From assembly GCF_900095865.1 (NCBI RefSeq), contig NZ_FMIZ01000005.1, positions 62,001 to 126,000 of the forward strand: a stretch of DNA of 64,000 bases, in the 5' to 3' direction. The stretch is from Massilioclostridium coli. GTDB lineage: Bacteria > Bacillota > Clostridia > Oscillospirales > Ruminococcaceae. This document shows, one piece after another, positions 1 through 64,000 of this stretch. Under the pieces are notes generated by a model. The model did not search any database. It was not told the origin of the DNA and saw only the letters and a list, made by a program, of their open reading frames with translations. A program made the translations under genes and the position numbers. Within the stretch, counting starts at the first letter, position 1. Each line of letters begins with the position of its first letter.

Positions 1-1
1 A

Positions 2-355
2 CAATTCAAAGGTAAGTCAGATGAATTGACATGGCTCTGCTCCATAGCAAAAAACCTTTACCATGATGAAATGCGAAGCCGTCAGCGAGTAGCTGATGTG
101 AGTGAAATCAATGACTTGCCATCAAATGAAAATGTTGAGAACTCAGTTGCAGATTCTGACATGGCGTTCCGCATACACCTCGTTCTTCACCGTTTGGAAG
201 AACCATACAAAGAAGTCTTTCAGCTTCGCGTATTCGGGGAACTATCTTTTTCACAAATCGCTGCAATTTTTGGAAAAACAGAATCATGGGCGAGAGTTAC
301 TTATCATCGTGCAAAGCTAAAAATTCAAGAAAGGATGGATGAAAAGCATGAGTAA
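2..355 (+). CDS. ECF-type RNA polymerase sigma factor (5' truncated by window edge)
   Basis: The reading frame is open from base 2, so the true start lies before the window. The visible 117 residues contain the end of sigma region 2 (WLCSIAKNLYHDEMRSR, with the conserved W-L..IA-N pattern) and a region 4 helix-turn-helix (EVFQLRVFGELSFSQIAAIF). ECF sigma factors direct RNA polymerase to a small regulon and are usually held by a membrane anti-sigma factor. The next gene is such a protein, and its start codon (348) overlaps this stop, so the two are translationally coupled. Composition is more AT-rich than the transfer genes downstream, in keeping with cargo of different origin. Confidence 0.85.
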   Translation, partial: QFKGKSDELTWLCSIAKNLYHDEMRSRQRVADVSEINDLPSNENVENSVADSDMAFRIHLVLHRLEEPYKEVFQLRVFGELSFSQIAAIFGKTESWARVTYHRAKLKIQERMDEKHE

Positions 356-1052
356 ACAATGCGATATTGTTCGAGATATTCTTCCGCTGTATGTTGACGG
401 TGCTTGCAGCGAAGCAAGCGCAGAGATGGTAAAAGAGCATTTGAACGCCTGTGCTGACTGTAACGCAATTTATCAAAAATTGCTTTCTCACACGAGCGAA
501 GATGTTCTTCACGAAGAAAGCGAAAGCGTTATTATGCGCCATGAGGCAAAAGAAAAGCAGAGAGGCAGAAAAAAGATAACGATTGCTGTTCTCGTTTCCA
601 TCGCTCTTTGTATCATTGCAATTTTTACAGCTCTCTTTCTGTTACCTATAAACATTGCTTATGAGCCTGTCAAAATCGACTTCCCATTTGAGGTTGAAGA
701 TGTCGAAAACGTTGAAATGTACCACTATGACGGAGTGCCTGCATCAGCAGAAAAGAAAGTAGTTGTTGCTGAAAATGATATAAAGACCCTGTATGATAAG
801 TTCAAGGGCTTATCCCTAAAAGACAAAACGACTGAGGAAACTGCCGGAGCAGATGTGACCAGCTTTAGATTTAACCTCTCAGATGGAACAAGCTACGATT
901 TGATTTACGCCTGCTATGGGGTTAAAAACGGCGAATTGAAGTCAGCAGCAGGCGGTTTTAAGTATTTCACAAGTGCGGATATCGGCTCTTATTGGAACAA
1001 TTTGAATACGGAACTTGAGGCAATTCCTATCAATGAGAGTGAATTGCCGTGA
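348..1052 (+). CDS. Anti-sigma factor-like zinc-finger membrane protein
   Basis: A 234-residue protein. Near residue 30 it has the zf-HC2 pattern H-x3-C-x2-C (HLNACADC) typical of zinc-binding anti-sigma factors. A basic stretch (KEKQRGRKK) precedes one membrane helix (about residues 76-100), and the remaining C-terminal part would be extracytoplasmic. The inferred role is to sequester the ECF sigma factor encoded just upstream until an envelope signal frees it. An earlier in-frame ATG exists at 339, but 348 is preferred because AAGGATGG lies at a usable distance before it and it overlaps the sigma stop codon. The signal sensed cannot be told from sequence. Confidence 0.8.
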   Translation: MSKQCDIVRDILPLYVDGACSEASAEMVKEHLNACADCNAIYQKLLSHTSEDVLHEESESVIMRHEAKEKQRGRKKITIAVLVSIALCIIAIFTALFLLPINIAYEPVKIDFPFEVEDVENVEMYHYDGVPASAEKKVVVAENDIKTLYDKFKGLSLKDKTTEETAGADVTSFRFNLSDGTSYDLIYACYGVKNGELKSAAGGFKYFTSADIGSYWNNLNTELEAIPINESELP

Positions 1053-1075
1053 GCAGATAGCAAACCCAGCCGAGC

Positions 1076-1121
1076 CTGTCAACGGTCAAGATGAACGGCG
1101 CAAATGCGCCGCCGTTGACAG
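1076..1121. repeat. Composite stem-loop downstream of the anti-sigma gene
   Basis: CTGTCAACGG (1076-1085) pairs perfectly with CCGTTGACAG (1112-1121), and a second 6-bp hairpin GGCGCA/TGCGCC lies inside. No T-run follows, so this is not an obvious intrinsic terminator. It marks the step from the AT-rich sigma/anti-sigma pair to the G+C-rich element genes. Confidence 0.6.
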
Positions 1122-1150
1122 CCCCGCCCGTCTTTGCTGTTCGGTAATCA

Positions 1151-1183
1151 AGAGGGCGACAGCACAAGATGCTGCCGCCCTCT
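1151..1183. repeat. 14-bp hairpin before the sigma-like gene
   Basis: AGAGGGCGACAGCA (1151-1164) and TGCTGCCGCCCTCT (1170-1183) pair with one mismatch around a 5-base loop. No T-run follows. It sits about 12 bases before the ribosome site of the 1211 gene, so it could act as a leader structure or a mRNA-processing site. Confidence 0.5.
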
Positions 1184-1210
1184 GCCATTATTCAGAAAGG
1201 GGGATTTTCC

Positions 1211-1669
1211 ATGACCGAACACGAAAAGTATCAAGAACATATCCGGCATACACACGATGCCTTTTGCAAGACTGTTATTCGCCACGCTGCCATAGACGCA
1301 GCCCGGAGCATACGGAGCCGCCGCAAGCGGGAAATCTCGCTTGAATATCTGATAGAAGAAAAACACTATCCATTCAGTACCACAGATAAATACTTTGCGG
1401 AGCAATCCGGCATGACCAGCTATCCGCTTTTCGTCTGTGGTCAGATGGTGCTTTTGGAAAGTCCAGAGCTTGCCGCAGCCCTGTCCGCACTATCACAGAT
1501 GGAACAGGAAATCATTTTCTTGTACTACTTCCAACGATTGACGCATAGGGAGATTGGACGGAGATATGGACGGGCTGGCAACACAACCGGGCGGCGTATT
1601 CAGATGATTTTACGGCGGCTACGGGCAGAGTTGGAGGGTTTGTCCTATGAGCCAGCTACTTCCCTATGA
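1211..1669 (+). CDS. Sigma-70 family-like protein of conjugative elements
   Basis: A 152-residue protein whose last third reads as a sigma region 4: LSQMEQEIIFLYYFQRLTHREIGRRY followed by a basic recognition helix. The N-terminal half has the DAARS-RSRRKREISLE segment seen in the small sigma-like proteins carried by clostridial conjugative and mobilizable elements. The start at 1211 is chosen because AGAAAGGGGG precedes it at about 7 bases; the longer upstream extension lacks a ribosome site. It overlaps the next gene by 23 bp. A similar pair recurs in the ICE at 29588-30260, pointing to a shared regulatory module. Target promoters are unknown. Confidence 0.75.
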   Translation: MTEHEKYQEHIRHTHDAFCKTVIRHAAIDAARSIRSRRKREISLEYLIEEKHYPFSTTDKYFAEQSGMTSYPLFVCGQMVLLESPELAAALSALSQMEQEIIFLYYFQRLTHREIGRRYGRAGNTTGRRIQMILRRLRAELEGLSYEPATSL

Positions 1670-1844
1670 GACAATCGTTAAGGCAAGCGAGGGCGACCCG
1701 GAAGCTGTTGCCGCCGTCCTATCCCATTATGCGGGATATGTCCGCTCTTGTGCGAAAATGGACGGACAGATTAACACGGATATGCAGGAGCATATCGTCA
1801 GGCAACTGATAGAAAGCCTGTTGAAGTTCCGCTTTGACCGCTAA
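1647..1844 (+). CDS. Conjugative-transposon helix-turn-helix protein
   Basis: A 65-residue protein beginning MSQLLPYETIVKASEGDPEAV, the signature of the short helix-turn-helix proteins (Tn916 Orf-like, HTH_16 type) that follow a sigma-like gene in these elements. The region ends with a conserved IVRQLIESLLKFRFDR-type helix. GGAGGG (1633-1638) gives an 8-base spacing to the ATG. It overlaps the upstream sigma-like gene and is presumably co-expressed with it. The inferred role is regulation of element transfer or excision genes; no experimental function is implied by the sequence. Confidence 0.75.
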   Translation: MSQLLPYETIVKASEGDPEAVAAVLSHYAGYVRSCAKMDGQINTDMQEHIVRQLIESLLKFRFDR

Positions 1845-1862
1845 ACAGAAAAGTTGTATAAT
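1834..1862 (+). promoter_or_regulatory. Sigma-A-type promoter for the 1902 gene
   Basis: TTGACC (1834-1839), a 17-base spacer and a perfect TATAAT (1857-1862). The -35 box overlaps the end of the upstream HTH gene. Placed about 40 bases before the ATG at 1902. Confidence 0.65.
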
Positions 1863-1901
1863 TAGAGCCTGACAAATTAAACTTCAATGAGGGTAGAGCA
1901 A

Positions 1902-2312
1902 ATGGAACAGATTATCAATTATAGAGACATACCCACAGATAAAAGGATTGACATATTAAATGCTCTTGAGCGAATAGGTTTTTTTCCGGCATACGGCGGC
2001 GTGAGAACAATGCAGCAAATTATGGAAAAGTCAGTTCCAGGTTCAGGCCCACAATTCTATTTCGTTTTCCGTGAAAATGAGTTGATAGGGTACAATTTTC
2101 TCATTGGGGACACTAAGAAATATAAAGCGTTCCCATGGCTTGCTATTAGCAATATGGATGAGCAGAAGTTGACTGTTTGTGAAGAACTGATGAAAATACA
2201 AATTGCCTTTTTTGAAGAACTCGGAATGCAAAAGATAGCAGATCATTGCGTTAGGATTATGGAAGATTACAGAAAAGGAATTGGAAAGCGGAAAGAAAGC
2301 GATTGCAGATAA
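1902..2312 (+). CDS. Uncharacterised 136-residue cargo protein
   Basis: I do not recognise this gene. It starts MEQIINYRDIPTDKR after GAGGG at 8 bases; an upstream ATG at 1887 lacks a ribosome site. A central stretch (FYFVFRENELIGYNFLIGD) looks like paired beta strands resembling part of a GNAT acetyltransferase fold, but the usual acetyl-CoA loop (R/Q-x2-G-x-G/A) is not evident, so that assignment is weak. It has its own promoter (1834-1862) and an intrinsic terminator downstream (2368-2404), so it is a stand-alone transcription unit between the sigma/HTH pair and the mobilization genes. Base composition is more AT-rich than its neighbours, which fits recently acquired cargo. Confidence 0.5.
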   Translation: MEQIINYRDIPTDKRIDILNALERIGFFPAYGGVRTMQQIMEKSVPGSGPQFYFVFRENELIGYNFLIGDTKKYKAFPWLAISNMDEQKLTVCEELMKIQIAFFEELGMQKIADHCVRIMEDYRKGIGKRKESDCR

Positions 2313-2367
2313 ATTCCATTTGAAAACGGCTGACAATTTAATACCGCCGCCCATCACAGCGGCAGAT

Positions 2368-2404
2368 AAGCAGTAAATCTTGAAAAGGTTTACTGCTTTT
2401 TTTG
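2368..2404 (+). terminator. Intrinsic terminator after the 1902 gene
   Basis: AAGCAGTAAA (2368-2377) pairs perfectly with TTTACTGCTT (2389-2398), followed directly by five more T residues. Confidence 0.8.
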
Positions 2405-2751
2405 CGCCCATTTTCAAAAATCTTTGGCAAACCACACCGCCGGATTGTTGTAGGGAGCAGACAGGAAAAACAAAAAAATTTCCGCTGCGTTTGCCAAAAC
2501 GACCCCTTTTCACCGTTGTAGTGGTGAACAGCGGGCAGAACACGCCACCGCAATCGCTATATTGGTGGAGCAAGCCAGTATATCCGCAAACCAGAGCCGC
2601 CGAGGAAAGCGGTAGTTTTTTAGAGCAAGATTCTACCACGGTGCCAAAATCCGCATATCTGCGGTTTTGCCCCCTTTGGTAAATCTTGTTGGGGAGTGCC
2701 TTCCCCAAACCCTGCTCATGCGCCCTGTCGGGCGAGAAAGGAGGTCAACGC
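2405..2751 (+). other. oriT: Candidate oriT region of the mobilizable element
   Basis: This non-coding stretch precedes mobC. It holds a 16-base segment (2414-2429, TCAAAAATCTTTGGCA) also present in the ICE at 18690-18705, a hairpin at 2645-2669 (CAAAA-t-CCGCA / TGCGGTTTTG), and a core at 2685-2713 reading CTTGTTGGGGAGTG... then TCCCCAAACCCT. The core is a 7-bp hairpin (2689-2695 / 2702-2708). The same hairpin-plus-core layout appears twice in the ICE. Position directly upstream of mobC and relaxase and the repeated layout support an origin of transfer; the nick position is not determined. Confidence 0.65.
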
Positions 2752-3150
2752 TTGAAGAAAAAATACAACACGCCCCACCGCTGCCATGTGGTCAAAACCC
2801 GCATGACCGAGGAAGAATACGCCGACTTTACCGAGCGGCTGAAACACTATGACATGAGCCAAGCCGAATTTATCCGGCAATCCATTACACGGGCGACTAT
2901 TCGCCCCATCGTTACCGTTTCCCCGGTCAATGATGAACTGTTGTCCGCCGTTGGCAGGCTGACCGCTGAATACGGAAAAATCGGCAGCAACCTCAATCAG
3001 ATTGCCCGCGCCCTCAACGAGTACGGCACACCATACAATGCCCTGTCCGTTGAAATACGCGCTGCCATTTCTGACCTTGCCGCCTTGAAGTTTGAAGTCT
3101 TGCGAAAGGTAGGTGACGCTGTTGGCAACATTCAAACATATCAGCTCTAA
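2752..3150 (+). CDS. mobC: MobC-family relaxosome accessory protein
   Basis: A 132-residue protein. The N-terminal part (VVKTRMTEEEYADFTERL) resembles a ribbon-helix-helix DNA-binding domain, and the C-terminal part carries the MobC signature GKIGSNLNQIARALNEYG. MobC proteins bind oriT and help the relaxase melt and nick DNA. The start is TTG at 2752, with AAAGGAGG seven bases upstream; no ATG fits. Its 3' end overlaps the relaxase start, indicating translational coupling. Together with the relaxase it should allow this element to be mobilized by the conjugation machinery of the surrounding ICE. Confidence 0.85.
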   Translation: MKKKYNTPHRCHVVKTRMTEEEYADFTERLKHYDMSQAEFIRQSITRATIRPIVTVSPVNDELLSAVGRLTAEYGKIGSNLNQIARALNEYGTPYNALSVEIRAAISDLAALKFEVLRKVGDAVGNIQTYQL

Positions 3151-4741
3151 AAATGCGGACTATGGCGCTGCCGAGCAGTACCTCACCTTTGAACATGACG
3201 AGTTTACCATGAAGCCCACCCTTGATGAAAACGGGCGGCTCATACTCCGGGAGGACTACCGAATAGCAACGCTGAACTGCGGCGGCGAAGATTTTGCCGT
3301 TGCCTGTATGCGCTCCAATCTCCGCTATGGGAAGAACCAGAAGCGGGAAGATGTAAAAAGCCACCACTACATTATCAGCTTTGACCCACGGGACGCGGCA
3401 GACAACGGCTTGACCGTAGACCAGGCGCAGGTGTTGGGCGAGGAATTTTGCCGGAAGCAGTTTCCCGGACACCAAGCTATTGTTTGCACCCACCCGGACG
3501 GACACAACCACAGCGGCAATATCCATGTGCATATCGTTATCAATTCCCTGCGGATAGCGGAAGTTCCGTTCCTGCCCTACATGGACAGACCAGCAGACAC
3601 CCGCGCCGGGTGTAAGCACCGCTGCACAGACGCAGCGATGGAATACTTCAAAGCCGAAGTCATGGAGCTGTGCCACCGGGAAAATCTCTATCAAATCGAC
3701 CTTTTGCATGGCAGCAAGAACCGCATTACCGAGCGTGAGTATTGGGTGCAGCGGAAAGGACAGGAAAAGCTGGACAAGGAAGCCGCTGCCTTGCCAGCCG
3801 GAGAACAGCCCGCCAAGCCCACAAAGTTTGAAACGGACAAGGAAAAATTGCGGCAGATCATACGCGCCGCACTGTCCTCTGCCGCCAGCTATGACGAGTT
3901 TGCCGCCGTTCTCTTACAGCAGGGCGTGACCGTCAAGGAGAGCCGGGGGCGGCTGTCCTATCTCACGCCGGACAGGACAAAGCCCATTACCGCCCGCAAG
4001 CTGGGCGATGATTTTGACCGCGCCGCCGTTCTTGCCCTTTTGGAACAGAACACCCACAGAGCCACCGAGCAGACAGCAGCCATACCCGAATACCCCCGCA
4101 GCATAAAGGAGCGTTTGGAGAGCAAAAAAGCTGTCCAAACCACACCGGAAAAGGACGGTATTCAGCGCATGGTTGACCGGGCGGCAAAGCGAGCCGAGGG
4201 AAAAGGCGTGGGCTATGACCGCTGGGCGGCAATCCACAATCTGAAACAAATGGCGGCTACCGTTGCCGCCTACGGGCAGTACGGCTATTCGCCGGAGGAA
4301 CTGGACGCAGCCCTTGTATCCGCCAATGCGGATTTACAGGACAGCACCGCCAAGCTGAAAGCCCTGGACGCTGCTATCCGGGAGAAAAAGGAGCTTCAGA
4401 CACAGGTGCTTGCCTATGCCAAGACCAAGCCTGCCCGTGACGGTCTGAAAGCGCAGAAAACGGAGAAAGCCCGCAGCACCTACCGGGAACGGCACGAAAG
4501 CGATTTTATCATAGCGGACGCAGCCACCCGTTATTTCCGGGCGCATGGCGTTTCCAAGCTGCCAAGCCATAAAGCCCTGCAAGCGGAAATCGAGCTGCTT
4601 ACCGCCGAAAAGAACGCCCACTACAACGAATACCGGGAGAAAAAAGCCCGTGTCAAGGAGCTGCATACCGTGAAAAGCAACCTTTCCCAAATCCTGCAAG
4701 GCGAGAAAGACAGGCAGAAAAAGCACGAACAGGAGCGTTAA
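3122..4741 (+). CDS. MOBP-type relaxase (MobA/VirD2 family)
   Basis: A 539-residue relaxase that would nick oriT and stay covalently attached to the transferred strand. Visible motifs are the metal-binding histidine cluster HPDGHNHSGNIHVHIVIN around residue 125, and the N-terminal ATFKHISSKNADY block with its candidate catalytic tyrosines. The C-terminal half is charged and helical (coiled-coil-like), as usual in this group. The likely start is TTG at 3122 (MATFKH...), matching the family's N terminus; GTG at 3113 would add three residues. It overlaps mobC by 29 bp. It differs clearly from the ICE's own relaxase at 24203, but the two have a similar helical tail region (YDRWAAIHNLKQMAAT here, YEQWAKIHNLKQAAKT there). 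Confidence 0.9.
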   Translation: MATFKHISSKNADYGAAEQYLTFEHDEFTMKPTLDENGRLILREDYRIATLNCGGEDFAVACMRSNLRYGKNQKREDVKSHHYIISFDPRDAADNGLTVDQAQVLGEEFCRKQFPGHQAIVCTHPDGHNHSGNIHVHIVINSLRIAEVPFLPYMDRPADTRAGCKHRCTDAAMEYFKAEVMELCHRENLYQIDLLHGSKNRITEREYWVQRKGQEKLDKEAAALPAGEQPAKPTKFETDKEKLRQIIRAALSSAASYDEFAAVLLQQGVTVKESRGRLSYLTPDRTKPITARKLGDDFDRAAVLALLEQNTHRATEQTAAIPEYPRSIKERLESKKAVQTTPEKDGIQRMVDRAAKRAEGKGVGYDRWAAIHNLKQMAATVAAYGQYGYSPEELDAALVSANADLQDSTAKLKALDAAIREKKELQTQVLAYAKTKPARDGLKAQKTEKARSTYRERHESDFIIADAATRYFRAHGVSKLPSHKALQAEIELLTAEKNAHYNEYREKKARVKELHTVKSNLSQILQGEKDRQKKHEQER

Positions 4742-4914
4742 AAACCGCCCCAAACGATACCAAAACGGGGATATGCCCTGCACCCTATCCGCAATACTAC
4801 CCACCTTTGAAACGGGGCATACAGCGCAGGAAATCCCCGAAAATGACACCGAGAAACTACATTTTTACCGACCTATCCGCTTATACCAGCGGAAACGGCA
4901 GAAAGGAGCGAGAA

Positions 4915-5109
4915 ATGCCACGCATGAGCAAAAAGCGGCGGTTGGAATGGAGCTTTTTCCTCAACCACCGAAACCGTATTACCTACAATGACCTTTGCCG
5001 GGGCTGCACACACGGCTGCAAGCAGAGCTTCCGGGCGATTATCGTCCTCTGCCCCCGGTATTTCTCTAAGAGATGGAAACACAGGGAGGACACCGCCAAT
5101 GGCAGATAA
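4915..5109 (+). CDS. Small conserved Cys-containing protein of mobilizable elements
   Basis: A 64-residue basic protein beginning MPRMSKKRRLEWSFFLNHRN, with a CRGCTHGC cysteine cluster near the middle and a further cysteine before PRYFSKR. GAAAGGAG lies six bases before the ATG. Such a short gene is commonly found between the relaxase and the replication initiator in clostridial mobilizable elements; the function is unknown. The cysteine spacing (C-x2-C-x3-C) could bind a metal. Its last 11 bp overlap the next gene. Confidence 0.6.
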   Translation: MPRMSKKRRLEWSFFLNHRNRITYNDLCRGCTHGCKQSFRAIIVLCPRYFSKRWKHREDTANGR

Positions 5110-5839
5110 CCGCAAATATTACTACCTCAAACTGAAAGAAAACTTCTTCGACAGCGATTCCATTGTGCTGTTGGAGGACATGAAAGACGGGATTTTGTAT
5201 TCCAATATCCTCTTGAAGCTGTACTTAAAATCGCTGAAAAATGGCGGCAGATTGCAGCTTGACGAGCATATCCCCTATACCGCCCAGATGATAGCCACGC
5301 TGACCCGTCACCAAATCGGGACGGTGGAACGGGCATTAGCCATCTTCCAGCAGTTAGGGCTTGTGGAGCAGCTTGACTGCGGGCTGCTTTATATGACCGA
5401 CATCGAGCTGATGATCGGTCAATCCTCTACCGAAGCGGAACGGAAACGCGCCGCAAGGCTTGAAAATAAGGCACTTTTGCCGCCGCGGACAAATGGCGGA
5501 CATTTGTCCGACATTCGTCCACCAGAGATAGAGATAAAGAAAGAGATAGATATAGAGTTAGAAAAAGAGGAAGAGTTAAAGGGACAAGCCCTCGCCCGCA
5601 GCTATGGCAGATATGAGAATGTATTTCTGACTGATACGGAGCTTTCCGAACTGCAAGCGGAGCTGCCCGAAAAATGGGCGTACTATATTGAGCGGCTTTC
5701 CGGCTATATCGCGTCCACGGGCAAGAAATATAAAAACCACGCCGCCACTATTCGCAGATGGGCGGCAGACGATACCGCAAAGGCTGCCCCGAAACAGGGC
5801 ATACCCGAATACACCTGCAAGGAGGGCGAGAGCTTATGA
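5099..5839 (+). CDS. Replication initiator / phage-type replisome organizer protein
   Basis: A 246-residue protein. The N-terminal 120 residues (YYYLKLKENFFDSDSIVLLE ... YSNILLKLYLKSLKNGGRL) match the phage replisome organizer N-terminal family, a winged-helix domain that binds the origin. The rest is a low-complexity acidic linker and a short helical domain. Together with the DnaC-like protein that overlaps it at ATGA (5836-5839), it would build a minimal replication module, letting the excised circle replicate. AGGGAGGA eight bases before the ATG at 5099 supports the start. Confidence 0.75.
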   Translation: MADNRKYYYLKLKENFFDSDSIVLLEDMKDGILYSNILLKLYLKSLKNGGRLQLDEHIPYTAQMIATLTRHQIGTVERALAIFQQLGLVEQLDCGLLYMTDIELMIGQSSTEAERKRAARLENKALLPPRTNGGHLSDIRPPEIEIKKEIDIELEKEEELKGQALARSYGRYENVFLTDTELSELQAELPEKWAYYIERLSGYIASTGKKYKNHAATIRRWAADDTAKAAPKQGIPEYTCKEGESL

Positions 5840-6675
5840 GTAATCTGTTTACAGAACGAGTTTTGAATATGACGGCTGTTACCCCACAGCCGGAGGACTA
5901 CATGGGCGAGGACGGACTGCTTTACTGCGGCAAGTGTCACACTCCGAAAGAAGCCTACTTCCCGGAAAAGCAAGCCGCCTTGTTTGGGCGTGACCGCCAC
6001 CCGGCAGAATGTGACTGCCAGAAAGCCCAGCGTTTGGAGCGTGAAGCCGCCGAACAGCGCAGAAAGCACCTTGACACCGTGGAGGACTTGAAACGCCGGG
6101 GATTTACCAATCCCACCATGCAGGAATGGACTTTTGCCAATGACAACGGGAAATGCCCGCAAATGGAGATTGCACACTTCTATGTGGAGCATTGGGAAAC
6201 CATGCGCGAGGAAAATATCGGCTATCTGCTATGGGGCAAAGTTGGCACAGGAAAAAGCTATTTTGCCGGGTGTATCGCCAATGCCCTCATGGAGCAGGAA
6301 GTCGCTGTCCGCATGACGAACTTTTCTGCGATTTTGAATGACCTGACCGCCAGCTTTGAGGGGCGCAACGAGTATATCGAGCGTCTTTGCCGTTTTCCTC
6401 TGCTTATCATTGATGATTTTGGAATGGAGCGCGGCACAGAGTACGGTTTAGAACAGGTCTACAATGTGATTGACAGCCGCTACCGTAGCCGCAAGCCCTT
6501 AATCGTTACCACCAATCTGACATTGGACAGCCTGCAAAATCCGCTGGACACCGCCCATGCCCGGATTTATGACCGCCTTTTGGAAATGTGCGCCCCTATC
6601 CTCTTTACGGGAGAGAACTTCCGCCGTGAAACGGCGCAAGCCAAGCTGAACAGACTAAAAGAATTGATGAAATGA
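5836..6675 (+). CDS. DnaC/IstB-like ATP-binding helicase loader
   Basis: A 279-residue AAA+ protein. It has an N-terminal Cys cluster (CGKCHTPKEAYF, later CDC), a Walker A motif GKVGTGKSYFAG near residue 140, a Walker B LLIIDDFGMER, and the sensor-like segment LIVTTNLTL. DnaC-type proteins load the replicative helicase; IstB-type proteins aid transposition. Coupling by a 4-bp ATGA overlap to the replisome organizer gene makes the replication role more likely. Confidence 0.85.
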   Translation: MSNLFTERVLNMTAVTPQPEDYMGEDGLLYCGKCHTPKEAYFPEKQAALFGRDRHPAECDCQKAQRLEREAAEQRRKHLDTVEDLKRRGFTNPTMQEWTFANDNGKCPQMEIAHFYVEHWETMREENIGYLLWGKVGTGKSYFAGCIANALMEQEVAVRMTNFSAILNDLTASFEGRNEYIERLCRFPLLIIDDFGMERGTEYGLEQVYNVIDSRYRSRKPLIVTTNLTLDSLQNPLDTAHARIYDRLLEMCAPILFTGENFRRETAQAKLNRLKELMK

Positions 6676-6687
6676 AAGGAGTTGCCT

Positions 6688-6879
6688 ATGGCAGAGAACA
6701 AGCAGAACACCACCCCGGAACGCCGCCCGGACTGCGTGACAGAGATCCGCATGGGCAACACCGTCCTTGTCGTTTCCGGCTTTTTCAAAAAAGATACCAC
6801 CGACACCGCAGCCGATAAGATGATGAAAGTGCTGGAGGCGGAAGCCGCCGCAGGACACAAAGCCCAGCTTTCGCCCTAA
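6688..6879 (+). CDS. tnpW: TnpW-like transposon-encoded protein
   Basis: A 63-residue protein (MAENKQNTTPERRPD... then IRMGNTVLVVSGFFKKDTTD and a C-terminal helix with KMMKVLEAEA). It matches the small TnpW protein that accompanies the serine recombinase in Tn4451-like elements. The start at 6688 follows AAAGGAG by six bases. The precise role is not established; location immediately before tnpX suggests a link with excision or its control. Confidence 0.7.
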   Translation: MAENKQNTTPERRPDCVTEIRMGNTVLVVSGFFKKDTTDTAADKMMKVLEAEAAAGHKAQLSP

Positions 6880-6944
6880 CGCTACAAGCCGCACAGAAAA
6901 ATCGTCATTTTACCGGGCGGTAAAGAAGCAGAAGCCGCTATACA

Positions 6945-8621
<1,677 letters not shown>

Positions 8622-8708
8622 CCGCCCGCCCTATCCGATATCAAAGGCAAGTATCGGATAGGAAAGGCAAAATTTTTTACGCTTCTATTACTTCTTTATC
8701 ACACATAA
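8622..8708. other. Right terminal segment of the mobilizable element
   Basis: Between the recombinase stop and the first base of maff2 homology lie 87 bases. They include a short repeat, CCTATCCGATA (8629-8640 region) and TATCGGATAGG (8652-8662), which form an inverted pair and could be recombinase end-binding sequence. An in-frame TAA (8706-8708) directly precedes the maff2 codons, showing where the foreign DNA stops. Confidence 0.5.
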
Positions 8709-8804
8709 GCAAAAAGCCAGGGCATGAAACAGCTCATGGCGGGCGGCGGCGTTGCCCTTATCGGCGGCACCCTTGTACCTCTGCTTTCCGGCCTGTTCGG
8801 TTAA
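8709..8804 (+). pseudogene. maff2 3' fragment, disrupted by the nested element
   Basis: The frame reads AKSQGMKQLMAGGGVALIG and ends LVPLLSGLFG, which is the C-terminal part of the Maff2 family of small membrane proteins found before the TrbL/VirB6-like gene in Tn1549-type ICEs. Family members have an upstream half with a first membrane helix and then ...NPGAKSQGMKQLMAGG; here the upstream half is replaced by mobilizable-element DNA. Thus the nested element inserted inside this gene. A short peptide from the ATG at 8724 could still be made (26 residues, one hydrophobic helix). Confidence 0.75.
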
Positions 8805-8820
8805 GCGGCGGGGTTAGCTT

Positions 8821-9690
8821 ATGCAGAGCATACTTGACGCGATTAACGAATGGATAAAGGAAATCCTCATTGGAGCCATTAACGGTAATCTGTCAACTAT
8901 GTTCGGGGACGTAAACGAAAAAGTCGGAACTATCGCCGCAGAGGTAGGACAAACCCCGCAGGGGTGGAACGCAGGCATATTTTCCATGATACAGAGCTTG
9001 TCGGAAAATGTGATTGTACCCATTGCGGGGCTTGTCATTACCTACGTTCTATGCGTGGAGCTTATCAGCATGGTAACGGAAAAGAACAATATGCACGATA
9101 TTGACACGTTCATGTTCTTTAAGTGGTTTTTCAAGGCGTGGGTAGCGGTGTATCTCGTTACCCACACCTTTACTATCACTATGGCGGTGTTCGATATGGC
9201 GCAACACGTTGTTTCCGGCGCGGCGGGCGTGATCGGCGGCGATACGAATATCGACGTTGACGCCGCCCTCTCGTCCATGCAAGCCGGACTTGACGCTATG
9301 GAAATCCCCGAACTGTTACTGCTCGTTATGGAAACAAGCCTTGTGAGCCTTTGCATGAAAATCATGTCGGTGCTTATCACGGTTATCCTGTACGGCAGAA
9401 TGATAGAGATTTACCTTTACTGTTCGGTATCGCCTATCCCGTTTGCAACTATGACTAACAGAGAGTGGGGACAGATAGGAAACAACTACTTAAAAGCCCT
9501 GTTCGCCCTCGGTTTTCAAGGCTTCCTCATTATGATATGCGTCGGCATTTATGCGGTTTTGGTTGGCAGCATGATTGTAGCGGACAACCTGCACAGCGCG
9601 ATTTTCTCCCTTGCAGCCTACACCGTGATTTTGTGCTTCTCCCTATTCAAAACAGGCGCACTTGCGAAGTCAATCTTTAACGCACATTAA
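8821..9690 (+). CDS. TrbL/VirB6-like conjugal transfer membrane protein
   Basis: A 289-residue polytopic membrane protein starting MQSILDAINEWIKEILIGAI, with about six hydrophobic segments and the family-typical GNLSTMFGDVNEKVGTIAAE and SVSPIPFATMTNREWGQIGNNY. VirB6/TrbL proteins form the inner-membrane channel part of type IV secretion systems. It is the first intact gene of the ICE transfer operon to the right of the insertion. Because maff2 just upstream is broken, expression may now depend on promoters in the inserted element. Confidence 0.85.
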   Translation: MQSILDAINEWIKEILIGAINGNLSTMFGDVNEKVGTIAAEVGQTPQGWNAGIFSMIQSLSENVIVPIAGLVITYVLCVELISMVTEKNNMHDIDTFMFFKWFFKAWVAVYLVTHTFTITMAVFDMAQHVVSGAAGVIGGDTNIDVDAALSSMQAGLDAMEIPELLLLVMETSLVSLCMKIMSVLITVILYGRMIEIYLYCSVSPIPFATMTNREWGQIGNNYLKALFALGFQGFLIMICVGIYAVLVGSMIVADNLHSAIFSLAAYTVILCFSLFKTGALAKSIFNAH

Positions 9691-9711
9691 AGACCGAAAG
9701 GAGGTTTTCAC

Positions 9712-10122
9712 TTGGCGTATGTACCCGTACCCAAAGACTTATCAAAAATCAAAACGAAAGTCGCTTTTAATCTGACAAAGCGGCAGATTATATGTTTTGC
9801 GGCAGCCCTCGCTATGGGACTACCGCTTTTCTTTTTACTCAAAGACAGCGCGGGAACAAGCATGGCGGCATTTGCAATGATTATCGTTATGCTTCCCTGC
9901 TTCCTCTTGGCAATGTATGAAAAACACGGGCAGCCCCTTGAAGTCGTGATAAAGAACGTCATTCAGACAAAGTTTATCCGACCAAAGGAACGCCCCTATC
10001 AGACGGAAAATTTTTATGTCGTCATAGAAAAACAACGAAAACTGGAAAAGGAGGTATCGGCTATTGTCAATGGCAGAACGAAAAATCATGACCCGCGCGG
10101 TAAAAAATCCCGTGAAGCGTAA
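9712..10122 (+). CDS. PrgI-family conjugation protein
   Basis: A 136-residue protein with two membrane helices (about 25-45 and 50-68) in the usual PrgI arrangement: VPVPKDLSKIKTKVAFNLT, then helices, then a basic cytoplasmic tail. PrgI proteins are VirB3-like partners of VirB4. The start is TTG (9712) with AAAGGAGG eight bases before it. Its tail overlaps the virB4 start by 59 bp, typical of this operon. Confidence 0.85.
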   Translation: MAYVPVPKDLSKIKTKVAFNLTKRQIICFAAALAMGLPLFFLLKDSAGTSMAAFAMIIVMLPCFLLAMYEKHGQPLEVVIKNVIQTKFIRPKERPYQTENFYVVIEKQRKLEKEVSAIVNGRTKNHDPRGKKSREA

Positions 10123-12499
10123 GCTGACCCGCGCAGAAAAGAAAGAAATCGCCGCCGTGATACAGGCAGCAAAGGGCGACGGGAAGCCCCACACCGCGCA
10201 GCAGACCATTCCCTACTTGCAGATGTACCCGGACGGGATTTGCAGGGTAACGGAAAAGAAATACTCGAAAAGCCTTGTCTTTGAAGATATTAACTATCAG
10301 CTTGCACAGGCAGATGATAAGACCGCTATTTTTGAAAACTGGTGCGATTTTCTCAACTACTTTGGCGCTTCCGTTTCGGTGCAGCTCTCTTTCATCAATC
10401 AGGGCGCAAGAAAGGAAAAGGCACAGGCAGCTATCGAAATTCCGGCGCAAGACGACGCTTTTAACTCTATCCGCAAAGAGTACGCGGATATGCTGAAAAA
10501 TCAGCTTGAAAAAGGCAACAACGGACTGGAAAAGTGCAAGTACATTACCTTTTCCATTGAAGCGGACAATCTCGCAGCCGCAAAAGCCCGCCTTTCCCGT
10601 ATCGAAACCGACGTACTCAATAATTTTAAGGTGCTTGGCGCGGCTGCCCGCCCCATGAACGGGCAGGAACGCTTGAACGTGCTGCATGGGATTTTCCACC
10701 CGGAGGGCGAGCCGTTCCGTTTCTCTTGGGACTGGCTCGTACCGTCCGGGCTTACCACAAAGGACTTTATCGCCCCGTCCTCGTTCCGCTTTGGCGACGG
10801 CAGGACGTTTCGCATGGGGCGTAAGCTCGGCGCGGTTAGCTTCCTTGAAATCCTTGCGCCGGAGCTGAACGACCGTATGCTTTCGGACATTCTCGACCTT
10901 GAAAACGGAATTATCGTCAATCTGCATATCCGCAGTATCGACCAGAGCGAAGCAATCAAGACTATCAAGCGCAAAATTACCGACCTCGACAAGATGAAGA
11001 TTGAGGAACAGAAAAAAGCGGTACGCAGCGGGTACGACATGGATATAATCCCGTCCGACCTTGCCACCTTTGGCAGCGAAGCAAAGAACCTGTTGCAGGA
11101 TTTACAGAGCAGAAATGAAAGAATGTTTCTGCTGACGTTCCTTGTGGTAAACATGGCAGACACGAAGCGGAAACTGGATAATGACATCTTTGCTACGGCG
11201 GGCTTTGCACAGAAAAACAACTGCGCTCTGACCCGCCTTGACTATTTGCAGGAAGCGGGCTTTATGTCCTCTATCCCACTTGGGGAGAACCTTATCCCCA
11301 TTCAAAGAGGGCTTACCACATCAAGCACCGCTATTTTTATCCCGTTTATCACGCAGGAGCTTTTTCAGCGGGGCGCAGCCCTGTATTACGGCTTAAATGC
11401 GCTGTCAAACAACATGATACTCTGCGACCGCAAGCAACTGAAAAACCCAAACGGGCTTATTCTTGGAACACCGGGAAGCGGTAAATCCTTTGCGGCAAAA
11501 CGGGAAATGACAAACGCCTTTCTCATTACCGACGACGATATTATTATCTGCGACCCGGAAGCAGAATATTTTTCCCTTGTGCAGCGTTTGGGCGGGCAAG
11601 TGATACGCCTGTCGCCTGCCGGAAAAGGCATGGACGGTAAGCCCCAGTATGTGAACCCTATGGATATTAACCTCAACTACTCCGAGGACGACAACCCACT
11701 TGCCTTGAAATCCGACTTTATCCTTTCCCTTTGTGAGCTTGTTATCGGCGGCAAAGAGGGCTTGCAGCCCGTGGAAAAGACCGTCATTGACCGCGCCGTT
11801 AGGAATGTGTACCGACCTTTCCTTGCAGACCCCGACCCGGAAAAAATGCCGATTTTGGGCGACCTTTACAACGAGCTTTTGAAGCAGCCGGAGCCGGAAG
11901 CTGCCCGCATTGCGGCGGCATTGGAGCTTTATGTTTCCGGCTCTCTGAACGTCTTTAACCACCGTACCAACGTGGAGCTTTCTAACCGCCTTGTCTGCTT
12001 TGATATTAAACAGCTTGGAAAGCAGCTCAAAAAGTTAGGTATGCTCATTGTGCAAGACCAGGTATGGAACCGCGTTACCGTAAACCGCGCCGAGAAAAAG
12101 GCGACCCGTTACTATATGGACGAGTTTCATTTGCTTTTGAAAGAGGAACAGACCGCAGCCTATTCCGTGGAGATTTGGAAGCGTTTTCGTAAATGGGGCG
12201 GCATACCGACGGCAATCACACAGAACGTCAAAGACCTTTTATCAAGCCGCGAAGTCGAGAATATCTTTGAAAACTCCGATTTTGTCCTCATGCTCAATCA
12301 GGCACAGGGCGACCGGGCTATCCTTGCAAAGCAGCTCAATATCTCCCCGCAGCAGATGAAGTATGTGACCCATACCGAAGCGGGCGAGGGGCTTATCTTT
12401 TACGGAAACGTGGTGCTGCCATTCATTGACCGCTTCCCGACGGACACCGAGCTTTACCGTCTGCTTACGACAAAGCCGGAGGAAGTGAGCAAGCCATGA
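10064..12499 (+). CDS. VirB4-like conjugation ATPase
   Basis: An 811-residue cytoplasmic ATPase that would energise assembly of, and transfer through, the type IV secretion channel. Walker A is GTPGSGKSFAAKREM near residue 470 and Walker B is TRYYMDEFHLLL near residue 687; the N-terminal 400 residues form the VirB4-specific domain (CagE/TrbE/VirB type). The start is TTG at 10064, nine bases after AAAGGAGG; ATG at 10070 is possible but spaced poorly. It overlaps the methyltransferase start by 4 bp (ATGA). Confidence 0.9.
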   Translation: MSMAERKIMTRAVKNPVKRKLTRAEKKEIAAVIQAAKGDGKPHTAQQTIPYLQMYPDGICRVTEKKYSKSLVFEDINYQLAQADDKTAIFENWCDFLNYFGASVSVQLSFINQGARKEKAQAAIEIPAQDDAFNSIRKEYADMLKNQLEKGNNGLEKCKYITFSIEADNLAAAKARLSRIETDVLNNFKVLGAAARPMNGQERLNVLHGIFHPEGEPFRFSWDWLVPSGLTTKDFIAPSSFRFGDGRTFRMGRKLGAVSFLEILAPELNDRMLSDILDLENGIIVNLHIRSIDQSEAIKTIKRKITDLDKMKIEEQKKAVRSGYDMDIIPSDLATFGSEAKNLLQDLQSRNERMFLLTFLVVNMADTKRKLDNDIFATAGFAQKNNCALTRLDYLQEAGFMSSIPLGENLIPIQRGLTTSSTAIFIPFITQELFQRGAALYYGLNALSNNMILCDRKQLKNPNGLILGTPGSGKSFAAKREMTNAFLITDDDIIICDPEAEYFSLVQRLGGQVIRLSPAGKGMDGKPQYVNPMDINLNYSEDDNPLALKSDFILSLCELVIGGKEGLQPVEKTVIDRAVRNVYRPFLADPDPEKMPILGDLYNELLKQPEPEAARIAAALELYVSGSLNVFNHRTNVELSNRLVCFDIKQLGKQLKKLGMLIVQDQVWNRVTVNRAEKKATRYYMDEFHLLLKEEQTAAYSVEIWKRFRKWGGIPTAITQNVKDLLSSREVENIFENSDFVLMLNQAQGDRAILAKQLNISPQQMKYVTHTEAGEGLIFYGNVVLPFIDRFPTDTELYRLLTTKPEEVSKP

Positions 12500-13377
12500 A
12501 AACGGACGTAATCATCAACCGTGAAGCCCTCTATGCCCTGCGGGAGCTGCCGAGCGAAAGCGTGAACTGCTGCGTCACAAGCCCGCCCTACTATGGACTT
12601 AGGGATTACGGGCTTGATATGCAGATTGGACGGGAGGACACGCCGGAGCAGTACATTGACAGGCTTGTAGAAGTATTCCGGGAACTGCGCCGGGTACTGA
12701 AAGACGACGGGACGTTTTGGCTGAATATCGCAGATACCTACTGCGGCACAGGCATGAAAGCGGGCTGCAAGCAAAAGGACTTAATCGGTATTCCGTGGCT
12801 TTTAGCTTTTGCCCTGCGCTCTGACGGGTGGTATTTACGCAGCGATATTATCTGGCTGAAAGAAAATCCTATGCCGGAGAGCTGCCGCGACCGACCGAGC
12901 CGCTGCTATGAGCATATCTTTTTACTGACGAAATCAAAGAAATATTACTATGACGCTGCCGCCATTGCAGAGCCGATCGCGCCGGGAACGGCTGCGCGGT
13001 ACCGACAAGGGCGCGGCGCAGGACACAAATACGCCGAGGAAGTACCGGGACAGGGCAAGGTACAGGGTATCAATAAAACCCGCAGCGGCGGCTATTATGA
13101 CGACGCCCTTATGCCGACCACAAGAAACAAGAGGGACGTTTGGCTTATCAATACCGTACCGTATAAGGGCGGGCATTTTGCCGCCTATCCCCCGAAGCTC
13201 GCGGAAACGTGCATACTGGCGGGCTGTCCGGCAGGCGGCGTTGTCCTTGACCCGTTTTTTGGAAGCGGCACCACCGGGCTTGCAGCGAAAAGCCTTGACC
13301 GACGCTATATCGGCATTGAACTGAACGCCGAGTATTGCGCCCTTGCAGGGGCGCGGATTGGAGGTGGGAACACTTGA
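12496..13377 (+). CDS. DNA methyltransferase (N4-cytosine/N6-adenine type)
   Basis: A 293-residue solitary DNA methylase. Motif IV is TSPPYYGLRDYG near residue 30 and motif I is DPFFGSGTTGLAA near residue 250, giving the circularly permuted order (IV before I) of the beta class. No restriction endonuclease is adjacent. It is embedded in the transfer operon, overlapping virB4 by 4 bp upstream and the CHAP-protein gene downstream. The inferred role is protection of the element from host restriction, or control of its own DNA; the recognition site is not visible. Confidence 0.85.
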   Translation: MKTDVIINREALYALRELPSESVNCCVTSPPYYGLRDYGLDMQIGREDTPEQYIDRLVEVFRELRRVLKDDGTFWLNIADTYCGTGMKAGCKQKDLIGIPWLLAFALRSDGWYLRSDIIWLKENPMPESCRDRPSRCYEHIFLLTKSKKYYYDAAAIAEPIAPGTAARYRQGRGAGHKYAEEVPGQGKVQGINKTRSGGYYDDALMPTTRNKRDVWLINTVPYKGGHFAAYPPKLAETCILAGCPAGGVVLDPFFGSGTTGLAAKSLDRRYIGIELNAEYCALAGARIGGGNT

Positions 13378-15497
13378 AAGACCCCTTAAAGCCCCGCGAT
13401 AAAATCACGCAGAAAATGACCCGCGACGGGGCTATCGCAGAAAATCAGACCACGGGAGACACGGAACGTATCAGCAAGCGGACGCAGGACGCGGATTTTC
13501 AGAAATCCCCGGAGCAACAGACAGCACAGGACGCGGCGGCACAGCTTAACCCGGTATCTGATACAATCCCGCTTCCCCATGCGCCGGGAGCTGCCCCCAA
13601 AGCGGACACAGGCAAAACGGAGCGCGTCATGGAATATCTTGACGCTGCCCACACCCGCAAGGCAAGTAAAAAGGCAGTACGTAGGGCGCAGGAGGAAGCC
13701 ACCGCACAAACGAAATCTTCCCGCTTGCAGTTTACTGAGGAAGAACTTAACACCCCGGAACTTGAAAAATACATCAGGAAATCCAACAAAGCCGCTGACC
13801 GCTTGGATAAGGCAAAGGCAGCTATCCCCAAAGAAAAGAAACTTGTAAAAGAGCGCACCTTTGACGAAGCTGCCGGGAAAGGCAAGACCCGCCTGCACTT
13901 TGAGGAAAAGGACAAGCCGCCCGGATTTAAGGAGAAACACAGCCCCTTATCCCGCCCCGCACAGGAAGCCGGGATTTTGGTACATAACAAAATCCATTCT
14001 GTCGAAAAGGATAATTCCGGCGTGGAGGGCGCACACAAGAGCGAGGAAGCCGCAGAACGGGGATTGAAGTACGGGGCGCGGAAAATCAAACAGGGCTACC
14101 GCAGCCATAAGCTGAAACCCTACCGGGAAGCGGCAAAGGCAGAAAAAGCGGCTTTCAAGGCAAACGTGGATTTTCAGTATCACAAGACCCTGCATGAGAA
14201 CCCGCAGCTTACCTCTAACCCCATTTCCCGGTTTTGGCAGAAGCAGAAAATCAAGCGGCAGTATGCAAAGGAAGCCCGCAATACCGCAAAGGGTATCAAG
14301 GGCGCGGCAGAACGCACCCGCAAGGCGGCAGCCAAAGCCGCCGAGAAAACAAAACAGACCGCAGCATTTGTGGCAAGGCACCCGGCGGGTGTGGCAATCG
14401 CTGTCGGAGTGCTGCTGCTCTTTATCATGGTTATGTCCGGGCTGTCCTCCTGCGGAGCTATGTTTTCCGGCGCGTTAAACGGGGTGCTTGGAACGTCCTA
14501 TACCTCCGAGGACAGCGACCTTGTGGAAGTAGAAAACAGCTACGCCGGATTGGAAAACGAGCTGCAAAGCAGGATTGACAATATCGAGCGCGACAATCCG
14601 GGCTATGACGAGTACCGCTATGACCTTGCGAATATCGGGCATAACCCCCACGAATTAGCGTCCTATCTGACCGCAAAATACCAAAGCTACACCCGCGCCG
14701 ACGTACAGGCAGAATTGCAGCGGATTTTTGAGCAGCAATACAAGCTGACCTTGACCGAAGAAATCGAGGTACGCTATCGGACGGAAACGCGGACAGGCAC
14801 AACCACCGTTACCGACCCGGAAACGGGAGAAACGACCACTGAAACCTACGAATATGAGGTGGAAGTACCTTACAACTATTACATTCTCAATATCAAGCTG
14901 ACGAACACACCGCTATCTGCGATTGCGGAAAACAACCTGACCCCGGAACAACTGGAAATGTACCGGGTGTACTTACAGACAAGCGGGAACAAGCCCCTTA
15001 TCTTTGGTGGCGGCTCTCCCGACACTTCCGCGTCCGAGGATTTAAGTGGCGTGGATTTTGTGAACGGAACGCGCCCCGGCAATACCGCTATCGTTGACCT
15101 TGCAAAACGGCAAGTCGGAAATGTGGGCGGCTATCCGTATTGGAGCTGGTACGGCTTTAACAGCCGCGTGGAATGGTGCGCCTGTTTTGTGTCCTGGTGC
15201 TACGGGCAAATGGGACTTTCCGAGCCGCGTTTTGCCGCCTGCCAGTCGCAGGGTATTCCGTGGTTTACCTCTCACGGACAATGGGGAGCGCGGGGCTATG
15301 AAAACATTGCCCCCGGTGACGCTATCTTTTTTGACTGGGACTTAGACGGCAGCGCAGACCATGTTGGGCTTGTTATCGGCAGGGACGAGGGCCGCGTTTA
15401 TACCGTGGAGGGCAATTCCGGCGACGCCTGCAAGATTAAGAGCTATCCCCTTGACTATGCCTGTATCAAAGGGTACGGGCTGATGAACTGGAACTGA
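13374..15497 (+). CDS. Conjugation cell-wall hydrolase with C-terminal CHAP domain
   Basis: A 707-residue protein. Residues 1-330 are highly charged and repetitive in Lys/Ala/Glu, cytoplasmic; one membrane helix follows (AGVAIAVGVLLLFIMVMSGL). A linker domain with an ESD/ENSY segment comes next, then a CHAP amidase/endopeptidase domain with the catalytic-type pattern VEWCACFVSWCYG and HVGLVIG. Such proteins open peptidoglycan for the transfer channel, as VirB1 does in Gram-negatives. The start is TTG (13374), after GGAGGTGG, overlapping the methylase stop. A lysozyme-like domain sometimes present in relatives is not apparent. Confidence 0.85.
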   Translation: MKDPLKPRDKITQKMTRDGAIAENQTTGDTERISKRTQDADFQKSPEQQTAQDAAAQLNPVSDTIPLPHAPGAAPKADTGKTERVMEYLDAAHTRKASKKAVRRAQEEATAQTKSSRLQFTEEELNTPELEKYIRKSNKAADRLDKAKAAIPKEKKLVKERTFDEAAGKGKTRLHFEEKDKPPGFKEKHSPLSRPAQEAGILVHNKIHSVEKDNSGVEGAHKSEEAAERGLKYGARKIKQGYRSHKLKPYREAAKAEKAAFKANVDFQYHKTLHENPQLTSNPISRFWQKQKIKRQYAKEARNTAKGIKGAAERTRKAAAKAAEKTKQTAAFVARHPAGVAIAVGVLLLFIMVMSGLSSCGAMFSGALNGVLGTSYTSEDSDLVEVENSYAGLENELQSRIDNIERDNPGYDEYRYDLANIGHNPHELASYLTAKYQSYTRADVQAELQRIFEQQYKLTLTEEIEVRYRTETRTGTTTVTDPETGETTTETYEYEVEVPYNYYILNIKLTNTPLSAIAENNLTPEQLEMYRVYLQTSGNKPLIFGGGSPDTSASEDLSGVDFVNGTRPGNTAIVDLAKRQVGNVGGYPYWSWYGFNSRVEWCACFVSWCYGQMGLSEPRFAACQSQGIPWFTSHGQWGARGYENIAPGDAIFFDWDLDGSADHVGLVIGRDEGRVYTVEGNSGDACKIKSYPLDYACIKGYGLMNWN

Positions 15498-15539
15498 CAT
15501 ACAACAACACATTTGAAAATCGAAAGGAGAAAAATCATT

Positions 15540-15797
15540 ATGGCTATGAGTAAAATCGAAAGAATTGAAAAGGAAATCCAAAAGACCCGTGAGAAAATCA
15601 CGGAGTATCAGAACAGGCTGCGCGGACTGGAAGCACAGAAAACCGAAGCGGAAAATCTGCAAATCGTTCAGCTCGTGCGCTCCATGCGTCTGACCCCGCA
15701 GGAGCTTACCGCCATGCTTGCGGGCGGCGGTATTCCGGGCATTGCCCCTATCCCCGCAGACTATGAGGAACAGGAGGAAACCGAGAATGAAGAATAA
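15540..15797 (+). CDS. DUF4315 family protein
   Basis: An 85-residue coiled-coil protein (SKIERIEKEIQKTREKITEY) followed by a short MRLTPQELTAMLAGG motif and an acidic tail. It matches the DUF4315 family found in Tn1549-type ICEs between the hydrolase and DUF4366 genes. GAAAGGAG precedes the ATG. Function unknown; the gene overlaps the next by 11 bp, so the two are co-translated. Confidence 0.8.
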   Translation: MAMSKIERIEKEIQKTREKITEYQNRLRGLEAQKTEAENLQIVQLVRSMRLTPQELTAMLAGGGIPGIAPIPADYEEQEETENEE

Positions 15798-16488
15798 AAT
15801 CCTTGCAAGCATTACCGCACTTTGCGCCGCCCTTGTCCTTGTGGGCGGCTTTTCCGTTACCGCCTATGCACAGACCCCGACGGAAGAAACCAACGACAGC
15901 GGCGTAATCGTGGAAACCGAACCGCAGCCCCTTACCCCGGAGGGCAACATGACCCTTGTGGACGACATTGACGGGGACGCTGCCGAGGATAAGCAGTTTA
16001 TCGTCGTGAAAAGCAAAGGCGGCAACTATTTTTACATTATCGTTGACCGGGCAGCCGAGGGGGAAAATTCCGTCCACTTCTTAAATCAAGTAGACGAAAG
16101 CGACCTTATGGCGATTATCGGGGAGGAACAGACCGAGCAGCCCCCGGCTGTCTGCAACTGTACCGAGAAATGCAAGGCGGGCGAAGTCAACACCGCCTGT
16201 CCTGTCTGCTCTGTCAACATGGATAGCTGCACAGGCAAGGAAGCCGCGCCGGAGGAACCTACCGAGCAGGAGCAGCCCCAAAACGGCATGGGCGGGCTTT
16301 TGATTTTCCTTGTTGTGGGACTTCTTGGCGGCGGTGCAGCCCTCTACTACTTTAAGTTTATGAAACCGAAGCAGAACGTAAAAGGCAGCACCGACCTTGA
16401 CGAGTTCGATTTTGACGAATACGACGAGGACGAGCCGGAGGAAGAAACTGACATCGCAGACACCGAACAGGAGGACGAGGAAGAATGA
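15787..16488 (+). CDS. DUF4366 family exported membrane-anchored protein
   Basis: A 233-residue protein with a signal peptide (MKNKILASITALCAALVLVG, cleavage probably after YAQ), an external domain containing a cysteine cluster (CNCTEKCKAG ... CPVCSVNMDSC), one C-terminal membrane helix (GGLLIFLVVGLLGGGAALYYF) and a strongly acidic tail rich in D and E. This matches the DUF4366 proteins of conjugative elements, presumably a surface part of the transfer complex. It overlaps the topoisomerase start by 4 bp. Confidence 0.8.
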   Translation: MKNKILASITALCAALVLVGGFSVTAYAQTPTEETNDSGVIVETEPQPLTPEGNMTLVDDIDGDAAEDKQFIVVKSKGGNYFYIIVDRAAEGENSVHFLNQVDESDLMAIIGEEQTEQPPAVCNCTEKCKAGEVNTACPVCSVNMDSCTGKEAAPEEPTEQEQPQNGMGGLLIFLVVGLLGGGAALYYFKFMKPKQNVKGSTDLDEFDFDEYDEDEPEEETDIADTEQEDEEE

Positions 16489-18584
16489 AACTTGTGATTT
16501 GTGAGAAACCCAGCGTCGGGGCGGCGGTTGCCGCCGCCCTTGGCGTAAGGGAAAAGAAAGACGGATATATCGAGGGGAACGGTTATGTTATCTCTTGGTG
16601 TATCGGGCATTTAGTAGGACTTGCGGAAGCTGCCGCCTATGGGGAACAGTACAAAAAGTGGAGCTATGACAGCTTACCCATTCTGCCGCAGGAATGGCAG
16701 TACACCGTAGCTGCCGACAAGGGAAAGCAATTCAAAATCTTAAAAGACCTCATGCACCGCGCCGACGTTTCCGAGGTTGTCAACGCCTGCGACGCAGGGC
16801 GCGAGGGCGAGCTGATTTTCCGCTTTGTCTATCATCAAGCGGGCTGCAAGAAGCCCTTTACCCGTCTTTGGATTTCCTCAATGGAAAACGAAGCAATCCG
16901 AAGCGGCTTTGACAATCTGAAGGACGGGCGGGAATACGACGCCCTCTACCATTCCGCACTATGCAGGGCAAAGGCTGACTGGCTTATCGGTATCAATGCG
17001 ACCCGCCTTTTCTCCTGCCTGTATGGAAAGACCTTGAACGTGGGACGTGTGCAGACCCCGACCTTAAAAATGCTTGTAGACCGGGACGCTGCCATTATGA
17101 ACTTCAAGAAAGAAAAATATTACCATGTGTGCCTTATGCTTTCCGGCGCGGAAGCGGCAAGCGCGAAGATCCGCGCCGCTGATGAAGCAAGCGAACTGAA
17201 AGCGGCCTGCGAAGCGTCGGCGGCTGTCTGCACTTCCTTGACCCGTGAAAAGAAAACCGTTGCCCCGCCGAAGCTCTTTGACCTTACCTCTCTGCAACGG
17301 GAAGCAAACCGTATCTACGGGTACACGGCAAAGCAGACCCTTGACCTTGCACAGACCTTGTATGAAAAGAAGCTGCTTACTTATCCGAGAACGGACAGCA
17401 ACTATCTGACCGACGACATGGGCGACACGGCAAAAAGCATGGTAACGCTTCTCTGCGGCAAGCTGCCCTTTATGGCGGGCGTTTCCTTTACGCCGGAGCT
17501 TGTAAAGGTACTGAACAGCAAAAAAGTATCCGACCACCACGCCATTATCCCCACAATAGAGCTTGCAAAAGCTGACCTTTCCGCGCTGCCGGAAAGTGAA
17601 AGAAATATCCTTACCCTTACCGGGGCGCGGCTGCTTATGGCGACCGCAGCGCCGCACGTTTACGAAGCGGTAACGTCGGTTTTCTCCTGCGCCGACCATG
17701 ACTTTACGGCAAGGGGAAAAATGGTAATCGCTGCCGGGTGGAAAGACATTGACCGTCGCTTTCGGGCGACCATCAAAAAGAAGCCCGACAGCGACGACGA
17801 GGAAAACGAACTTGCGTTAGATGTGCCGGATTATACCGAGGGGCAGACCTTTGAAAATCCTGCCGCAGCGGTTACGGAGCATGACACCACGCCCCCGAAG
17901 CCTCACAATGAAGCAAGCCTGTTGTCGGCTATGGAACGCGCCGGGAATGAGGACACCGACCCGGACGCAGAACGCCGGGGGCTTGGTACGCCTGCCACCC
18001 GCGCCGCCGTCATTGAGAAGTTAGTCAAAGGCGGCTTTATCGAGCGCAAGGGCAAGCAGCTATTTCCCACCAAAGACGGCACAAACCTTGTCTGCGTCCT
18101 GCCGGACAGCTTAACTTCTCCGCAGCTTACGGCGGCATGGGAAAACAATCTAACGCAGATTGCAAAGGGCAACGCCGACCCTGCCGCTTTCATGCAGGAT
18201 ATCGAAGCTATGGCGCAGGAGCTTGTAAAAACCTATGCTTCCGTATTGGGCGAAAAGCCGGAGCTTTTCAAGACAGAGAAAACAGAACTTGGGAAGTGTC
18301 CCCGCTGCAAATCCCCGGTTTATGAGGGAAAGAAAAACTACTACTGTTCCAACAAAGATTGTGGCTTTATCATGTGGAAAAATGACCGCTTCTTTGAGGA
18401 ACGAAAGACCGCCTTTACACCGAAGATTGCCGCAGCACTCTTAAAATCCGGCAAGGTAAAAGTCAAAAAGCTGTACTCTCCGAAAGCGGGCAAAACCTAC
18501 GATGGAACGGTACTTTTAGCCGACACGGGCGGCAAGTATGTGAATTACAAAGTAACCATTTCAAAGGACAAACAACTTGAATAG
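16485..18584 (+). CDS. topB: DNA topoisomerase III (type IA)
   Basis: A 699-residue type IA topoisomerase. The Toprim domain begins LVICEKPSVGAAVAAALG and has NACDAGREGELIFR; the active-site tyrosine lies in LLTYPRTDSNYLTDD. A C-terminal zinc ribbon (GKCPRCKSPVYEG ... YYCSNKDCGF) is present. ICE-encoded topoisomerases probably resolve the transferred or replicating single strand. Its stop codon overlaps the first bases of a 37-bp repeat arm (18579-18615). Confidence 0.9.
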   Translation: MKLVICEKPSVGAAVAAALGVREKKDGYIEGNGYVISWCIGHLVGLAEAAAYGEQYKKWSYDSLPILPQEWQYTVAADKGKQFKILKDLMHRADVSEVVNACDAGREGELIFRFVYHQAGCKKPFTRLWISSMENEAIRSGFDNLKDGREYDALYHSALCRAKADWLIGINATRLFSCLYGKTLNVGRVQTPTLKMLVDRDAAIMNFKKEKYYHVCLMLSGAEAASAKIRAADEASELKAACEASAAVCTSLTREKKTVAPPKLFDLTSLQREANRIYGYTAKQTLDLAQTLYEKKLLTYPRTDSNYLTDDMGDTAKSMVTLLCGKLPFMAGVSFTPELVKVLNSKKVSDHHAIIPTIELAKADLSALPESERNILTLTGARLLMATAAPHVYEAVTSVFSCADHDFTARGKMVIAAGWKDIDRRFRATIKKKPDSDDEENELALDVPDYTEGQTFENPAAAVTEHDTTPPKPHNEASLLSAMERAGNEDTDPDAERRGLGTPATRAAVIEKLVKGGFIERKGKQLFPTKDGTNLVCVLPDSLTSPQLTAAWENNLTQIAKGNADPAAFMQDIEAMAQELVKTYASVLGEKPELFKTEKTELGKCPRCKSPVYEGKKNYYCSNKDCGFIMWKNDRFFEERKTAFTPKIAAALLKSGKVKVKKLYSPKAGKTYDGTVLLADTGGKYVNYKVTISKDKQLE

Positions 18585-18615
18585 CAAGCATAGGAAGCGG
18601 GTACCCACTTCCGTA
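18579..18615 (+). repeat. Left arm of a perfect 37-bp inverted repeat
   Basis: Identical, in reverse complement, to 25931-25967. The arm begins in the last codons of the topoisomerase gene (GAATAG) and ends CCACTTCCGTA. The two arms enclose about 7.3 kb with the anti-defence, helper, relaxase and mobC genes. Confidence 0.95.
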
Positions 18616-18653
18616 AAATCCCTGCCACTCTTACCGAGCTTGGCGGGGATTTT
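18615..18653 (+). terminator. Stem-loop that may terminate the transfer operon
   Basis: AAAATCCCTGCCA (18615-18627) pairs with TGGCGGGGATTTT (18641-18653) with one G-T pair, ending in TTTT. It may serve as an intrinsic terminator after topB and also forms part of the oriT-like structure. Confidence 0.5.
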
Positions 18654-18786
18654 GCTTGTTGGGAAGTTTCCCAAACCCTCTAAAAATCCTCAAAAATCTT
18701 TGGCAGAAATGCGGGCGCACCGTAGTAGGACTATGTAACCACAAACGCAGCGTCCGCGCTGCCATACGCGAAAGGAGGTTTTACAC

Positions 18787-21700
18787 ATGGCAAGTTTGCG
18801 CGACAGCGTAAAGGACTATCAAGAGGAACTTAGGGACGGTATCGCATGGGTGGCGTTTTGGAAAGAGGGGCGTTCATGGAACGCCGAGCTGTTTCATCTC
18901 GAAGTGGACGGCACTTTAGAACCGTTTGACAGGAGCCGGTTAGAGGAAATCAAAGCGGCTGACCCCGCCGCTGTAATCCTAAACGGCTACTACTGCGGGC
19001 ATTTAGGCGAGGATATGAGCCTTGACGAGCTGACCGCCGGAGTGCGCTATCACTATGAAAACAGCATGAATGACCTTGACGGTTTTATCGGGGCGCATGA
19101 CGACAGACTTCCCCCGGAGGTTATCAAAGAAGCAAGAGCCGCCGCCCATGCAGTGGGGCTTCCCTTTTCCGAAAAGCCCTACCGGGACGGGGAAGATTTT
19201 GACCCTTATGTATTTGACGGGAGCATGAGCATTGAGGACTACGAGCTTATGCACCGCATGATTGAAAAAGAAAGGAGCGAGCAAATGGACGAATGGAAAA
19301 CAGGTTATTCCTCATATGACCGCGACAGACTGGACGCCGCCGACAAAATGAAGATTGAGCGCGGTATCTATTTTGAAACGAAAGACGCGGATATTTCCCC
19401 GCTGACCGCCTTACCCCTTGCCGAGCTTATGAAGCTGCGAGAGGAAAGCGCGGCTGCGGAGCAGACCGTATTTGAAAATCTAAAAGTACAGGCTTCCGCA
19501 TGGGAGGAACAGGCAGCTAAGACCCTGCTATTTGACAAGGCGATTGAGTATGCGAGAATACCCGAAGTGAAGCACACTGCGAACAAATGGCAGGACGAGG
19601 GCAACGACCGCCACACTATCAGCAATCGGGTATATAAAATGAGCTACCATGTTTACGAAAATACCCGTTACGACAAGGCAGCACAGAAGTCTATCCCGTA
19701 TTCCTATACGCTGTCTTGGAACGTCTACACCAACAGCCCCCACGGATACGGACAGGCGAAAATCGCCGGACAGGACAGAAAGGTATTTGCTGACCGGGCG
19801 GCTATGGAAAAATATCTGAATGGGCGTATCAAGGCGTATGAAAAACTTTTTACGGAAATATCCCCGGTTATCCCGCCGGAATACGCGGAACAGTTTAGGG
19901 TAAACGGGCAGCTCTTACCGGGCTACACCGTAGAGGGAGAGGAAATCAAGCAGCCCGCCGCCGACATTCCCGCCGCTGCACCGAGAACCGAACCGGGACA
20001 GGAAACGGAACAGTTTGCAATCCTGATTGACAGCCGCACCCGTTTTGAAACGGGAGAACCGGGTGGCTACTGGCTTTCCATGCCCGCCACCAAAGAGCAG
20101 CTTCACGAAGCCATGCGAAGCGTCGGCATTACCGCAGACAACCCGCAGGAATTTTTCATTCACGGCTACTCTGACCGGGAGGACAGGCACATTGCCCTGC
20201 CTTATGACATGGTATGCGCGGCACAGGTGGACGAGCTGAATTTTCTTGCGGCACGACTGGAAACCCTTGACGCTTCCGGGATTGCCGCGCTGAACGCCGC
20301 CACACAGCGAAAGAACGGTTTTGAGAATATCGGGCAGATAATCGACCTAACCTATAACCCGGACTTTTTCGTGCATATTCCCGAAGTACATAATCCCCGC
20401 GAATTAGGCGATTATTACCTTAACAAATCCGGCATGGTGCAAATGCCCGCTGAATGGAAAAACAGCATTGACCTTATCGCCTTTGGACGAAACGCCGCCG
20501 CACAGGAAAAAGGCAGCTTTACGGAATACGGCTACCTTGTGGAAAGCGGCGACGCATGGGAGAAACACTTTGAGGGGCGCGATGTGCCGGAGGACTACCG
20601 CATTATGAGCTACCCGCAGCCGACCGTCGAACTGGACGCAGCCCCGGCATTACAGGCGGCTGTTCCCGAAGCAACGCCGCAGGAGCCACGCCCGGTTATC
20701 CCCATTGTCTTAACGTCCGAGAAACCCGCCGAAAAGCTCAAAGAAATAACTGACCGCTTGGAGCAGGGTATTACGGAGCTGTTCGACAGCGAGCGTTACA
20801 AGGAATATCTGCGCGTTATGTCAAAATTTCATAATTACAGCTTTAACAATACGCTGCTGATCGCCATGCAGAAGCCCGACGCTTCTCTTATCGCCGGATT
20901 TTCCGCATGGAAAAATAACTTTGGGCGAAATGTGATGAAAGGACAAAAGGGTATCAAAATCCTTGCACCGTCGCCCTTTAAGATTAAAAAAGAAATGGAG
21001 AAAATCGACCCGCAGACACAGAAAGTCATTATCGGTAAGGACGGAAAGCCCGTAACCGAAGAAAAGGAAATCACAATCCCCGCCTTTAAGGTGGTATCTG
21101 TCTTTGATGTATCGCAGACCGAGGGCAAGGAAATCCCCGACATTGCCGTAAATATGCTGACTGGAGATGTGGAGCATTACAAGGACGTTTTCGCTGCCCT
21201 TGAAAAGACTTCCCCTGTTCCCGTTGCTTTTGAGAAAATCGAGGGCGGCGCACACGGATACTACCATTTGGAGGACAAACGTATTGCCCTTGATGAGGGC
21301 ATGAGCGAGCTGCAAACATTAAAAACCCTTATCCATGAAATCGCCCATGCGAAGCTCCATGACATTGACCTTAACGCCCCTTTGGAGGACTTGGAGAACA
21401 GACCCGACCGCCGCACCCGCGAGGTACAGGCAGAAAGTATCGCCTATACCGTGTGCCAGCATTACGGGCTTGATACTTCTGACTATTCCTTTGGGTACGT
21501 TGCAGGGTGGAGTGCCGGACGAGAGCTTGCCGAACTGAAAAGCTCTCTTGAAACAATCCGCAGCACCGCCGCCGAGATTATCAATTCCATTGACGGACAT
21601 ATCGCAGAGCTGCAAAAGGCACAGGAACAGGCGCAGGACGCGCCGAGGGAGAAAGCCGCCATGCCGGAGTACATTTATAAGATTGAAGCCAACCCCCGCA

Positions 21701-22503
21701 CAACGGGCGACAACGACCGCTTTTTCCTGCAAGCCTATCTCCCGCAGGAAAACGGCAGGGCAAAAATCGGGGACGTGCTGTATATCGGCAGCCTTGCAAA
21801 ATGCCGGGAACTCATGGGCGGGCTGAACGCCGGAGAGCTGACGCAGGGAGAAGTAAAGGAGCTATATGCAAAGGCGCAGGAAGCCGAAGCCGACAAAGAC
21901 ACCTTTTCCATTTATCAGCTAAAGCAAGGGGACGAAACGCGGGACTTCCGCTTTGAGCCTTACGACCGCCTGCAGGCGGCGGGAAATGTGGTTGATAAGG
22001 CAAACTATGAGCTTGTCTATTCCGCAGAGCTTACGCCGGGTACTTCCCTTGAAGATATTTACACCCGTTTCAATATCGACCACCCGAAAGATTTTAAGGG
22101 ACACAGCCTTTCTGTTTCCGACGTGGTAGTGCTTCATCAGAACGGACAGGACGCGGCGCATTATGTTGATAGTTTCGGCTACAAGGAAGTGCCGGAGTTT
22201 TTGCAGGAGCAGACACAACAGCCGGAAAAGATAAACCCGCTAAAGCACGTTGAGGACACAATCGAGCAGAATGACAACAGCTTTGACGGTATCATCAACA
22301 ACACCCCTACTGTTGACGAACTGGAAGCAAAGGTAAAAGCCGGGGAACAAATTTCCCTTGTTGACCTTGCGGAAGCGATTAAGGCAGACAAAGAACGCGG
22401 CAAAGAGAAGCCCTCTATCCGGGCGCAGCTCAAAGCGGATAAGGAACGGGCGGGAAAGAAGAAACCCACGAAGCAAAAATCGCAGGACTTGGAAAGGAGC
22501 TGA
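18787..22503 (+). CDS. Giant multidomain anti-defence protein (ArdA-like, ArdC-like/zincin, DUF4316/YodL)
   Basis: A 1238-residue protein. By order: an N-terminal domain (about 1-140) of large polyvalent-protein type; an ArdA-like region (about 405-605, with YWLSMPATKEQLHEAM and VDELNFLAARL); an ArdC-like single-strand DNA-binding region (about 665-760, FHNYSFNNTLLIAMQKP, GFSAWKNNFGRNVMKGQKGI) followed by a zincin metallopeptidase motif LIHEIAHAKLH near residue 855; then a DUF4316/YodL region (about 960-1140, FSIYQLKQGDETRDFRFEPY). Ard proteins block host restriction when DNA enters, so this is inferred to protect the ICE during establishment. The C terminus carries PSIRAQLKADKER, a tail also found in the next protein. 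AAAGGAGG precedes the ATG. Confidence 0.8.
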   Translation: MASLRDSVKDYQEELRDGIAWVAFWKEGRSWNAELFHLEVDGTLEPFDRSRLEEIKAADPAAVILNGYYCGHLGEDMSLDELTAGVRYHYENSMNDLDGFIGAHDDRLPPEVIKEARAAAHAVGLPFSEKPYRDGEDFDPYVFDGSMSIEDYELMHRMIEKERSEQMDEWKTGYSSYDRDRLDAADKMKIERGIYFETKDADISPLTALPLAELMKLREESAAAEQTVFENLKVQASAWEEQAAKTLLFDKAIEYARIPEVKHTANKWQDEGNDRHTISNRVYKMSYHVYENTRYDKAAQKSIPYSYTLSWNVYTNSPHGYGQAKIAGQDRKVFADRAAMEKYLNGRIKAYEKLFTEISPVIPPEYAEQFRVNGQLLPGYTVEGEEIKQPAADIPAAAPRTEPGQETEQFAILIDSRTRFETGEPGGYWLSMPATKEQLHEAMRSVGITADNPQEFFIHGYSDREDRHIALPYDMVCAAQVDELNFLAARLETLDASGIAALNAATQRKNGFENIGQIIDLTYNPDFFVHIPEVHNPRELGDYYLNKSGMVQMPAEWKNSIDLIAFGRNAAAQEKGSFTEYGYLVESGDAWEKHFEGRDVPEDYRIMSYPQPTVELDAAPALQAAVPEATPQEPRPVIPIVLTSEKPAEKLKEITDRLEQGITELFDSERYKEYLRVMSKFHNYSFNNTLLIAMQKPDASLIAGFSAWKNNFGRNVMKGQKGIKILAPSPFKIKKEMEKIDPQTQKVIIGKDGKPVTEEKEITIPAFKVVSVFDVSQTEGKEIPDIAVNMLTGDVEHYKDVFAALEKTSPVPVAFEKIEGGAHGYYHLEDKRIALDEGMSELQTLKTLIHEIAHAKLHDIDLNAPLEDLENRPDRRTREVQAESIAYTVCQHYGLDTSDYSFGYVAGWSAGRELAELKSSLETIRSTAAEIINSIDGHIAELQKAQEQAQDAPREKAAMPEYIYKIEANPRTTGDNDRFFLQAYLPQENGRAKIGDVLYIGSLAKCRELMGGLNAGELTQGEVKELYAKAQEAEADKDTFSIYQLKQGDETRDFRFEPYDRLQAAGNVVDKANYELVYSAELTPGTSLEDIYTRFNIDHPKDFKGHSLSVSDVVVLHQNGQDAAHYVDSFGYKEVPEFLQEQTQQPEKINPLKHVEDTIEQNDNSFDGIINNTPTVDELEAKVKAGEQISLVDLAEAIKADKERGKEKPSIRAQLKADKERAGKKKPTKQKSQDLERS

Positions 22504-22506
22504 CCT

Positions 22507-23451
22507 ATGAATAAGTTTGAAGATGTGGACGTTATCACTTCCCTTGAAGCGATTATGAAACAGAATACCGCTTTTTATCAGAATGATTTTGACCTTGATA
22601 GAAACATTTTACAGAAAGCGGCGGCAAGCCCCACAGCCGAGGACAGGCGGCTTTTATGGTTTTCCCGCCCGTCCGGGACGAGCTGCTTCCGGGAGCGCGA
22701 CGTTTTTCTAAAAGGCACAAGACAGCATAACACATGGCGGTTTTACGGGGAACAGACGCGCGATAAAGTCCTTGCCTATGCGGTGGAGCTGACCGGGATT
22801 GTAAACGGAAAAATCAAAGGCAATCTCTATGAGCTTGACTATCCGCAGCATTTCCGGCACGTTAAGGAACAGGCATTACCCGCAGATAATTACACGCTGC
22901 TCTATGAGCATGGAGAACGGGTGCAGCCCGCCGGACAGTATCTTGACGGCAATCCCGACCCGCAGCTTGGGAAGTTTGAACGCTTTGAAGCGCAGCCTAA
23001 TGACCCGGAAGCATTGCATTTTCTCATGCGGGAGGAAAAGCGCAGCTATGACCGCTTAAAGCCGGGGGATTTCAAGGCGCATATTACCGCATTGCATGAC
23101 AGCCGGATTGAAGCCGAAGCACAGCGCATTGTAGCGGAAATGAAGCGGCAGGACAGCCCTAACAGCCCCAACAAAACACATTTCATGGTGGAGCTTTCGC
23201 CTTACTTTATGCAGTTAGCCTCTACAAAGGACACCGACCGTCTGTTTGCTATGCTGCCATACAAAACACTTTCTTTTTCTAAGATTGAGGGCAGACATGG
23301 CACTTTTGCATTTTTAGACAAAAGCGAGGACAGAAGCCGGAATATCCGAAAAGCGCGCCCCTCTGTCCGGGCGCAGCTTACCGCAGACAAGAAAACAGCC
23401 GCCCCGAAAAAGGCAGCGGCAAAAAGAAAAAATCACGATTTGGAGGTATGA
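22507..23451 (+). CDS. Conserved ICE protein of unknown function
   Basis: A 314-residue soluble protein starting MNKFEDVDVITSLEAIMKQN, three bases after the stop of the giant protein gene. It contains RRLLWFSRPSGTSCFRERDVF and YGEQTRDKVLAYAVELTG. I do not recognise a catalytic motif. Proteins of this kind follow the ArdC-like gene in Tn1549-type ICEs. Its last 35 residues (PSVRAQLTADKK then a Lys/Ala-rich stretch and NHDLEV) resemble the end of the preceding protein. Confidence 0.6.
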   Translation: MNKFEDVDVITSLEAIMKQNTAFYQNDFDLDRNILQKAAASPTAEDRRLLWFSRPSGTSCFRERDVFLKGTRQHNTWRFYGEQTRDKVLAYAVELTGIVNGKIKGNLYELDYPQHFRHVKEQALPADNYTLLYEHGERVQPAGQYLDGNPDPQLGKFERFEAQPNDPEALHFLMREEKRSYDRLKPGDFKAHITALHDSRIEAEAQRIVAEMKRQDSPNSPNKTHFMVELSPYFMQLASTKDTDRLFAMLPYKTLSFSKIEGRHGTFAFLDKSEDRSRNIRKARPSVRAQLTADKKTAAPKKAAAKRKNHDLEV

Positions 23452-23453
23452 GC

Positions 23454-23660
23454 ATGAATAGATTTACTGTTGAGGAAACAAACCTTTTGAGCATTTACCA
23501 TGAGGGAAGCAAGGCGCAGCTTATAGAGGACATGACCGCTGCGCTGCCTTACATGGACGCGGGATTACGGGAGCTTGCAAAGCGCACCCTTTCCAAAGTA
23601 GGCGCGCTGACCGAAGCCGAGTACAGGGAGCTTGCCGTTTATCCTGCTGATGAAGTATGA
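23454..23660 (+). CDS. Transposon-transfer assisting protein (TTAP family)
   Basis: A 68-residue protein (MNRFTVEETNLLSIYHEG ... EAEYRELAVYPADEV) matching the TTAP family, a small helical protein common in Tn1549-like ICEs and thought to support transfer. The ATG at 23454 is preferred over 23448 because GGAGGT is eight bases upstream. It overlaps the next gene by 4 bp. Confidence 0.75.
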   Translation: MNRFTVEETNLLSIYHEGSKAQLIEDMTAALPYMDAGLRELAKRTLSKVGALTEAEYRELAVYPADEV

Positions 23661-24022
23661 CCGGGATTAAGCGGCTGTCGCCGCGACAAAGCCGCAAGGT
23701 AAACACCCTTGTGAAAAAGGAGTGCTGCAACTGCGAGAATGGCAACTGTATTTTACTAGACGACGGGGACACTTGCGTATGCCCGCAGCTCATTTCCTAT
23801 TCGCTGCTCTGTAAGTGGTTTCGGATTGCCGTACTTCCTCTTGATAAGCTGCTCTTTGCGGAGCTTTACCATACCGACGATATGCGAAAGTGTATCGTGT
23901 GCGGTGCGTCCTTTGCGTCGAAGTCAAACAGCGTCAAATACTGCCCGGATTGCCGCAAGCGCATTACCCGCAGACAGGCAGCCGAGCGCATGAGAAAAAA
24001 GCGTACTCTTGTTACGCAGTAG
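23657..24022 (+). CDS. Cysteine-rich VLP domain protein
   Basis: A 121-residue protein with two cysteine clusters: CCNCENGNCILLDDGDTCVC near the N terminus, the signature of the Cys-rich VLP family, and CIVCGASF ... YCPDCRKR, a zinc-ribbon pattern followed by a basic helix. It is likely a small metal- and DNA-binding regulator or transfer helper. It starts at an ATGA overlap with the TTAP gene and is the last plus-strand gene before the convergent relaxase. Confidence 0.75.
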   Translation: MTGIKRLSPRQSRKVNTLVKKECCNCENGNCILLDDGDTCVCPQLISYSLLCKWFRIAVLPLDKLLFAELYHTDDMRKCIVCGASFASKSNSVKYCPDCRKRITRRQAAERMRKKRTLVTQ

Positions 24023-24072
24023 GGGCGAAAAAAGCCTTTGCTTGCAGGGTTTTTCGGACACAAAAACAAAGA

Positions 24073-24095
24073 GGTAAAGGATTGATACCTTTACC
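24073..24095. repeat. 8-bp hairpin between convergent genes
   Basis: GGTAAAGG (24073-24080) and CCTTTACC (24088-24095) pair perfectly around a 7-base loop; no T-run follows. Confidence 0.5.
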
Positions 24096-24147
24096 CCTAA
24101 AATCGCGGTTCTACTGCGTAACATTTCAAAAGCTGCACCTATGAGAA

Positions 24148-24194
24148 AACGGGCGCGGTGGCCAACATATCGGCTGCCGCGTCCGTTCTTTTTT
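24148..24194. terminator. Intrinsic terminator between Cys-rich VLP gene and relaxase
   Basis: AACGGGCGCGG (24148-24158) pairs with CCGCGTCCGTT (24178-24188, one G-T pair), with an inner GCC/GGC pair, followed by CTTTTTTATG. It lies at the meeting point of two convergent transcription units. Confidence 0.75.
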
Positions 24195-24202
24195 ATGCTT
24201 AT

Positions 24203-25552
24203 TTATCCGCGCTCGGTTTCTTTTGCCCGTTCCGGCTGACGTTCCACTTTCAAAATACTGTCGATGTTCTGCTTGATAACGTCGTATTCCTTGACTTGCT
24301 TTTTCAGTTTTCCATAGTCGGCATACAGGGCTTCTTTTTGTTTTTGAAGTGCTGCGTACTCTACTTGCAGGGCGGTAATGCTTGGGAGCTTGGAGATACC
24401 CGCTGCCTTGATTGTCTTTGCCGCTGCTTCATGGAGAATTATATCGCTCTCATGGGCTGCCCGGTATTTATCCTTATCCTTTGCCTTGCGGTATGCAGCA
24501 TAGGCAGGCTTTGTCTTTTGATAGGTAGTGATATGCTTGATAAGCAGCGTCATATCGGTAAGTCGCTTTTCAACCTCTTTTAAGCTGTCCGCTGCCTGTT
24601 CGCTTGCTGCGGTAACTTCCGCGATTTTCGCTGTCAGCTCTGCGTACTGCTCAATCTTGTGTTCCGTCAAGAAATTCATGGTTTTAGCTGCCTGTTTCAG
24701 ATTATGGATTTTTGCCCATTGCTCATAGCCCCGGCTTTCCTGCGCCTTGATACTGTTCTGAATATCAATGAGCAGACTAACGCCGCCGCGATCTGCGCGG
24801 GGAGCTTTCGCAGCGTGGGCGCGTTTGCCGCTTATCCGTTCACTGATAGCTTCCTCTGTATAATCTGCGCCGAGGGTTTTCAATCGGGTAAACCGTTCCT
24901 GTCCGGGAGCGCGGCAGGAGATATATTTTCCCGGCTTTATCTCATAGCCCGCCGCCTGTAATTTTGAAAGCAATTCCTCAAAATCTGATACTTGGGGAAT
25001 AAGCGCGTCCACGGCAATTTTTAGCTTGCCTTTATAGCTTGTACCCGTTTTCTCCGCTTGATACTCTGCATAGCTTTTTCCCTTGCTACCTCTGCTCGGA
25101 GTGATAACAGACAAGCCGTGTTCCCGGCACAGCTTATCGCTCATGTTCCGTATGCCGTAATAGCTGCGCTTGTTGGAATTGTACTTGTGGTGGTCTACGA
25201 AATTGACCGCGCAGAAAATCACATGATTATGGATATGTCCTTTGTCAATGTGAGTAGTCAAAACATATTCGTGCTGCCCTTTGGTTACTGCGTCTGCAAG
25301 CTGCCGTCCGATTTCATGGGCGGTCTGATAATCGACCTCTCCCGGCTCAAAGGATTGTATCAGATGGTGGGCTAAATTGTTTCCTTTATCCAACGCCTGC
25401 GACAGGGTAAAACCAAACTCAATGTCTGCCGTTTCATAGGCGCAGCCAAACGAGGACACAAGTATTTTTTCATCAGTCTTTGCGGGATTTTGGATATAGT
25501 CAAGGGCTTTGTTCAGCGTTCCTTTAATAGGCTTAATCTTTGTAACCGCCAT
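24203..25552 (-). CDS. MOBP-type relaxase of the ICE
   Basis: A 449-residue relaxase starting MAVTKIKPIKGTLNKALDYI. It has the HHLIQSFEPGE motif and the metal-binding triad HIDKGHIHNHVIF near residue 125; Tyr19 in the N-terminal block is a candidate nicking residue. The C-terminal half is helical. It should nick the oriT-like copy just upstream (25866-25967) and lead the transferred strand. Encoded on the minus strand, opposite to the transfer operon, and overlapping the mobC gene by 40 bp. Confidence 0.9.
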   Translation of the reverse strand: MAVTKIKPIKGTLNKALDYIQNPAKTDEKILVSSFGCAYETADIEFGFTLSQALDKGNNLAHHLIQSFEPGEVDYQTAHEIGRQLADAVTKGQHEYVLTTHIDKGHIHNHVIFCAVNFVDHHKYNSNKRSYYGIRNMSDKLCREHGLSVITPSRGSKGKSYAEYQAEKTGTSYKGKLKIAVDALIPQVSDFEELLSKLQAAGYEIKPGKYISCRAPGQERFTRLKTLGADYTEEAISERISGKRAHAAKAPRADRGGVSLLIDIQNSIKAQESRGYEQWAKIHNLKQAAKTMNFLTEHKIEQYAELTAKIAEVTAASEQAADSLKEVEKRLTDMTLLIKHITTYQKTKPAYAAYRKAKDKDKYRAAHESDIILHEAAAKTIKAAGISKLPSITALQVEYAALQKQKEALYADYGKLKKQVKEYDVIKQNIDSILKVERQPERAKETERG

Positions 25553-25842
25553 ATTTCCGCAAGCACCCCCTTTATTTCTTCTATGTCCTCTTGGTAGACG
25601 CTGCCTGTACTGTTCACACGCTTTGCAATCTGATTGACGTTGACACCGATTTTCTGTATCTCCGCTGTCATAGCTTTTATGTCGGTGTGGTCTACTTGCA
25701 GGATATACCCGTCAATGGCAATCTTCCGCAGATACGCCGCCATGTTCCGGGTGGGTATCAGCTTCATTTTTTCTTCTATTAAATCCCGTTCTGCTTCCGT
25801 TACTCTGAACTTGATTTGTACTGTTCTTTTTCGTCCGTCCAT
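25513..25842 (-). CDS. mobC: MobC-family relaxosome protein of the ICE
   Basis: A 109-residue protein. The N-terminal MDGRKRTVQIKFRVTEAERD resembles a ribbon-helix-helix domain, and the C-terminal part has the MobC pattern IQKIGVNVNQIAKRVNSTG. The ATG whose complement is at 25840-25842 follows an AAAGGAGC ribosome site. The gene begins 23 bases after the oriT-like core, as expected for an oriT-binding partner of the relaxase it overlaps. Confidence 0.85.
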   Translation of the reverse strand: MDGRKRTVQIKFRVTEAERDLIEEKMKLIPTRNMAAYLRKIAIDGYILQVDHTDIKAMTAEIQKIGVNVNQIAKRVNSTGSVYQEDIEEIKGVLAEIWRLQRLSLLKER

Positions 25843-25865
25843 GCTTTGACGCTCCTTTCCATTCC

Positions 25866-25967
25866 GAGGGTTTGGGACACTTCCCAACAAGCAATTTTGC
25901 CGACGCTGCCGCAGAGCAGGGCAGGCAAAATACGGAAGTGGGTACCCGCTTCCTATGCTTGCTATTC
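25866..25967 (-). other. oriT: Candidate oriT of the ICE, copy C (minus orientation)
   Basis: Read on the minus strand it has the same parts as copy B: the 37-base arm with a GGGTACCC-centred near-palindrome (25967 down to 25931), a hairpin with arms ATTTTGCC/GGCAAAAT (plus positions 25894-25901 and 25924-25931), and the core GCTTGTTGGGAAGTG... TCCCAAACCCTC (25892 down to 25866). It lies directly upstream of mobC and the relaxase gene, the usual oriT position. Confidence 0.7.
25931..25967 (-). repeat. Right arm of the perfect 37-bp inverted repeat
   Basis: Exact reverse complement of 18579-18615. In this copy the GAATAG end is not part of a gene, which suggests that this arm was copied from the 3' end of a topoisomerase-gene context rather than the reverse. 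Confidence 0.95.
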
Positions 25968-26019
25968 ATCTTTTCGCTTTCTTCCACGATAAAGACGGGA
26001 TTTTGCCAAAGACACCCGC

Positions 26020-26054
26020 AGGAAAAGAAAAACGCCATAGAAACACAGCGTTTC
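26020..26054 (-). terminator. Intrinsic terminator of the XRE regulator gene
   Basis: On the minus strand AACGCTATGGAAAC pairs with GTTTCTATGGCGTT (two G-T pairs), followed by TTTCTTTT. It lies about 30 bases beyond the regulator stop codon (26082). Confidence 0.65.
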
Positions 26055-26081
26055 CATAGCGTTCTTAGTGCATATTCAGTT

Positions 26082-26438
26082 TTAGTCATTGTCTTTTTCG
26101 ACTTCCGTTATTTCCTTTGCCGTAGCCGCAACGATACGCAAACCGTTATCGCTCATGCTGTCAAGCAGAGTATCAAGCTGCCGCCGCTGCGTGGACTTCT
26201 CGGCGTTATCATTCGGAAAGAAAAACTGGTCTACCGAAATATGATAACGAGTAACAAGGTCATAGAAAACTTGCAGGCTCGGCTGTTGTCCCTTGTTCTC
26301 GATATTCGCAAGATAGCGCGGGGATATATAGAGCGCGTCGCTTACCGTTTTGCGGCTCTCTCCGTATTCTTTTCTCGCGGCTTTTATGGCTGCCCCGAAC
26401 GCCTTAAAGTCATATAGTGGTACTGGTCGTTTAGCCAT
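26082..26438 (-). CDS. XRE-family helix-turn-helix regulator
   Basis: A 118-residue DNA-binding protein. The HTH spans roughly residues 10-65 (FGAAIKAARKEYGESRKTVS ... YISPRYLANIENKGQQPSL), ending in the typical SVDQFFF of XRE repressors. In related ICEs such genes sit near the relaxase and repress transfer functions. The start is the second ATG (26438), eight bases after AGAGGGTG; an ATG at 26444 would add two residues. The target operator is not identified. Confidence 0.8.
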   Translation of the reverse strand: MAKRPVPLYDFKAFGAAIKAARKEYGESRKTVSDALYISPRYLANIENKGQQPSLQVFYDLVTRYHISVDQFFFPNDNAEKSTQRRQLDTLLDSMSDNGLRIVAATAKEITEVEKDND

Positions 26439-26560
26439 TTTCATTCACCCTCTTACATTTTACTGTTCCCCTTTCTTTTTGAATATGTCTACACAGTTCA
26501 TAGTGTTAGCTTAAATAATGCCGATTATACAAAAGCGGTTGTAAACTTTCCAAAAACGCA

Positions 26561-26589
26561 TTGACAAACTTCGATATGATTGGTATAAT
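26561..26589 (+). promoter_or_regulatory. Promoter of the arsR cargo operon
   Basis: A perfect TTGACA (26561-26566), 17-base spacer and perfect TATAAT (26584-26589), 23 bases before the arsR start. As ArsR proteins normally repress their own promoter, an operator is expected in or near this segment, but no clear palindrome is visible. Confidence 0.8.
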
Positions 26590-26612
26590 ACAAGAGCAAG
26601 GAGGTGAATTGC

Positions 26613-26924
26613 TTGACAGAGAATGAGAAACGCGCAAGGATTTTCAAGTCCTTTTGCGATGCGAATAGATTAACGATTTTAGGGCTACTCAAAGGCGGGG
26701 AAAAATGCGCTTGCGAATTGCTTGACGAGTTGCATATAGGGCAGCCGACGCTATCACATCACATGAAAATACTTTGCGACGCAGGAATTGTCCGGGGACG
26801 TAAAGAGGGCAAATGGACGCATTATTCCTTTGACCCGCAAGGAGTACAAAAAGCAAAAGAGTTGTTGGACGAAATAACGGAGTTCTCTCCCGGTTGTTCG
26901 GATAATTGTTCCTGTAAACAATAA
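26613..26924 (+). CDS. arsR: ArsR/SmtB-family metalloid-responsive repressor
   Basis: A 103-residue winged-helix protein (NRLTILGLLKGGEKCACELL, then LHIGQPTLSHHMKILCDAGI). CACELL corresponds to the C-x-C-x-L-L arsenite-binding site at the start of the recognition helix in ArsR-type sensors, and the C-terminal CSDNCSCKQ gives further thiols. It would release DNA on binding As(III) or Sb(III). The start is TTG (26613) after AAGGAGGT; GTG at 26604 overlaps the ribosome site. First gene of the cargo block. Confidence 0.85.
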   Translation: MTENEKRARIFKSFCDANRLTILGLLKGGEKCACELLDELHIGQPTLSHHMKILCDAGIVRGRKEGKWTHYSFDPQGVQKAKELLDEITEFSPGCSDNCSCKQ

Positions 26925-26950
26925 GCCGCTTGTAGGCAGCAAGCGGCTTA
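26922..26950 (+). terminator. Hairpin between arsR and the permease gene
   Basis: TAAGCCGCTTG (26922-26932) pairs perfectly with CAAGCGGCTTA (26940-26950); the arsR stop codon is the first three bases of the stem. No T-run follows, so it may attenuate or stabilise the arsR mRNA rather than fully terminate. Confidence 0.55.
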
Positions 26951-27008
26951 TACAAAAACTAATATATCGACAAATTGCAATGTGTCAATTTTAAGGAGGT
27001 CTATGTTT

Positions 27009-28022
27009 ATGCAAACTGTAAAGTCAATTTGGGATTTCTTCCAAACCGAACTTTTGGGTATGAGTTGGCTCAATCGTTTGATAGGTGATTTATTGAATGC
27101 TTGCGGATTAGATACCGCCGGGAAAGTCGGCGGCAGCGTTCAGTTTTTCATCTACGACACAATCAAAATCATGGTGCTGCTCGGCGTGGTGATTTTGATT
27201 ATATCCTACATACAAAGCTACTTCCCGCCGGAAAGAACAAAAAAGATACTTGGTAGATTTCATGGTGTGGGTGCAAACTGTATCGCCGCGCTGCTCGGAA
27301 CAGTAACGCCGTTTTGTTCCTGTTCTTCCATTCCGCTATTTATCGGATTTACAAGCGCGGGATTGCCGCTTGGGGTTACGTTCTCATTTCTGATTTCTTC
27401 CCCTATGGTAGACTTCGGCTCTCTTGTGCTTCTTATGAGCATTTTCGGTTGGAAAGTCGCTGTCCTTTATGTAGTGCTTGGATTAGTGATTGCCGTTGTG
27501 GGCGGCACGTTGATTGAGAAATTACATCTTGAAAACTACGTTGAGGGTTTTATCCGCAATGCAAATACCCTTGATGTTCCGCAGGAAGAACTACACTTCA
27601 AAGACCGTATCAAATACGCATGGGAGCAGGTTTTAGCAACAGCAAAAAAGGTTGCCCCCTATGTACTGATTGGCGTAGGTATCGGTGCATTTATCCATGA
27701 TTGGATACCCGAAGATTTTATTGTCAAAGTGCTTGGTACGGGTAATCCCTTTGGCGTAATCCTTGCGACGATTGCGGGCGTTCCCATGTATGCGGATATT
27801 TTCGGCACAATTCCGATTGCAGAAGCCCTACTTGCAAAGGGCGCACAGCTTGGCGTTGCCCTGTCCTTTATGATGGGCGTTACCACGCTTTCGCTCCCGT
27901 CCGTAATCATGTTGCGAAAGGCAGTTAAGCCGAAGTTGCTCGGTATCTTCATTGCAATATGTACCGTTGGCATTATCATTGTGGGATATTTCTTTAATGC
28001 AATACAATATCTAATTGTGTGA
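27009..28022 (+). CDS. ArsP-like permease (UPF0718/DUF318 family)
   Basis: A 337-residue membrane protein with eight or more hydrophobic helices. The conserved thiol motif TPFCSCSSIPLFIGF near residue 105 and the repeat-like TSAGLPLGVTFSFLISSPMV are typical of the permease family that includes ArsP (organoarsenical efflux) and YraQ-type transporters. With arsR upstream, metalloid efflux is inferred. The ATG at 27009 has AAGGAGGT eight bases before it; 27003 is too close. A related permease, without the CSCSS motif, is encoded in the chromosome at 45247. Confidence 0.8.
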   Translation: MQTVKSIWDFFQTELLGMSWLNRLIGDLLNACGLDTAGKVGGSVQFFIYDTIKIMVLLGVVILIISYIQSYFPPERTKKILGRFHGVGANCIAALLGTVTPFCSCSSIPLFIGFTSAGLPLGVTFSFLISSPMVDFGSLVLLMSIFGWKVAVLYVVLGLVIAVVGGTLIEKLHLENYVEGFIRNANTLDVPQEELHFKDRIKYAWEQVLATAKKVAPYVLIGVGIGAFIHDWIPEDFIVKVLGTGNPFGVILATIAGVPMYADIFGTIPIAEALLAKGAQLGVALSFMMGVTTLSLPSVIMLRKAVKPKLLGIFIAICTVGIIIVGYFFNAIQYLIV

Positions 28023-28039
28023 GGGAGACGGTCTTAAAA

Positions 28040-28099
28040 GTGATAATGGGTACGGCTATTTTACTCATTGGATTTTATATGTTTTGGCTTGCATTTTAA
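28040..28099 (+). CDS. Very small hydrophobic membrane peptide
   Basis: A 19-residue frame (VIMGTAILLIGFYMFWLAF) that is one membrane helix, between the permease and thioredoxin-fold genes. GGGAGA lies 11 bases before the GTG at 28040; an ATG at 28046 is also in frame. It could be a small partner of the permease or a chance frame; the hydrophobic composition and position favour the former only weakly. Confidence 0.35.
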   Translation: MIMGTAILLIGFYMFWLAF

Positions 28100-28126
28100 C
28101 AAAAATAATATTTGGAGGTAAAGAAA

Positions 28127-28501
28127 ATGGCATTATTTGGTTTTGGTAAGAAGAAAGACGAAGAAAAAAACATTCCCGCTTGCGCTTGTCAAAGTGATTG
28201 TGCGACTTTTGAAGCGACAGAAGAGGACGCAAACAAGGTAAAAATTGAGGATGGGGCAATGAGCGTCAAAGTTCTTGGCGTGGGTTGCGCTTCCTGCCAT
28301 GAACAATACGAACAGGCAAAGGCGGCGGTTAAAAGCATGGGACTTGATGTAGAAGTGGAGTATATAACTGATTTGCAAAAGGTCGTGGGGTACGGTGCAA
28401 TGAGTATGCCCGCCCTCGTCGTTAATGAAAAAGTAGTTGCAATGGGTAAGGTACTTAAAGCTGCTGATGTTGAAAAGCTGCTGCACAAATTGGGGTTCTA
28501 A
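28127..28501 (+). CDS. Thioredoxin-fold redox-active disulfide protein
   Basis: A 124-residue protein. The C-terminal 80 residues match the small thioredoxin/glutaredoxin-like family (MTH895/TM0996 type) with the active site [13 protein letters not shown] and the cis-Pro loop [13 protein letters not shown]. An N-terminal extension has a second thiol cluster (CACQSDC). Such genes often sit beside UPF0718 permeases and may supply reduced thiols or hand over metalloid to the permease. GGAGGT seven bases before the ATG decides the start. Confidence 0.8.
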
Positions 28502-28515
28502 AGGGGGTGGCTCTC

Positions 28516-28970
28516 ATGAGCAAAGAGAAAAGTGCAATAAACGTATTTCAAAAGTATCTAAGGGAAAAGACTATTTTGAAAACGTCTTTATTCACAAGTT
28601 TGACAGTATTACGACAATCGGGTTGCTGTTGACACTTGTTATGATTTTCTCTTTTCAAGGCAATGTCATTTTGGAAAATCCCTTGCACATTGTTTTGATA
28701 GCTATACCGCTTATTCTACAAACTTTCTTGATTTTTGCAATCGCCTATGTCGCTTGCCGGGTCTTAAAGCTACCCTATAAAATCGCGGCTCCCGCAGGAA
28801 TGATAGGTGCGTCAAACTTCTTTGAGTTAGCCGTAGCGGTTGCAATCGCGCTATTTGGTACGACTTCGCCCGCCGCCCTTGCAACAACGGTAGGAGTATT
28901 AACGGAAGTACCCGTTATGCTCTTGCTTGTAAGGATTGCAAACAAAACAAAGGGGAGGTTCCCGGCATGA
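28516..28970 (+). pseudogene. acr3-type arsenite efflux gene with internal deletion and frameshift
   Basis: The first 15 codons ([15 protein letters not shown]) match the usual start of ACR3 arsenite permeases. Immediately after them the sequence jumps, in another frame, to the C-terminal third of the same protein: [15 protein letters not shown], then [19 protein letters not shown] and [19 protein letters not shown]3 proteins have about 350 residues, so roughly 200 codons are missing and the reading frame shifts at about 28560. The GGGGGTGG ribosome site is intact. The C-terminal part remains open from 28437 in the other frame but has no obvious start signal; the gene is inferred to be inactive. 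Confidence 0.8.
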
Positions 28971-29176
28971 GTTGTCCGAATGTAAAAGAGTGCGCTTGTC
29001 CTAAAAAAACTTGCCCGAATAATGGGCGATGTTGTGCTTGCGTGATTAAGCATAGAGAAACAGACAGCTTGCCTTATTGCCTGTTTCTCGATAATGACGG
29101 TGATAAAAGTGTTAAGAACTATTATCAAAAATTGAAAATGCGTTTTGAAAACGAAAGCGAAACTGCCGAACATTAA
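28967..29176 (+). CDS. Small Cys-rich protein (DUF6485-like)
   Basis: A 69-residue protein beginning [20 protein letters not shown], with nine cysteines and the [18 protein letters not shown] motif. It matches small proteins (DUF6485 type) that commonly accompany acr3 genes in Clostridia. It overlaps the acr3 remnant by 4 bp (ATGA), showing the original operon structure. Metal or metalloid binding is plausible from the cysteines; no function is established. Confidence 0.65.
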
Positions 29177-29186
29177 GGGCAGCAGT

Positions 29187-29230
29187 ACGGCGGTTTTGAA
29201 ATAACAAACAAGACCGCCGTTTCCTTTTTT
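29187..29230 (+). terminator. Intrinsic terminator of the arsenic-type cargo operon
   Basis: ACGGCGGTTTTG (29187-29198) pairs with CAAGACCGCCGT (29209-29220, one G-T pair), followed by TTCCTTTTTT. Confidence 0.8.
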
Positions 29231-29587
29231 GAAAAATTGAGTTACGGAGGGGGTATTAAAGTCGCCCTTTTTTAGGATACGGCGGTATCTATGGAGGTAG
29301 CGTCGTGTCCATTTTTATTTACACTAACCCACCGAATAATCTACGGTCAAAAAAAGCTATCACCCGCCGTCGGGGTATTCCGGCTACGAATATGAACTGT
29401 CAAATCACCTAAATACTGCATACATTTCCTTTGCGCCCGTCCGCGTCTTGCGGACGGGCGCATTTTGTGTTTTTCAAAACTTTTTTGAAAAACTTTTCTA
29501 TTCCGTTTGGCAAATCTGCGGTGCGTCCGTGGAAGGCAGCCGAAAGGGGATAAATAACCCGCCCCCGGGACGAAAGGGGGTGAGAAC
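29231..29587. other. Non-coding gap with one strong hairpin
   Basis: The gap between the cargo terminator and the sigma-like gene has no convincing gene. It contains a perfect 13-bp hairpin, TGCGCCCGTCCGC/GCGGACGGGCGCA (29432-29466), followed by ATTTTGTGTTTTTC, which may be an intrinsic terminator. Confidence 0.6.
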
Positions 29588-30028
29588 ATGGATTACCCTA
29601 ATCGGTTGGAATGGCAGACAAGATGTGAGTTTAATGCGTACTGCAAACGCACGCTACGCAACGAACTGATTGACGCCTGCCGGGAAAGCAGAAGTCGGCA
29701 AAAGCACGAAGTCAACTTTTCAGACCTTGCCCCGCATGAGGAAAAGCAGCTTTATACCGTTGACAGATATTTTGTCAATGAGGACGAGGACGCTTTTTGT
29801 GCAGGCGGTTTGAAGATTACGGCGAAGCTGCTTGCCGAAGCAATGCGCTCCCTGCCGGAAGAAAAGCGGCAAGCCGTTTTACTGTACTACTTTTTCAGCA
29901 TGACCGACACTGAAATCGCGGAGCTTATGAAAGTCCCCCGCAGCACAGTACAGTATAGACGGACAAGCTCTTTTGAACTGCTAAAACGATATTTGGAGGA
30001 ACGCGCTGATGAATGGAACGAATTGTAA
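29588..30028 (+). CDS. Sigma-70 family-like protein of the ICE
   Basis: A 146-residue protein with a short region-2-like part (EFNAYCKRTLRNELIDACRE) and a clear region 4 HTH (LPEEKRQAVLLYYFFSMTDT, then EIAELMKVPRSTVQYR). It has the same domain layout as the sigma-like protein at 1211, with similar order and size. GAAAGGGGGTGA precedes the ATG. It overlaps the next gene by 20 bp; together they probably control excision/transfer genes downstream. Confidence 0.8.
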   Translation: MDYPNRLEWQTRCEFNAYCKRTLRNELIDACRESRSRQKHEVNFSDLAPHEEKQLYTVDRYFVNEDEDAFCAGGLKITAKLLAEAMRSLPEEKRQAVLLYYFFSMTDTEIAELMKVPRSTVQYRRTSSFELLKRYLEERADEWNEL

Positions 30029-30260
30029 TGAAAATGAGCGCGGCTTGTTACCCTACCCGGTCATTTTAGCCGCGACAAAGGGCGACCCCGACGCCATGAA
30101 AATTGTAATGCAGCACTACCAAAGCTACATAGCCCATTTGTCTATGAAGAAAATCCGCGACGAAAGCGGCAATACCTATTACGGCGTAGACGAGGACTTG
30201 CGGGAACGGCTGCAAGCAAAGCTCATGCGGGCTGTCCTATCCTTTAAGACAGATAAGTAA
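30009..30260 (+). CDS. Conjugative-transposon helix-turn-helix protein of the ICE
   Basis: An 83-residue protein with LLPYPVILAATKGDPDAMKI, the same motif as LPYETIVKASEGDPEAV in the 1647 gene. The C-terminal LRERLQAKLMRAVLSFKTDK is also related. GGAGGAA seven bases before the ATG. Presumed co-regulator with the sigma-like protein whose gene it overlaps. Confidence 0.75.
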   Translation: MNGTNCNENERGLLPYPVILAATKGDPDAMKIVMQHYQSYIAHLSMKKIRDESGNTYYGVDEDLRERLQAKLMRAVLSFKTDK

Positions 30261-30691
30261 AAACGCGAAGTGTTCCACCCCTTTCCGCTTTGCGTATTCC
30301 TGTCTTTTGTACCTTGACAAAGAAAGCGACGCAAGATAACGGCGGCGCAGCATAGGGCAAATCAGATACGTTCCTTTTGTGCCGAGCCATGCGGCGGGTG
30401 CGCCATGACGTTATCCCGGCGGGACTTTCCCGCCCGGGATAACCGAGCGACCAACACCGACGCCGGAAAACAGGCATAGCAGCCTGTCGGCGACGAAGCG
30501 CAAAATACATAATGATACTCCCTTATCGCCATAGTCCGAGCGTTCAAAGCGTCGCAGGCAATGGGTAGGGCTGCGCGAGAACCGCGCAGGGGTGCAATTC
30601 CCGTGAGGTTGAGAAGCGAATCGATCGTCTGATTAAAGCCCCTTTACTGATGTTTTTAATTGTTTCAACCATTGAAAGGGGAAATGTTCTT
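30261..30691. other. G+C-rich structured non-coding region before xis
   Basis: No plausible gene is seen in these 431 bases. Strong inverted repeats include TTATCCCGG-CGGGA/TCCCG-c-CCGGGATAA (30411-30442, 14 pairs with one bulge) and CTGCGCG/CGCGCAG (about 30572-30590), followed by GGGGTGCAATTCCC. The position between the regulatory pair and xis-int suggests a regulatory leader, an Int/Xis-related site or a structured RNA. Confidence 0.5.
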
Positions 30692-30952
30692 ATGAATGAA
30701 GAAAAAATGAACGCCCCTTGTGCGATAGGCACTAAAGGAGCAGTTACAACTGGCAGCGAACAAAGAGTACCGATACATCTTAAACTGACATTGACCATAA
30801 AAGAAGCTGCCGAATATAGCAATATTGGAATTAACAAGATTGACACCATGCTAAAGCAACCTAATTGTCCATTTGTACTATATGTGGGGACAAGAAAATT
30901 AGTCAAACGTCGTGAATTTGAAGAATATATCCGGCGTGAGCTGACAATATGA
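30692..30952 (+). CDS. xis: Excisionase (Tn916 Xis-like)
   Basis: An 86-residue winged-helix DNA-binding protein. The region LTLTIKEAAEYSNIGINKID followed by FVLYVGTRKLVKRREFEEYI is the excisionase signature. GAAAGGGG is 10 bases before the ATG at 30692; earlier in-frame starts lack a ribosome site. Xis would steer the integrase towards excision. The integrase lies 107 bp downstream with its own promoter. Confidence 0.85.
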   Translation: MNEEKMNAPCAIGTKGAVTTGSEQRVPIHLKLTLTIKEAAEYSNIGINKIDTMLKQPNCPFVLYVGTRKLVKRREFEEYIRRELTI

Positions 30953-30982
30953 ATATCTAATCGACAATTCTTGTTATTGAGA

Positions 30983-31011
30983 TTGAAAAAACAGAGTCTT
31001 TATGCTATAAT
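30983..31011 (+). promoter_or_regulatory. Integrase promoter
   Basis: TTGAAA (30983-30988), 17-base spacer, TATAAT (31006-31011) with an extended TGC just before it, about 50 bases upstream of the integrase ATG. Confidence 0.75.
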
Positions 31012-31059
31012 ATATGCTTGCATTGGACTCTCTTTTGAGATACGAAAGGAGTCCGATAT

Positions 31060-32280
31060 ATGGGAAAAAATCTAAAAGGTAAAGAGTGCGGCAAAGGCAT
31101 TTACCAAAGAAAGGACGGTTTATTCTCCGCAAGATACTACGCAAAAGACGGCAAACGCAAAGAGAAGTATTTTGAAACATTGCCGGAAGCGAAAAACTGG
31201 CTTGCTGACGCAAGATATGAGGAACGGCATAACCTTATCGTCACTTCTCCCGATATGACGGTAGACAAGTGGTTTACTTACTGGATTGAAAATATCGTTT
31301 GTGACCTTGCTCCGAATACCATAAGAAATTATAAAGAGCGTTACAAATGGAATATCCAACCCGTAATTGGAGCCATGTGCATAGCTGATGTAAAGCCCAT
31401 GCACTGTAAAGCTGTTCTGAACCGAATGGAAACTACCTATGCAGGCTCGACCATTCGACAGGCTTATATCACAATGGGAACCATGCTGAAATCAGCAGTT
31501 ATGAATGATATTATCGCAAAGCACCCGATGAATGGTGTCCGCTACACAAAACCCGTTCGTGCGGTAGATGATATTAAATACTTAACCGTTGAGGAACAGG
31601 AGAAGTTCTTGGAAGCAGCGGAACGCTCTCATAATTACAGGCAATACGCCTTGTTACTGGAAACAGGATTGAGAACGGCTGAATTGATTGGTCTGACTTG
31701 GGACGCTATTGATTGGAAAAAGCGGACATTGACAGTAAACAAAAGTTTAGAGTATCGACACAGCCAGGGATATTGGCGTGCGGGACCACCTAAGACGCAA
31801 AAAAGTTATCGTACCATTCCTCTCACAGATAAGGCATATTCCATTCTCAAAAGCTGCTATGATGAAAAAGACCAACGAAAACAGTCTGAAACATTGTCAC
31901 AGGTTTTAGAGTATATCGACAGCAGGACAGGCGAAAATAAATGCCTTGTTATGCGAGATTTGGTTTTTGTCAACTGGAGAACAGGAGAACCCGCAAAAAA
32001 CAGTTCCTATGACACACACTTATACAAATTGTGTGATGAAGCAGGTATTAAACGCTTTTGTATGCACGCCTTGCGACATACTTATGCCACACGCGCCATT
32101 GAGCGCGGCGTACAGCCTAAAGTGCTGCAACAGCTTTTAGGACACGCAAGCATTAAAACAACAATGGACAGATATGTTCATGTTACGGACGAATCACTGG
32201 TAAACGCCATACGCCAATTTCAACAGGCTACGCCGCCAATTTCAAAAAAAGGGCGTAAAAAGGGCGTACAAGAAATTTAA
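31060..32280 (+). CDS. int: Tyrosine integrase (Tn916 family)
   Basis: A 406-residue phage-type integrase. It has an N-terminal arm-binding domain (GKGIYQRKDGLFSARYYAKD), a SAM-like core-binding domain (about 65-165) and the catalytic domain with Arg in LLETGLRTAELIGLTW, HALRHTYATRA, LLGHASIKTTMDRYVHV (R, H-x2-R, H and nucleophile Tyr). AAAGGAG precedes the ATG. It is the terminal gene of the ICE and ends 53 bases before ychF. Confidence 0.9.
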   Translation: MGKNLKGKECGKGIYQRKDGLFSARYYAKDGKRKEKYFETLPEAKNWLADARYEERHNLIVTSPDMTVDKWFTYWIENIVCDLAPNTIRNYKERYKWNIQPVIGAMCIADVKPMHCKAVLNRMETTYAGSTIRQAYITMGTMLKSAVMNDIIAKHPMNGVRYTKPVRAVDDIKYLTVEEQEKFLEAAERSHNYRQYALLLETGLRTAELIGLTWDAIDWKKRTLTVNKSLEYRHSQGYWRAGPPKTQKSYRTIPLTDKAYSILKSCYDEKDQRKQSETLSQVLEYIDSRTGENKCLVMRDLVFVNWRTGEPAKNSSYDTHLYKLCDEAGIKRFCMHALRHTYATRAIERGVQPKVLQQLLGHASIKTTMDRYVHVTDESLVNAIRQFQQATPPISKKGRKKGVQEI

Positions 32281-32289
32281 GGAAAGGCG

Positions 32290-32314
32290 AAAAGCCTTAT
32301 AAATCAAGGCTTTT
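32290..32314. terminator. Hairpin at the ICE-chromosome junction
   Basis: AAAAGCCTT (32290-32298) pairs perfectly with AAGGCTTTT (32306-32314). It can act as a weak intrinsic terminator for int, and lies where attR is expected, so it may also belong to the recombination site. Only 19 bases separate it from the ychF start. Confidence 0.6.
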
Positions 32315-32333
32315 CGGATAGGTATAAACAATT

Positions 32334-33428
32334 ATGAAATTAGGTATGGTTGGTTTGCCTAATGTAGGCAAAAGTACATTGTTTAACGCGCTTACAAACG
32401 CAGGTGCAGAATCCGCGAACTATCCATTTTGTACGATTGAACCAAACGTAGGCGTTGTATCCGTTCCAGATGACCGTTTGGATAAACTGGCCGAAATGTA
32501 TGACCCGGATAAATTTACACCTGCTATTTTGGAATTCGTGGATATTGCTGGTCTGGTAAAAGGCGCTTCCAAAGGGGAAGGTTTGGGAAATAAATTTTTG
32601 TCCAATATCCGTGAAGTGGATGCGATTGTACATGTAGTACGGTGTTTTGAGGATGATAATATCATCCATGTAGATGGAAAAATTGGTCCAGAACGGGATA
32701 TTGAAACCATTAACCTGGAATTGATTTTTTCTGATATTGAGATGCTGGACCGCCGCTTGGATAAAACAAAACGTGCATTAAAAGGAGATAAAAAATTACA
32801 ATCCGAAGTGGATTTACTGGAAGCCCTCCGTTCCCATTTGGAATCCGGCTTGCCAGTCCGCAGTTTTGAATGTAATGAGGATCAGCAAGCAATCATCAAT
32901 ACTATTGATTTCCTTTCCAACAAGCCGGTAATTTACGCCGCAAATTTAAGTGAAAATGACTTTATCAATAACATTGAAACCAACCCTTATTATTTGCAGG
33001 TTTGTGAAATCGCAAAACGGGAAAACGCAGCAGTGCTTCCTATCTGCGCAAAAATTGAGGAAGAAATCTCCGACATGGAACTGGAAGATAAAAAAATGTT
33101 CTTAGGGGAATTGGGGCTAGAACGTTCTGGGCTGGACCGTATTATTCAGGAAAGTTATTCTCTGCTGGGGTTGATTTCCTTCCTGACAGCAGGAAAACAG
33201 GAAGTGCGGGCTTGGACAATTAAAAAAGGCACCAAAGCACCACAAGCTGCCGGAAAAATCCACACTGATTTTGAACGTGGGTTTATTCGCGCGGAGGTCA
33301 TCAGCTTTGACGACTTGATGGAATGTGGGACAATGGTAGTGGCAAAAGAAAAAGGCCTAGTACGCCTAGAAGGAAAAGAATACGTTATGCAGGATGGCGA
33401 TATTGTTGTATTCCGCTTTAATGTGTAA
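32334..33428 (+). CDS. ychF: Ribosome-associated GTPase/ATPase YchF (OLA1 family)
   Basis: A 364-residue Obg-related P-loop protein. G1 is GMVGLPNVGKSTLFNALT, G2 region NYPFCTIEPNVG, G3 FVDIAGLVKGASKGEGLG, and the altered G4 NKPVIYAANLSE. The C-terminal TGS domain includes VRAWTIKKGTKAPQAAGKIH. YchF binds ribosomes and prefers ATP. It is the first chromosomal gene; only a weak ribosome site (GGATAGG, 32316-32322) precedes it and the ICE end lies within about 50 bp, so its natural promoter may be separated by the element. Confidence 0.95.
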   Translation: MKLGMVGLPNVGKSTLFNALTNAGAESANYPFCTIEPNVGVVSVPDDRLDKLAEMYDPDKFTPAILEFVDIAGLVKGASKGEGLGNKFLSNIREVDAIVHVVRCFEDDNIIHVDGKIGPERDIETINLELIFSDIEMLDRRLDKTKRALKGDKKLQSEVDLLEALRSHLESGLPVRSFECNEDQQAIINTIDFLSNKPVIYAANLSENDFINNIETNPYYLQVCEIAKRENAAVLPICAKIEEEISDMELEDKKMFLGELGLERSGLDRIIQESYSLLGLISFLTAGKQEVRAWTIKKGTKAPQAAGKIHTDFERGFIRAEVISFDDLMECGTMVVAKEKGLVRLEGKEYVMQDGDIVVFRFNV

Positions 33429-33440
33429 AATGGATTATAG

Positions 33441-33475
33441 AAAAAATCCGGTTGGTAATACAGCCGGATTTTTTT
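33441..33475 (+). terminator. Intrinsic terminator of ychF
   Basis: AAAAAATCCGG (33441-33451) pairs with CCGGATTTTTT (33464-33474), with the T-run in the stem and beyond. Confidence 0.85.
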
Positions 33476-33515
33476 AGCCTGTTGGGATAATTGTAACCAG
33501 AATTATCTTTATTTG

Positions 33516-33524
33516 TGATATAAT
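33516..33524 (+). promoter_or_regulatory. Extended -10 promoter of the HAD gene
   Basis: TGA-TATAAT (33516-33524), an extended -10; the only -35-like TTGTAA (33491) is too far. The HAD gene starts 39 bases downstream. Confidence 0.5.
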
Positions 33525-33562
33525 AAATTTTATAAAACAATGGAAAGGTTTTCAGTATCATT

Positions 33563-34363
33563 ATGATTAAATTAATTGCGGCGGATATGGATGGAACTTT
33601 ATTAAATAGTCAAAAAGAATTGTCCCCTAATTTGTTTCCACTATTAGAGGAATTAAAAAACAGGGGCATATTATTTGCGGTAGCCAGTGGACGACAATAC
33701 TATAATTTAACCAAGGAGTTTGCAGGGGTAAACGGACTAAGCTATATTTCGGAAAATGGCGGGATGGTATTCCATCAGGGAAACTGTATTTTTACTGATG
33801 AAATTCCATGGGAGGATTTAAAACGGCCTGTGGAGCTAATCCAGAAAATACCCAACGCAAAACCAATTTTATGTGGAGTAAAATCCGCTTATCTTTCCAA
33901 ACTAGACGCCAGCGACCCAGAGGTGCTGCGGAATGCAAAAATGTATTATGAACGGCTGAAACTGGTTCCAGATATATTGGAGGCGGCAAAGCAGGACCAT
34001 ATCTGTAAAATTGCCATCTTTGATGTAACAAAGGCGGAACAGAACACTTATCCTGCATTGCAGGAATTAAATAGAAAGTTCCGTGTGCTGCTTTCTGGAG
34101 AACAGTGGGTGGATGTAATGAATCCAGAAGTGAACAAAGGCAAAGCATTAAAGGCATTGATGGCGGCAATCCAAGCAACACCTGAAGAAACCATGGCGTT
34201 TGGGGATTATTTGAATGACTATGAAATGATGCAATCCTGTTATTATAGCTATGCTATGGCAAATGCTCATCCTGATCTAAAGGCTGTGAGCAATTTTCAA
34301 GCAAAATCCAATGATGAGGATGGGGTAGTAAAGGCAATCCAACAGATGTTGCAGAAAAATTGA
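33563..34363 (+). CDS. Cof-type HAD-superfamily phosphatase
   Basis: A 266-residue member of the HAD-IIB (Cof) group. Motif I is AADMDGTLLNS with the nucleophile Asp, motif II VASGRQYYNL, motif III includes NKGKALKALM (Lys), and motif IV is MAFGDYLNDYEMM. These enzymes dephosphorylate sugar phosphates, FMN or similar; the substrate cannot be predicted. It is followed by prmA with its own promoter, so co-transcription is not required. Confidence 0.85.
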   Translation: MIKLIAADMDGTLLNSQKELSPNLFPLLEELKNRGILFAVASGRQYYNLTKEFAGVNGLSYISENGGMVFHQGNCIFTDEIPWEDLKRPVELIQKIPNAKPILCGVKSAYLSKLDASDPEVLRNAKMYYERLKLVPDILEAAKQDHICKIAIFDVTKAEQNTYPALQELNRKFRVLLSGEQWVDVMNPEVNKGKALKALMAAIQATPEETMAFGDYLNDYEMMQSCYYSYAMANAHPDLKAVSNFQAKSNDEDGVVKAIQQMLQKN

Positions 34364-34389
34364 CAATCCCTTTCTGGATACGGTATAAT
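34360..34389 (+). promoter_or_regulatory. Promoter of prmA
   Basis: Perfect TTGACA (34360-34365), 18-base spacer and perfect TATAAT (34384-34389). The -35 box overlaps the stop codon of the HAD gene. Confidence 0.8.
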
Positions 34390-34418
34390 CAAAGAAAACG
34401 GACGGAGGTATTTTATAA

Positions 34419-35339
34419 ATGGAAAACTGGACAGCGATTCATATTCAAATTCCTTGTGAACTGGTAGATCAGGCGGCAGCAATTACTCAAATGGTCGTAC
34501 CTTATGGCATTTATATTGAAGATTATACAAATTTGGAAGAACAAGTGGAGCAGATTGCCCATATTGATTTAATTGATGAGGACTTATTAAAAAAAGACCG
34601 AACAAAAGCAATTATCCACGTTTATATCGACCCAACCCAGAATCCAATGGAAGCAGTTAGCTTTTTACGGGAACGGTTTGAAAGTGAGGCCATTCCTTAT
34701 CAAATTGACACCGAAGGGGTAAAAGAAGAGGATTGGGCGACAGCTTGGCAAAAATATTACCATCCAATTCGGGTTGGTAACCATCTTGTGGTATGTCCGG
34801 AATGGGAAGAATGTGACTTACAGCAAGGCGATGTAAAGGTCACCTTAAACCCTGGTATGGCGTTCGGGACAGGGACCCATGAAACGACCCGTTTATGTAT
34901 GGAACTGTTGGAACAGCATATAACGCCAGATTCTAAAATGTTGGATATCGGTTGTGGAAGCGGTATTTTGGCAATTACCGCAATGCTGTTGGGGGCAAAA
35001 TCCGCAGTTGGGGTTGATATTGACGAATTAGCGGTAAAAGTAGCTTATGAAAATGCCGACTTAAATGGAATAAAGGATCAAGTTACCTTTGTATGTGGAG
35101 ATTTGACCGATAAAATTTCCGGCACCTATGATGTTATCTGTGCTAACATCGTTGCGGATGTGATTATTAAACTGTGCGATACTGTAACCGACTTTATGCA
35201 TCAGGATACTGTATTGCTGTGTTCCGGTATCATTGACCAGAGAGAAGATGATGTAGTTATGGCACTACAACAGGCAAACCTGCAAATTTTAGAGATTAAG
35301 CGTGAAAATGGCTGGGTAGCCATTAGTTGTAAAAAATAG
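34419..35339 (+). CDS. prmA: Ribosomal protein L11 methyltransferase
   Basis: A 306-residue SAM-dependent methyltransferase. The N-terminal 110 residues form the L11-binding domain. The SAM-binding motif I is MLDIGCGSGILAITAML near residue 170, and VICANIVADVII is the PrmA-typical N-I/P motif IV. LNPGMAFGTGTHETTR is a strong PrmA signature. It trimethylates L11. GGAGGT is nine bases before the ATG. Confidence 0.95.
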   Translation: MENWTAIHIQIPCELVDQAAAITQMVVPYGIYIEDYTNLEEQVEQIAHIDLIDEDLLKKDRTKAIIHVYIDPTQNPMEAVSFLRERFESEAIPYQIDTEGVKEEDWATAWQKYYHPIRVGNHLVVCPEWEECDLQQGDVKVTLNPGMAFGTGTHETTRLCMELLEQHITPDSKMLDIGCGSGILAITAMLLGAKSAVGVDIDELAVKVAYENADLNGIKDQVTFVCGDLTDKISGTYDVICANIVADVIIKLCDTVTDFMHQDTVLLCSGIIDQREDDVVMALQQANLQILEIKRENGWVAISCKK

Positions 35340-35340
35340 G

Positions 35341-35370
35341 GTTCCTACAAATAGAACAGTTTGTAGGAAC
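35341..35370. terminator. Hairpin after prmA
   Basis: GTTCCTACAAA (35341-35351) pairs perfectly with TTTGTAGGAAC (35360-35370). A T-run is present only on the minus-strand side, so termination of prmA is uncertain, but the stem lies two bases after the stop codon. Confidence 0.6.
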
Positions 35371-35528
35371 AGGATATGTTTATGCGTACGAATGGTGTAA
35401 CACAATAAAAAACGGAAAGTTGTAGAGCGTAGTAGAGAATTTTTACGATGGCTTTATTCAAAGAGAAATTCCAGATACTCCTTTTTTGCTGTTTAACTAA
35501 TTGAAAAGGTGCTTTGTAATGGGCTGGG

Positions 35529-35578
35529 AATTGGCGAGTGGTGGATTGCACCGAGAATCCGCCAAATGATCGCCAATT
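35529..35578 (+). other. Two-segment stem-loop upstream of the ICMT-like gene
   Basis: AATTGGCGA (35529-35537) pairs with TCGCCAATT (35570-35578), enclosing GGTGGATT (35540-35547) pairing with AATCCGCC (35556-35563, one G-T). The gap 35371-35644 otherwise holds no gene. It may be an mRNA leader structure. Confidence 0.5.
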
Positions 35579-35644
35579 GGACAACTAAATGTAATACAGG
35601 AAAAGCCGGCTTTTTATCAAACTATTTTCATACGGAGTTGAAAA

Positions 35645-36166
35645 ATGAATGGTTTTCTTTTATTGGTTCCATTTTTACTGGTAAGATTTATATTACTTAC
35701 CGTTTTAAATAAAACAGCTTTGCGGCGAGCAGCTTATTTTGTGCCAGTACAGGGAAAAGAGAAAATAGCCTATTTGATTTATCAGGTATCCATGGCTGGT
35801 ATCTTACTATATCCACTGTTCCTGACGGTAAAGATAGATTTATCGTGGCAGCTTTTTCTGGGGTTATTTTGTTATGTATTGGGTTTATGCTTATGTGCTG
35901 TTACAATGGTCTGTTTTGCTTTTCCCAGCGATACAGGATTAAACAAAAATGGAATTTACCGTTTCTCCCGGAATCCTATGTATTTAGCTTATTTCATTTG
36001 CTTTATAGGCATGGCTTTTTTAACGCGTTCTCTCGTACTGTTTGGGATAGTTCTATTTTTTCAAATCTTTGCACATTGGATTATCTTATCAGAAGAAAGA
36101 TGGTGCATTGAAACATTTGGGACAGCCTATCAGGAATATATGAAAAAAGTACGGCGATATATTTAA
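35645..36166 (+). CDS. Isoprenylcysteine carboxyl methyltransferase-like membrane protein
   Basis: A 173-residue integral membrane protein with about four or five helices. The C-terminal pattern GIYRFSRNPMYLAYFICFIG ... SEERWCIETFGTAYQEYMKKV is that of the ICMT/phospholipid methyltransferase (PEMT-like) family, where R-x-P-Y and E-E residues help bind SAM. The substrate in bacteria is generally unknown. It stands alone between a structured leader and a terminator 145 bases downstream. Confidence 0.8.
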   Translation: MNGFLLLVPFLLVRFILLTVLNKTALRRAAYFVPVQGKEKIAYLIYQVSMAGILLYPLFLTVKIDLSWQLFLGLFCYVLGLCLCAVTMVCFAFPSDTGLNKNGIYRFSRNPMYLAYFICFIGMAFLTRSLVLFGIVLFFQIFAHWIILSEERWCIETFGTAYQEYMKKVRRYI

Positions 36167-36310
36167 CTTAAATCTTTTATTCGATTGGCTCGTTTTCTAT
36201 AACAGGGATTCTGGATGAAAAACAGCTTGTTTGTGGTAAAAATTCAATCTGGGTTTTTGGTTTGTTTGCAATCAAATCATAATTTTAGCATAAATTTCAG
36301 GTAATCTAAG

Positions 36311-36335
36311 GGCAGGTTCAAAAACCTGCCTTTTA
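36311..36335 (+). terminator. Intrinsic terminator
   Basis: GGCAGGTT (36311-36318) and AACCTGCC (36323-36330) around a 4-base loop, followed by TTTTATCTTG. Probably ends the ICMT-like transcript. Confidence 0.8.
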
Positions 36336-36530
36336 TCTTGTTGTATTTTTAGCACTCTACGAATAACATTTCTAAAAACCAAGCTATTTTTCATGTTTTT
36401 ACTGGTATATAGATGGATTCTTTGGGAACGCTTTGATTGTTAGCATTTGTATAACATGCACGATCACATAAGCAGTTATTATGTAAATTTGAACGAAATT
36501 TAAATCATTCTTCAATTTTTCTCCTTGCCC

Positions 36531-36559
36531 TTGACATTCCGAAAAGAGGGTGCTATATT
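36531..36559 (+). promoter_or_regulatory. Promoter of the hrcA-grpE-dnaK heat-shock operon
   Basis: TTGACA (36531-36536), 17-base spacer, TATATT (36554-36559). It lies immediately upstream of the CIRCE operator, the typical vegetative promoter arrangement of class I heat-shock genes. Confidence 0.8.
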
Positions 36560-36563
36560 ATAT

Positions 36564-36590
36564 TTAGCACTCAGATAGATGGAGTGCTAA
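36564..36590 (+). promoter_or_regulatory. CIRCE operator (HrcA binding site)
   Basis: TTAGCACTC (36564-36572), a 9-base spacer, and GAGTGCTAA (36582-36590): a perfect match to the CIRCE consensus. It lies between the promoter and hrcA, so HrcA represses its own operon. Confidence 0.97.
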
Positions 36591-36623
36591 AAGCGAGATT
36601 TGTCACACCCAGAGGTGAAATCA

Positions 36624-37673
36624 ATGAAAAGTGATGACAGACGGCTGAAAATATTACAAATTGTTGTGGATTCTTATATCCGTACCGGTGAGCCGATTGG
36701 TTCCAAAACAGTGGCTGCGTTAATGAACAATGAGGTTTCCTCCGCCACCATACGGAACGACATGGCAATGCTGGAACGGCTGGGCTTTTTAGAGCAGCCC
36801 CACACATCGGCTGGAAGGATTCCAACTTATCTGGGTTACCGGATTTATATCAATAAATTGATGCGCCCCAGCGGCCTGTCAGAGGAAGAAAAACATCGGA
36901 TTGACACCATGTTGCAGCGGGAAAAAACATCCCCTCACGCAGTGGTGGAAAACGCGTTGGAAGCCCTGGCGGAAGTTACAGGATGCGCGGCGGTCAACAC
37001 CAGCAACCTTCCTAAATTTTCAGTCATCACAAAGGTAGAGGTGGTACCTGCAGGTAGAAAATTATACGCCCTGTTGATGATTACATCTACCGGAGAGATT
37101 AAAAATAAAATATGCCGTTTGGAATTTGATTTAAATCAAGAACAGCTTAGCTTTTTTGAGAACCTAGTAAAACACGAATTATTAGGTAAAAATGTGGAGC
37201 AGCTTACCCCAGTCACAATGCAAAACATGGCAGTTGCCCTTGGCAGTTACATGCTTTCCCTTTCCCCATTGTTATATGCAATCTACGAACTGTCAGATGA
37301 AATTTCCCGTCAGCAAGTAGAAATGAAAGGGGAACGAAACCTGTTGCGTTGCAGGGATTTTGATGCAGGGGAACTAATCCATTTTATCAATACCAAAAAT
37401 GAGATTGGAAAAATCCTTTCCTCGGCTTTTGATGGCATAAATGTTGTATTTGGTAAAGAAACTGATACCTTTACCATTACCAATTCCAGCTTGATCCTTT
37501 CCAAATATGGAAGCGACCATCCTATGGGGTCATTTGGAGTGATTGGGCCAATCCGGTTGGATTATTCCAAGATTATCCCTTATATGGAGTATTTTTCTGA
37601 GAGTGTATCAAGGATCATTGACAATATGATGGAAGAGCAGAAAGGAGCATTGACCGATGGCGAAAAAAAATAA
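36624..37673 (+). CDS. hrcA: Heat-inducible transcription repressor HrcA
   Basis: A 349-residue repressor. The N-terminal winged helix contains ILQIVVDSYIRTGEPIGSKT and SSATIRNDMAMLERLGFLEQ. The GAF-like C-terminal domain ends with the LDYSKIIPYMEYFSESVSRI region. HrcA binds CIRCE and is kept active by GroE/GroEL. The ATG at 36624 follows AGAGGTGA; an upstream TTG at 36600 lacks a ribosome site. It overlaps grpE by 17 bp. Confidence 0.95.
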   Translation: MKSDDRRLKILQIVVDSYIRTGEPIGSKTVAALMNNEVSSATIRNDMAMLERLGFLEQPHTSAGRIPTYLGYRIYINKLMRPSGLSEEEKHRIDTMLQREKTSPHAVVENALEALAEVTGCAAVNTSNLPKFSVITKVEVVPAGRKLYALLMITSTGEIKNKICRLEFDLNQEQLSFFENLVKHELLGKNVEQLTPVTMQNMAVALGSYMLSLSPLLYAIYELSDEISRQQVEMKGERNLLRCRDFDAGELIHFINTKNEIGKILSSAFDGINVVFGKETDTFTITNSSLILSKYGSDHPMGSFGVIGPIRLDYSKIIPYMEYFSESVSRIIDNMMEEQKGALTDGEKK

Positions 37674-38196
37674 CGATGAAAAGGAAAACCTGGATGAAGT
37701 AGTGGAAGAAACTACTCAGCAGGAAGATAGCCAGACAGAACAGGATGCTGCGGACCAGGAAATGGAGCAGCTAAAACAGCAGGTGCAGGAATTAAAAGAC
37801 CAGAATTTACGGCAGTATGCGGAATTTGATAATTTCCGTAAACGTACCCAACGTGAAAAATTAGAAAGTTATAAAAATGCTACTGCAGATTGTGTGTTAC
37901 AATTTATTACTGTGTTGGATAATCTGGAGCGTGCGCTGGATGCAGAAAAAGAGGATAGCAGCATGAAAAAAGGTGTGGAGATGATCGCCACACAGTTTAA
38001 AGAAGTCATGGCAAAAATGGATGTACACGAAATCAATGCGTTGAACCAGCCATTTGACCCTGAACTGCACAATGCGGTAAACCAAGTACAAGATGAAAAT
38101 TATGGAGAAAACACCATTTGTCAAGTATTCCAAAAAGGGTACCAGATGGGGGATAAAGTGATCCGCCACGCAATGGTGGTTGTAGCAAATCCATAA
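37657..38196 (+). CDS. grpE: Nucleotide exchange factor GrpE
   Basis: A 179-residue protein: an acidic, Gln-rich N-terminal stretch, a long helix (EMEQLKQQVQELKDQNLRQY) and the GrpE core with YAEFDNFRKRTQRE, VLDNLERALDAE and the C-terminal QVFQKGYQMGDKVIRHAMV. GrpE releases ADP from DnaK. AAAGGAG precedes the ATG, within the end of hrcA. Confidence 0.97.
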   Translation: MAKKNNDEKENLDEVVEETTQQEDSQTEQDAADQEMEQLKQQVQELKDQNLRQYAEFDNFRKRTQREKLESYKNATADCVLQFITVLDNLERALDAEKEDSSMKKGVEMIATQFKEVMAKMDVHEINALNQPFDPELHNAVNQVQDENYGENTICQVFQKGYQMGDKVIRHAMVVVANP

Positions 38197-38264
38197 TAGT
38201 TCAGATAAAAGCAAACCAATTTATATTACTATAGAAATGAAATTCATTTTAGGAGGAATTTATC

Positions 38265-40124
38265 ATGGGAAAAACCATTGGAATCGACTTAGGTACTACA
38301 AACTCTTGTGTTGCTGTTATGGAAGGCGGCGAAGCTGTTGTTATCGCCAACGCGGAAGGCGCTAGAACAACACCTTCTGTGGTTGCGTTTTCCAAAACAG
38401 GGGAAAGAATGGTAGGGCAGGTAGCAAAACGCCAAGCAATTACCAACCCAGAAAGAACGATCATTTCCATCAAACGTCATATGGGTAGTGATTATAAAGT
38501 AAACATTGACGGCAAAAATTACACTCCACAGGAAATTTCCGCAATGACATTACAAAAATTAAAAGCAGATGCGGAAGCTTACCTGGGCGAACCAGTAACC
38601 GAGGCGGTTATTACTGTACCTGCATATTTCTCTGACTCCCAACGTCAGGCAACCAAAGACGCTGGTAAAATCGCTGGCTTGGATGTAAAACGTATCATCA
38701 ACGAACCAACAGCAGCTGCTCTGGCTTATGGTGCGGATAAAGAAGACGACCAGAAAATTATGGTATACGACTTAGGCGGCGGTACTTTCGATGTATCCAT
38801 CATCGAAATGGGCGATGGCGTACAGGAAGTTTTAGCAACTGCTGGTAACAACCGCTTGGGCGGTGATGACTTTGATGAAAGAATCATCAAATGGATTATT
38901 GAAGAATTTAAAAAAGCGGAAGGAATTGACCTTTCCGGCGATAAAATGGCAATGCAGCGTTTGAAAGAAGCTGCTGAAAAAGCAAAAATTGAACTGTCCA
39001 GCATGAGCCAGGTTCAAATCAACCAGCCATTTATCACTGCTGACGCAAACGGCCCAAAACACCTGGATATGACATTGTCTAGAGCAAAATTTAATGAATT
39101 GACTGCTGACCTGGTAGAAGCTACTATGGGTCCAGTACGCCAGGCGTTGTCCGATGCTGGTTTGACTGCAAATGACCTGGATAAAATCCTGATGGTTGGT
39201 GGTTCTACCCGTATTCCAGCCGTTGTGGAAGCAGTTCAGAAACAGTTGAACAAAGAGCCATTCAAAGGTATTAACCCAGATGAATGTGTGGCAATTGGTG
39301 CTGCTATCCAGGGCGGTGTTTTGTCTGGTGATGTAAAAGGTTTGGTATTGCTCGATGTTACCCCATTGACCTTAGGTTTGGAAACCCAAGGCGGCATTAT
39401 GGCTAGAATGATTGAAAGAAACACCACAATTCCAACGAAGAAAACCCAAATCTTCACCACAGCTGCGGATGGCCAGACTTCCGTTGACGTTAGCATTTAC
39501 CAAGGAGAACGTGATTTCTGCCGTGACAACAAACAATTAGGTATGTTCCGTTTGGACGGTATCCCAGCAGCTCCAAGAGGGGTTCCACAAATTGAAGTTA
39601 CTTTTGATATTGATGCCAACGGCATCGTTCATGTATCCGCGAAAGATCTGGGTACAGGGAAAGCGCAGAACATCACCATTACTTCTTCTACTAATATGAG
39701 CAGTGAAGAAATTGACAAAGCGGTAAAAGAAGCGGAAAAATTTGCGGCTGAAGACAAAAAACGCAAAGAAGAAATTGAAATCCGCAACCAAGCTGACCAA
39801 TTGGTATATCAGAGTGAAAAAACATTGAATGAAATGGGAGATAAAGTTTCTGCAGATGAAAAATCTTCTATCCAAGCAAAAGTAGATGCTTTGAAAGAAG
39901 CTTTAAAAGGCGACAATATCGACGATATTAAAGCAAAACAGGAAGAATTACAAAAACTGGTATATGATATGTCCGCTAAGATGTATCAGCAGGCACAGGC
40001 ACAACAACAAGCAGCTGACCCAAATGCGGCAGCAGGAGCAGCAAACAACAATACAAATTCCGCTCCTCAAGATGATGTTGTAGATGTAGATTACACAGAA
40101 GTAGACGACAATAACAATAAATAA
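38265..40124 (+). CDS. dnaK: Chaperone DnaK (Hsp70)
   Basis: A 619-residue Hsp70. Signatures: [13 protein letters not shown] (start), [13 protein letters not shown] and [14 protein letters not shown] in the ATPase domain; the substrate domain follows [16 protein letters not shown], and a helical lid ends in the acidic tail [11 protein letters not shown], shared by many DnaK proteins. AGGAGG is seven bases before the ATG. It is the third gene of the CIRCE-controlled operon. Confidence 0.98.
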
Positions 40125-40130
40125 AAAATT

Positions 40131-40182
40131 GCAGATGCCGGATTGCGCCGAATATCATTCGGTGCAATCGGTATGCTTTTTT
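40131..40182 (+). terminator. Terminator-like stem-loop between dnaK and dnaJ
   Basis: GATTGCGCCGAAT (40141-40153) pairs with ATTCGGTGCAATC (40157-40169, one G-T), followed at a short distance by CTTTTTTC. It could reduce read-through from dnaK to dnaJ, giving less DnaJ than DnaK. Confidence 0.7.
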
Positions 40183-40212
40183 CAGCAACATTAGGGAAAG
40201 GTGGCTCTCGGT

Positions 40213-41346
40213 TTGGCAGAAAAACGAGATTATTACGAGGTTCTTGGCATCCAAAAAGGAGCATCCGAGGACGAAATTAAAAAAGCCTACCGCAAACAGG
40301 CAAAAAAATATCATCCTGACTTGCATCCAGGGGATAAAGAGGCAGAGGAAAAATTCAAAGAAGTCAATGAGGCTTATGAAGTACTGTCCAACAGCCAAAA
40401 ACGTGCGAAATATGACCAGTATGGCCATGCCGGTGTTGACCCGAACTTTGGCGCTGGCGGTGGAGCTGGAGCAGGCGACTTTGGCTTTGATATTGGCGAT
40501 ATTTTTGAAGGGTTTTTTGGCGGATTTGGCGGAGGAAGGCGGTCCAACCCAAATGCCCCCAGACAGGGAGAAGACGCTTTTGCCAGCGTGACCATTTCTT
40601 TTATGGAAGCATGTAAAGGGGTGGAGAAAGAAATCAGCGTCTCCCGTCAGGAGCAATGCGACCATTGTCACGGTACTGGATGTGCTCCAGGTTCTTCCCC
40701 ACAAACTTGTCCGGACTGCGGCGGCGCTGGCCAGGTAAAAGTTCAGCAGCGCACACCGTTTGGTGTTATGTCTTCTACCCGTACCTGTAGCCGATGCGGT
40801 GGGAAAGGTAAAATTATTAGCAACCCTTGTCCATCCTGCCGTGGAACTGGTCGGAAGAATGTAAGCAAAAAGATCAAAATTAATATTCCAGCCGGAATTG
40901 ATGATGGTCAGACGTTGATGCTTCGTGGTTCTGGCAGCGCTGGTGCGAATGGTGGGCCAAGCGGCGATTTAAACGTAGCGGTAACCGTGCGCCCGGACCC
41001 ATTATTTAAACGCAGAGGGTTTGATATTCTGTGTGAAATCCCTGTTACCTATACTCAGGCAGTAATGGGGGATGAGATTACCGTACCTACGATTGATGGA
41101 CAGGTGCGCTATAAGATTGGGGAAGGTACACAGCCAGGTACAACTTTCCGTTTGCGAGGAAAAGGTGTTACCAAGCTGCGTGGTAGCGGACGTGGAGACC
41201 AGTTGGTCACTGTGAATATTGAGGTGCCACGAAATCTGAGCAAATCACAGAAGGATGCCCTGCGCAGCTTTGAATCCCAATTATCCGAAAAGAACTACGC
41301 AAAACGCAGTGGATTCTTTGATAAATTGAAAAAGATGTTTGAATAA
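40213..41346 (+). CDS. dnaJ: Co-chaperone DnaJ (Hsp40)
   Basis: A 377-residue type I Hsp40. The J domain has the HPD motif ([10 protein letters not shown]), a Gly/Phe-rich linker (about 75-115), four zinc-binding repeats ([32 protein letters not shown]) and the C-terminal substrate domains. The TTG at 40213 ([12 protein letters not shown]) is preferred because AAAGGTGG is eight bases upstream; a GTG at 40201 overlaps that ribosome site. Confidence 0.97.
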
Positions 41347-41351
41347 TAATC

Positions 41352-41386
41352 ACAGGCAGTTTGATTAAACTGCCTGTAATTTTTTG
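41352..41386 (+). terminator. Intrinsic terminator of the heat-shock cluster
   Basis: ACAGGCAGTTT (41352-41362) pairs perfectly with AAACTGCCTGT (41367-41377), followed by AATTTTTTG. Confidence 0.9.
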
Positions 41387-41757
41387 TGCCGTTTTCACAT
41401 GATGATATTTTTCGGTTCTATTGGAGATTAGCAAAAATGTTTGTGTAGATTTTCAAAAAGGAAATGGGGTTTTACTACACAACATATAATGCATGGTATT
41501 ATTTCTGTTTATAATCATTTGGTTGCAGTATGATAATAACAAGATAAAATTTACTGTACTTTAAAAGGCAAAATAATTATTCATCCATTCTAAAAGATGT
41601 GTAGTGTCTGTTCCTTTTTTCTTGGATTGGAATAGCGAACGATCCATATTTCTGTGGCTTTATGAAAACAGAAATCTTTTTGCTTTATTGGTGTTCTTTC
41701 TATATGAGAACGAACCCATAAAATAGGCTAAGCGGATTTTTTTATAAAACATATATT
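41387..41757. other. AT-rich gap without visible genes
   Basis: Between the dnaJ terminator and the stop of the minus-strand ATPase gene I see no reading frame, clear promoter or strong hairpin. Confidence 0.6.
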
Positions 41758-42825
41758 TTAAAGTAAGCGTGCTAGCCGATTCATTAATCCAGCTGTGATT
41801 AGGTCAATTTGATTAAAGTCGGTTGCATGGGTATAGATATTTTCCAGTTGGTTGTGGCATTCCCTTTGAGCATCTAACAGGGAAACCCCTTGCTTGAGCA
41901 ATTCATTGGCAGCTTTTTTTCGGAAGCAGATGGTTTGACGGTGTTTTTTCAATTCTTCTGTATTGGTAAAACGTGCTGAAGTAATGACCCTGCAAGGAGT
42001 GAAAAATTCCTCATGATATCGGTTTGCGGTAAAAAACCCCACTCCTAACTGTGGGAAAAATAAATGTTCTATCTGGTCGGGGAAAAGAGGATTTAAACAG
42101 GTATAACATTCATGACCATTTTCCAGGGCGTATTCCCGAACCTCTTTCAAAAATTTTTCAGACGCTACCCCATATTCGTCCCGAAGCAGATAAATCCTCT
42201 CACAAAGCTGTTTGGGTGTATCTCCATATGTAAGGTAGCCTTCTGGAGTCAATGCGGAAAGAAATCGCAGATGTTCTATGTGGGAAGTATTCTGACGTGG
42301 AAATTCTTTGGGACAAATCCGCTTTACCAGACGTTCTATTTTTATGCTATCTGTCTGCTCTGCTACTAGGGCGCGATTATCCGCCAAAAGGGAACAAGCT
42401 GCCTGCAAGAAGTTGTAACAGCGGATGGATAAGAGCTGATTTCGGTTGACCAGTTGTACAATATCATTGCGGTATGGCTTGATTTTTCCATAACTGGTAC
42501 AAGGATACAGGCTGATTTCTGTTTCAACTGCTATTGGATAAATAGAAGAAAGGACATGGGGTGCGGTGGCATCTAAAATAGCGGTTTTTGTTTTTTGGTA
42601 GATTACGCCATCCAATGAATCTGGATTTCCCGCACAATGGATTCGTTCTACAATGTGACGATGGTCTGTAAAAGTAGAACAAATCCGGTTTAAAATAGTG
42701 GATTTTCCGCTACCAGGAGTACCTTTTAGTAAAAAACTAGTTGCTGGGGGACGAACAGCCGGCTCAAATAAAGAAAGGAATCCAGCGGGGGTGGAACTTC
42801 CTAGGAAAAAATCAACAGTAGCCAT
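41758..42825 (-). CDS. P-loop ATPase of the PRK06851 type
   Basis: A 355-residue soluble ATPase. Walker A is LLKGTPGSGKSTILNRI near residue 38; a following segment HCAGNPDSLDGVIYQKTKTA and ILDATAPHV matches a clostridial/bacillar family of unknown function (PRK06851). The ATG whose complement is at 42823-42825 follows GGAGG. It is the only minus-strand gene in this stretch and has no operon partners. The substrate or target is unknown. Confidence 0.65.
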   Translation of the reverse strand: MATVDFFLGSSTPAGFLSLFEPAVRPPATSFLLKGTPGSGKSTILNRICSTFTDHRHIVERIHCAGNPDSLDGVIYQKTKTAILDATAPHVLSSIYPIAVETEISLYPCTSYGKIKPYRNDIVQLVNRNQLLSIRCYNFLQAACSLLADNRALVAEQTDSIKIERLVKRICPKEFPRQNTSHIEHLRFLSALTPEGYLTYGDTPKQLCERIYLLRDEYGVASEKFLKEVREYALENGHECYTCLNPLFPDQIEHLFFPQLGVGFFTANRYHEEFFTPCRVITSARFTNTEELKKHRQTICFRKKAANELLKQGVSLLDAQRECHNQLENIYTHATDFNQIDLITAGLMNRLARLL

Positions 42826-43055
42826 AGTATAACCTCCATTTGGAAAAATCAAAATTGCCTGTAAAATTTGTAGGAATGGGAGAGTTTAAAGGGAAAAAGT
42901 CGTTTTTTATTTTTCTGCCAGGGGGGAGCAGATACAAAAGGAAAAGCTTTTTCCGCTTAAACGAACTTTTACAATAACTTATGATAGAATTTCAGGCATT
43001 TTTTTATTGTTACCCTATTCTATGGGAAACAAAGAAAAAAGGTGAAGCGAAGCAA

Positions 43056-43084
43056 TTGACCTTTTTTACAAGATGTATTATAAT
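43056..43084 (+). promoter_or_regulatory. Promoter of pduL
   Basis: TTGACC (43056-43061), 17-base spacer, TATAAT (43079-43084), about 60 bases before the pduL ATG. Confidence 0.75.
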
Positions 43085-43143
43085 AAAATGGATATGTGCA
43101 GATAGTTGCACAGGATTTATAATTTGATAAAGAGGGAACAACT

Positions 43144-43722
43144 ATGGCTAAAAATTTTATTGTAGAAACTTCCGCGCGTCATATCCATGTATCAAAAGAA
43201 GATCTGGCTGTTTTATTTGGGCCAGACGCAACCTTAACCAATAAAAAAGATCTTTCCCAACCAGGTCAATTCGCTTGTGAAGAGAAAGTAGAAGTGATTG
43301 GACCAAAGGGAAAATTGAGAATGTCCATTTTAGGACCAGAACGTGCGGAAACTCAAATCGAAGTTTCTGCTACTGATGCAAGAACTTTGGGTGTAAACCC
43401 TCCAGTAAGGGAATCTGGTGATATTGAAGGAACTCCAGGCTGCAAAGTAGTAGGTCCAGCTGGTGAGATCGAACTGACAAAAGGCATTATTATTGCAAAA
43501 CGTCATATCCATATGACTCCTGCTGATGCTGCTGAATTTGGCGTACAGGACAAACAGATTGTTTGGGTAAAAGTAAATACCCCTGAAAGAAAAGTAGTGT
43601 TTGGCGATACTGTAGTGCGTGTATCTGATAAATTTGCTTTGGCAATGCACATTGATACAGACGAAGCGAATGCTGCACGTTGTGCTGGCGAAGTATTCGG
43701 GGAAATTGTAACAATCGATTAA
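43144..43722 (+). CDS. pduL: PduL-type phosphate acyltransferase
   Basis: A 192-residue protein with the duplicated PduL beta-barrel: VETSARHIHVSKEDLAVLFG in the first half and IIAKRHIHMTPADAAEFG in the second; the histidines of both HIH motifs are zinc ligands. It converts acyl-CoA and phosphate to acyl phosphate (acetyl or propanoyl). No microcompartment shell genes are nearby, so it may serve as the general phosphotransacetylase for acetate formation. Single-gene transcription unit with its own promoter and terminator. Confidence 0.9.
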   Translation: MAKNFIVETSARHIHVSKEDLAVLFGPDATLTNKKDLSQPGQFACEEKVEVIGPKGKLRMSILGPERAETQIEVSATDARTLGVNPPVRESGDIEGTPGCKVVGPAGEIELTKGIIIAKRHIHMTPADAAEFGVQDKQIVWVKVNTPERKVVFGDTVVRVSDKFALAMHIDTDEANAARCAGEVFGEIVTID

Positions 43723-43749
43723 TCTGTTGTGATCATTGCTTTTGAAGCC

Positions 43750-43783
43750 AAAATTGCGCATCCAAAGTGGTGCGCAATTTTTG
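43750..43783 (+). terminator. Intrinsic terminator of pduL
   Basis: AAAATTGCGCA (43750-43760) pairs with TGCGCAATTTT (43771-43781), continuing into T residues. Confidence 0.85.
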
Positions 43784-43881
43784 TTATCTCCTGGAAAAAT
43801 TTTAATTGGGCCCATAAGCTAATTCATCTCTTTTTTTACAGAAAGCAACAGGGAGTTTTCAGATCATTCACATTCTAGTTA

Positions 43882-43910
43882 TTTACACTTTGTATATAAA
43901 ATGGTATAAT
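43882..43910 (+). promoter_or_regulatory. Promoter upstream of the 43998 gene
   Basis: TTTACA (43882-43887), 17-base spacer, TATAAT (43905-43910). The transcript would begin near 43917. Confidence 0.75.
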
Positions 43911-43929
43911 TTTAATAATGTAAAACAAG

Positions 43930-43983
43930 GGGCTTAAAAAAGCGGGCTTTCGCTTTTAGATGGGTACTACCGGCATGAGCCGG
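43930..43983 (+). other. Structured leader with two hairpins
   Basis: AAAAGCG/CGCTTTT and CCGGC-ATGA-GCCGG lie in tandem between the promoter and the ribosome site (GGAAAGGAG) of the small gene at 43998. The second hairpin ends just before the ribosome site, so it could influence translation. It matches no riboswitch consensus that I can recall with confidence. Confidence 0.45.
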
Positions 43984-43997
43984 GGAAAGGAGACTTT

Positions 43998-44291
43998 ATG
44001 GAAAAACAAAAATTTTTTACCTATAAAGGGCGTCCTCTGGTAAGGAACGGAAACACCCTTTATTACGGAAATATGTGGGAAGATTTTGTCGTCATGTTGA
44101 TGATTAAAGATACCACAAAACAAAATGATTTAGAGCTAGCAAACCATGTTTTAGTCCAGTTAATGGCAACTGATCCCAATATTAATCCGAAGGATTGTAT
44201 CACCAAAAAAAGTGAAAAAGTTGGGCTATACAATGCGTTAGATATTGCGGATATTTGGTTGAATAGGGCGTTAAATCCAAAAAAATCGTAA
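43998..44291 (+). CDS. Small conserved-looking protein of unknown function
   Basis: A 97-residue soluble protein (MEKQKFFTYKGRPLVRNGNT ... WEDFVVMLMIKDTTKQNDLE, and LVQLMATDPNINPKD). I do not recognise a family with certainty. The compact domain, strong promoter, structured leader and ribosome site AAAGGAG all support a real gene. It stands alone. Confidence 0.6.
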   Translation: MEKQKFFTYKGRPLVRNGNTLYYGNMWEDFVVMLMIKDTTKQNDLELANHVLVQLMATDPNINPKDCITKKSEKVGLYNALDIADIWLNRALNPKKS

Positions 44292-44493
44292 TCTTAAAAC
44301 ACAACACATATTGGATGTGTTGTGTTTTTGTTTGCAAAAGATTTATGCTAATATGTTCATTTGTGAATAAGTTAGTCATACAATTTAACAACAAGGTTTT
44401 ATTGTATTTTATACTGTTTTCGTGTATAATGAATTTGGTCTGCTTTGGAATATTACAATCACACAGGGACGGTTCATCTAAATAGAGAGCTAG

Positions 44494-44579
44494 TTGCTGC
44501 AATCGGATTATAACGATTCTAAAACGGATACATTTGCGCGATATCTGCATATAGCAGAATTGCAGCAGGAGGAATTATC
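44494..44579 (+). promoter_or_regulatory. Leader of the ECF transporter gene with long-range pairing at the ribosome site
   Basis: TGCTGCAAT (44495-44503) is complementary to ATTGCAGCA (44559-44567), whose last base starts the AGGAGGAA ribosome site (44567-44574). Inside lie alternative hairpins, AATCG/CGATT and TCTGC-ATATA-GCAGA. Mutually exclusive pairings close to the ribosome site suggest a regulatory leader. No T-box or THF riboswitch consensus is visible. Confidence 0.4.
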
Positions 44580-45206
44580 ATGGAAAGCGAAACAAACAAA
44601 CGAACAAAAACCTTGGTACAAATTGCCCTATTGGTAGCGGTAATGATTGTGTTAAACTTTACAAATTTAGGTTTAATACCCATCCCGTTTTCTCCACTAA
44701 AAGTTACCACATTACATATACCGGTAATTATAGGGGCTTGTTTATTGGGACCAAAGATAGGTGGAATACTGGGGTTCTTGTTTGGATTACTCAGTTTTAT
44801 CAATAACAGTTTTGTCGCACCAATAGTCACTTCTTTTGTGTTTACCCCTCTTTATAGCTTAGGGGATTACCACGGAAATTTTGGCAGTTTAATCATCTGT
44901 TTTGTACCGCGTATTTTAGTTGGTGTATTTGCAGGGCTGATTTTCCAATGGATGGCAAGCAAAAAATGCCGCACTTATCTTTCTGGCTTCGTAGCTGGTT
45001 TGGTTGGTTCCATGACCAATACCATATTGGTCATGGGGGGGATCGCTCTATTTTTTGGAAGTGAATATGCCAGTGCGAAATCCAGTACCTTATTAGCTGT
45101 CATTGGTACCGCAGTTGGAGTGAATGGGGTACCAGAAGCGATTGTGGCGGCAATCCTTACAGCGGCAATTGTTACTCCACTACTTAAAATATTAAAACGA
45201 GGATAA
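44580..45206 (+). CDS. ECF transporter substrate-binding (S) component, possibly pantothenate-type
   Basis: A 208-residue membrane protein with about six helices. The N-terminal half, LVQIALLVAVMIVLNFTNLG followed by TTLHIPVIIGACLLGPKIGG, and a VPEAIVAAIL segment near the end match S components of energy-coupling-factor transporters; HIPVIIGA-LGPK resembles the group proposed to carry pantothenate (PanT). It would use a shared EcfA/A'/T module encoded elsewhere. AGGAGGAA precedes the ATG. Substrate is inferred only. Confidence 0.75.
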   Translation: MESETNKRTKTLVQIALLVAVMIVLNFTNLGLIPIPFSPLKVTTLHIPVIIGACLLGPKIGGILGFLFGLLSFINNSFVAPIVTSFVFTPLYSLGDYHGNFGSLIICFVPRILVGVFAGLIFQWMASKKCRTYLSGFVAGLVGSMTNTILVMGGIALFFGSEYASAKSSTLLAVIGTAVGVNGVPEAIVAAILTAAIVTPLLKILKRG

Positions 45207-45246
45207 TTTTAGATCTTCTTGAATTGATTTGGAAAGGAATTATGGA

Positions 45247-46224
45247 ATGAATGTAGTACAAGCTCATCACCATGAACACGGGATCATCCAGGAGTGGATT
45301 GAACAGTTTTACAGTTGGCTGTTCCATCTTACAGAAGGAGACAAACTACTGGAGGTAATTTCCCATTTTACTTATGACTTAATCCGGACTTTTTTCATTT
45401 TTGTGGTGGTGCTGGTAGCTGTTTCTTGGCTAAAAACATACATTCCAATTGAAAAGGTGCGGTGTGCCATGGCAAAACTGAATCCTTTTGCGGCGCTGAT
45501 GTTAGCGGCGCTCTCTGGATTTGTAGCTTCTGCATGTATCTGTACCAATATCCCATTATTTTTTGGCTTTATAGCGTTTGGAATTCCGTTGCATTTAGCG
45601 ATGACTTATTTGATTTCCGCTTCCCTGATTAATGCGGCGTCTTTATTACCAATGTTTGCGATGGCGGGATGGAAATTTACTTTGGTTTATCTGGTATGCT
45701 GTCTGATAATAGCAGTTGTTACAGGATTCTGTCTTTCCTTTGTAGGCGGGGAAAAATATTTGTATCAGGATAGTTTATCCCTGGCACCGCCAAACCAGGA
45801 CGCTGCCTGGTCCCAGCGGAGAAGGTGGGGCTATGCGGTACATGAGTTAAAGCACACTATGGGGGAACAATGGGCTTATATTGTCCTGGGTGTTCTGATT
45901 TCCGCGTTAATCAATGGGTTTATGGATTTTGAGTTGGCACAAAAAATTTCTGATACCGGATTTTTAGGAGTCTTTTTGGTAACTGTATTGGGTATTATCC
46001 CTCATACGGATGTGGTTTCTTTATTGCCAGTAATTTCTAGTTTATTGCAATTGAATGTCACTTATGGGATTATTTTTTCCCTGGTGGTTTCTTTGGCGTT
46101 TTTCTCCCTGCCGATGCTGGTCATGGTAAAACGTACCATGAAATTGCGGTATATTTGGTATACCTGGGGGATCATGTTTGTATTAACCTTGGTATCAGGC
46201 GGATTACTTTTGGTGCTTTTCTGA
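45247..46224 (+). CDS. Permease of the UPF0718/DUF318-related type
   Basis: A 325-residue membrane protein with about nine helices. It starts with a His-rich stretch (AHHHEHG) and has SGFVASACICTNIPLFFGFI, the counterpart of TPFCSCSSIPLFIGF in the ICE permease at 27009, and a second repeat LGIIPHTDVVSLLP. The shorter thiol motif and the histidines suggest a different ion, perhaps a divalent metal. ATG at 45247 has AAAGGAA seven bases before it; a TTG at 45229 is less likely. Confidence 0.7.
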   Translation: MNVVQAHHHEHGIIQEWIEQFYSWLFHLTEGDKLLEVISHFTYDLIRTFFIFVVVLVAVSWLKTYIPIEKVRCAMAKLNPFAALMLAALSGFVASACICTNIPLFFGFIAFGIPLHLAMTYLISASLINAASLLPMFAMAGWKFTLVYLVCCLIIAVVTGFCLSFVGGEKYLYQDSLSLAPPNQDAAWSQRRRWGYAVHELKHTMGEQWAYIVLGVLISALINGFMDFELAQKISDTGFLGVFLVTVLGIIPHTDVVSLLPVISSLLQLNVTYGIIFSLVVSLAFFSLPMLVMVKRTMKLRYIWYTWGIMFVLTLVSGGLLLVLF

Positions 46225-46232
46225 GGTGAATT

Positions 46233-47177
46233 ATGACAAACTCATTTCCATATTCAGACGACAACAAACGTTATCATACTTGGAATTATCACTTGCGCCA
46301 TAAATTTGGCGAAAAGGTATTTAAAGTTTCGTTAAATGGAGGATTTACCTGCCCCAACATTGATGGAACAAAAGGGGTAGGAGGCTGTACCTACTGTTCC
46401 CATTATGGCAGTGGAGATTTTGCTGGAAATCCGCTGGAAAGCCTGCCGGAACAGTTTGAACAGGTCAAACAAAAGATGCACCAAAAATGGCCGGATGCCA
46501 GCTATATTGGCTATTTTCAGGCATATACCAATACATATGCCCCATTGGAGGAATTAAAACAAAAATACGAATCCATTCTCCAACTTCCAAAAGTAGTTGG
46601 GCTGAGCATTTCGACCCGCCCGGATGTCCTGCCAGATGATGTAGTCGATTACTTGGCAGAAATTAACCAGCGCACTTACCTGATTGTAGAACTGGGATTG
46701 CAGACCATCCACGATGAGACGGGCAAGCGGATCAACCGGCACCATACCTATCAGGACTTTTTGGAGGGCTACGAAAAACTACACCAAAAAGGGATTCCAG
46801 TTTGTGCCCACATCATAGATGGGCTGCCTGGAGAATCCCATCAGGATATGCTGGAGACAGCACAGGCATTATCTCAATTAGATTTGCATTGTATTAAAAT
46901 TCACTTGCTGCATGTGTTAAAGCATACAGTGATGGCGGAACAATATCAAAATGGAGAATTCCCTTTGCTTCGTTTGGAAGAATATGTCCAGATTATCTGT
47001 GATCAATTGGAGGTGCTTCCACCAGAACTCATCATTCAACGTCTGACGGGAGATGGCGCAAAAGAAGATTTGATTGGGCCGCTATGGAGTCTGAAAAAAT
47101 TTGTCGTGCTCAATGAGATTGACAAAGAGTTGGTACGGCGGGATAGCTGGCAGGGAAAATATTATCAAAAACCATAG
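46233..47177 (+). CDS. TIGR01212-type radical SAM protein
   Basis: A 314-residue radical SAM enzyme with the iron-sulphur cysteines in the pattern CPNIDGTKGVGGCTYC near residues 33-48. The family (YtqA/YhcC-like) also shows SISTRPDVLPDDV and ELGLQTIHDETGKRINR, as here. The reaction is not established in general. It begins eight bases after the permease stop and is closely followed by the AlkD-like gene, so the three may form one unit. Confidence 0.85.
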   Translation: MTNSFPYSDDNKRYHTWNYHLRHKFGEKVFKVSLNGGFTCPNIDGTKGVGGCTYCSHYGSGDFAGNPLESLPEQFEQVKQKMHQKWPDASYIGYFQAYTNTYAPLEELKQKYESILQLPKVVGLSISTRPDVLPDDVVDYLAEINQRTYLIVELGLQTIHDETGKRINRHHTYQDFLEGYEKLHQKGIPVCAHIIDGLPGESHQDMLETAQALSQLDLHCIKIHLLHVLKHTVMAEQYQNGEFPLLRLEEYVQIICDQLEVLPPELIIQRLTGDGAKEDLIGPLWSLKKFVVLNEIDKELVRRDSWQGKYYQKP

Positions 47178-47194
47178 GACAGGCGGTGAATAGG

Positions 47195-47911
47195 ATGGGT
47201 TGGAAAAAAGAAAACTGGACAGCTCAGGATTATACGGAACTGCTGCAATATTTGCGAGAATCATCTGAATCAAAATTCCAGCAGTTTCAGCAGCGTTTAA
47301 TACCGGATACAGCAATTTTAGGTATCCGCACGCCAGAGTTGCGGTCGATTGCCAAGGAAATTGCCAAAGGGAATGTGCCCGGGTTTTTACAGGTAGCCCA
47401 GCGAGATTGGCATGAGGAGCGGTTACTGCAAGGTTTGGTAATCGGTTATTGGAACGTTCCGTTTTCAGAACGTCTGGAGTATTTAACCAGCTATTTGCCC
47501 CTGATTGACAACTGGGCAATCTGTGATATGGTGTGTAATACATTAACCTGTTTTCAAAAAGATGCGCCGGAGGGGTTCCACTATTTGCTGGACCTGCTAC
47601 AACAGGATAACCCCTGGATCATCCGCTTTGTATTGATTATGTTTTTATCCCACTATTTACAGGATGATTATATTGATAAAGTTTTGGAAGCCAGCGCTTC
47701 GGTTACAAATGACCATTATTATGTCCGTATGGGGAACGCCTGGCTGTTATCGGTTGCTTTTGTAAAATACCGTGATAAAACGGTGAATCTGTTAAAGAGC
47801 AGCCGGCTGGACGATTGGACCTATCATAAAACACTGCAAAAGATTATGGAATCTAACCGGGTAGACCAGGTAACAAAGGAATGGATTTCTACCATGAAAG
47901 CATTAAGATAA
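47195..47911 (+). CDS. AlkD-like DNA alkylation repair protein
   Basis: A 238-residue all-helical protein of the HEAT-like AlkD family. Family features include LGIRTPELRSIAKEIAKGN, WHEERLLQGLVIG, the conserved IDNWAICDMV and the NPWIIRFVLIMFLSHYL segment. AlkD enzymes excise cationic alkylated bases, using Trp, Asp and Arg; W-x2-C-D and R residues are present. The ATG at 47195 follows AGGCGG; a GTG at 47186 is possible. Confidence 0.85.
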   Translation: MGWKKENWTAQDYTELLQYLRESSESKFQQFQQRLIPDTAILGIRTPELRSIAKEIAKGNVPGFLQVAQRDWHEERLLQGLVIGYWNVPFSERLEYLTSYLPLIDNWAICDMVCNTLTCFQKDAPEGFHYLLDLLQQDNPWIIRFVLIMFLSHYLQDDYIDKVLEASASVTNDHYYVRMGNAWLLSVAFVKYRDKTVNLLKSSRLDDWTYHKTLQKIMESNRVDQVTKEWISTMKALR

Positions 47912-47926
47912 AAAGGAGGGGCAGGC

Positions 47927-49276
47927 ATGCTGCTGCCAAAACCGGTACAAACCGCGTTGCAATTATTAGAACAAAATGGATTTGAAGCCTATGTAGTAGG
48001 GGGCTGTGTTCGGGATTTACTGTTGGGTTTACAGCCAACCGATTATGATATTACTACCAACGCATTGCCAGGACAAACTCAACAGGTGTTCCAGCAGATG
48101 CGGGTCATTGAAACAGGGAAAAAACACGGGACAATTACCGTGTGGATCGATAATATGCCGTTGGAAATTACAACTTATCGGATTGATGGGGATTACAGCG
48201 ACAACAGGCGTCCTGATGCTGTAAGGTTTACTAGAAATCTGGAGGAAGATTTGGCACGCCGTGATTTTACTATCAATGCCATGGCGTACCATCCTGCCAA
48301 AGGAGTTGTCGACTATTACCATGGCCAGAAAGATTTAAAAAACCATTGTATCCGATGTGTGGGGGATCCCGAAACACGCTTTGCTGAGGATGCTTTACGA
48401 ATTATGCGTGGGGTGCGTTTTTGTTCCACATTGGGGTTCCAATTAGAAGAACGGACGAAACAGGCATTATATGCAAAGCGCGGATTACTGGTACATGTTT
48501 CTCGGGAACGATTACGTGATGAGCTGAATAAGCTGTTGTGTGGTGATAATGTAAAACAGGTATTACTGGAATACACAGATATTATCGCTGAAATTATCCC
48601 TGAGATCATCCCCTGCCAGAATTTTGGACAGCATACCAAGTACCATATGTACGATGTTTGGGAACACACTGTCCATGCCTTGGCGAGCACAAAACCGGAT
48701 TTAACTTTGCGTTTAACCATGTTGTTGCATGATTTGGCAAAGCCCCTATGCTTTAGCGTTTACGATGGGGTGGGGCATTTTTACGGCCATCAAGGAAAAA
48801 GCGCGGATTTGGCAGAACAGATTTTAAAGCGCCTGCATTATAGCAACGATTTTTCCCAGCTTGTTGTCACCTTAATTCGTTGGCATAGTGCGGAATTTGA
48901 TGGAACAGCCCGTTCAGTGAAAAAATGGCTTCATAAATTAGGGGAATCTACTTTGCGTTATCTGTTCCAGGTACAGCGGGCGGATGTGATGGGAAAAGAC
49001 CCGAATTATTGGTATGAAGCCAGGGAGATTGACCAGTTAGAACAATTACTGGAACAGATTATTCGTGAAGGTCAGTGCTTTCAAATAAAACAGCTTGCGG
49101 TCAATGGCAATGATATGCAACAGATTGGTATCCAACAGGGACGTATGGTTGGAAAAACGCTGGAATATTTATTGGATTTGGTAATTCAAGAAAAAATCCC
49201 AAATCAAAAACAGGTTTTATTGGATACCGCAAAAGAATATCTGGTAAGACAAACGGCGAGTAACAGTGAGAATTAA
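47927..49276 (+). CDS. cca: CCA tRNA nucleotidyltransferase
   Basis: A 449-residue class II nucleotidyltransferase. The head domain has AYVVGGCVRDLLLGLQPTDYD with metal-binding DYD, RRPDAVRFTRNLEEDLARRD and the nucleotide-selecting EDALRIMRGVRF. An HD-type motif, LLHDLAKP, lies near residue 270. It adds or repairs the 3' CCA of tRNAs. It starts 15 bases after the alkylation-repair gene with an AAAGGAGGGG ribosome site, so it is likely co-transcribed. Confidence 0.9.
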   Translation: MLLPKPVQTALQLLEQNGFEAYVVGGCVRDLLLGLQPTDYDITTNALPGQTQQVFQQMRVIETGKKHGTITVWIDNMPLEITTYRIDGDYSDNRRPDAVRFTRNLEEDLARRDFTINAMAYHPAKGVVDYYHGQKDLKNHCIRCVGDPETRFAEDALRIMRGVRFCSTLGFQLEERTKQALYAKRGLLVHVSRERLRDELNKLLCGDNVKQVLLEYTDIIAEIIPEIIPCQNFGQHTKYHMYDVWEHTVHALASTKPDLTLRLTMLLHDLAKPLCFSVYDGVGHFYGHQGKSADLAEQILKRLHYSNDFSQLVVTLIRWHSAEFDGTARSVKKWLHKLGESTLRYLFQVQRADVMGKDPNYWYEAREIDQLEQLLEQIIREGQCFQIKQLAVNGNDMQQIGIQQGRMVGKTLEYLLDLVIQEKIPNQKQVLLDTAKEYLVRQTASNSEN

Positions 49277-49604
49277 GGAATTAGTATCCTCGAGTATAAA
49301 GTGTAACACGGGCAAGAGATTTATTCTAGGTTTAGCACTGTGTTACGTCTTTAGTAGCTCGTACACAAAACAGGTATTATTAACTACTAAAGTTTGCCGA
49401 CTAGAATTATATTTCCATTAAAGTTTATTCTGCCTTTATTGTGTTGGTTTGTCAGTGATTAAACAATCATGGAAATAGAAGCTGAATAAACCAATTGGAA
49501 TAAATATATACTAATCACTTTACTATCATTTTTTGATCCTTTAGGATGTCCTATAGAAAAATCCTGTGCAAAGTTTTGTTTTAATGGAAGATAAAAGAAA
49601 TAGC
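49277..49604. other. Non-coding gap with inverted repeats
   Basis: No gene is apparent. It contains GTAACAC/GTGTTAC and a perfect 9-bp inverted repeat CTTTAGTAG (49349-49357) / CTACTAAAG (49384-49392) with 26 bases between, neither followed by a T-run. Confidence 0.5.
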
Positions 49605-49639
49605 AAAAAACTCCTGTGCATGTAGCGCAGGAGTTTTTT
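49605..49639. terminator. Bidirectional intrinsic terminator
   Basis: AAAAAACTCCTGTGC (49605-49619) pairs with GCGCAGGAGTTTTTT (49625-49639, one T-G pair). It lies downstream of both the cca unit and the minus-strand glycosidase gene. Confidence 0.9.
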
Positions 49640-49666
49640 CTATATGAGAAGAAAGAGAAAAGAAAT

Positions 49667-52600
49667 TTATTTTTTGCGTTTGGTGATTACAAGAGCAGCA
49701 CCAGTTGTACCGAATAAGGTAAGGATACCAATAAATGGGGCAACATCACCGGTTTGAGGAAGGTTATCTGCTGGATTGGAAGAAGTAGAAGAATTGCTAG
49801 AAGTATCGGATGGTGTGGATGGTTCAGAGGTGGATCCAGAGGAAGTGTCGTCAACTACCCGGTCTGTTTGTATCTGGATCAGTTGGGCTGGTTCTACCAT
49901 CCCCAGTTTTACTGGTGTTGCGGAAGCGAATTGCAAATATGCCTGTTGGTTCTGTCCGTTTCCGTCTTCCCCTTCTAATCCGTACTTGATCAGACGGTTG
50001 CGGATGCCAACTACTAATTGAATGGAAATTGTGTTTTCACCTGGTTTTAAGTATTGGGAAATATCTAGCTGATATGGTGCCATTGGTACAGCGATTGCTT
50101 CGCTTCCATTTACTGAAATTTCAGGTACGCCATATAGTGTGCCAAGCTGTAGGATATAATCCTGGGTTGGGTCTACTTTGTCCAGATTAAATGTTGTCGT
50201 ATAAACGCCTGGGTCAGCGTTGTATTTTAAGGTTGGGTTGTCCCTCCAATTGGTGAGGGCTTGTTCACCTGTTGCGGTATAGGTACCATTTACATCCTGT
50301 CCAGTAACAGTCAATGTCCATTGGTCAAGATTGGTTGTAGCAACTGGCTCATCTGATGCAATAGGGTTGCCTTCGGATAAATCTGCTTTGGTAAATACTT
50401 CGGAGGAAGCGCCGATCAATACAATGGATCCTTTTGCGGTTACTTCACCCTGTACAGTGCCGTTTACAACAGGAACTTCGTAAATTTCGCCTGTTTGGGC
50501 ATCCAGTACATAAGCTGTAGTTAAGCTGGAATCCAGTTGGAAGGTAACAGGAGTTGTTTCATCGCTGTCATTGGTTACAAAAATCATCTGCCCATTATCG
50601 CCTAAGTCACGGCGCATGGAAGCCAGGTGTTCGTTGGTTTCAAAAGAAATTTCTGGGCAGGAATTTTCTTTTACAAAGGCAGCCATTTGAGTTGCGTCGG
50701 TAATGTTAGGGCTGTTTTCACGGGTAATCATAGTTTGTGCCAGGTTTGCAACAATTGCATCCTGTGCTGCGTAATCGCCAGCGCAGTAAGAAGGCTGCAT
50801 AGAAGGTACTGTCCCGTATACCGCGATAGGAGCACCTGCTGTAGATAACTGGTCGATTGCAGTCATTGTAGATACCGGGATGGAGGACACATCAGGGATT
50901 ACCAATGCGTCATAGGTTTTTCCGTTCACTACAATGCCATTATCATAGGTAGCGGATTCAATCAGCTCTTCATTGATCCAATCCCATGCCAAACCTGCGT
51001 CATCCAGAGCATTAATTACTGGGGCGAATTGGGCGCTGGTCTCATCTGAGAACAATGGCAGGTATACCAGGACATCAGCGGTGGATTTTCCTTCACGGAA
51101 CAAGTATTGTAACCGTGCTACATAGTCATTTAAAGAATCAATATAATTGAAATATGGGTCTACTTCAGAAATCGTAGTGGAAATATCATATCCACTGTAA
51201 TTGGAGCAGAAAGCGGACCAGTTTTGGATCCCGTAACTGTTGTTTTCATCGTTGTATACATAAGGGAAACCGTGGTAGATCATTTCGTTTACACCGGATA
51301 ATAAAATCTGGTCAGCCTGTTGGCGGTATACTTCCGGAGTCATTTTAAAGTTTCCAGCACCATCTTCATCTACATAGAATACCATGGACTCACAGCTTAC
51401 CATGTTTTTATCGTAGAAATGGGCGCCAGAGCTAACTACTTTATTGTTCGCGACATTGCTTTGTTCGGTTTCTGGAATATCTTCCATACTGGTAGCTTTA
51501 ATAATATCAATTGGTGGATTGTATCCCTGCTGACGGAACAGCAAGCCGGTATCTTCCAGTGCTTTTTGGCTTTCCGCATACCATCCGTCATAAAAGCCGT
51601 TCGCAATGGCTCTGTTGTAGTCGTAATTCAACCGGTCATTGATGCCGGCGTTTTCGGCATCTTCAAAGGCGAATTCTGGTGCTGTAGCACCGGCAGCCCA
51701 GGAAGCGATCTGGTCTTTTCCAGGTGTTAAAAGGGCAGGGATGTATTCGGTAATGTCGTATCCATTGATTTCCTCAAAATCTTCTAGAATGGTATCACTG
51801 TAAATCCTCTGCGCAAAGAACTCGTAGCTGTCGTTAAACGCTGCCCGTAAAGTTCCATCTTCTGTATAAGGAAGCAATGTTTTGATCTGTTCCAGCCAGT
51901 TGTCGTAATAGCGTGCAACAGCGTCTGCGTCCAATACATTTACCATGTAGGATTCTTCCCCTGGAGCTCCTACTTCTACAGAGCCGATTGGATTGCTTCC
52001 AACATACATGGAGTATACTGCGATAATCTGCCATTGTGCGGATGGGTCTGGGCATGTCCAGTTAAAAGTTCCGCTTTCCTTATCAAAATCAGTGATTTTT
52101 TCTACACTGGTCATGTCGATTGTTACGGTGTCGTTGAGTACCTTGTAGTCAGGATTCCGTTCCCCATCCATTACTTTGGCGGCCAATAAGGTAACCAGTT
52201 CAGCAGTTTCTGGATGATAGTTCATGGTGCGCCATCCTGGACCAACGGTTGATTCGTTGTTATTAGGGTCAAGCAACTCATACATATAGTTTTTGTCACT
52301 TAATGTAGGGATAGTAGCGTTTACCTGATCGCTGTTTACTGTGACATCAGCGGACATTAATGTCTGTTCATTGTCCTCCAAAGGAACAAAGTCAGCACCG
52401 GCACAATAACCGCTGCCCATATTCAGGTCTACTACCATCCCTTTTTCCTGGGCAAAATCTAATACAGCCCGCACTTTTTCAAAAAATTCTTCTGTACCAA
52501 AGTCTTTGACAGGGCTGTTTGGGTCTGAAGTAGCTTCTGGTTTTAAGGAATAGTCGAATGGTTGGATTTCTACCCCACCAAAACCATTGTCGTATAATAC

Positions 52601-52819
52601 CTGCATTTCCCGCAACAGTTCGTCTACCTGGACATCTCCACCAGGCCACCACCAACGTACTTTTGGACGGTTTTCACGGCTCGGGTTTTTAAAATTTTCT
52701 GCCAAGCTGGAAGATTGGCTATCGGTTGCCATAGCTGGAAAGCTCGCAATTGTAGCAGTAGCCGCTAAAGCCGCAGCCATACCAACTGCAAGTATCCTTT
52801 TTTTCCAAGAATATCTCAT
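49667..52819 (-). CDS. Secreted, LPXTG-anchored GH106-like glycosidase
   Basis: A 1050-residue surface protein. Signal peptide: MRYSWKKRILAVGMAAALAA up to about FPAMA. The mature N terminus RPKVRWWWPGGDVQVDELLR and YDNGFGGVEIQPFD match the GH106 (alpha-L-rhamnosidase-like) family. The middle holds a glutaminase-amidotransferase-like/beta-sandwich region, and a jelly-roll, GH2-like sugar-binding domain lies around 860-975. A Ser/Thr-rich spacer precedes LPQTG (about residue 1020), a hydrophobic stretch and KRKK, a sortase signal. It would trim rhamnose-bearing plant or bacterial glycans at the cell surface. The ATG complement at 52817-52819 follows GGGAGG. Confidence 0.8.
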   Translation of the reverse strand: MRYSWKKRILAVGMAAALAATATIASFPAMATDSQSSSLAENFKNPSRENRPKVRWWWPGGDVQVDELLREMQVLYDNGFGGVEIQPFDYSLKPEATSDPNSPVKDFGTEEFFEKVRAVLDFAQEKGMVVDLNMGSGYCAGADFVPLEDNEQTLMSADVTVNSDQVNATIPTLSDKNYMYELLDPNNNESTVGPGWRTMNYHPETAELVTLLAAKVMDGERNPDYKVLNDTVTIDMTSVEKITDFDKESGTFNWTCPDPSAQWQIIAVYSMYVGSNPIGSVEVGAPGEESYMVNVLDADAVARYYDNWLEQIKTLLPYTEDGTLRAAFNDSYEFFAQRIYSDTILEDFEEINGYDITEYIPALLTPGKDQIASWAAGATAPEFAFEDAENAGINDRLNYDYNRAIANGFYDGWYAESQKALEDTGLLFRQQGYNPPIDIIKATSMEDIPETEQSNVANNKVVSSGAHFYDKNMVSCESMVFYVDEDGAGNFKMTPEVYRQQADQILLSGVNEMIYHGFPYVYNDENNSYGIQNWSAFCSNYSGYDISTTISEVDPYFNYIDSLNDYVARLQYLFREGKSTADVLVYLPLFSDETSAQFAPVINALDDAGLAWDWINEELIESATYDNGIVVNGKTYDALVIPDVSSIPVSTMTAIDQLSTAGAPIAVYGTVPSMQPSYCAGDYAAQDAIVANLAQTMITRENSPNITDATQMAAFVKENSCPEISFETNEHLASMRRDLGDNGQMIFVTNDSDETTPVTFQLDSSLTTAYVLDAQTGEIYEVPVVNGTVQGEVTAKGSIVLIGASSEVFTKADLSEGNPIASDEPVATTNLDQWTLTVTGQDVNGTYTATGEQALTNWRDNPTLKYNADPGVYTTTFNLDKVDPTQDYILQLGTLYGVPEISVNGSEAIAVPMAPYQLDISQYLKPGENTISIQLVVGIRNRLIKYGLEGEDGNGQNQQAYLQFASATPVKLGMVEPAQLIQIQTDRVVDDTSSGSTSEPSTPSDTSSNSSTSSNPADNLPQTGDVAPFIGILTLFGTTGAALVITKRKK

Positions 52820-53214
52820 AATTTTCCTCCCTGTAATGATTTGTGTGTTCTTTGTAACAATTTCATTATAGCAAAACAAAAATAAATAAAAAATATAAAA
52901 AATAGAATAGATTCGTTCAAAAATATTAAAAAGTAGAACAAAAAATATGGTGTGATATACAATTGTTTTGTGTAAAATGAAGTGAAAAAATTAGTGTTTT
53001 CATCTAAAAATTTACTTTTTAATTTGATTGTTTTGAATAAATTCAAAAGGTTAATTTGTGGAAATATGATAATCGAAAAAGAAAAAAACTATTATATTTT
53101 ACAGTTTTTTTAGGAGCTAACTTGAATCAGGTATATTGAAATATTGAAAAAAAGTGAATATAATGAAAATAGCCAGAAAAGAAAAAATGATTAGAACGAT
53201 AAGGGAGGAATAGG
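52820..53214. other. Divergent, very AT-rich intergenic region
   Basis: It separates the glycosidase (minus) and AraC regulator (plus) genes. A minus-strand TATAAT (52870 to 52865) is a likely -10 for the glycosidase, with a poor -35, which would suit an activator-dependent promoter. No reading frame is convincing. Confidence 0.55.
53136..53164 (+). promoter_or_regulatory. Promoter of the AraC regulator
   Basis: TTGAAA (53136-53141), 17-base spacer, TATAAT (53159-53164), 50 bases before the ATG. Confidence 0.7.
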
Positions 53215-54225
53215 ATGTCAGAGATTCAAACATTAGAGCAGTTTATCATGTCCTATGCCAAAGACAATGTGACGGGTAGCAAGGAGTTTTCCCAATTTAC
53301 CAATTCTCATAATGGGTATTGTGTTCATAAGCAGGATGGGACAGCAGTGTTTGGGACACAACGGATTTTTCGGGGAGACCATTTGAGGATTTATCTCCAT
53401 CCTTATAACGCCCCTTTATATGGGCTTTCTCCAAAACACTACCATAATTATTTTGAAATGGGGTATCTATTTCGAGGAAAAGCTGTCAGTATCAGTGATG
53501 GGGTGGAAACAGAACTAAACGCAGGGGATCTGTTTATTTGTAATTTACAGTCCCTCCATCAATGTAAAACTTTTGGTACAGACGATTATCTATTTAATAT
53601 CATGATTATGCCAAGTATGTTTGATGATAGCTTTTTGCAGATGATTGAAGGGAACCATCTGTTTACATCGTTTTTTATGAATTCCATCATGAATGTAAAT
53701 AATGAGAACAGCTGTATGGTTTTTCATTTGCAGCCAGAAAGTTCCCTGCAGTTTTTCCTGCATAAATTGATGGTAGAATATCTGTCTCATCCAGAGCAAA
53801 AAGACCCTGTTTATTTACGGCTGCTATTGGCATGTTTTTTTCGGGAATTGGGGAGGAATTATGGGGACAAAATGGAACAGGAAAGCCAGCAGGAACAAAA
53901 AGATTTGTCTATTTCCCAGGTAATTTCCTACTTAACAGACCATTTTTCTACCGCTACCCTGCAATCTACTGCGGAACATTTCCACTATACTACTCGGTTT
54001 ATGACAGGGTATATTTCCCGTTATACCAACCAGTCTTTTTCTGATATCATGAAAGAATTAAAGTTGCGAAAGACCTGTGAGTATATTTTGAATACTGATG
54101 ATACTTTTGAGGTTATTGCGGAAAAAGTGGGATATAGTAGTAGCGGTTATCTAAACTCTGTCTTTCGCAAAAAATTTGGAATGAGCATGGGGGAATACCG
54201 AAAGTACCATCGTGGAAAAAAATAA
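53215..54225 (+). CDS. AraC-family transcriptional regulator
   Basis: A 336-residue regulator. The N-terminal part has a cupin fold (HYHNYFEMGYLFRGKAVSIS, LNAGDLFICNLQSLHQ) that probably binds a sugar. The C-terminal 100 residues contain the double HTH (LQSTAEHFHYTTRFMTGYIS; FEVIAEKVGYSSSGYLNSVF and RKKFGMSMGEYRKY). It is divergent from the GH106-like gene and is inferred to activate it in response to a released oligosaccharide. GGGAGGAA precedes the ATG. Confidence 0.85.
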   Translation: MSEIQTLEQFIMSYAKDNVTGSKEFSQFTNSHNGYCVHKQDGTAVFGTQRIFRGDHLRIYLHPYNAPLYGLSPKHYHNYFEMGYLFRGKAVSISDGVETELNAGDLFICNLQSLHQCKTFGTDDYLFNIMIMPSMFDDSFLQMIEGNHLFTSFFMNSIMNVNNENSCMVFHLQPESSLQFFLHKLMVEYLSHPEQKDPVYLRLLLACFFRELGRNYGDKMEQESQQEQKDLSISQVISYLTDHFSTATLQSTAEHFHYTTRFMTGYISRYTNQSFSDIMKELKLRKTCEYILNTDDTFEVIAEKVGYSSSGYLNSVFRKKFGMSMGEYRKYHRGKK

Positions 54226-54353
54226 TGTTTTATGATATGTTCATCTTAGAAACTAATGAGAACAACTATTGAATTTATATACAAAAAGAGAAATCCGTAG
54301 AGTTGGATTTCAATGGCATCTTCAAAATGAATACCCTAGTAAGTATCTAAAGA

Positions 54354-54383
54354 AAAAACGCCCTATTTTTATAGGGCGTTTTT
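54354..54383. terminator. Bidirectional intrinsic terminator between convergent genes
   Basis: AAAAACGCCCTAT (54354-54366) pairs perfectly with ATAGGGCGTTTTT (54371-54383). It serves the AraC gene and the opposite DUF2461 gene. Confidence 0.95.
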
Positions 54384-54401
54384 AAAGGTTCAGCTATAAA
54401 G

Positions 54402-55094
54402 TTAATCTTCCCGGTTGTTATGGCTTCTTCTCGTTTCCACTGCCATGAGAAAATCATAAACAGGTTTTAGTTGTTCAAAACCTTTGGCAATTGTTTGGTA
54501 TAAATCTTCCGAGAAAACCAGGTCGAAATCTGTAATGGTATTGGAAACTCCAATCTGCTTCCGATCTAGCCAGTTTTTGATATCCTCTGGTTCATTTGGC
54601 GCTTTGCTCCGTTTCAATGGTTCCCCATATAAGGAGAAGATTTTTGCTTTTTCCACTGCCTGTTTTGCCTGTAAAAAAGCAGGTTCTTTCTTTAAAATCA
54701 TATCCCGGTAGCACAGCATAGATTCACTGGATACTTTGTAGTATCCCACTCCATATTCAAGACCATTGGCGGAAATATCAGCAAAATATGCAGGTAATCC
54801 ATGGTACAGTTTTTTATCTCGGATAAACAAAATCCACATATTATCTCGGTACAAAGATTTATCTTTGGAAAAACGAGTGTCCCGATAAATACGTGAAATC
54901 GCTTTTGTGGGCTTTGGAATTGTAATAAATTGAGGGTCAATTTTCAGTACAGTTGGAGTTAATTTTTCTACCAAATCGACCAGAGGGTCTAATACTAGTT
55001 CCTGATATTCCTGCTTGTGGGAATGGAACCATTCTTTGTTATTATTGAGTTTGTTTTCAAATAAAAAGTCCAGTGTTTGAGGGGTAAAACGCAT
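54402..55094 (-). CDS. DUF2461 (TIGR02453) family protein
   Basis: A 230-residue soluble protein. It starts MRFTPQTLDFLFENKLNNNK and has the family hallmarks WFHSHKQEYQELVLDPL, AISRIYRDTRFSKDKSLY and GLPAYFADISANG. Function is not established. The ATG complement at 55092-55094 follows AAGGAGG by eight bases; an upstream extension is not supported. It is a single-gene unit. Confidence 0.8.
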   Translation of the reverse strand: MRFTPQTLDFLFENKLNNNKEWFHSHKQEYQELVLDPLVDLVEKLTPTVLKIDPQFITIPKPTKAISRIYRDTRFSKDKSLYRDNMWILFIRDKKLYHGLPAYFADISANGLEYGVGYYKVSSESMLCYRDMILKKEPAFLQAKQAVEKAKIFSLYGEPLKRSKAPNEPEDIKNWLDRKQIGVSNTITDFDLVFSEDLYQTIAKGFEQLKPVYDFLMAVETRRSHNNRED

Positions 55095-55328
55095 CCAATC
55101 ATTCCTCCTTAGAAGATCTGCCTCATCCAAAATAGAAATGGTACGATTGATAAGATTATTATACCGTTATTTTAGAAAAAAGACAAATCTATTTTTTCGA
55201 CAATATCAGATTCTAGTATAGAAGGAATGGAAGATAGAAAAACAGAATGATCAAAATATAGGATAGATACAAGTATGAATTTTTGTAGATTATAGTAAAA
55301 TAGAGTAAGGATTATATTTTAGTGTGAT

Positions 55329-55360
55329 AAAAGGGTACAGAATGTTATCTGTACCCTTTT
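55329..55360. terminator. Intrinsic terminator of gldA
   Basis: AAAAGGGTACAGA (55329-55341) pairs perfectly with TCTGTACCCTTTT (55348-55360). It lies three bases beyond the minus-strand gldA stop and can work in both directions. Confidence 0.9.
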
Positions 55361-55363
55361 GGA

Positions 55364-56461
55364 TTATTCTCCTAAGAAATAATGGCCATATGCGTCCGCT
55401 GCCAAAATAGCGGATTTTACTTTTTCCGGTGTTACTTCAAATGGCATATTATGTAGCGTATCATTTTCTGCACAGGCGGCTGTTGCTACTGCCATGATTT
55501 TTTCATCGGTTACTTCTTGGACACCCAACTGTTTTAAGGTGACAGGAAGGCCGACTTCAATACAGAAGTCAATAATATCCGCTAGTTCTTCCATTGGAAT
55601 GTTTTCCAGAATCAATTGTGTAATCGTACCAAACGCTACTTTTTCCCCGTGGTACATATGGTGGCATTCTTCCAGTACAGTAAATCCATTATGAATTGCA
55701 TGGGCACCAGCAAGTCCACCGCTTTCAAAGCCTAAACCAGAAAGTAAGGTATTAGCTTCAATCACCTTTTCAACGGATTCTGTACAAGCACCAGCTTCCA
55801 ACGCGATTTTTGCTTTCACACCTTCTTCCATCAAGGTATCAAAACAGAGTTTTGCAAGTGCCATAGCAGCTCCAGTTGCCTTTCCGCCAGCACATGTAGC
55901 AGCATCGGAGCGTTGGCATGCCCTTGCTTCAAAATAGGTAGCCAAAGCATCCCCAATCCCTGCAACTGTTAAACGGACAGGGGATTTTACAATAATATCA
56001 GTGTCCATTAATACTAGGTTTGGATTAGAAGGAAGGAATAAATATTCCTCAAACACCCCTTCATCGGTATAGATAACAGAAAGGGCACTACATGGAGCAT
56101 CGGTAGAAGCAATGGTCGGACAGATTAATACAGGTGTGTTTTTATAATAGGCAACTGCTTTTGCAGTATCAAAGATTTTTCCACCACCAATACCAATTAC
56201 AAAATCACAGTTTTCCTGCTCCATTACGGCTACCAAACGGTTGATTTCGTTTTTACTACATTCTCCGTTGAACAAGTCAAATTGATAGGTGCAATCCTGG
56301 TTTTGGAAACTCGCTTCAATTTCCGCGCCAATTCGTTTTTTTCCACCACTGCTAATCAGGATTAAAGCTTTTTTTCCGTATCCAGCAGCATATTCTCCAA
56401 TTTTTTTCATTTCTCCAGAACCCTGTATATATTTTCCAGGGCTAATTAAAACTTTTGCCAT
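55364..56461 (-). CDS. gldA: Glycerol dehydrogenase (iron-type, NAD-dependent)
   Basis: A 365-residue group III metal-dependent alcohol dehydrogenase. The NAD-binding GIGGGKIFDTAKAVAYY and PTIASTDAPCSALSVIYT are visible; metal ligands are Asp in GIGDALATYFEA and the histidines in GLAGAHAIHNGF and MYHGEKVAFGT. It oxidises glycerol to dihydroxyacetone, or reduces it in reverse. AAGGAGG precedes the ATG. No dihydroxyacetone kinase genes are adjacent. Confidence 0.93.
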   Translation of the reverse strand: MAKVLISPGKYIQGSGEMKKIGEYAAGYGKKALILISSGGKKRIGAEIEASFQNQDCTYQFDLFNGECSKNEINRLVAVMEQENCDFVIGIGGGKIFDTAKAVAYYKNTPVLICPTIASTDAPCSALSVIYTDEGVFEEYLFLPSNPNLVLMDTDIIVKSPVRLTVAGIGDALATYFEARACQRSDAATCAGGKATGAAMALAKLCFDTLMEEGVKAKIALEAGACTESVEKVIEANTLLSGLGFESGGLAGAHAIHNGFTVLEECHHMYHGEKVAFGTITQLILENIPMEELADIIDFCIEVGLPVTLKQLGVQEVTDEKIMAVATAACAENDTLHNMPFEVTPEKVKSAILAADAYGHYFLGE

Positions 56462-56627
56462 GATAAAAACCTCCTTACTTTACAAAAGACACGTCTTTTA
56501 TTTATTCAAATTATAACATAGCCAAAAGATAAAATACAGCGATTTATAAAAATATTTTTCGGTTGTTTTGTAAAGAAGAGTCTGGATAAAATTTGTATAA
56601 AAAAGCAAAAATAACCTTCCTTTTTTC

Positions 56628-56657
56628 TTGCGGTTATGGGCTTTGTTGTGATATAAT
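56628..56657 (+). promoter_or_regulatory. Promoter of the dCMP deaminase gene
   Basis: TTGCGG (56628-56633), 18-base spacer, TATAAT (56652-56657) with extended TGA before it. Confidence 0.7.
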
Positions 56658-56696
56658 AAAAAATAAAAAGAATTGTATTTTAGGAGGCGAATCGGT

Positions 56697-57173
56697 TTGA
56701 AACGGAAGGACTACCTTTCTTGGGATGAATATTTTATTGGGATTGCAATGCTCTCCGCACAACGCAGTAAAGACCCTAATACACAAGTAGGGGCGTGTAT
56801 TGTAGATGGGGATCATAAAATTTTATCATTGGGCTATAACGGCATGCCAGTAGGGTGTAGTGATGACCGGCTTCCTTGGAATAATCAAGGGGATGCTTTA
56901 AATACAAAATATATGTTTGTGTGCCATGCAGAACTAAATGCTATTTTAAATAGTGGGAAAGATTTAAAAGGTTCTACTATTTATACCACCTTGTTCCCCT
57001 GTAACGAGTGTGCCAAGGCAATTATCCAGGCAGGAATTCGGCATGTGGTATACTTATCGGACAAATATGCAGAGACTGATGCTACTATTGCTTCTAAAAG
57101 AATGTTTGATATGGCAGGAGTCACCTACCATGAATATAATCTTCATGGCAAGACGTTAGAGTTGAATTTATAA
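56697..57173 (+). CDS. dCMP deaminase (ComEB-like)
   Basis: A 158-residue zinc deaminase. The active site is VCHAELNAILN and LFPCNECAKAIIQAG (H-A-E, P-C-x2-C), preceded by RSKDPNTQVGACIVD, the dCMP deaminase pattern. It converts dCMP to dUMP for dTMP synthesis. The TTG start at 56697 is nine bases after AGGAGG; an upstream TTG at 56673 lacks a ribosome site. Confidence 0.9.
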   Translation: MKRKDYLSWDEYFIGIAMLSAQRSKDPNTQVGACIVDGDHKILSLGYNGMPVGCSDDRLPWNNQGDALNTKYMFVCHAELNAILNSGKDLKGSTIYTTLFPCNECAKAIIQAGIRHVVYLSDKYAETDATIASKRMFDMAGVTYHEYNLHGKTLELNL

Positions 57174-57329
57174 AATTAATTATCTTACTTTAATAGAAAT
57201 TCTATCCCAATAGAAAGATAACTAGAACATTTTTCAAACAACGGTTTTTTGATTGGATTCCCTTAATATATCAATTGAAACAGATTTTAGAATCAATAGT
57301 ATTTTAATGGTATAATGTAATAAAAATTG

Positions 57330-57364
57330 CCTATCTGAGTTCACAGATTCAGATAGGTTTTTTT
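57330..57364 (+). terminator. Intrinsic terminator
   Basis: CCTATCTGA (57330-57338) pairs perfectly with TCAGATAGG (57349-57357), followed by seven T residues. It could end the dCMP deaminase transcript or a very short RNA starting near 57322. Confidence 0.85.
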
Positions 57365-57424
57365 ATTTGTTTTGTTTGTTACAGTTTGGAAATAAATTAT
57401 TCACTGGTTTTTTTGGCTGCCCGA

Positions 57425-57453
57425 TTGTAAATTGGAAAGTAATATGATAAAAT
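57425..57453 (+). promoter_or_regulatory. Promoter of the lipoprotein/two-component operon
   Basis: TTGTAA (57425-57430), 17-base spacer, TAAAAT (57448-57453) with extended TGA before it. Confidence 0.6.
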
Positions 57454-57504
57454 AAAAATGATTATCATGGATGATTATGTGGTTTTTCAGAGAGGGGGAT
57501 AAGA

Positions 57505-58872
57505 TTGAAAAGGATCATTGCGGTTATCTTGGCTTGTTTATGTTGTATTTCCTTAACGGGATGCGACTATGTCCAAACAGATATTGATAGCATGATCTCC
57601 CCACCGAAAATGACAGAACAGCAAGCGGATATTTACAAGGCAATGAAAAAGTCTTCCCTAGTCGAGGATGATGTTGTACTAAAATACCCACAGAATGGGA
57701 CCAACCGCTCCGCAATTGTGATGCAGGATATTGATACCGAGATTTCTGAGGAAGCAATGGTATTTTATAAAAATGTAAGTAAAACAACATCCAGCGATAT
57801 GGGGCTAAAAATTTGTTTGTTGGACCAGATAGATGGAAACTGGAAGGCAAAATGGACCGTTCCCCTCAGCGGGACCTCGATTGACCAAGTTTCTTTTTTA
57901 AAGGAACCGGATACTAACCAGAAATTTGTGATTGTAGGGACATCTGATGAGAAAAAAACGCAAAAGCAATATCAGGTATTCTCCTACACACAGCAGGGCT
58001 TTTACGAAGTATACACCAACTCTTACCAAGTGTTGGAAGTATATGATTTAAACCAAGATGGTAGAGATGAGATCATTACTGTAGTACAATCAGGGGATTT
58101 ACAGGATAGCAAGGCCACTGTAAAAGAAAAAACACAAATTGAAACCATGGCGGTGGTAACAGAATATCTTGGAGGGCAATTCCATCAAACATACCAAACG
58201 CCCATGAATCAAATTGTTGCGGATTATATTAAAATTACAAAAAATGAGGATTCGTTTGGCCGGCCTGCCTTATTCTTGGATGAACTGATTGGAAGCTCTA
58301 CTTATGCAACCGAAATTTTAACTTTTTCGGATGGACAACTGGTGAATTTAACCTATGGTTCGGATATTTTTAGCCAAACAGTAAGGACGCAAGTGCCTTC
58401 CTGTTATGATATTAACAGGGATGGGAAAATCGAGATCCCGAATACCAGCTTTATGCCTGGTTATAACGAGGAAAGTGAAAATCCAGTGTATTTGACAAAA
58501 TGGTACCAACTGGAAAATGGAGTATTCCAACTGGTAAGTAACACCTATATTAACTACGCACAAGGATTTGGAATTATTTTGCCCCAAACCTGGGAGCAAA
58601 CAGTAAGCGCCAACTCTGTTGTGGAAAAAGATGAGATCGATTTTTATATTTATCAGGATAATACAGAACAACAGGAAAAGATTTTTACTTTAAAAATGGA
58701 TACTTCTGCCAACATCCGAAGTACCGGGATGCCAACGGGGTATTTTGAAATTATGACAATGGGGCAGATTGTATTTTTGGCGAAATTGTACCAAACTTCT
58801 GACCCACAATACAATTTGACAGAACAGCAATTAAAAGAAAATTTTATTGATTTACATTTAATGGGGGAATAG
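57505..58872 (+). CDS. Lipoprotein with FG-GAP/VCBS-like repeats
   Basis: A 455-residue lipoprotein: signal MKRIIAVILACLCCISLTGC with a lipobox L-T-G-C. The rest is a beta-rich extracellular domain with integrin-like calcium-binding patches (DLNQDGRDEII, DINRDGKIEIP). The start is TTG at 57505, following GAGGGGGAT. It lies four bases before a response-regulator gene, so it may be an extracellular sensor or partner of that two-component system. The ligand is unknown. Confidence 0.75.
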   Translation: MKRIIAVILACLCCISLTGCDYVQTDIDSMISPPKMTEQQADIYKAMKKSSLVEDDVVLKYPQNGTNRSAIVMQDIDTEISEEAMVFYKNVSKTTSSDMGLKICLLDQIDGNWKAKWTVPLSGTSIDQVSFLKEPDTNQKFVIVGTSDEKKTQKQYQVFSYTQQGFYEVYTNSYQVLEVYDLNQDGRDEIITVVQSGDLQDSKATVKEKTQIETMAVVTEYLGGQFHQTYQTPMNQIVADYIKITKNEDSFGRPALFLDELIGSSTYATEILTFSDGQLVNLTYGSDIFSQTVRTQVPSCYDINRDGKIEIPNTSFMPGYNEESENPVYLTKWYQLENGVFQLVSNTYINYAQGFGIILPQTWEQTVSANSVVEKDEIDFYIYQDNTEQQEKIFTLKMDTSANIRSTGMPTGYFEIMTMGQIVFLAKLYQTSDPQYNLTEQQLKENFIDLHLMGE

Positions 58873-58876
58873 AAGG

Positions 58877-59578
58877 ATGAAAAGAATTTTAGTCTGTGAG
58901 GACGAAGACGCAATCCGTGATTTTGTGGTGATTAATCTGGAGCGTTCTGGCTATACAGTAGTGGATGTTAGTTGTGGGGAAGATGCCCTGCGGGTATTTG
59001 AGGAGCAACATGGCGATTTTGACATTGCCTTATTGGATATTATGATGCCAGGAATTGATGGCTTTGAGGTATGCAAAAAACTCCGAGAAAAAAGTAGCAC
59101 CATTGGGATTATTATGCTTACCGCAAAAACGCAAGAGATGGATAAGGTACGTGGCTTAATGTTGGGCGCAGATGATTATGTGGCAAAACCATTCAGCCCT
59201 TCTGAACTGGTTGCGAGGGTGGATGCTATTTACCGCCGTGTCAACATGATGGTAAATCAGCCTCAACAGATTAAAACCATTGTATCTGGTCCATTTGAAT
59301 TGAATCCGAAAAGCCGGATTCTCAGTAAAAACGGGGTGCCGATTGACTTGACCCAGGTGGAATACCAGATTATGGAGATGTTTTTGAAAAATCAAAATAT
59401 CGCTCTTGATCGCACTCAAATCCTCAACCAGATTTGGGGGGATAACTACTATGGCGATGTAAAAATTGTGGATGTAAATATACGCCGTTTGAGAATGAAG
59501 GTGGAGGATGAACCATCTTCCCCCAAATATATCCAGACTATCTGGGGTTTTGGGTATAAGTGGAGTAATGGAAACTGA
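58877..59578 (+). CDS. OmpR/PhoB-family response regulator
   Basis: A 233-residue regulator. The receiver domain has the acidic pair in VCEDEDAIRDF, phospho-acceptor Asp in ALLDIMMPG, Thr in MLTAKT and Lys in YVAKPFSPSEL. The C-terminal winged helix includes VDLNIRR-like VDVNIRRLRMKVEDEP and IQTIWGFGYKW. Encoded just before its kinase. Confidence 0.93.
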   Translation: MKRILVCEDEDAIRDFVVINLERSGYTVVDVSCGEDALRVFEEQHGDFDIALLDIMMPGIDGFEVCKKLREKSSTIGIIMLTAKTQEMDKVRGLMLGADDYVAKPFSPSELVARVDAIYRRVNMMVNQPQQIKTIVSGPFELNPKSRILSKNGVPIDLTQVEYQIMEMFLKNQNIALDRTQILNQIWGDNYYGDVKIVDVNIRRLRMKVEDEPSSPKYIQTIWGFGYKWSNGN

Positions 59579-59609
59579 TTTTAACTGAAAAAATGAGGAG
59601 GTGTAATTT

Positions 59610-61079
59610 TTGTCTGTAAAAAAAAGCATCACCCAACGGTGGATGGTCAATACATTAGGGTTGATTTTATTATTGTTGATCGTCCTTAACATCGGGTTTG
59701 CGTACAGTATCAAAAATTATTACTACTCCGGAGTTCGGCAGGCGGTTATTTCCAGCGTGGATTCCAATTTCAAACTGATCCAGCTCTACTCGAATGATCC
59801 GACCAAAAATATTAGCAGTGAAATTAGAAACCTGGTGGAAAGCTATTCTGAAAAGGATACCATTGAATTGATGTCGATTGATTTTAATGGGAATATCACC
59901 TATACTTCCAGCGGATTCCCCTATATGGGGGAAAGCAATCCACCGGATTATGTGCAGGCATTGAACTCGGCGGATGGGAAGGGGTACCATGTAGGCAAAC
60001 TGGAGACAGGGGAAAAATACATGGCAGTTACCTCGTTGATTACCGTAACCAATAATCAGTTTTCCGCCTTACGTTATATGGTTTCCCTGGAGCAGGTAGA
60101 CTCCCTGCTGTTAAAGCTAGTGCTGCTGTTTATTGGGGTTAGCATTATTATTGTTTTATTTGTGATTATATCCGGTTCCTTTTTTATCAACTCCATTGTC
60201 CGCCCTGTGCGAGAAATGGGGGTTACCATGCGAAAAATCGCAGCAGGTGATATGAAAGTACGGATGCGGTGGGATTCCCAGGATGAACTGGGGGAACTTT
60301 GCGAAACGATTAATTATATGGCGGATGAGTTATCCAATTCAGAACAGTTGAAAAATGAATTTATTTCTAGCGTTTCTCATGAGTTGAGGACGCCATTGAC
60401 TGCCATCCAGGGATGGAGTGAAACTATTTTAAGTATTGGGGTAAACGACACTGAAACCGTAAAAAAAGGCATGCGTGTGATCAGCAATGAAACCGAACGC
60501 CTTTCCGATATGGTGGAAGAATTACTGGATTTTTCTAGGATTCAAAACGGACGTTTTAAATTGGTAAAGGATAAAATGGATATCCTGGCAGAGCTGGAAG
60601 AAGCAGTATTAATTTATACCGAACGGGCAAAACGGGATGGGAAACAGCTGGTCTATGAGGATATGGAAATGTTGCCCATTATTTATGGAGATAAAAACCG
60701 AATTCGACAGGTGTTTATCAATATCATTGACAATGCGTTGAAATATTCTGATGCTGGCGATACCGTTACCGTTACCGCACAGGCGGTAGAACATAAAATA
60801 GTGGTGACAGTGGAGGATACCGGCTGTGGCATTGCGGAAAAGGATTTGCCACGGGTAAAAGAAAAGTTTTATAAAGCGAATAACACTCGCCGTGGCTCTG
60901 GAATAGGGTTAGCAGTTGCCAGCGAAATTATAGCCATGCACGATGGTACGCTTACCATAGAAAGCCAGGAGAATGTTGGAACAAAAGTGGTAATCACTTT
61001 GCCAATTGATCAGGGAACTAATGAACAAACAATTACAGATTTTCCACCAGAAACCGGTGGGATAACAGAAAAAGGGTGA
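59610..61079 (+). CDS. Sensor histidine kinase
   Basis: A 489-residue membrane kinase: membrane helices at about 15-35 and 165-190 enclosing an extracytoplasmic sensor, a HAMP linker (VRPVREMGVTMRKIAAGDMK), HisKA with the phospho-His in FISSVSHELRTPLTAIQGW, and HATPase with NIIDNALKYSD, VEDTGCGI and RRGSGIGLAVA. It should phosphorylate the regulator upstream. TTG start after GAGGAGGTG. It overlaps an alternative start of the DUF1385 gene. Confidence 0.93.
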   Translation: MSVKKSITQRWMVNTLGLILLLLIVLNIGFAYSIKNYYYSGVRQAVISSVDSNFKLIQLYSNDPTKNISSEIRNLVESYSEKDTIELMSIDFNGNITYTSSGFPYMGESNPPDYVQALNSADGKGYHVGKLETGEKYMAVTSLITVTNNQFSALRYMVSLEQVDSLLLKLVLLFIGVSIIIVLFVIISGSFFINSIVRPVREMGVTMRKIAAGDMKVRMRWDSQDELGELCETINYMADELSNSEQLKNEFISSVSHELRTPLTAIQGWSETILSIGVNDTETVKKGMRVISNETERLSDMVEELLDFSRIQNGRFKLVKDKMDILAELEEAVLIYTERAKRDGKQLVYEDMEMLPIIYGDKNRIRQVFINIIDNALKYSDAGDTVTVTAQAVEHKIVVTVEDTGCGIAEKDLPRVKEKFYKANNTRRGSGIGLAVASEIIAMHDGTLTIESQENVGTKVVITLPIDQGTNEQTITDFPPETGGITEKG

Positions 61080-61084
61080 CAAAA

Positions 61085-62023
61085 TTGAACAAACCAATTA
61101 AAAGCAAAATCGGAGGTCAGGCGCTGATTGAGGGCATTATGATGCGCGGGCTTGACAAAACTTCTATGGCGGTACGGCTGCCAAATGGGGAAATTGATGT
61201 AGAAAAATGGGATTCTGGAGATTTAGTGCATCCAAAGTGGTACCGGAAAATTCCACTTGTGCGGGGCTGTGTAAATATGGTAGAATCTTTGATTGTGGGC
61301 TATAAGTGCTTGATGAAATCCGCGGAGAAGTCCATTCCTGATGATGAGGAAGAGGAGGAACCTTCCAAATTTGAACAAAAAATAGAATCTATTTTTGGGG
61401 ATAAACTGTTTAAAATTGTTGGAACAATTGGTACTATATTGGGCGTAGTATTGGCGTTATTGCTTTTTATGTACGTTCCAATGCTGATTGTAAAAGGTAT
61501 TTCTTATTTGGTACCGCTGGGAGGATGGAAAACCGTAATAGAAGGTATTATTAAAATTATTATTTTTATATTGTACTTATGGGGGGTATCCCGTTTAAAG
61601 GATATCCGGCGTACCTTTGAATACCATGGTGCGGAACATAAATCCATTGCTTGCTATGAAGCAGGAGAAGAATTGACGGTGGAAAACATCAAAAAATACC
61701 GTCGTTTCCATCCTCGTTGTGGAACAAGTTTCCTTTTAATTGTTCTGGTCATTAGTATTTTGGTATTCTCTGTAGTGACCTGGAACAGCATGTTAATCCG
61801 CATTTTATTAAAAATCGCTTTGCTTCCTGTTGTGGTAGGGATTTCTTATGAGATTATTCGTATTGCAGGGCGTTATGATAATATTGTAACACGAATTATT
61901 TCCGCACCAGGATTATGGCTGCAACGGCTGACAACCCGTGAACCGGATGCAAGCCAGATTGAGGTTGCGATTGCCGCATTAAAAGAAGTCCTTCCAGAAG
62001 ATCGGGATGTTGACCGGTGGTGA
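61085..62023 (+). CDS. DUF1385 family membrane protein
   Basis: A 312-residue membrane protein. The N-terminal signature GGQALIEGIMMRG and the central EYHGAEHKSIACYEAGEEL, with HPRCGTSFLLIVLVISI, define DUF1385 (YqhQ type). It has four or so helices and conserved His/Glu/Cys that suggest a metal site. Function unknown. The TTG at 61085 is preferred because AAAGGGTGA lies six bases before it; GTG at 61076 would overlap the kinase stop. It is commonly located next to prmC in Clostridia, as here. Confidence 0.85.
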   Translation: MNKPIKSKIGGQALIEGIMMRGLDKTSMAVRLPNGEIDVEKWDSGDLVHPKWYRKIPLVRGCVNMVESLIVGYKCLMKSAEKSIPDDEEEEEPSKFEQKIESIFGDKLFKIVGTIGTILGVVLALLLFMYVPMLIVKGISYLVPLGGWKTVIEGIIKIIIFILYLWGVSRLKDIRRTFEYHGAEHKSIACYEAGEELTVENIKKYRRFHPRCGTSFLLIVLVISILVFSVVTWNSMLIRILLKIALLPVVVGISYEIIRIAGRYDNIVTRIISAPGLWLQRLTTREPDASQIEVAIAALKEVLPEDRDVDRW

Positions 62024-62028
62024 AATAG

Positions 62029-62877
62029 ATGGATTTAAGACAACTGCAAATGGCAGTAAAAAATATTCTGTTAGAACATACAGGGGATTCCGCTGGATTT
62101 GAGGCGTTTTGTTTGGTGCAACTGGCAACAGGGAAAGAGCGTCAACAAATCCTGTTGGGAAAAGGGGAGCCTGTCCCACAGGAGCAACAACAAAAGGCTC
62201 TGGAGCTGGCACAACAACGCGCCAAGGGCTACCCACTTCAATATTTGTTGGGACAATGGGAATTTTATGGACGGGAATATTCGGTTGGGGAAGGGGTATT
62301 GATCCCTCGCCCTGACACAGAAACCATCTGTGATTGGGCAATTGAATGGATCAATGGACGTCAATTGCAGATTGTTGACCTTTGTGCGGGTTCCGGCTGT
62401 ATTGGGATCACCCTGGCCTTGGAGTGTCCTGGCTGTATGGTGGACGCAGTGGAACTTTCTCCACAGGCGATCCCCTATTTGTCTAAGAATATCGTCCGCC
62501 ATCATGCGAATGTCACCCTGATAGAAGGGGATGTGTTGCAGGAGCAGCTGGTTCACCAGGTAAGAACATTTGATCTTATTGTGAGCAATCCCCCTTATTT
62601 GACCGCCCAGGATATGGAGGAATTGCAAAAGGAAGTAACATATGAGCCGGCAATGGCTTTATATGGCCAACAGGATGGATTGTACTTTTACTGGGAAATC
62701 ACAAGGTTATGGAAAGAAAAATTAAATCCTGGTGGAATGGTCGCCTATGAAATTGGAATGGATCAGGAACAGGATGTAATAAAGATATTGCAGGAGCATG
62801 GTTTTGTACAGATTGGGTGCCGTCAGGACCTCAATCATATTACCCGTGTGGTGTATGGAATGAAACCAGCTGATTGA
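62029..62877 (+). CDS. prmC: Release factor glutamine methyltransferase PrmC
   Basis: A 282-residue SAM-dependent methylase. The N-terminal helical domain contains the family-typical PLQYLLGQWEFYGREYSVGE; VLIPRPDTET precedes the SAM motif VDLCAGSGCIGITLALE, and the catalytic SNPPYLT is present. It methylates the Gln of the GGQ motif in release factors. It starts five bases after the DUF1385 stop. Confidence 0.93.
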   Translation: MDLRQLQMAVKNILLEHTGDSAGFEAFCLVQLATGKERQQILLGKGEPVPQEQQQKALELAQQRAKGYPLQYLLGQWEFYGREYSVGEGVLIPRPDTETICDWAIEWINGRQLQIVDLCAGSGCIGITLALECPGCMVDAVELSPQAIPYLSKNIVRHHANVTLIEGDVLQEQLVHQVRTFDLIVSNPPYLTAQDMEELQKEVTYEPAMALYGQQDGLYFYWEITRLWKEKLNPGGMVAYEIGMDQEQDVIKILQEHGFVQIGCRQDLNHITRVVYGMKPAD

Positions 62878-62892
62878 GGAGGTTTTCGATAG

Positions 62893-64000
62893 ATGGCTAA
62901 AAAAGAGGTAGGAAAAAAACAGTTTAATAAAAAAGACTTAATTGCGGATAAGAAAAAAGCGCTGGAAACCGCTTTGGAACAGATTGAACGCCAGTTTGGA
63001 CAGGGAGCTGTGATGAAATTGGGGCAGTCTGCCGCCATGAATATTGAAGCGATTTCCACCGGTTCCCTGGGCATGGATATGGCATTGGGAATTGGCGGTG
63101 TACCAAGGGGAAGGATTGTAGAAATTTACGGTCCGGAATCTTCTGGTAAAACCACTGTTGCCCTTTCCATTATTGCACAGGCGCAGAAAGATGGCGGTGA
63201 AGCTGCTTTTATCGACGTAGAACATGCGTTGGACCCAACTTATGCGGAAGCTTTGGGGGTTGACATTGATTCGTTGCTGGTTTCCCAGCCAAGTTCTGGA
63301 GAACAGGCATTGGAAATTGCGGAGGCATTGGTGCGTTCTGGTGCGATAGATGTCATTGTTATCGACTCTGTTGCTGCGATGACTACAAAAGCGGAAATTG
63401 AAGGGGAAATGGGGGATACCCACGTTGGTCTGCAAGCCCGTTTGATGTCCCAGGCGATGAGGAAGCTCACAGGAATTGTAGGAAAAACCAATTGTGTGGC
63501 GATCTTTATCAATCAGGTGCGTGAGAAAATTGGCGTCATGTACGGGAACCCAGAAACTACTCCAGGTGGCCGTGCCCTGAAATTCTATGCGTCTGTCCGG
63601 ATGGAAATCCGACGTTCCGAAGCGATTAAAAATGGTAGTGCAATTATCGGTAACCGCACAAAATGTAAAGTGGTGAAAAATAAAGTGGCTCCTCCATTTA
63701 AAGAGGCGGAGTTTGATATTATGTATGGGGAAGGGATTTCTTATGTTGGGGAAGTCCTGGATATGGCAGTTAGTTTGGATATTGTAAAACGTTCCGGTGC
63801 CTGGTTCAACTACAATGGGGAACATTTAGGCCAGGGACGTGATAATTCCAAAAAATATTTAAAAGAACACCCTGAAGTATTAGAAGAACTGGCTAGCTTG
63901 ATTAAACAGAACCAAGAACAGCTGGAACCTCCAAAAAAGAAAAAGACAGCGGTAGAAAAAGCGGTTTCCAAAGCGGAAGAAAAAGCGGAACCGGTCACTG
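62893..64000 (+). CDS. recA: Recombinase RecA (3' end beyond window)
   Basis: The frame is open to the window edge, 369 codons so far. Walker A is [15 protein letters not shown], with [20 protein letters not shown] as Walker B and following loop; [13 protein letters not shown] and [18 protein letters not shown] are L2-region RecA signatures. The visible part covers the entire RecA core; the Lys/Glu-rich tail has begun. AGGAGG (62877-62882) starts at the prmC stop, so the two genes are probably co-transcribed. Confidence 0.97.

Follow-up and report, generated by a model that had tools for sequence, protein, structure and literature searches.

A second, inverted oriT-like site that co-varies with MobC in a Tn1549-type ICE of Massilioclostridium coli and its relatives

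Introduction

Why would an ICE keep, behind topB, a second and oppositely oriented copy of what looks like its origin of transfer? The question is raised by 64,000 nt of Massilioclostridium coli DNA (NZ_FMIZ01000005.1, 62,001-126,000, forward strand), hereafter the window, whose positions serve as coordinates below. A sequence-only reading had described two inverted oriT-like sites, copies B and C, around a 7.3-kb block, and had proposed two transfer directions, inversion of the segment or a scar of modular insertion to explain them. By gene content (CD1110-family VirB4, TrbL/VirB6, a CD1107-like protein, a CHAP/NlpC protein, topB, relaxase and MobC, integrase) the element is a Tn1549/CTn-type ICE, and its gene order from VirB4 to mobC is that of the vanB element of pMG2200. 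The Tn1549 family, to which the vanB vancomycin-resistance element belongs, is common among Clostridia of the gut, and a second conserved, opposite site that tracks MobC would change models of transfer, strand choice and replication in this family. The features concerned are as follows (a slash within a nic sequence marks the cut).

16485..18584, plus: topB, topoisomerase III, last gene ahead of B (domain search)
18579..18680, plus: copy B, complete oriT-like site (repeats, fold, alignment; R1 covariance match 18581-18679, 101.8 bits)
18584..18589, minus: predicted nic of B, GCTTG/C, between 18585 and 18584 (Tn1549 consensus RYGCTTG/C)
18593..18612, plus: hairpin 1 of B, GGAAG C GGGTACCC A CTTCC, predicted MobC site (covariance model, MobC covariation)
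18615..18653, plus: hairpin 2 of B, GC-rich stem then TTTT (B-specific class, 53/53 parsed)
18659..18674, plus: hairpin 3 of B, TTGGGA....TCCCAA (site parsing)
18787..22503, plus: LPD34/LPD15/ArdA/ArdC-N/YodL protein of anti-restriction type, first gene past B (domain search)
22507..23451, plus: conserved hypothetical protein of the block, no family (domain search)
23657..24022, plus: Cysteine-rich VLP protein (PF14194)
24203..25552, minus: MOBP-type relaxase (Pfam Relaxase PF03432, E 4.5e-35)
25513..25842, minus: mobC, NikA/MobC-type ribbon-helix-helix relaxosome protein (Pfam PF21983, PF05713)
25866..25967, minus: copy C, oriT before mobC-relaxase (R1 match 25867-25965, 96.8 bits; position homologous to Tn1549 oriT)
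25872..25887, minus: hairpin 3 of C (site parsing)
25934..25953, minus: hairpin 1 of C, predicted MobC site
25957..25962, plus: predicted nic of C, GCTTG/C, between 25961 and 25962 (from the listed Tn1549 nic)
26082..26444, minus: HTH regulator, outer neighbour of C (same neighbour in 53/54 loci)
2622..2713, plus: site A, weak third oriT-like site (R1 27.5 bits, E 4.6e-4)

The mobC product is a homologue of PcfF (6qeq, E 2e-11), and the type name MOBP is taken from the Tn1549 relaxase (PMC6856555). Site A lies ahead of a nested element's MobC-like and relaxase genes and is no part of the B/C pair.

Results

An inverted-repeat search of positions 12000-32000 returned I1 (18578-18626 with 25920-25968, 49 nt, 92%) and I2 (18652-18680 with 25866-25894, 29 nt, 97%), which head the 38 inverted pairs of that interval (the 25 longest listed). 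When aligned, B and C share one unbroken arm, followed by a divergent hairpin and then the core, and the perfect 37-bp inverted arms and common order of parts described earlier are thereby confirmed. As single-stranded DNA the two sites fold alike, a closing stem of GCAAGC and GCTTG enclosing hairpins 1 and 2 with hairpin 3 beyond it (B, z -4.75, 0/200 shuffles as good; C, z -2.01, 5/200 as good). Copy B possesses every part, namely the arm with nic and hairpin 1, hairpin 2, the closing stem, hairpin 3 and an ACCCTC tail, and it follows topB with its arm overlapping the stop codon, as had been noticed (topB ends at 18584, B starts at 18579). The 29-nt arm occurs in its own genome at these two places only, with up to 3 mismatches allowed; the same genome also holds other types of the site.

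Copy C occupies the classical oriT place before mobC and the relaxase gene, a position homologous to that of the Tn1549 oriT. The latter is listed at 22239-22266 with a length of 28 bp and the nic RYGCTTG/C (PMC7755788), and these 28 bp map onto the nic and hairpin 1 of the homologous copy C. Copy C has the 28-bp core with hairpin and RYGCTTG/C before mobC that characterise a Tn1549-type oriT, and copy B has the same core sequence and hairpin. By this homology, the oriT known for the Tn1549 family is, in this ICE, copy C. The core hairpin singled out earlier, CTTGTTGGG...CCCTC, is not the listed nick site, since the Tn1549 nic falls within the arm and on the opposite strand. A nic past hairpin 3, with the ArdA block entering first by analogy to RSF1010, was rejected for the same mapping of the listed oriT and RYGCTTG/C to the other strand of the arm. 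With the nic on the strand opposite to the one first read, transfer is expected to head outward and to leave the relaxase block behind: the strand from C would run right, away from the relaxase, and that from B, whose predicted nic falls at the topB stop codon, would run left. Two transfer directions may exist; by the listed nic both would lead out of the 7.3-kb block and leave it to be transferred last.

To place the pair among its relatives, we compared the best 80 of 215 loci, a choice that favours close relatives (L numbers designate loci). Copy B is present in 55 of the 56 related loci whose flank reaches the topB 3' end; of the 26/80 loci without it, 25 have a flank short of an intact topB 3' end or are L023, where B is degenerate (26.7 bits). 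In all 54 loci with both copies, B is inverted relative to C at a distance of 6.9-10.3 kb and adjoins a relative of the LPD/ArdA protein, and in 53/54 the HTH gene adjoins C and topB adjoins B (L053 has no topB next to B). The nic 9-mer GCAAGCATA is kept in 57/57 parsed B copies of the window clade; in divergent ICEs both copies have GCAAGCACA, and B of L126 has AACAAGCATA. Enterococcal plasmid records matching the Tn1549-type oriT do so at two places in 14/14 cases, and a covariance model run over 391 genomes gave 8 same-contig pairs within 20 kb, all 8 inverted. Model A2 was built from 32 site sequences (141 in all, 77 distinct, 35 after thinning, of which L054C, L071C and L074B were left out). 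The pair is thus standard among the close relatives examined rather than unusual in one ICE, as had been thought. In five more distant ICEs (L130, L139, L142, L145, L147; relaxases 47-56% identical) we found C and no B; some ICEs of the wider group can thus do without B, and a universal need for the pair is rejected. A search of phages with copy B gave no match.

This conservation bears directly on whether the sites are recombination arms of an invertible 7.3-kb segment, the least probable of the readings weighed here. The perfect 37-bp arms of the window would suit it, but the gene neighbours reveal 0 inverted isomers in the 54 loci, in assemblies that show the main form only, and hairpin 1 differs between the copies in 12 of the 53 ICEs whose hairpins were parsed. 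Two loci are unparsable and stand outside the 53: in L074 an internal deletion has disrupted C and left B intact, and in L038 C lacks hairpin 3. The exceptions L005, L075, L026, L023 and L053 were retained in the counts. Neither homologous nor relaxase-mediated inversion is supported.

The two copies were next compared within each ICE. Hairpin 1 is identical between B and C in 41/53 ICEs, hairpin 2 in 0/53 and hairpin 3 in 17/53, and the stretch kept equal is thus the match to the listed 28-bp oriT. In 23 non-redundant ICEs the mean B-C edit distance of hairpin 1 is 1.39, versus 4.75 when permuted (0/20000 as low). On the best relaxase tree, hairpin-1 type changes 9 times at C, 8 times at B and 10 times jointly, so at least 7 changes are shared. 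Since B persists and its changes go along with those of C on several branches, a scar of modular insertion is unlikely. Paired changes are also seen in hairpin 3: B and C of the Tn1549-type element L083 share TTGGGG..CCCCAA, as do those of L119, and B and C of L126 share TTGAGGGG..CCCCCAA; inside the window clade the B-C matching of hairpin 3 is not significant (7124/20000 permutations as low).

The same figures speak to concerted evolution without function, in which B would be an old oriT duplicate kept C-like by gene conversion between the inverted copies. The usual identity of hairpin 1 would follow from it, but the converted tract would need to end at the functional core each time, given that hairpin 2 is never identical and hairpin 3 only in 17/53. 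Moreover, B persists in 55/56 loci, and L017 and L048 have a matched hairpin 1 while their B hairpin 3 is of another clade's type. We consider this reading very unlikely.

We also demonstrated a correspondence between the sites and the protein expected to bind them. Residue 13 of the MobC ribbon (R, Y or P) matches the inner letters of hairpin 1 at C, and it does so at B in 63 of 65 testable ICEs, which are partly related to each other: R goes with GGG in 32/33, Y with GAG/GTG in 26/27 and P with its own type in 5/5. The mismatches are L005 and L075; in L026 the outer hairpin-1 letters differ and the inner triplet agrees. Omitted from the 65 rows were L126 (own hairpin class) and L014 and L046 (no MobC residue readable). 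In the window, residue 13 is R and tracks hairpin 1 of both sites. Tree-based independent-pair tests were too small to reach significance. This residue aligns with R16 of PcfF, which together with R13 and I14 of the ribbon is needed for binding the oriT inverted repeats of pCF10 in vitro (PMC6514445); the mutants R13L and R13L/I14A had no strong effects on transfer in vivo (PMC6514445).

Could B then act at the level of transcription? Its hairpin 2, a GC-rich stem followed by TTTT, would fit a mere transcription terminator for the topB/secretion operon. Against this, the nic and hairpins 1 and 3 would be needless, tracking of MobC residue 13 would be unexpected, and an extra gene stands between topB and B in L086, L118 and L123-L125; a consensus scan called no terminator on the plus strand at B, though stem and TTTT are visible in the sequence. 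We give hardly any credence to B serving only as a topB terminator. Regarding structure, the closing stem never varies and so yields no covariation evidence, and the further pair types (7, versus 6.9 in shuffles, 323/500) give no support to structure by this control. A G-U pair occurs in 1 of 559 paired cells, and conservation therefore looks DNA-level rather than RNA-level. An RNA leader is disfavoured by this count, by relaxase-less mini elements whose copy of the site is not in a leader of the genes they carry (though L120 has, outside the repeated stretch, a TetR-like gene ~240 nt past the site), and by an Rfam search of positions 18000-26500, which gave no match at E up to 1.

The main rival is that B is a MobC (or relaxosome) site before the LPD/ArdA/ArdC operon, an operator rarely or never nicked productively, where assembly of the relaxosome would control the anti-restriction genes, just as mobC may be autoregulated at C. 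B and C alike have an operon immediately downstream, with the same relative orientation; in several ICEs B is less than about 40 nt from the start of the LPD/ArdA gene, with little promoter room after the site, and a regulatory role would therefore also be explanatory. In L130, L142, L145 and L147, which lack B, only 30-58 bp separate the topB match from the LPD match, as if B inserted a control point, and the stem with TTTT in 53/53 B copies and the tracking of MobC would be explained as well. However, an operator has no obvious need for the nic heptamer, closing stem and hairpin 3, all kept in B; the rarity of G-U pairs does not favour it, and the scan gave no plus-strand promoter at B and did not call hairpin 2 a terminator. 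We regard an operator as possible, if doubtful.

Discussion

In this study, we have explored why a Tn1549-type ICE carries two oriT-like sites. Both sites are present and complete in the window, lie in inverted order and are conserved among relatives, and they covary with each other and with MobC. Based on the conservation of B and on the match of MobC residue 13 at C and at B, we infer that B is most likely a further relaxosome site, complete and in the opposite orientation, that the same MobC would recognise, and probably a second working oriT. The presence of B in 55/56 loci and the MobC covariation thus strongly support the two inverted sites that were first proposed; of that proposal the pair stands, and its nick side, rarity and inversion do not. 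Sequence conservation cannot separate a nicked site from a bound operator.

For B as a second oriT, a possible mechanism would be that MobC binds hairpin 1 of either site through its ribbon, with residue 13 reading the inner hairpin letters, and recruits the relaxase, which would cut GCTTG/C beside hairpin 1. The sites being inverted with nicks facing outward, the two strands would leave in opposite ways: one launched at C would pass through cargo and integrase, and one launched at B, on the other strand, through topB and then the genes for secretion. From either origin, the intervening block with mobC, the relaxase gene and the gene of the ArdA/ArdC protein would enter last. B might serve in transfer, or in replicating the excised element by the rolling-circle mode. 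An unlikely, more far-reaching extension is that Tn1549-family ICEs are two-origin elements, with one relaxosome and two outward oriTs, from which both strands are launched or the circle is replicated bidirectionally from the 7-kb core. If true, the strands could go to the same or to different recipients; to our knowledge, no bidirectional rolling-circle mode has been described for an ICE. The rule linking residue 13 to the inner hairpin letters could help to assign origins to their relaxosomes and to recognise hitchhikers that lack a relaxase.

Dual oriTs are known from pAD1. Tn1549 has its oriT at the same place as copy C, and a single oriT is listed for it in PMC7755788, in contrast to the two sites of the window element. 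Within the parts of the open-licence PMC literature consulted, a scope that leaves the 2010 Tn1549 mobilization paper outside, we found no mention of a second oriT for Tn1549. The inverted B copy is also present in pMG2200, in its Tn1549-type element. For pCF10, whose PcfF is the homologue of the window MobC, the sections of PMC6514445 consulted mention no second site. Like B, the Frpo single-stranded promoters of leading regions are hairpin-rich and lie 5' of an anti-restriction gene (PMC11541004), whereas by the listed nic the ArdA block here would be at the lagging end; a promoter of this type found no support at B, where a double-strand consensus scan gave no plus-strand promoter motif. 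IncX/R6K plasmids have two oriTs within long inverted repeats, the first close to the relaxase gene and the second at a distance from it (PMC3402527, PMC5955891). These are plasmids with the second oriT near a replication gene, and here the second site lies before an anti-restriction gene behind topB. ICEclc has one relaxase and two origins on one ICE, as B and C would be, and its oriT1 and oriT2 are interchangeable for starting transfer (PMC5714925, PMC6561031). Its relaxase is of the MOBH type, it is proteobacterial, and its dual function was tested, unlike that proposed here from sequence. The window element has two complete sites, and would be of the dual-oriT kind represented by ICEclc and IncX if one relaxase used both.

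Results

The inverted oriT-like pair proposed by the sequence-only reading was recovered in the window by several approaches. Copies B and C formed the two longest of 38 inverted matches between positions 12000 and 32000; alignment showed the unbroken arm GAATAGCAAGCATAGGAAGCGGGTACCCACTTCCGTA in both, then a divergent stretch and a common core; and both adopted one single-stranded fold, in which a closing stem (GCAAGC/GCTTG) encloses hairpins 1 and 2 and is followed by hairpin 3 (TTGGGA....TCCCAA) and an ACCCTC tail.

18579-18680, plus strand: copy B (inverted-repeat listing, alignment with C)
25866-25967, minus strand: copy C (inverted-repeat listing, alignment with B)

By its gene content (CD1110-family VirB4, TrbL, CD1107-like protein, topB, relaxase, MobC, integrase) the window carries a Tn1549/CTn-type ICE, with the integrase adjoining a YchF-type GTPase gene. 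Between the copies lie mobC-relaxase on the minus strand and, on the plus strand, genes for an LPD34/LPD15/ArdA/ArdC-N/YodL protein (LPD), a hypothetical protein and a cysteine-rich VLP protein. A mobilizable element is apparently nested inside the ICE (1169-8621); its other genes encode a sigma factor, a MobC-like protein, a phage replisome organiser and an IstB-like ATPase.

2622-2713: oriT-like site A of the nested element
3113-4741: second relaxase-domain protein of the nested element
7014-8621: serine recombinase of the nested element

Whether related ICEs carry single or paired copies, a question already raised from the sequence, was answered in favour of the pair: among the best 80 of 215 relatives (relaxase as query), sequence searches found C in 77 loci, B in 56 and both in 54. 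Where the flank extended to the topB 3' end, B was present in 55 of 56 loci, the remaining one (L023) having a degenerate match instead. In 53 of the 54 two-copy loci an HTH gene adjoins C and topB adjoins B, the exception (L053) having neither; there, B is followed by unrelated genes, one transposase-like by eye. Spacing was 6.9-10.3 kb, and the suggested inversion of the segment was not borne out, gene neighbours revealing no inverted isomer among these 54 loci. Both copies occur in the Tn1549-type vanB element of pMG2200 (L083), and all 14 enterococcal plasmid records matching its oriT region did so in two places each. A covariance model of the site, scanned under strict filters with 10 candidates scored per genome, matched 54 of 391 class genomes; the eight same-contig pairs at most 20 kb apart (three in the own genome) were all inverted, nic sides outward. 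Two further own-genome ICEs have inverted pairs with other hairpin 1 types.

G000 C1 737000-756500: further ICE (L119)
G000 C1 1440000-1459900: further ICE (L118)

Decay was also seen: C of L074 (9669-9705) has lost most of hairpins 1-2 through an internal deletion, B being intact, and in L129 (9944-10294) a mobC start is fused to a relaxase end. A different third oriT-like site (L083 16041-16141, 34 bits) adjoins the vanB cluster of the pMG2200 element, and GGCAAGCA-type sites resembling it occur in L085 (4126-4226), L132 and L137.

In 53 parsed ICEs, the window included, hairpin 1 was the same in both copies in 41, hairpin 3 in 17 and hairpin 2 in none, a GC-rich, TTTT-ended hairpin 2 being found in every B and no C; thus, B and C have not been homogenised as a whole. 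The nic 9-mer was present in 57/57 parsed B copies. Across 32 selected sites, hairpin 1 covaries internally: both partners had changed in four of its seven pairs. Over the whole structure, double-changed cells numbered 33 (shuffles, 9.8), and G-U occurred once in 559 paired cells; extra pair types did not exceed shuffles and the closing stem showed no variation.

The copies also change together. Compared with permutations that ignore kinship among ICEs, mean hairpin 1 B-C edit distance was 1.39 observed versus 4.75 permuted (0/20000 as low; 23 ICEs below 95% relaxase identity) and 1.06 versus 3.35 in the window clade (1/20000; 18 ICEs); hairpin 3 plus tail gave 1.22 versus 2.9 (0/20000) in the 23, and no significant matching within the clade (1.11 versus 1.19, 7124/20000; 18 ICEs). 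On the relaxase tree of 44 paired ICEs, hairpin 1 type changed nine times in C, eight in B and 10 jointly, so on the best tree the two copies have at least seven of them in common; types agreed in 42/44, versus 14.4 in 30 permutations. Among divergent ICEs, both copies have further variants in common at other points of the site: hairpin 3 TTGGGG..CCCCAA in L083 and L119, TTGAGGGG..CCCCCAA in L126, and hairpin 1 GCAAACGAGTACCCGTTTGC in L085, L118 and L123-L125.

Residue 13 of MobC, placed by analogy with Arc in the ribbon that touches DNA, is tracked by the inner letters of hairpin 1. At C, GGG accompanies R (45/45), GAG/GTG accompanies Y (38/38), and P has its own type (GTGTAGCC or GTGTGGCT; 4/5, the fifth being the broken L074). 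At B the rule held in 63/65 (R 32/33, Y 26/27, P 5/5), omitting L126 (own class) and L014 and L046 (MobC residue unreadable), the P class being set up after data inspection and many rows being near relatives. In the two exceptions, L005 and L075, MobC matches C and not B, the pattern that a recent replacement of the mobC-oriT module would leave. On the tree, residue 13 changed eight times, B six and both jointly eight, so six changes are shared. In four independent pairs differing in MobC, too few for a formal test, C changed in the same direction in four, and B in two, remaining unchanged in two. MobC is homologous to PcfF (PDB 6qeq, E 2e-11), whose R16 aligns with residue 13. According to PMC6514445, R16 mutation weakened oriT binding in vitro, and the RHH mutants R13L and R13L/I14A had no strong effect on pCF10 transfer in vivo.

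The Tn1549 oriT is tabulated in PMC7755788 as 22239-22266, with nic RYGCTTG/C (slash, nick). With the pMG2200 element at 8580-42391, delimited by comparison with two other insertions, it maps to 30818-30845, that is, nic plus hairpin 1 of C (30817-30845); this assumes tabulated numbering from the first element base, and the left edge of 8568 given by one insertion would shift it 12 bases with overlap remaining. The part kept equal between B and C coincides with this tabulated core. The direction is thereby the reverse of the one that a nick in the core would imply.

between 25961 and 25962, plus strand: predicted nic, copy C (from Tn1549 oriT mapping)
between 18585 and 18584, minus strand: predicted nic, copy B (from Tn1549 oriT mapping)

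The nicked strand is predicted to run away from the relaxase, and since both predicted nics lead outward, the 7.3-kb block would enter last.

Discussion

Copy B is probably a second relaxosome site and oriT. The main rival, that B serves the adjacent ArdA/ArdC operon as a MobC-binding operator, we consider less likely; a mixed role, origin plus operator, is possible. Sites without a relaxase also occur. The own genome holds two 1866-bp stretches (L120 and L121, both 9788-11652; 99.6% identical), each with an oriT-like site and a serine recombinase gene, the latter broken into two frames in L120; no relaxase matched in the 19.9 kb taken around them. A 2.4-kb element (L128 8062-10462) combines serine recombinase, site and mobC, with no relaxase match nearby, and in L100 a recombinase accompanies the site. 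In neither L120 nor L128 is the site part of a leader for genes belonging to the element itself, which speaks for action of the motif at the DNA level, and such sites fit hitchhikers that bring an origin along in cis. In L137, two unlike, inverted oriT-like sites (9653-9719 and 9901-10001) lie about 180 bp apart, with no relaxase match in 19.9 kb.

The pair has limits within the family. With relaxases 47-56% identical and the topB-LPD junction readable, covariance model and self-comparison found no B in L130, L139, L142, L145 and L147; all five have a C-like site (that of L147 below model threshold), and the gap between topB and LPD matches is 30-58 bp in four and about 560 in L139. L126, with 50% relaxase identity, has both sites, and loci with more distant relaxases (35-43% identical) showed no more than one each. 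On the tree, the distribution of paired and single sites requires two changes, or perhaps one.

The Tn1549 relaxase is described as cis-acting in PMC6856555, which is compatible with an element keeping its own two sites. What is provisionally new, subject to the 2010 Tn1549 paper outside the literature covered, is that the Tn1549 family has a conserved pair of inverted sites that tracks MobC. A dual origin as such is already known from earlier reports: on ICEclc, either of two oriTs can take the place of the other (PMC5714925, PMC6561031), IncX plasmids carry a pair within long inverted repeats (PMC3402527, PMC5955891), and pAD1 and R6K are called dual-oriT (PMC5587640).
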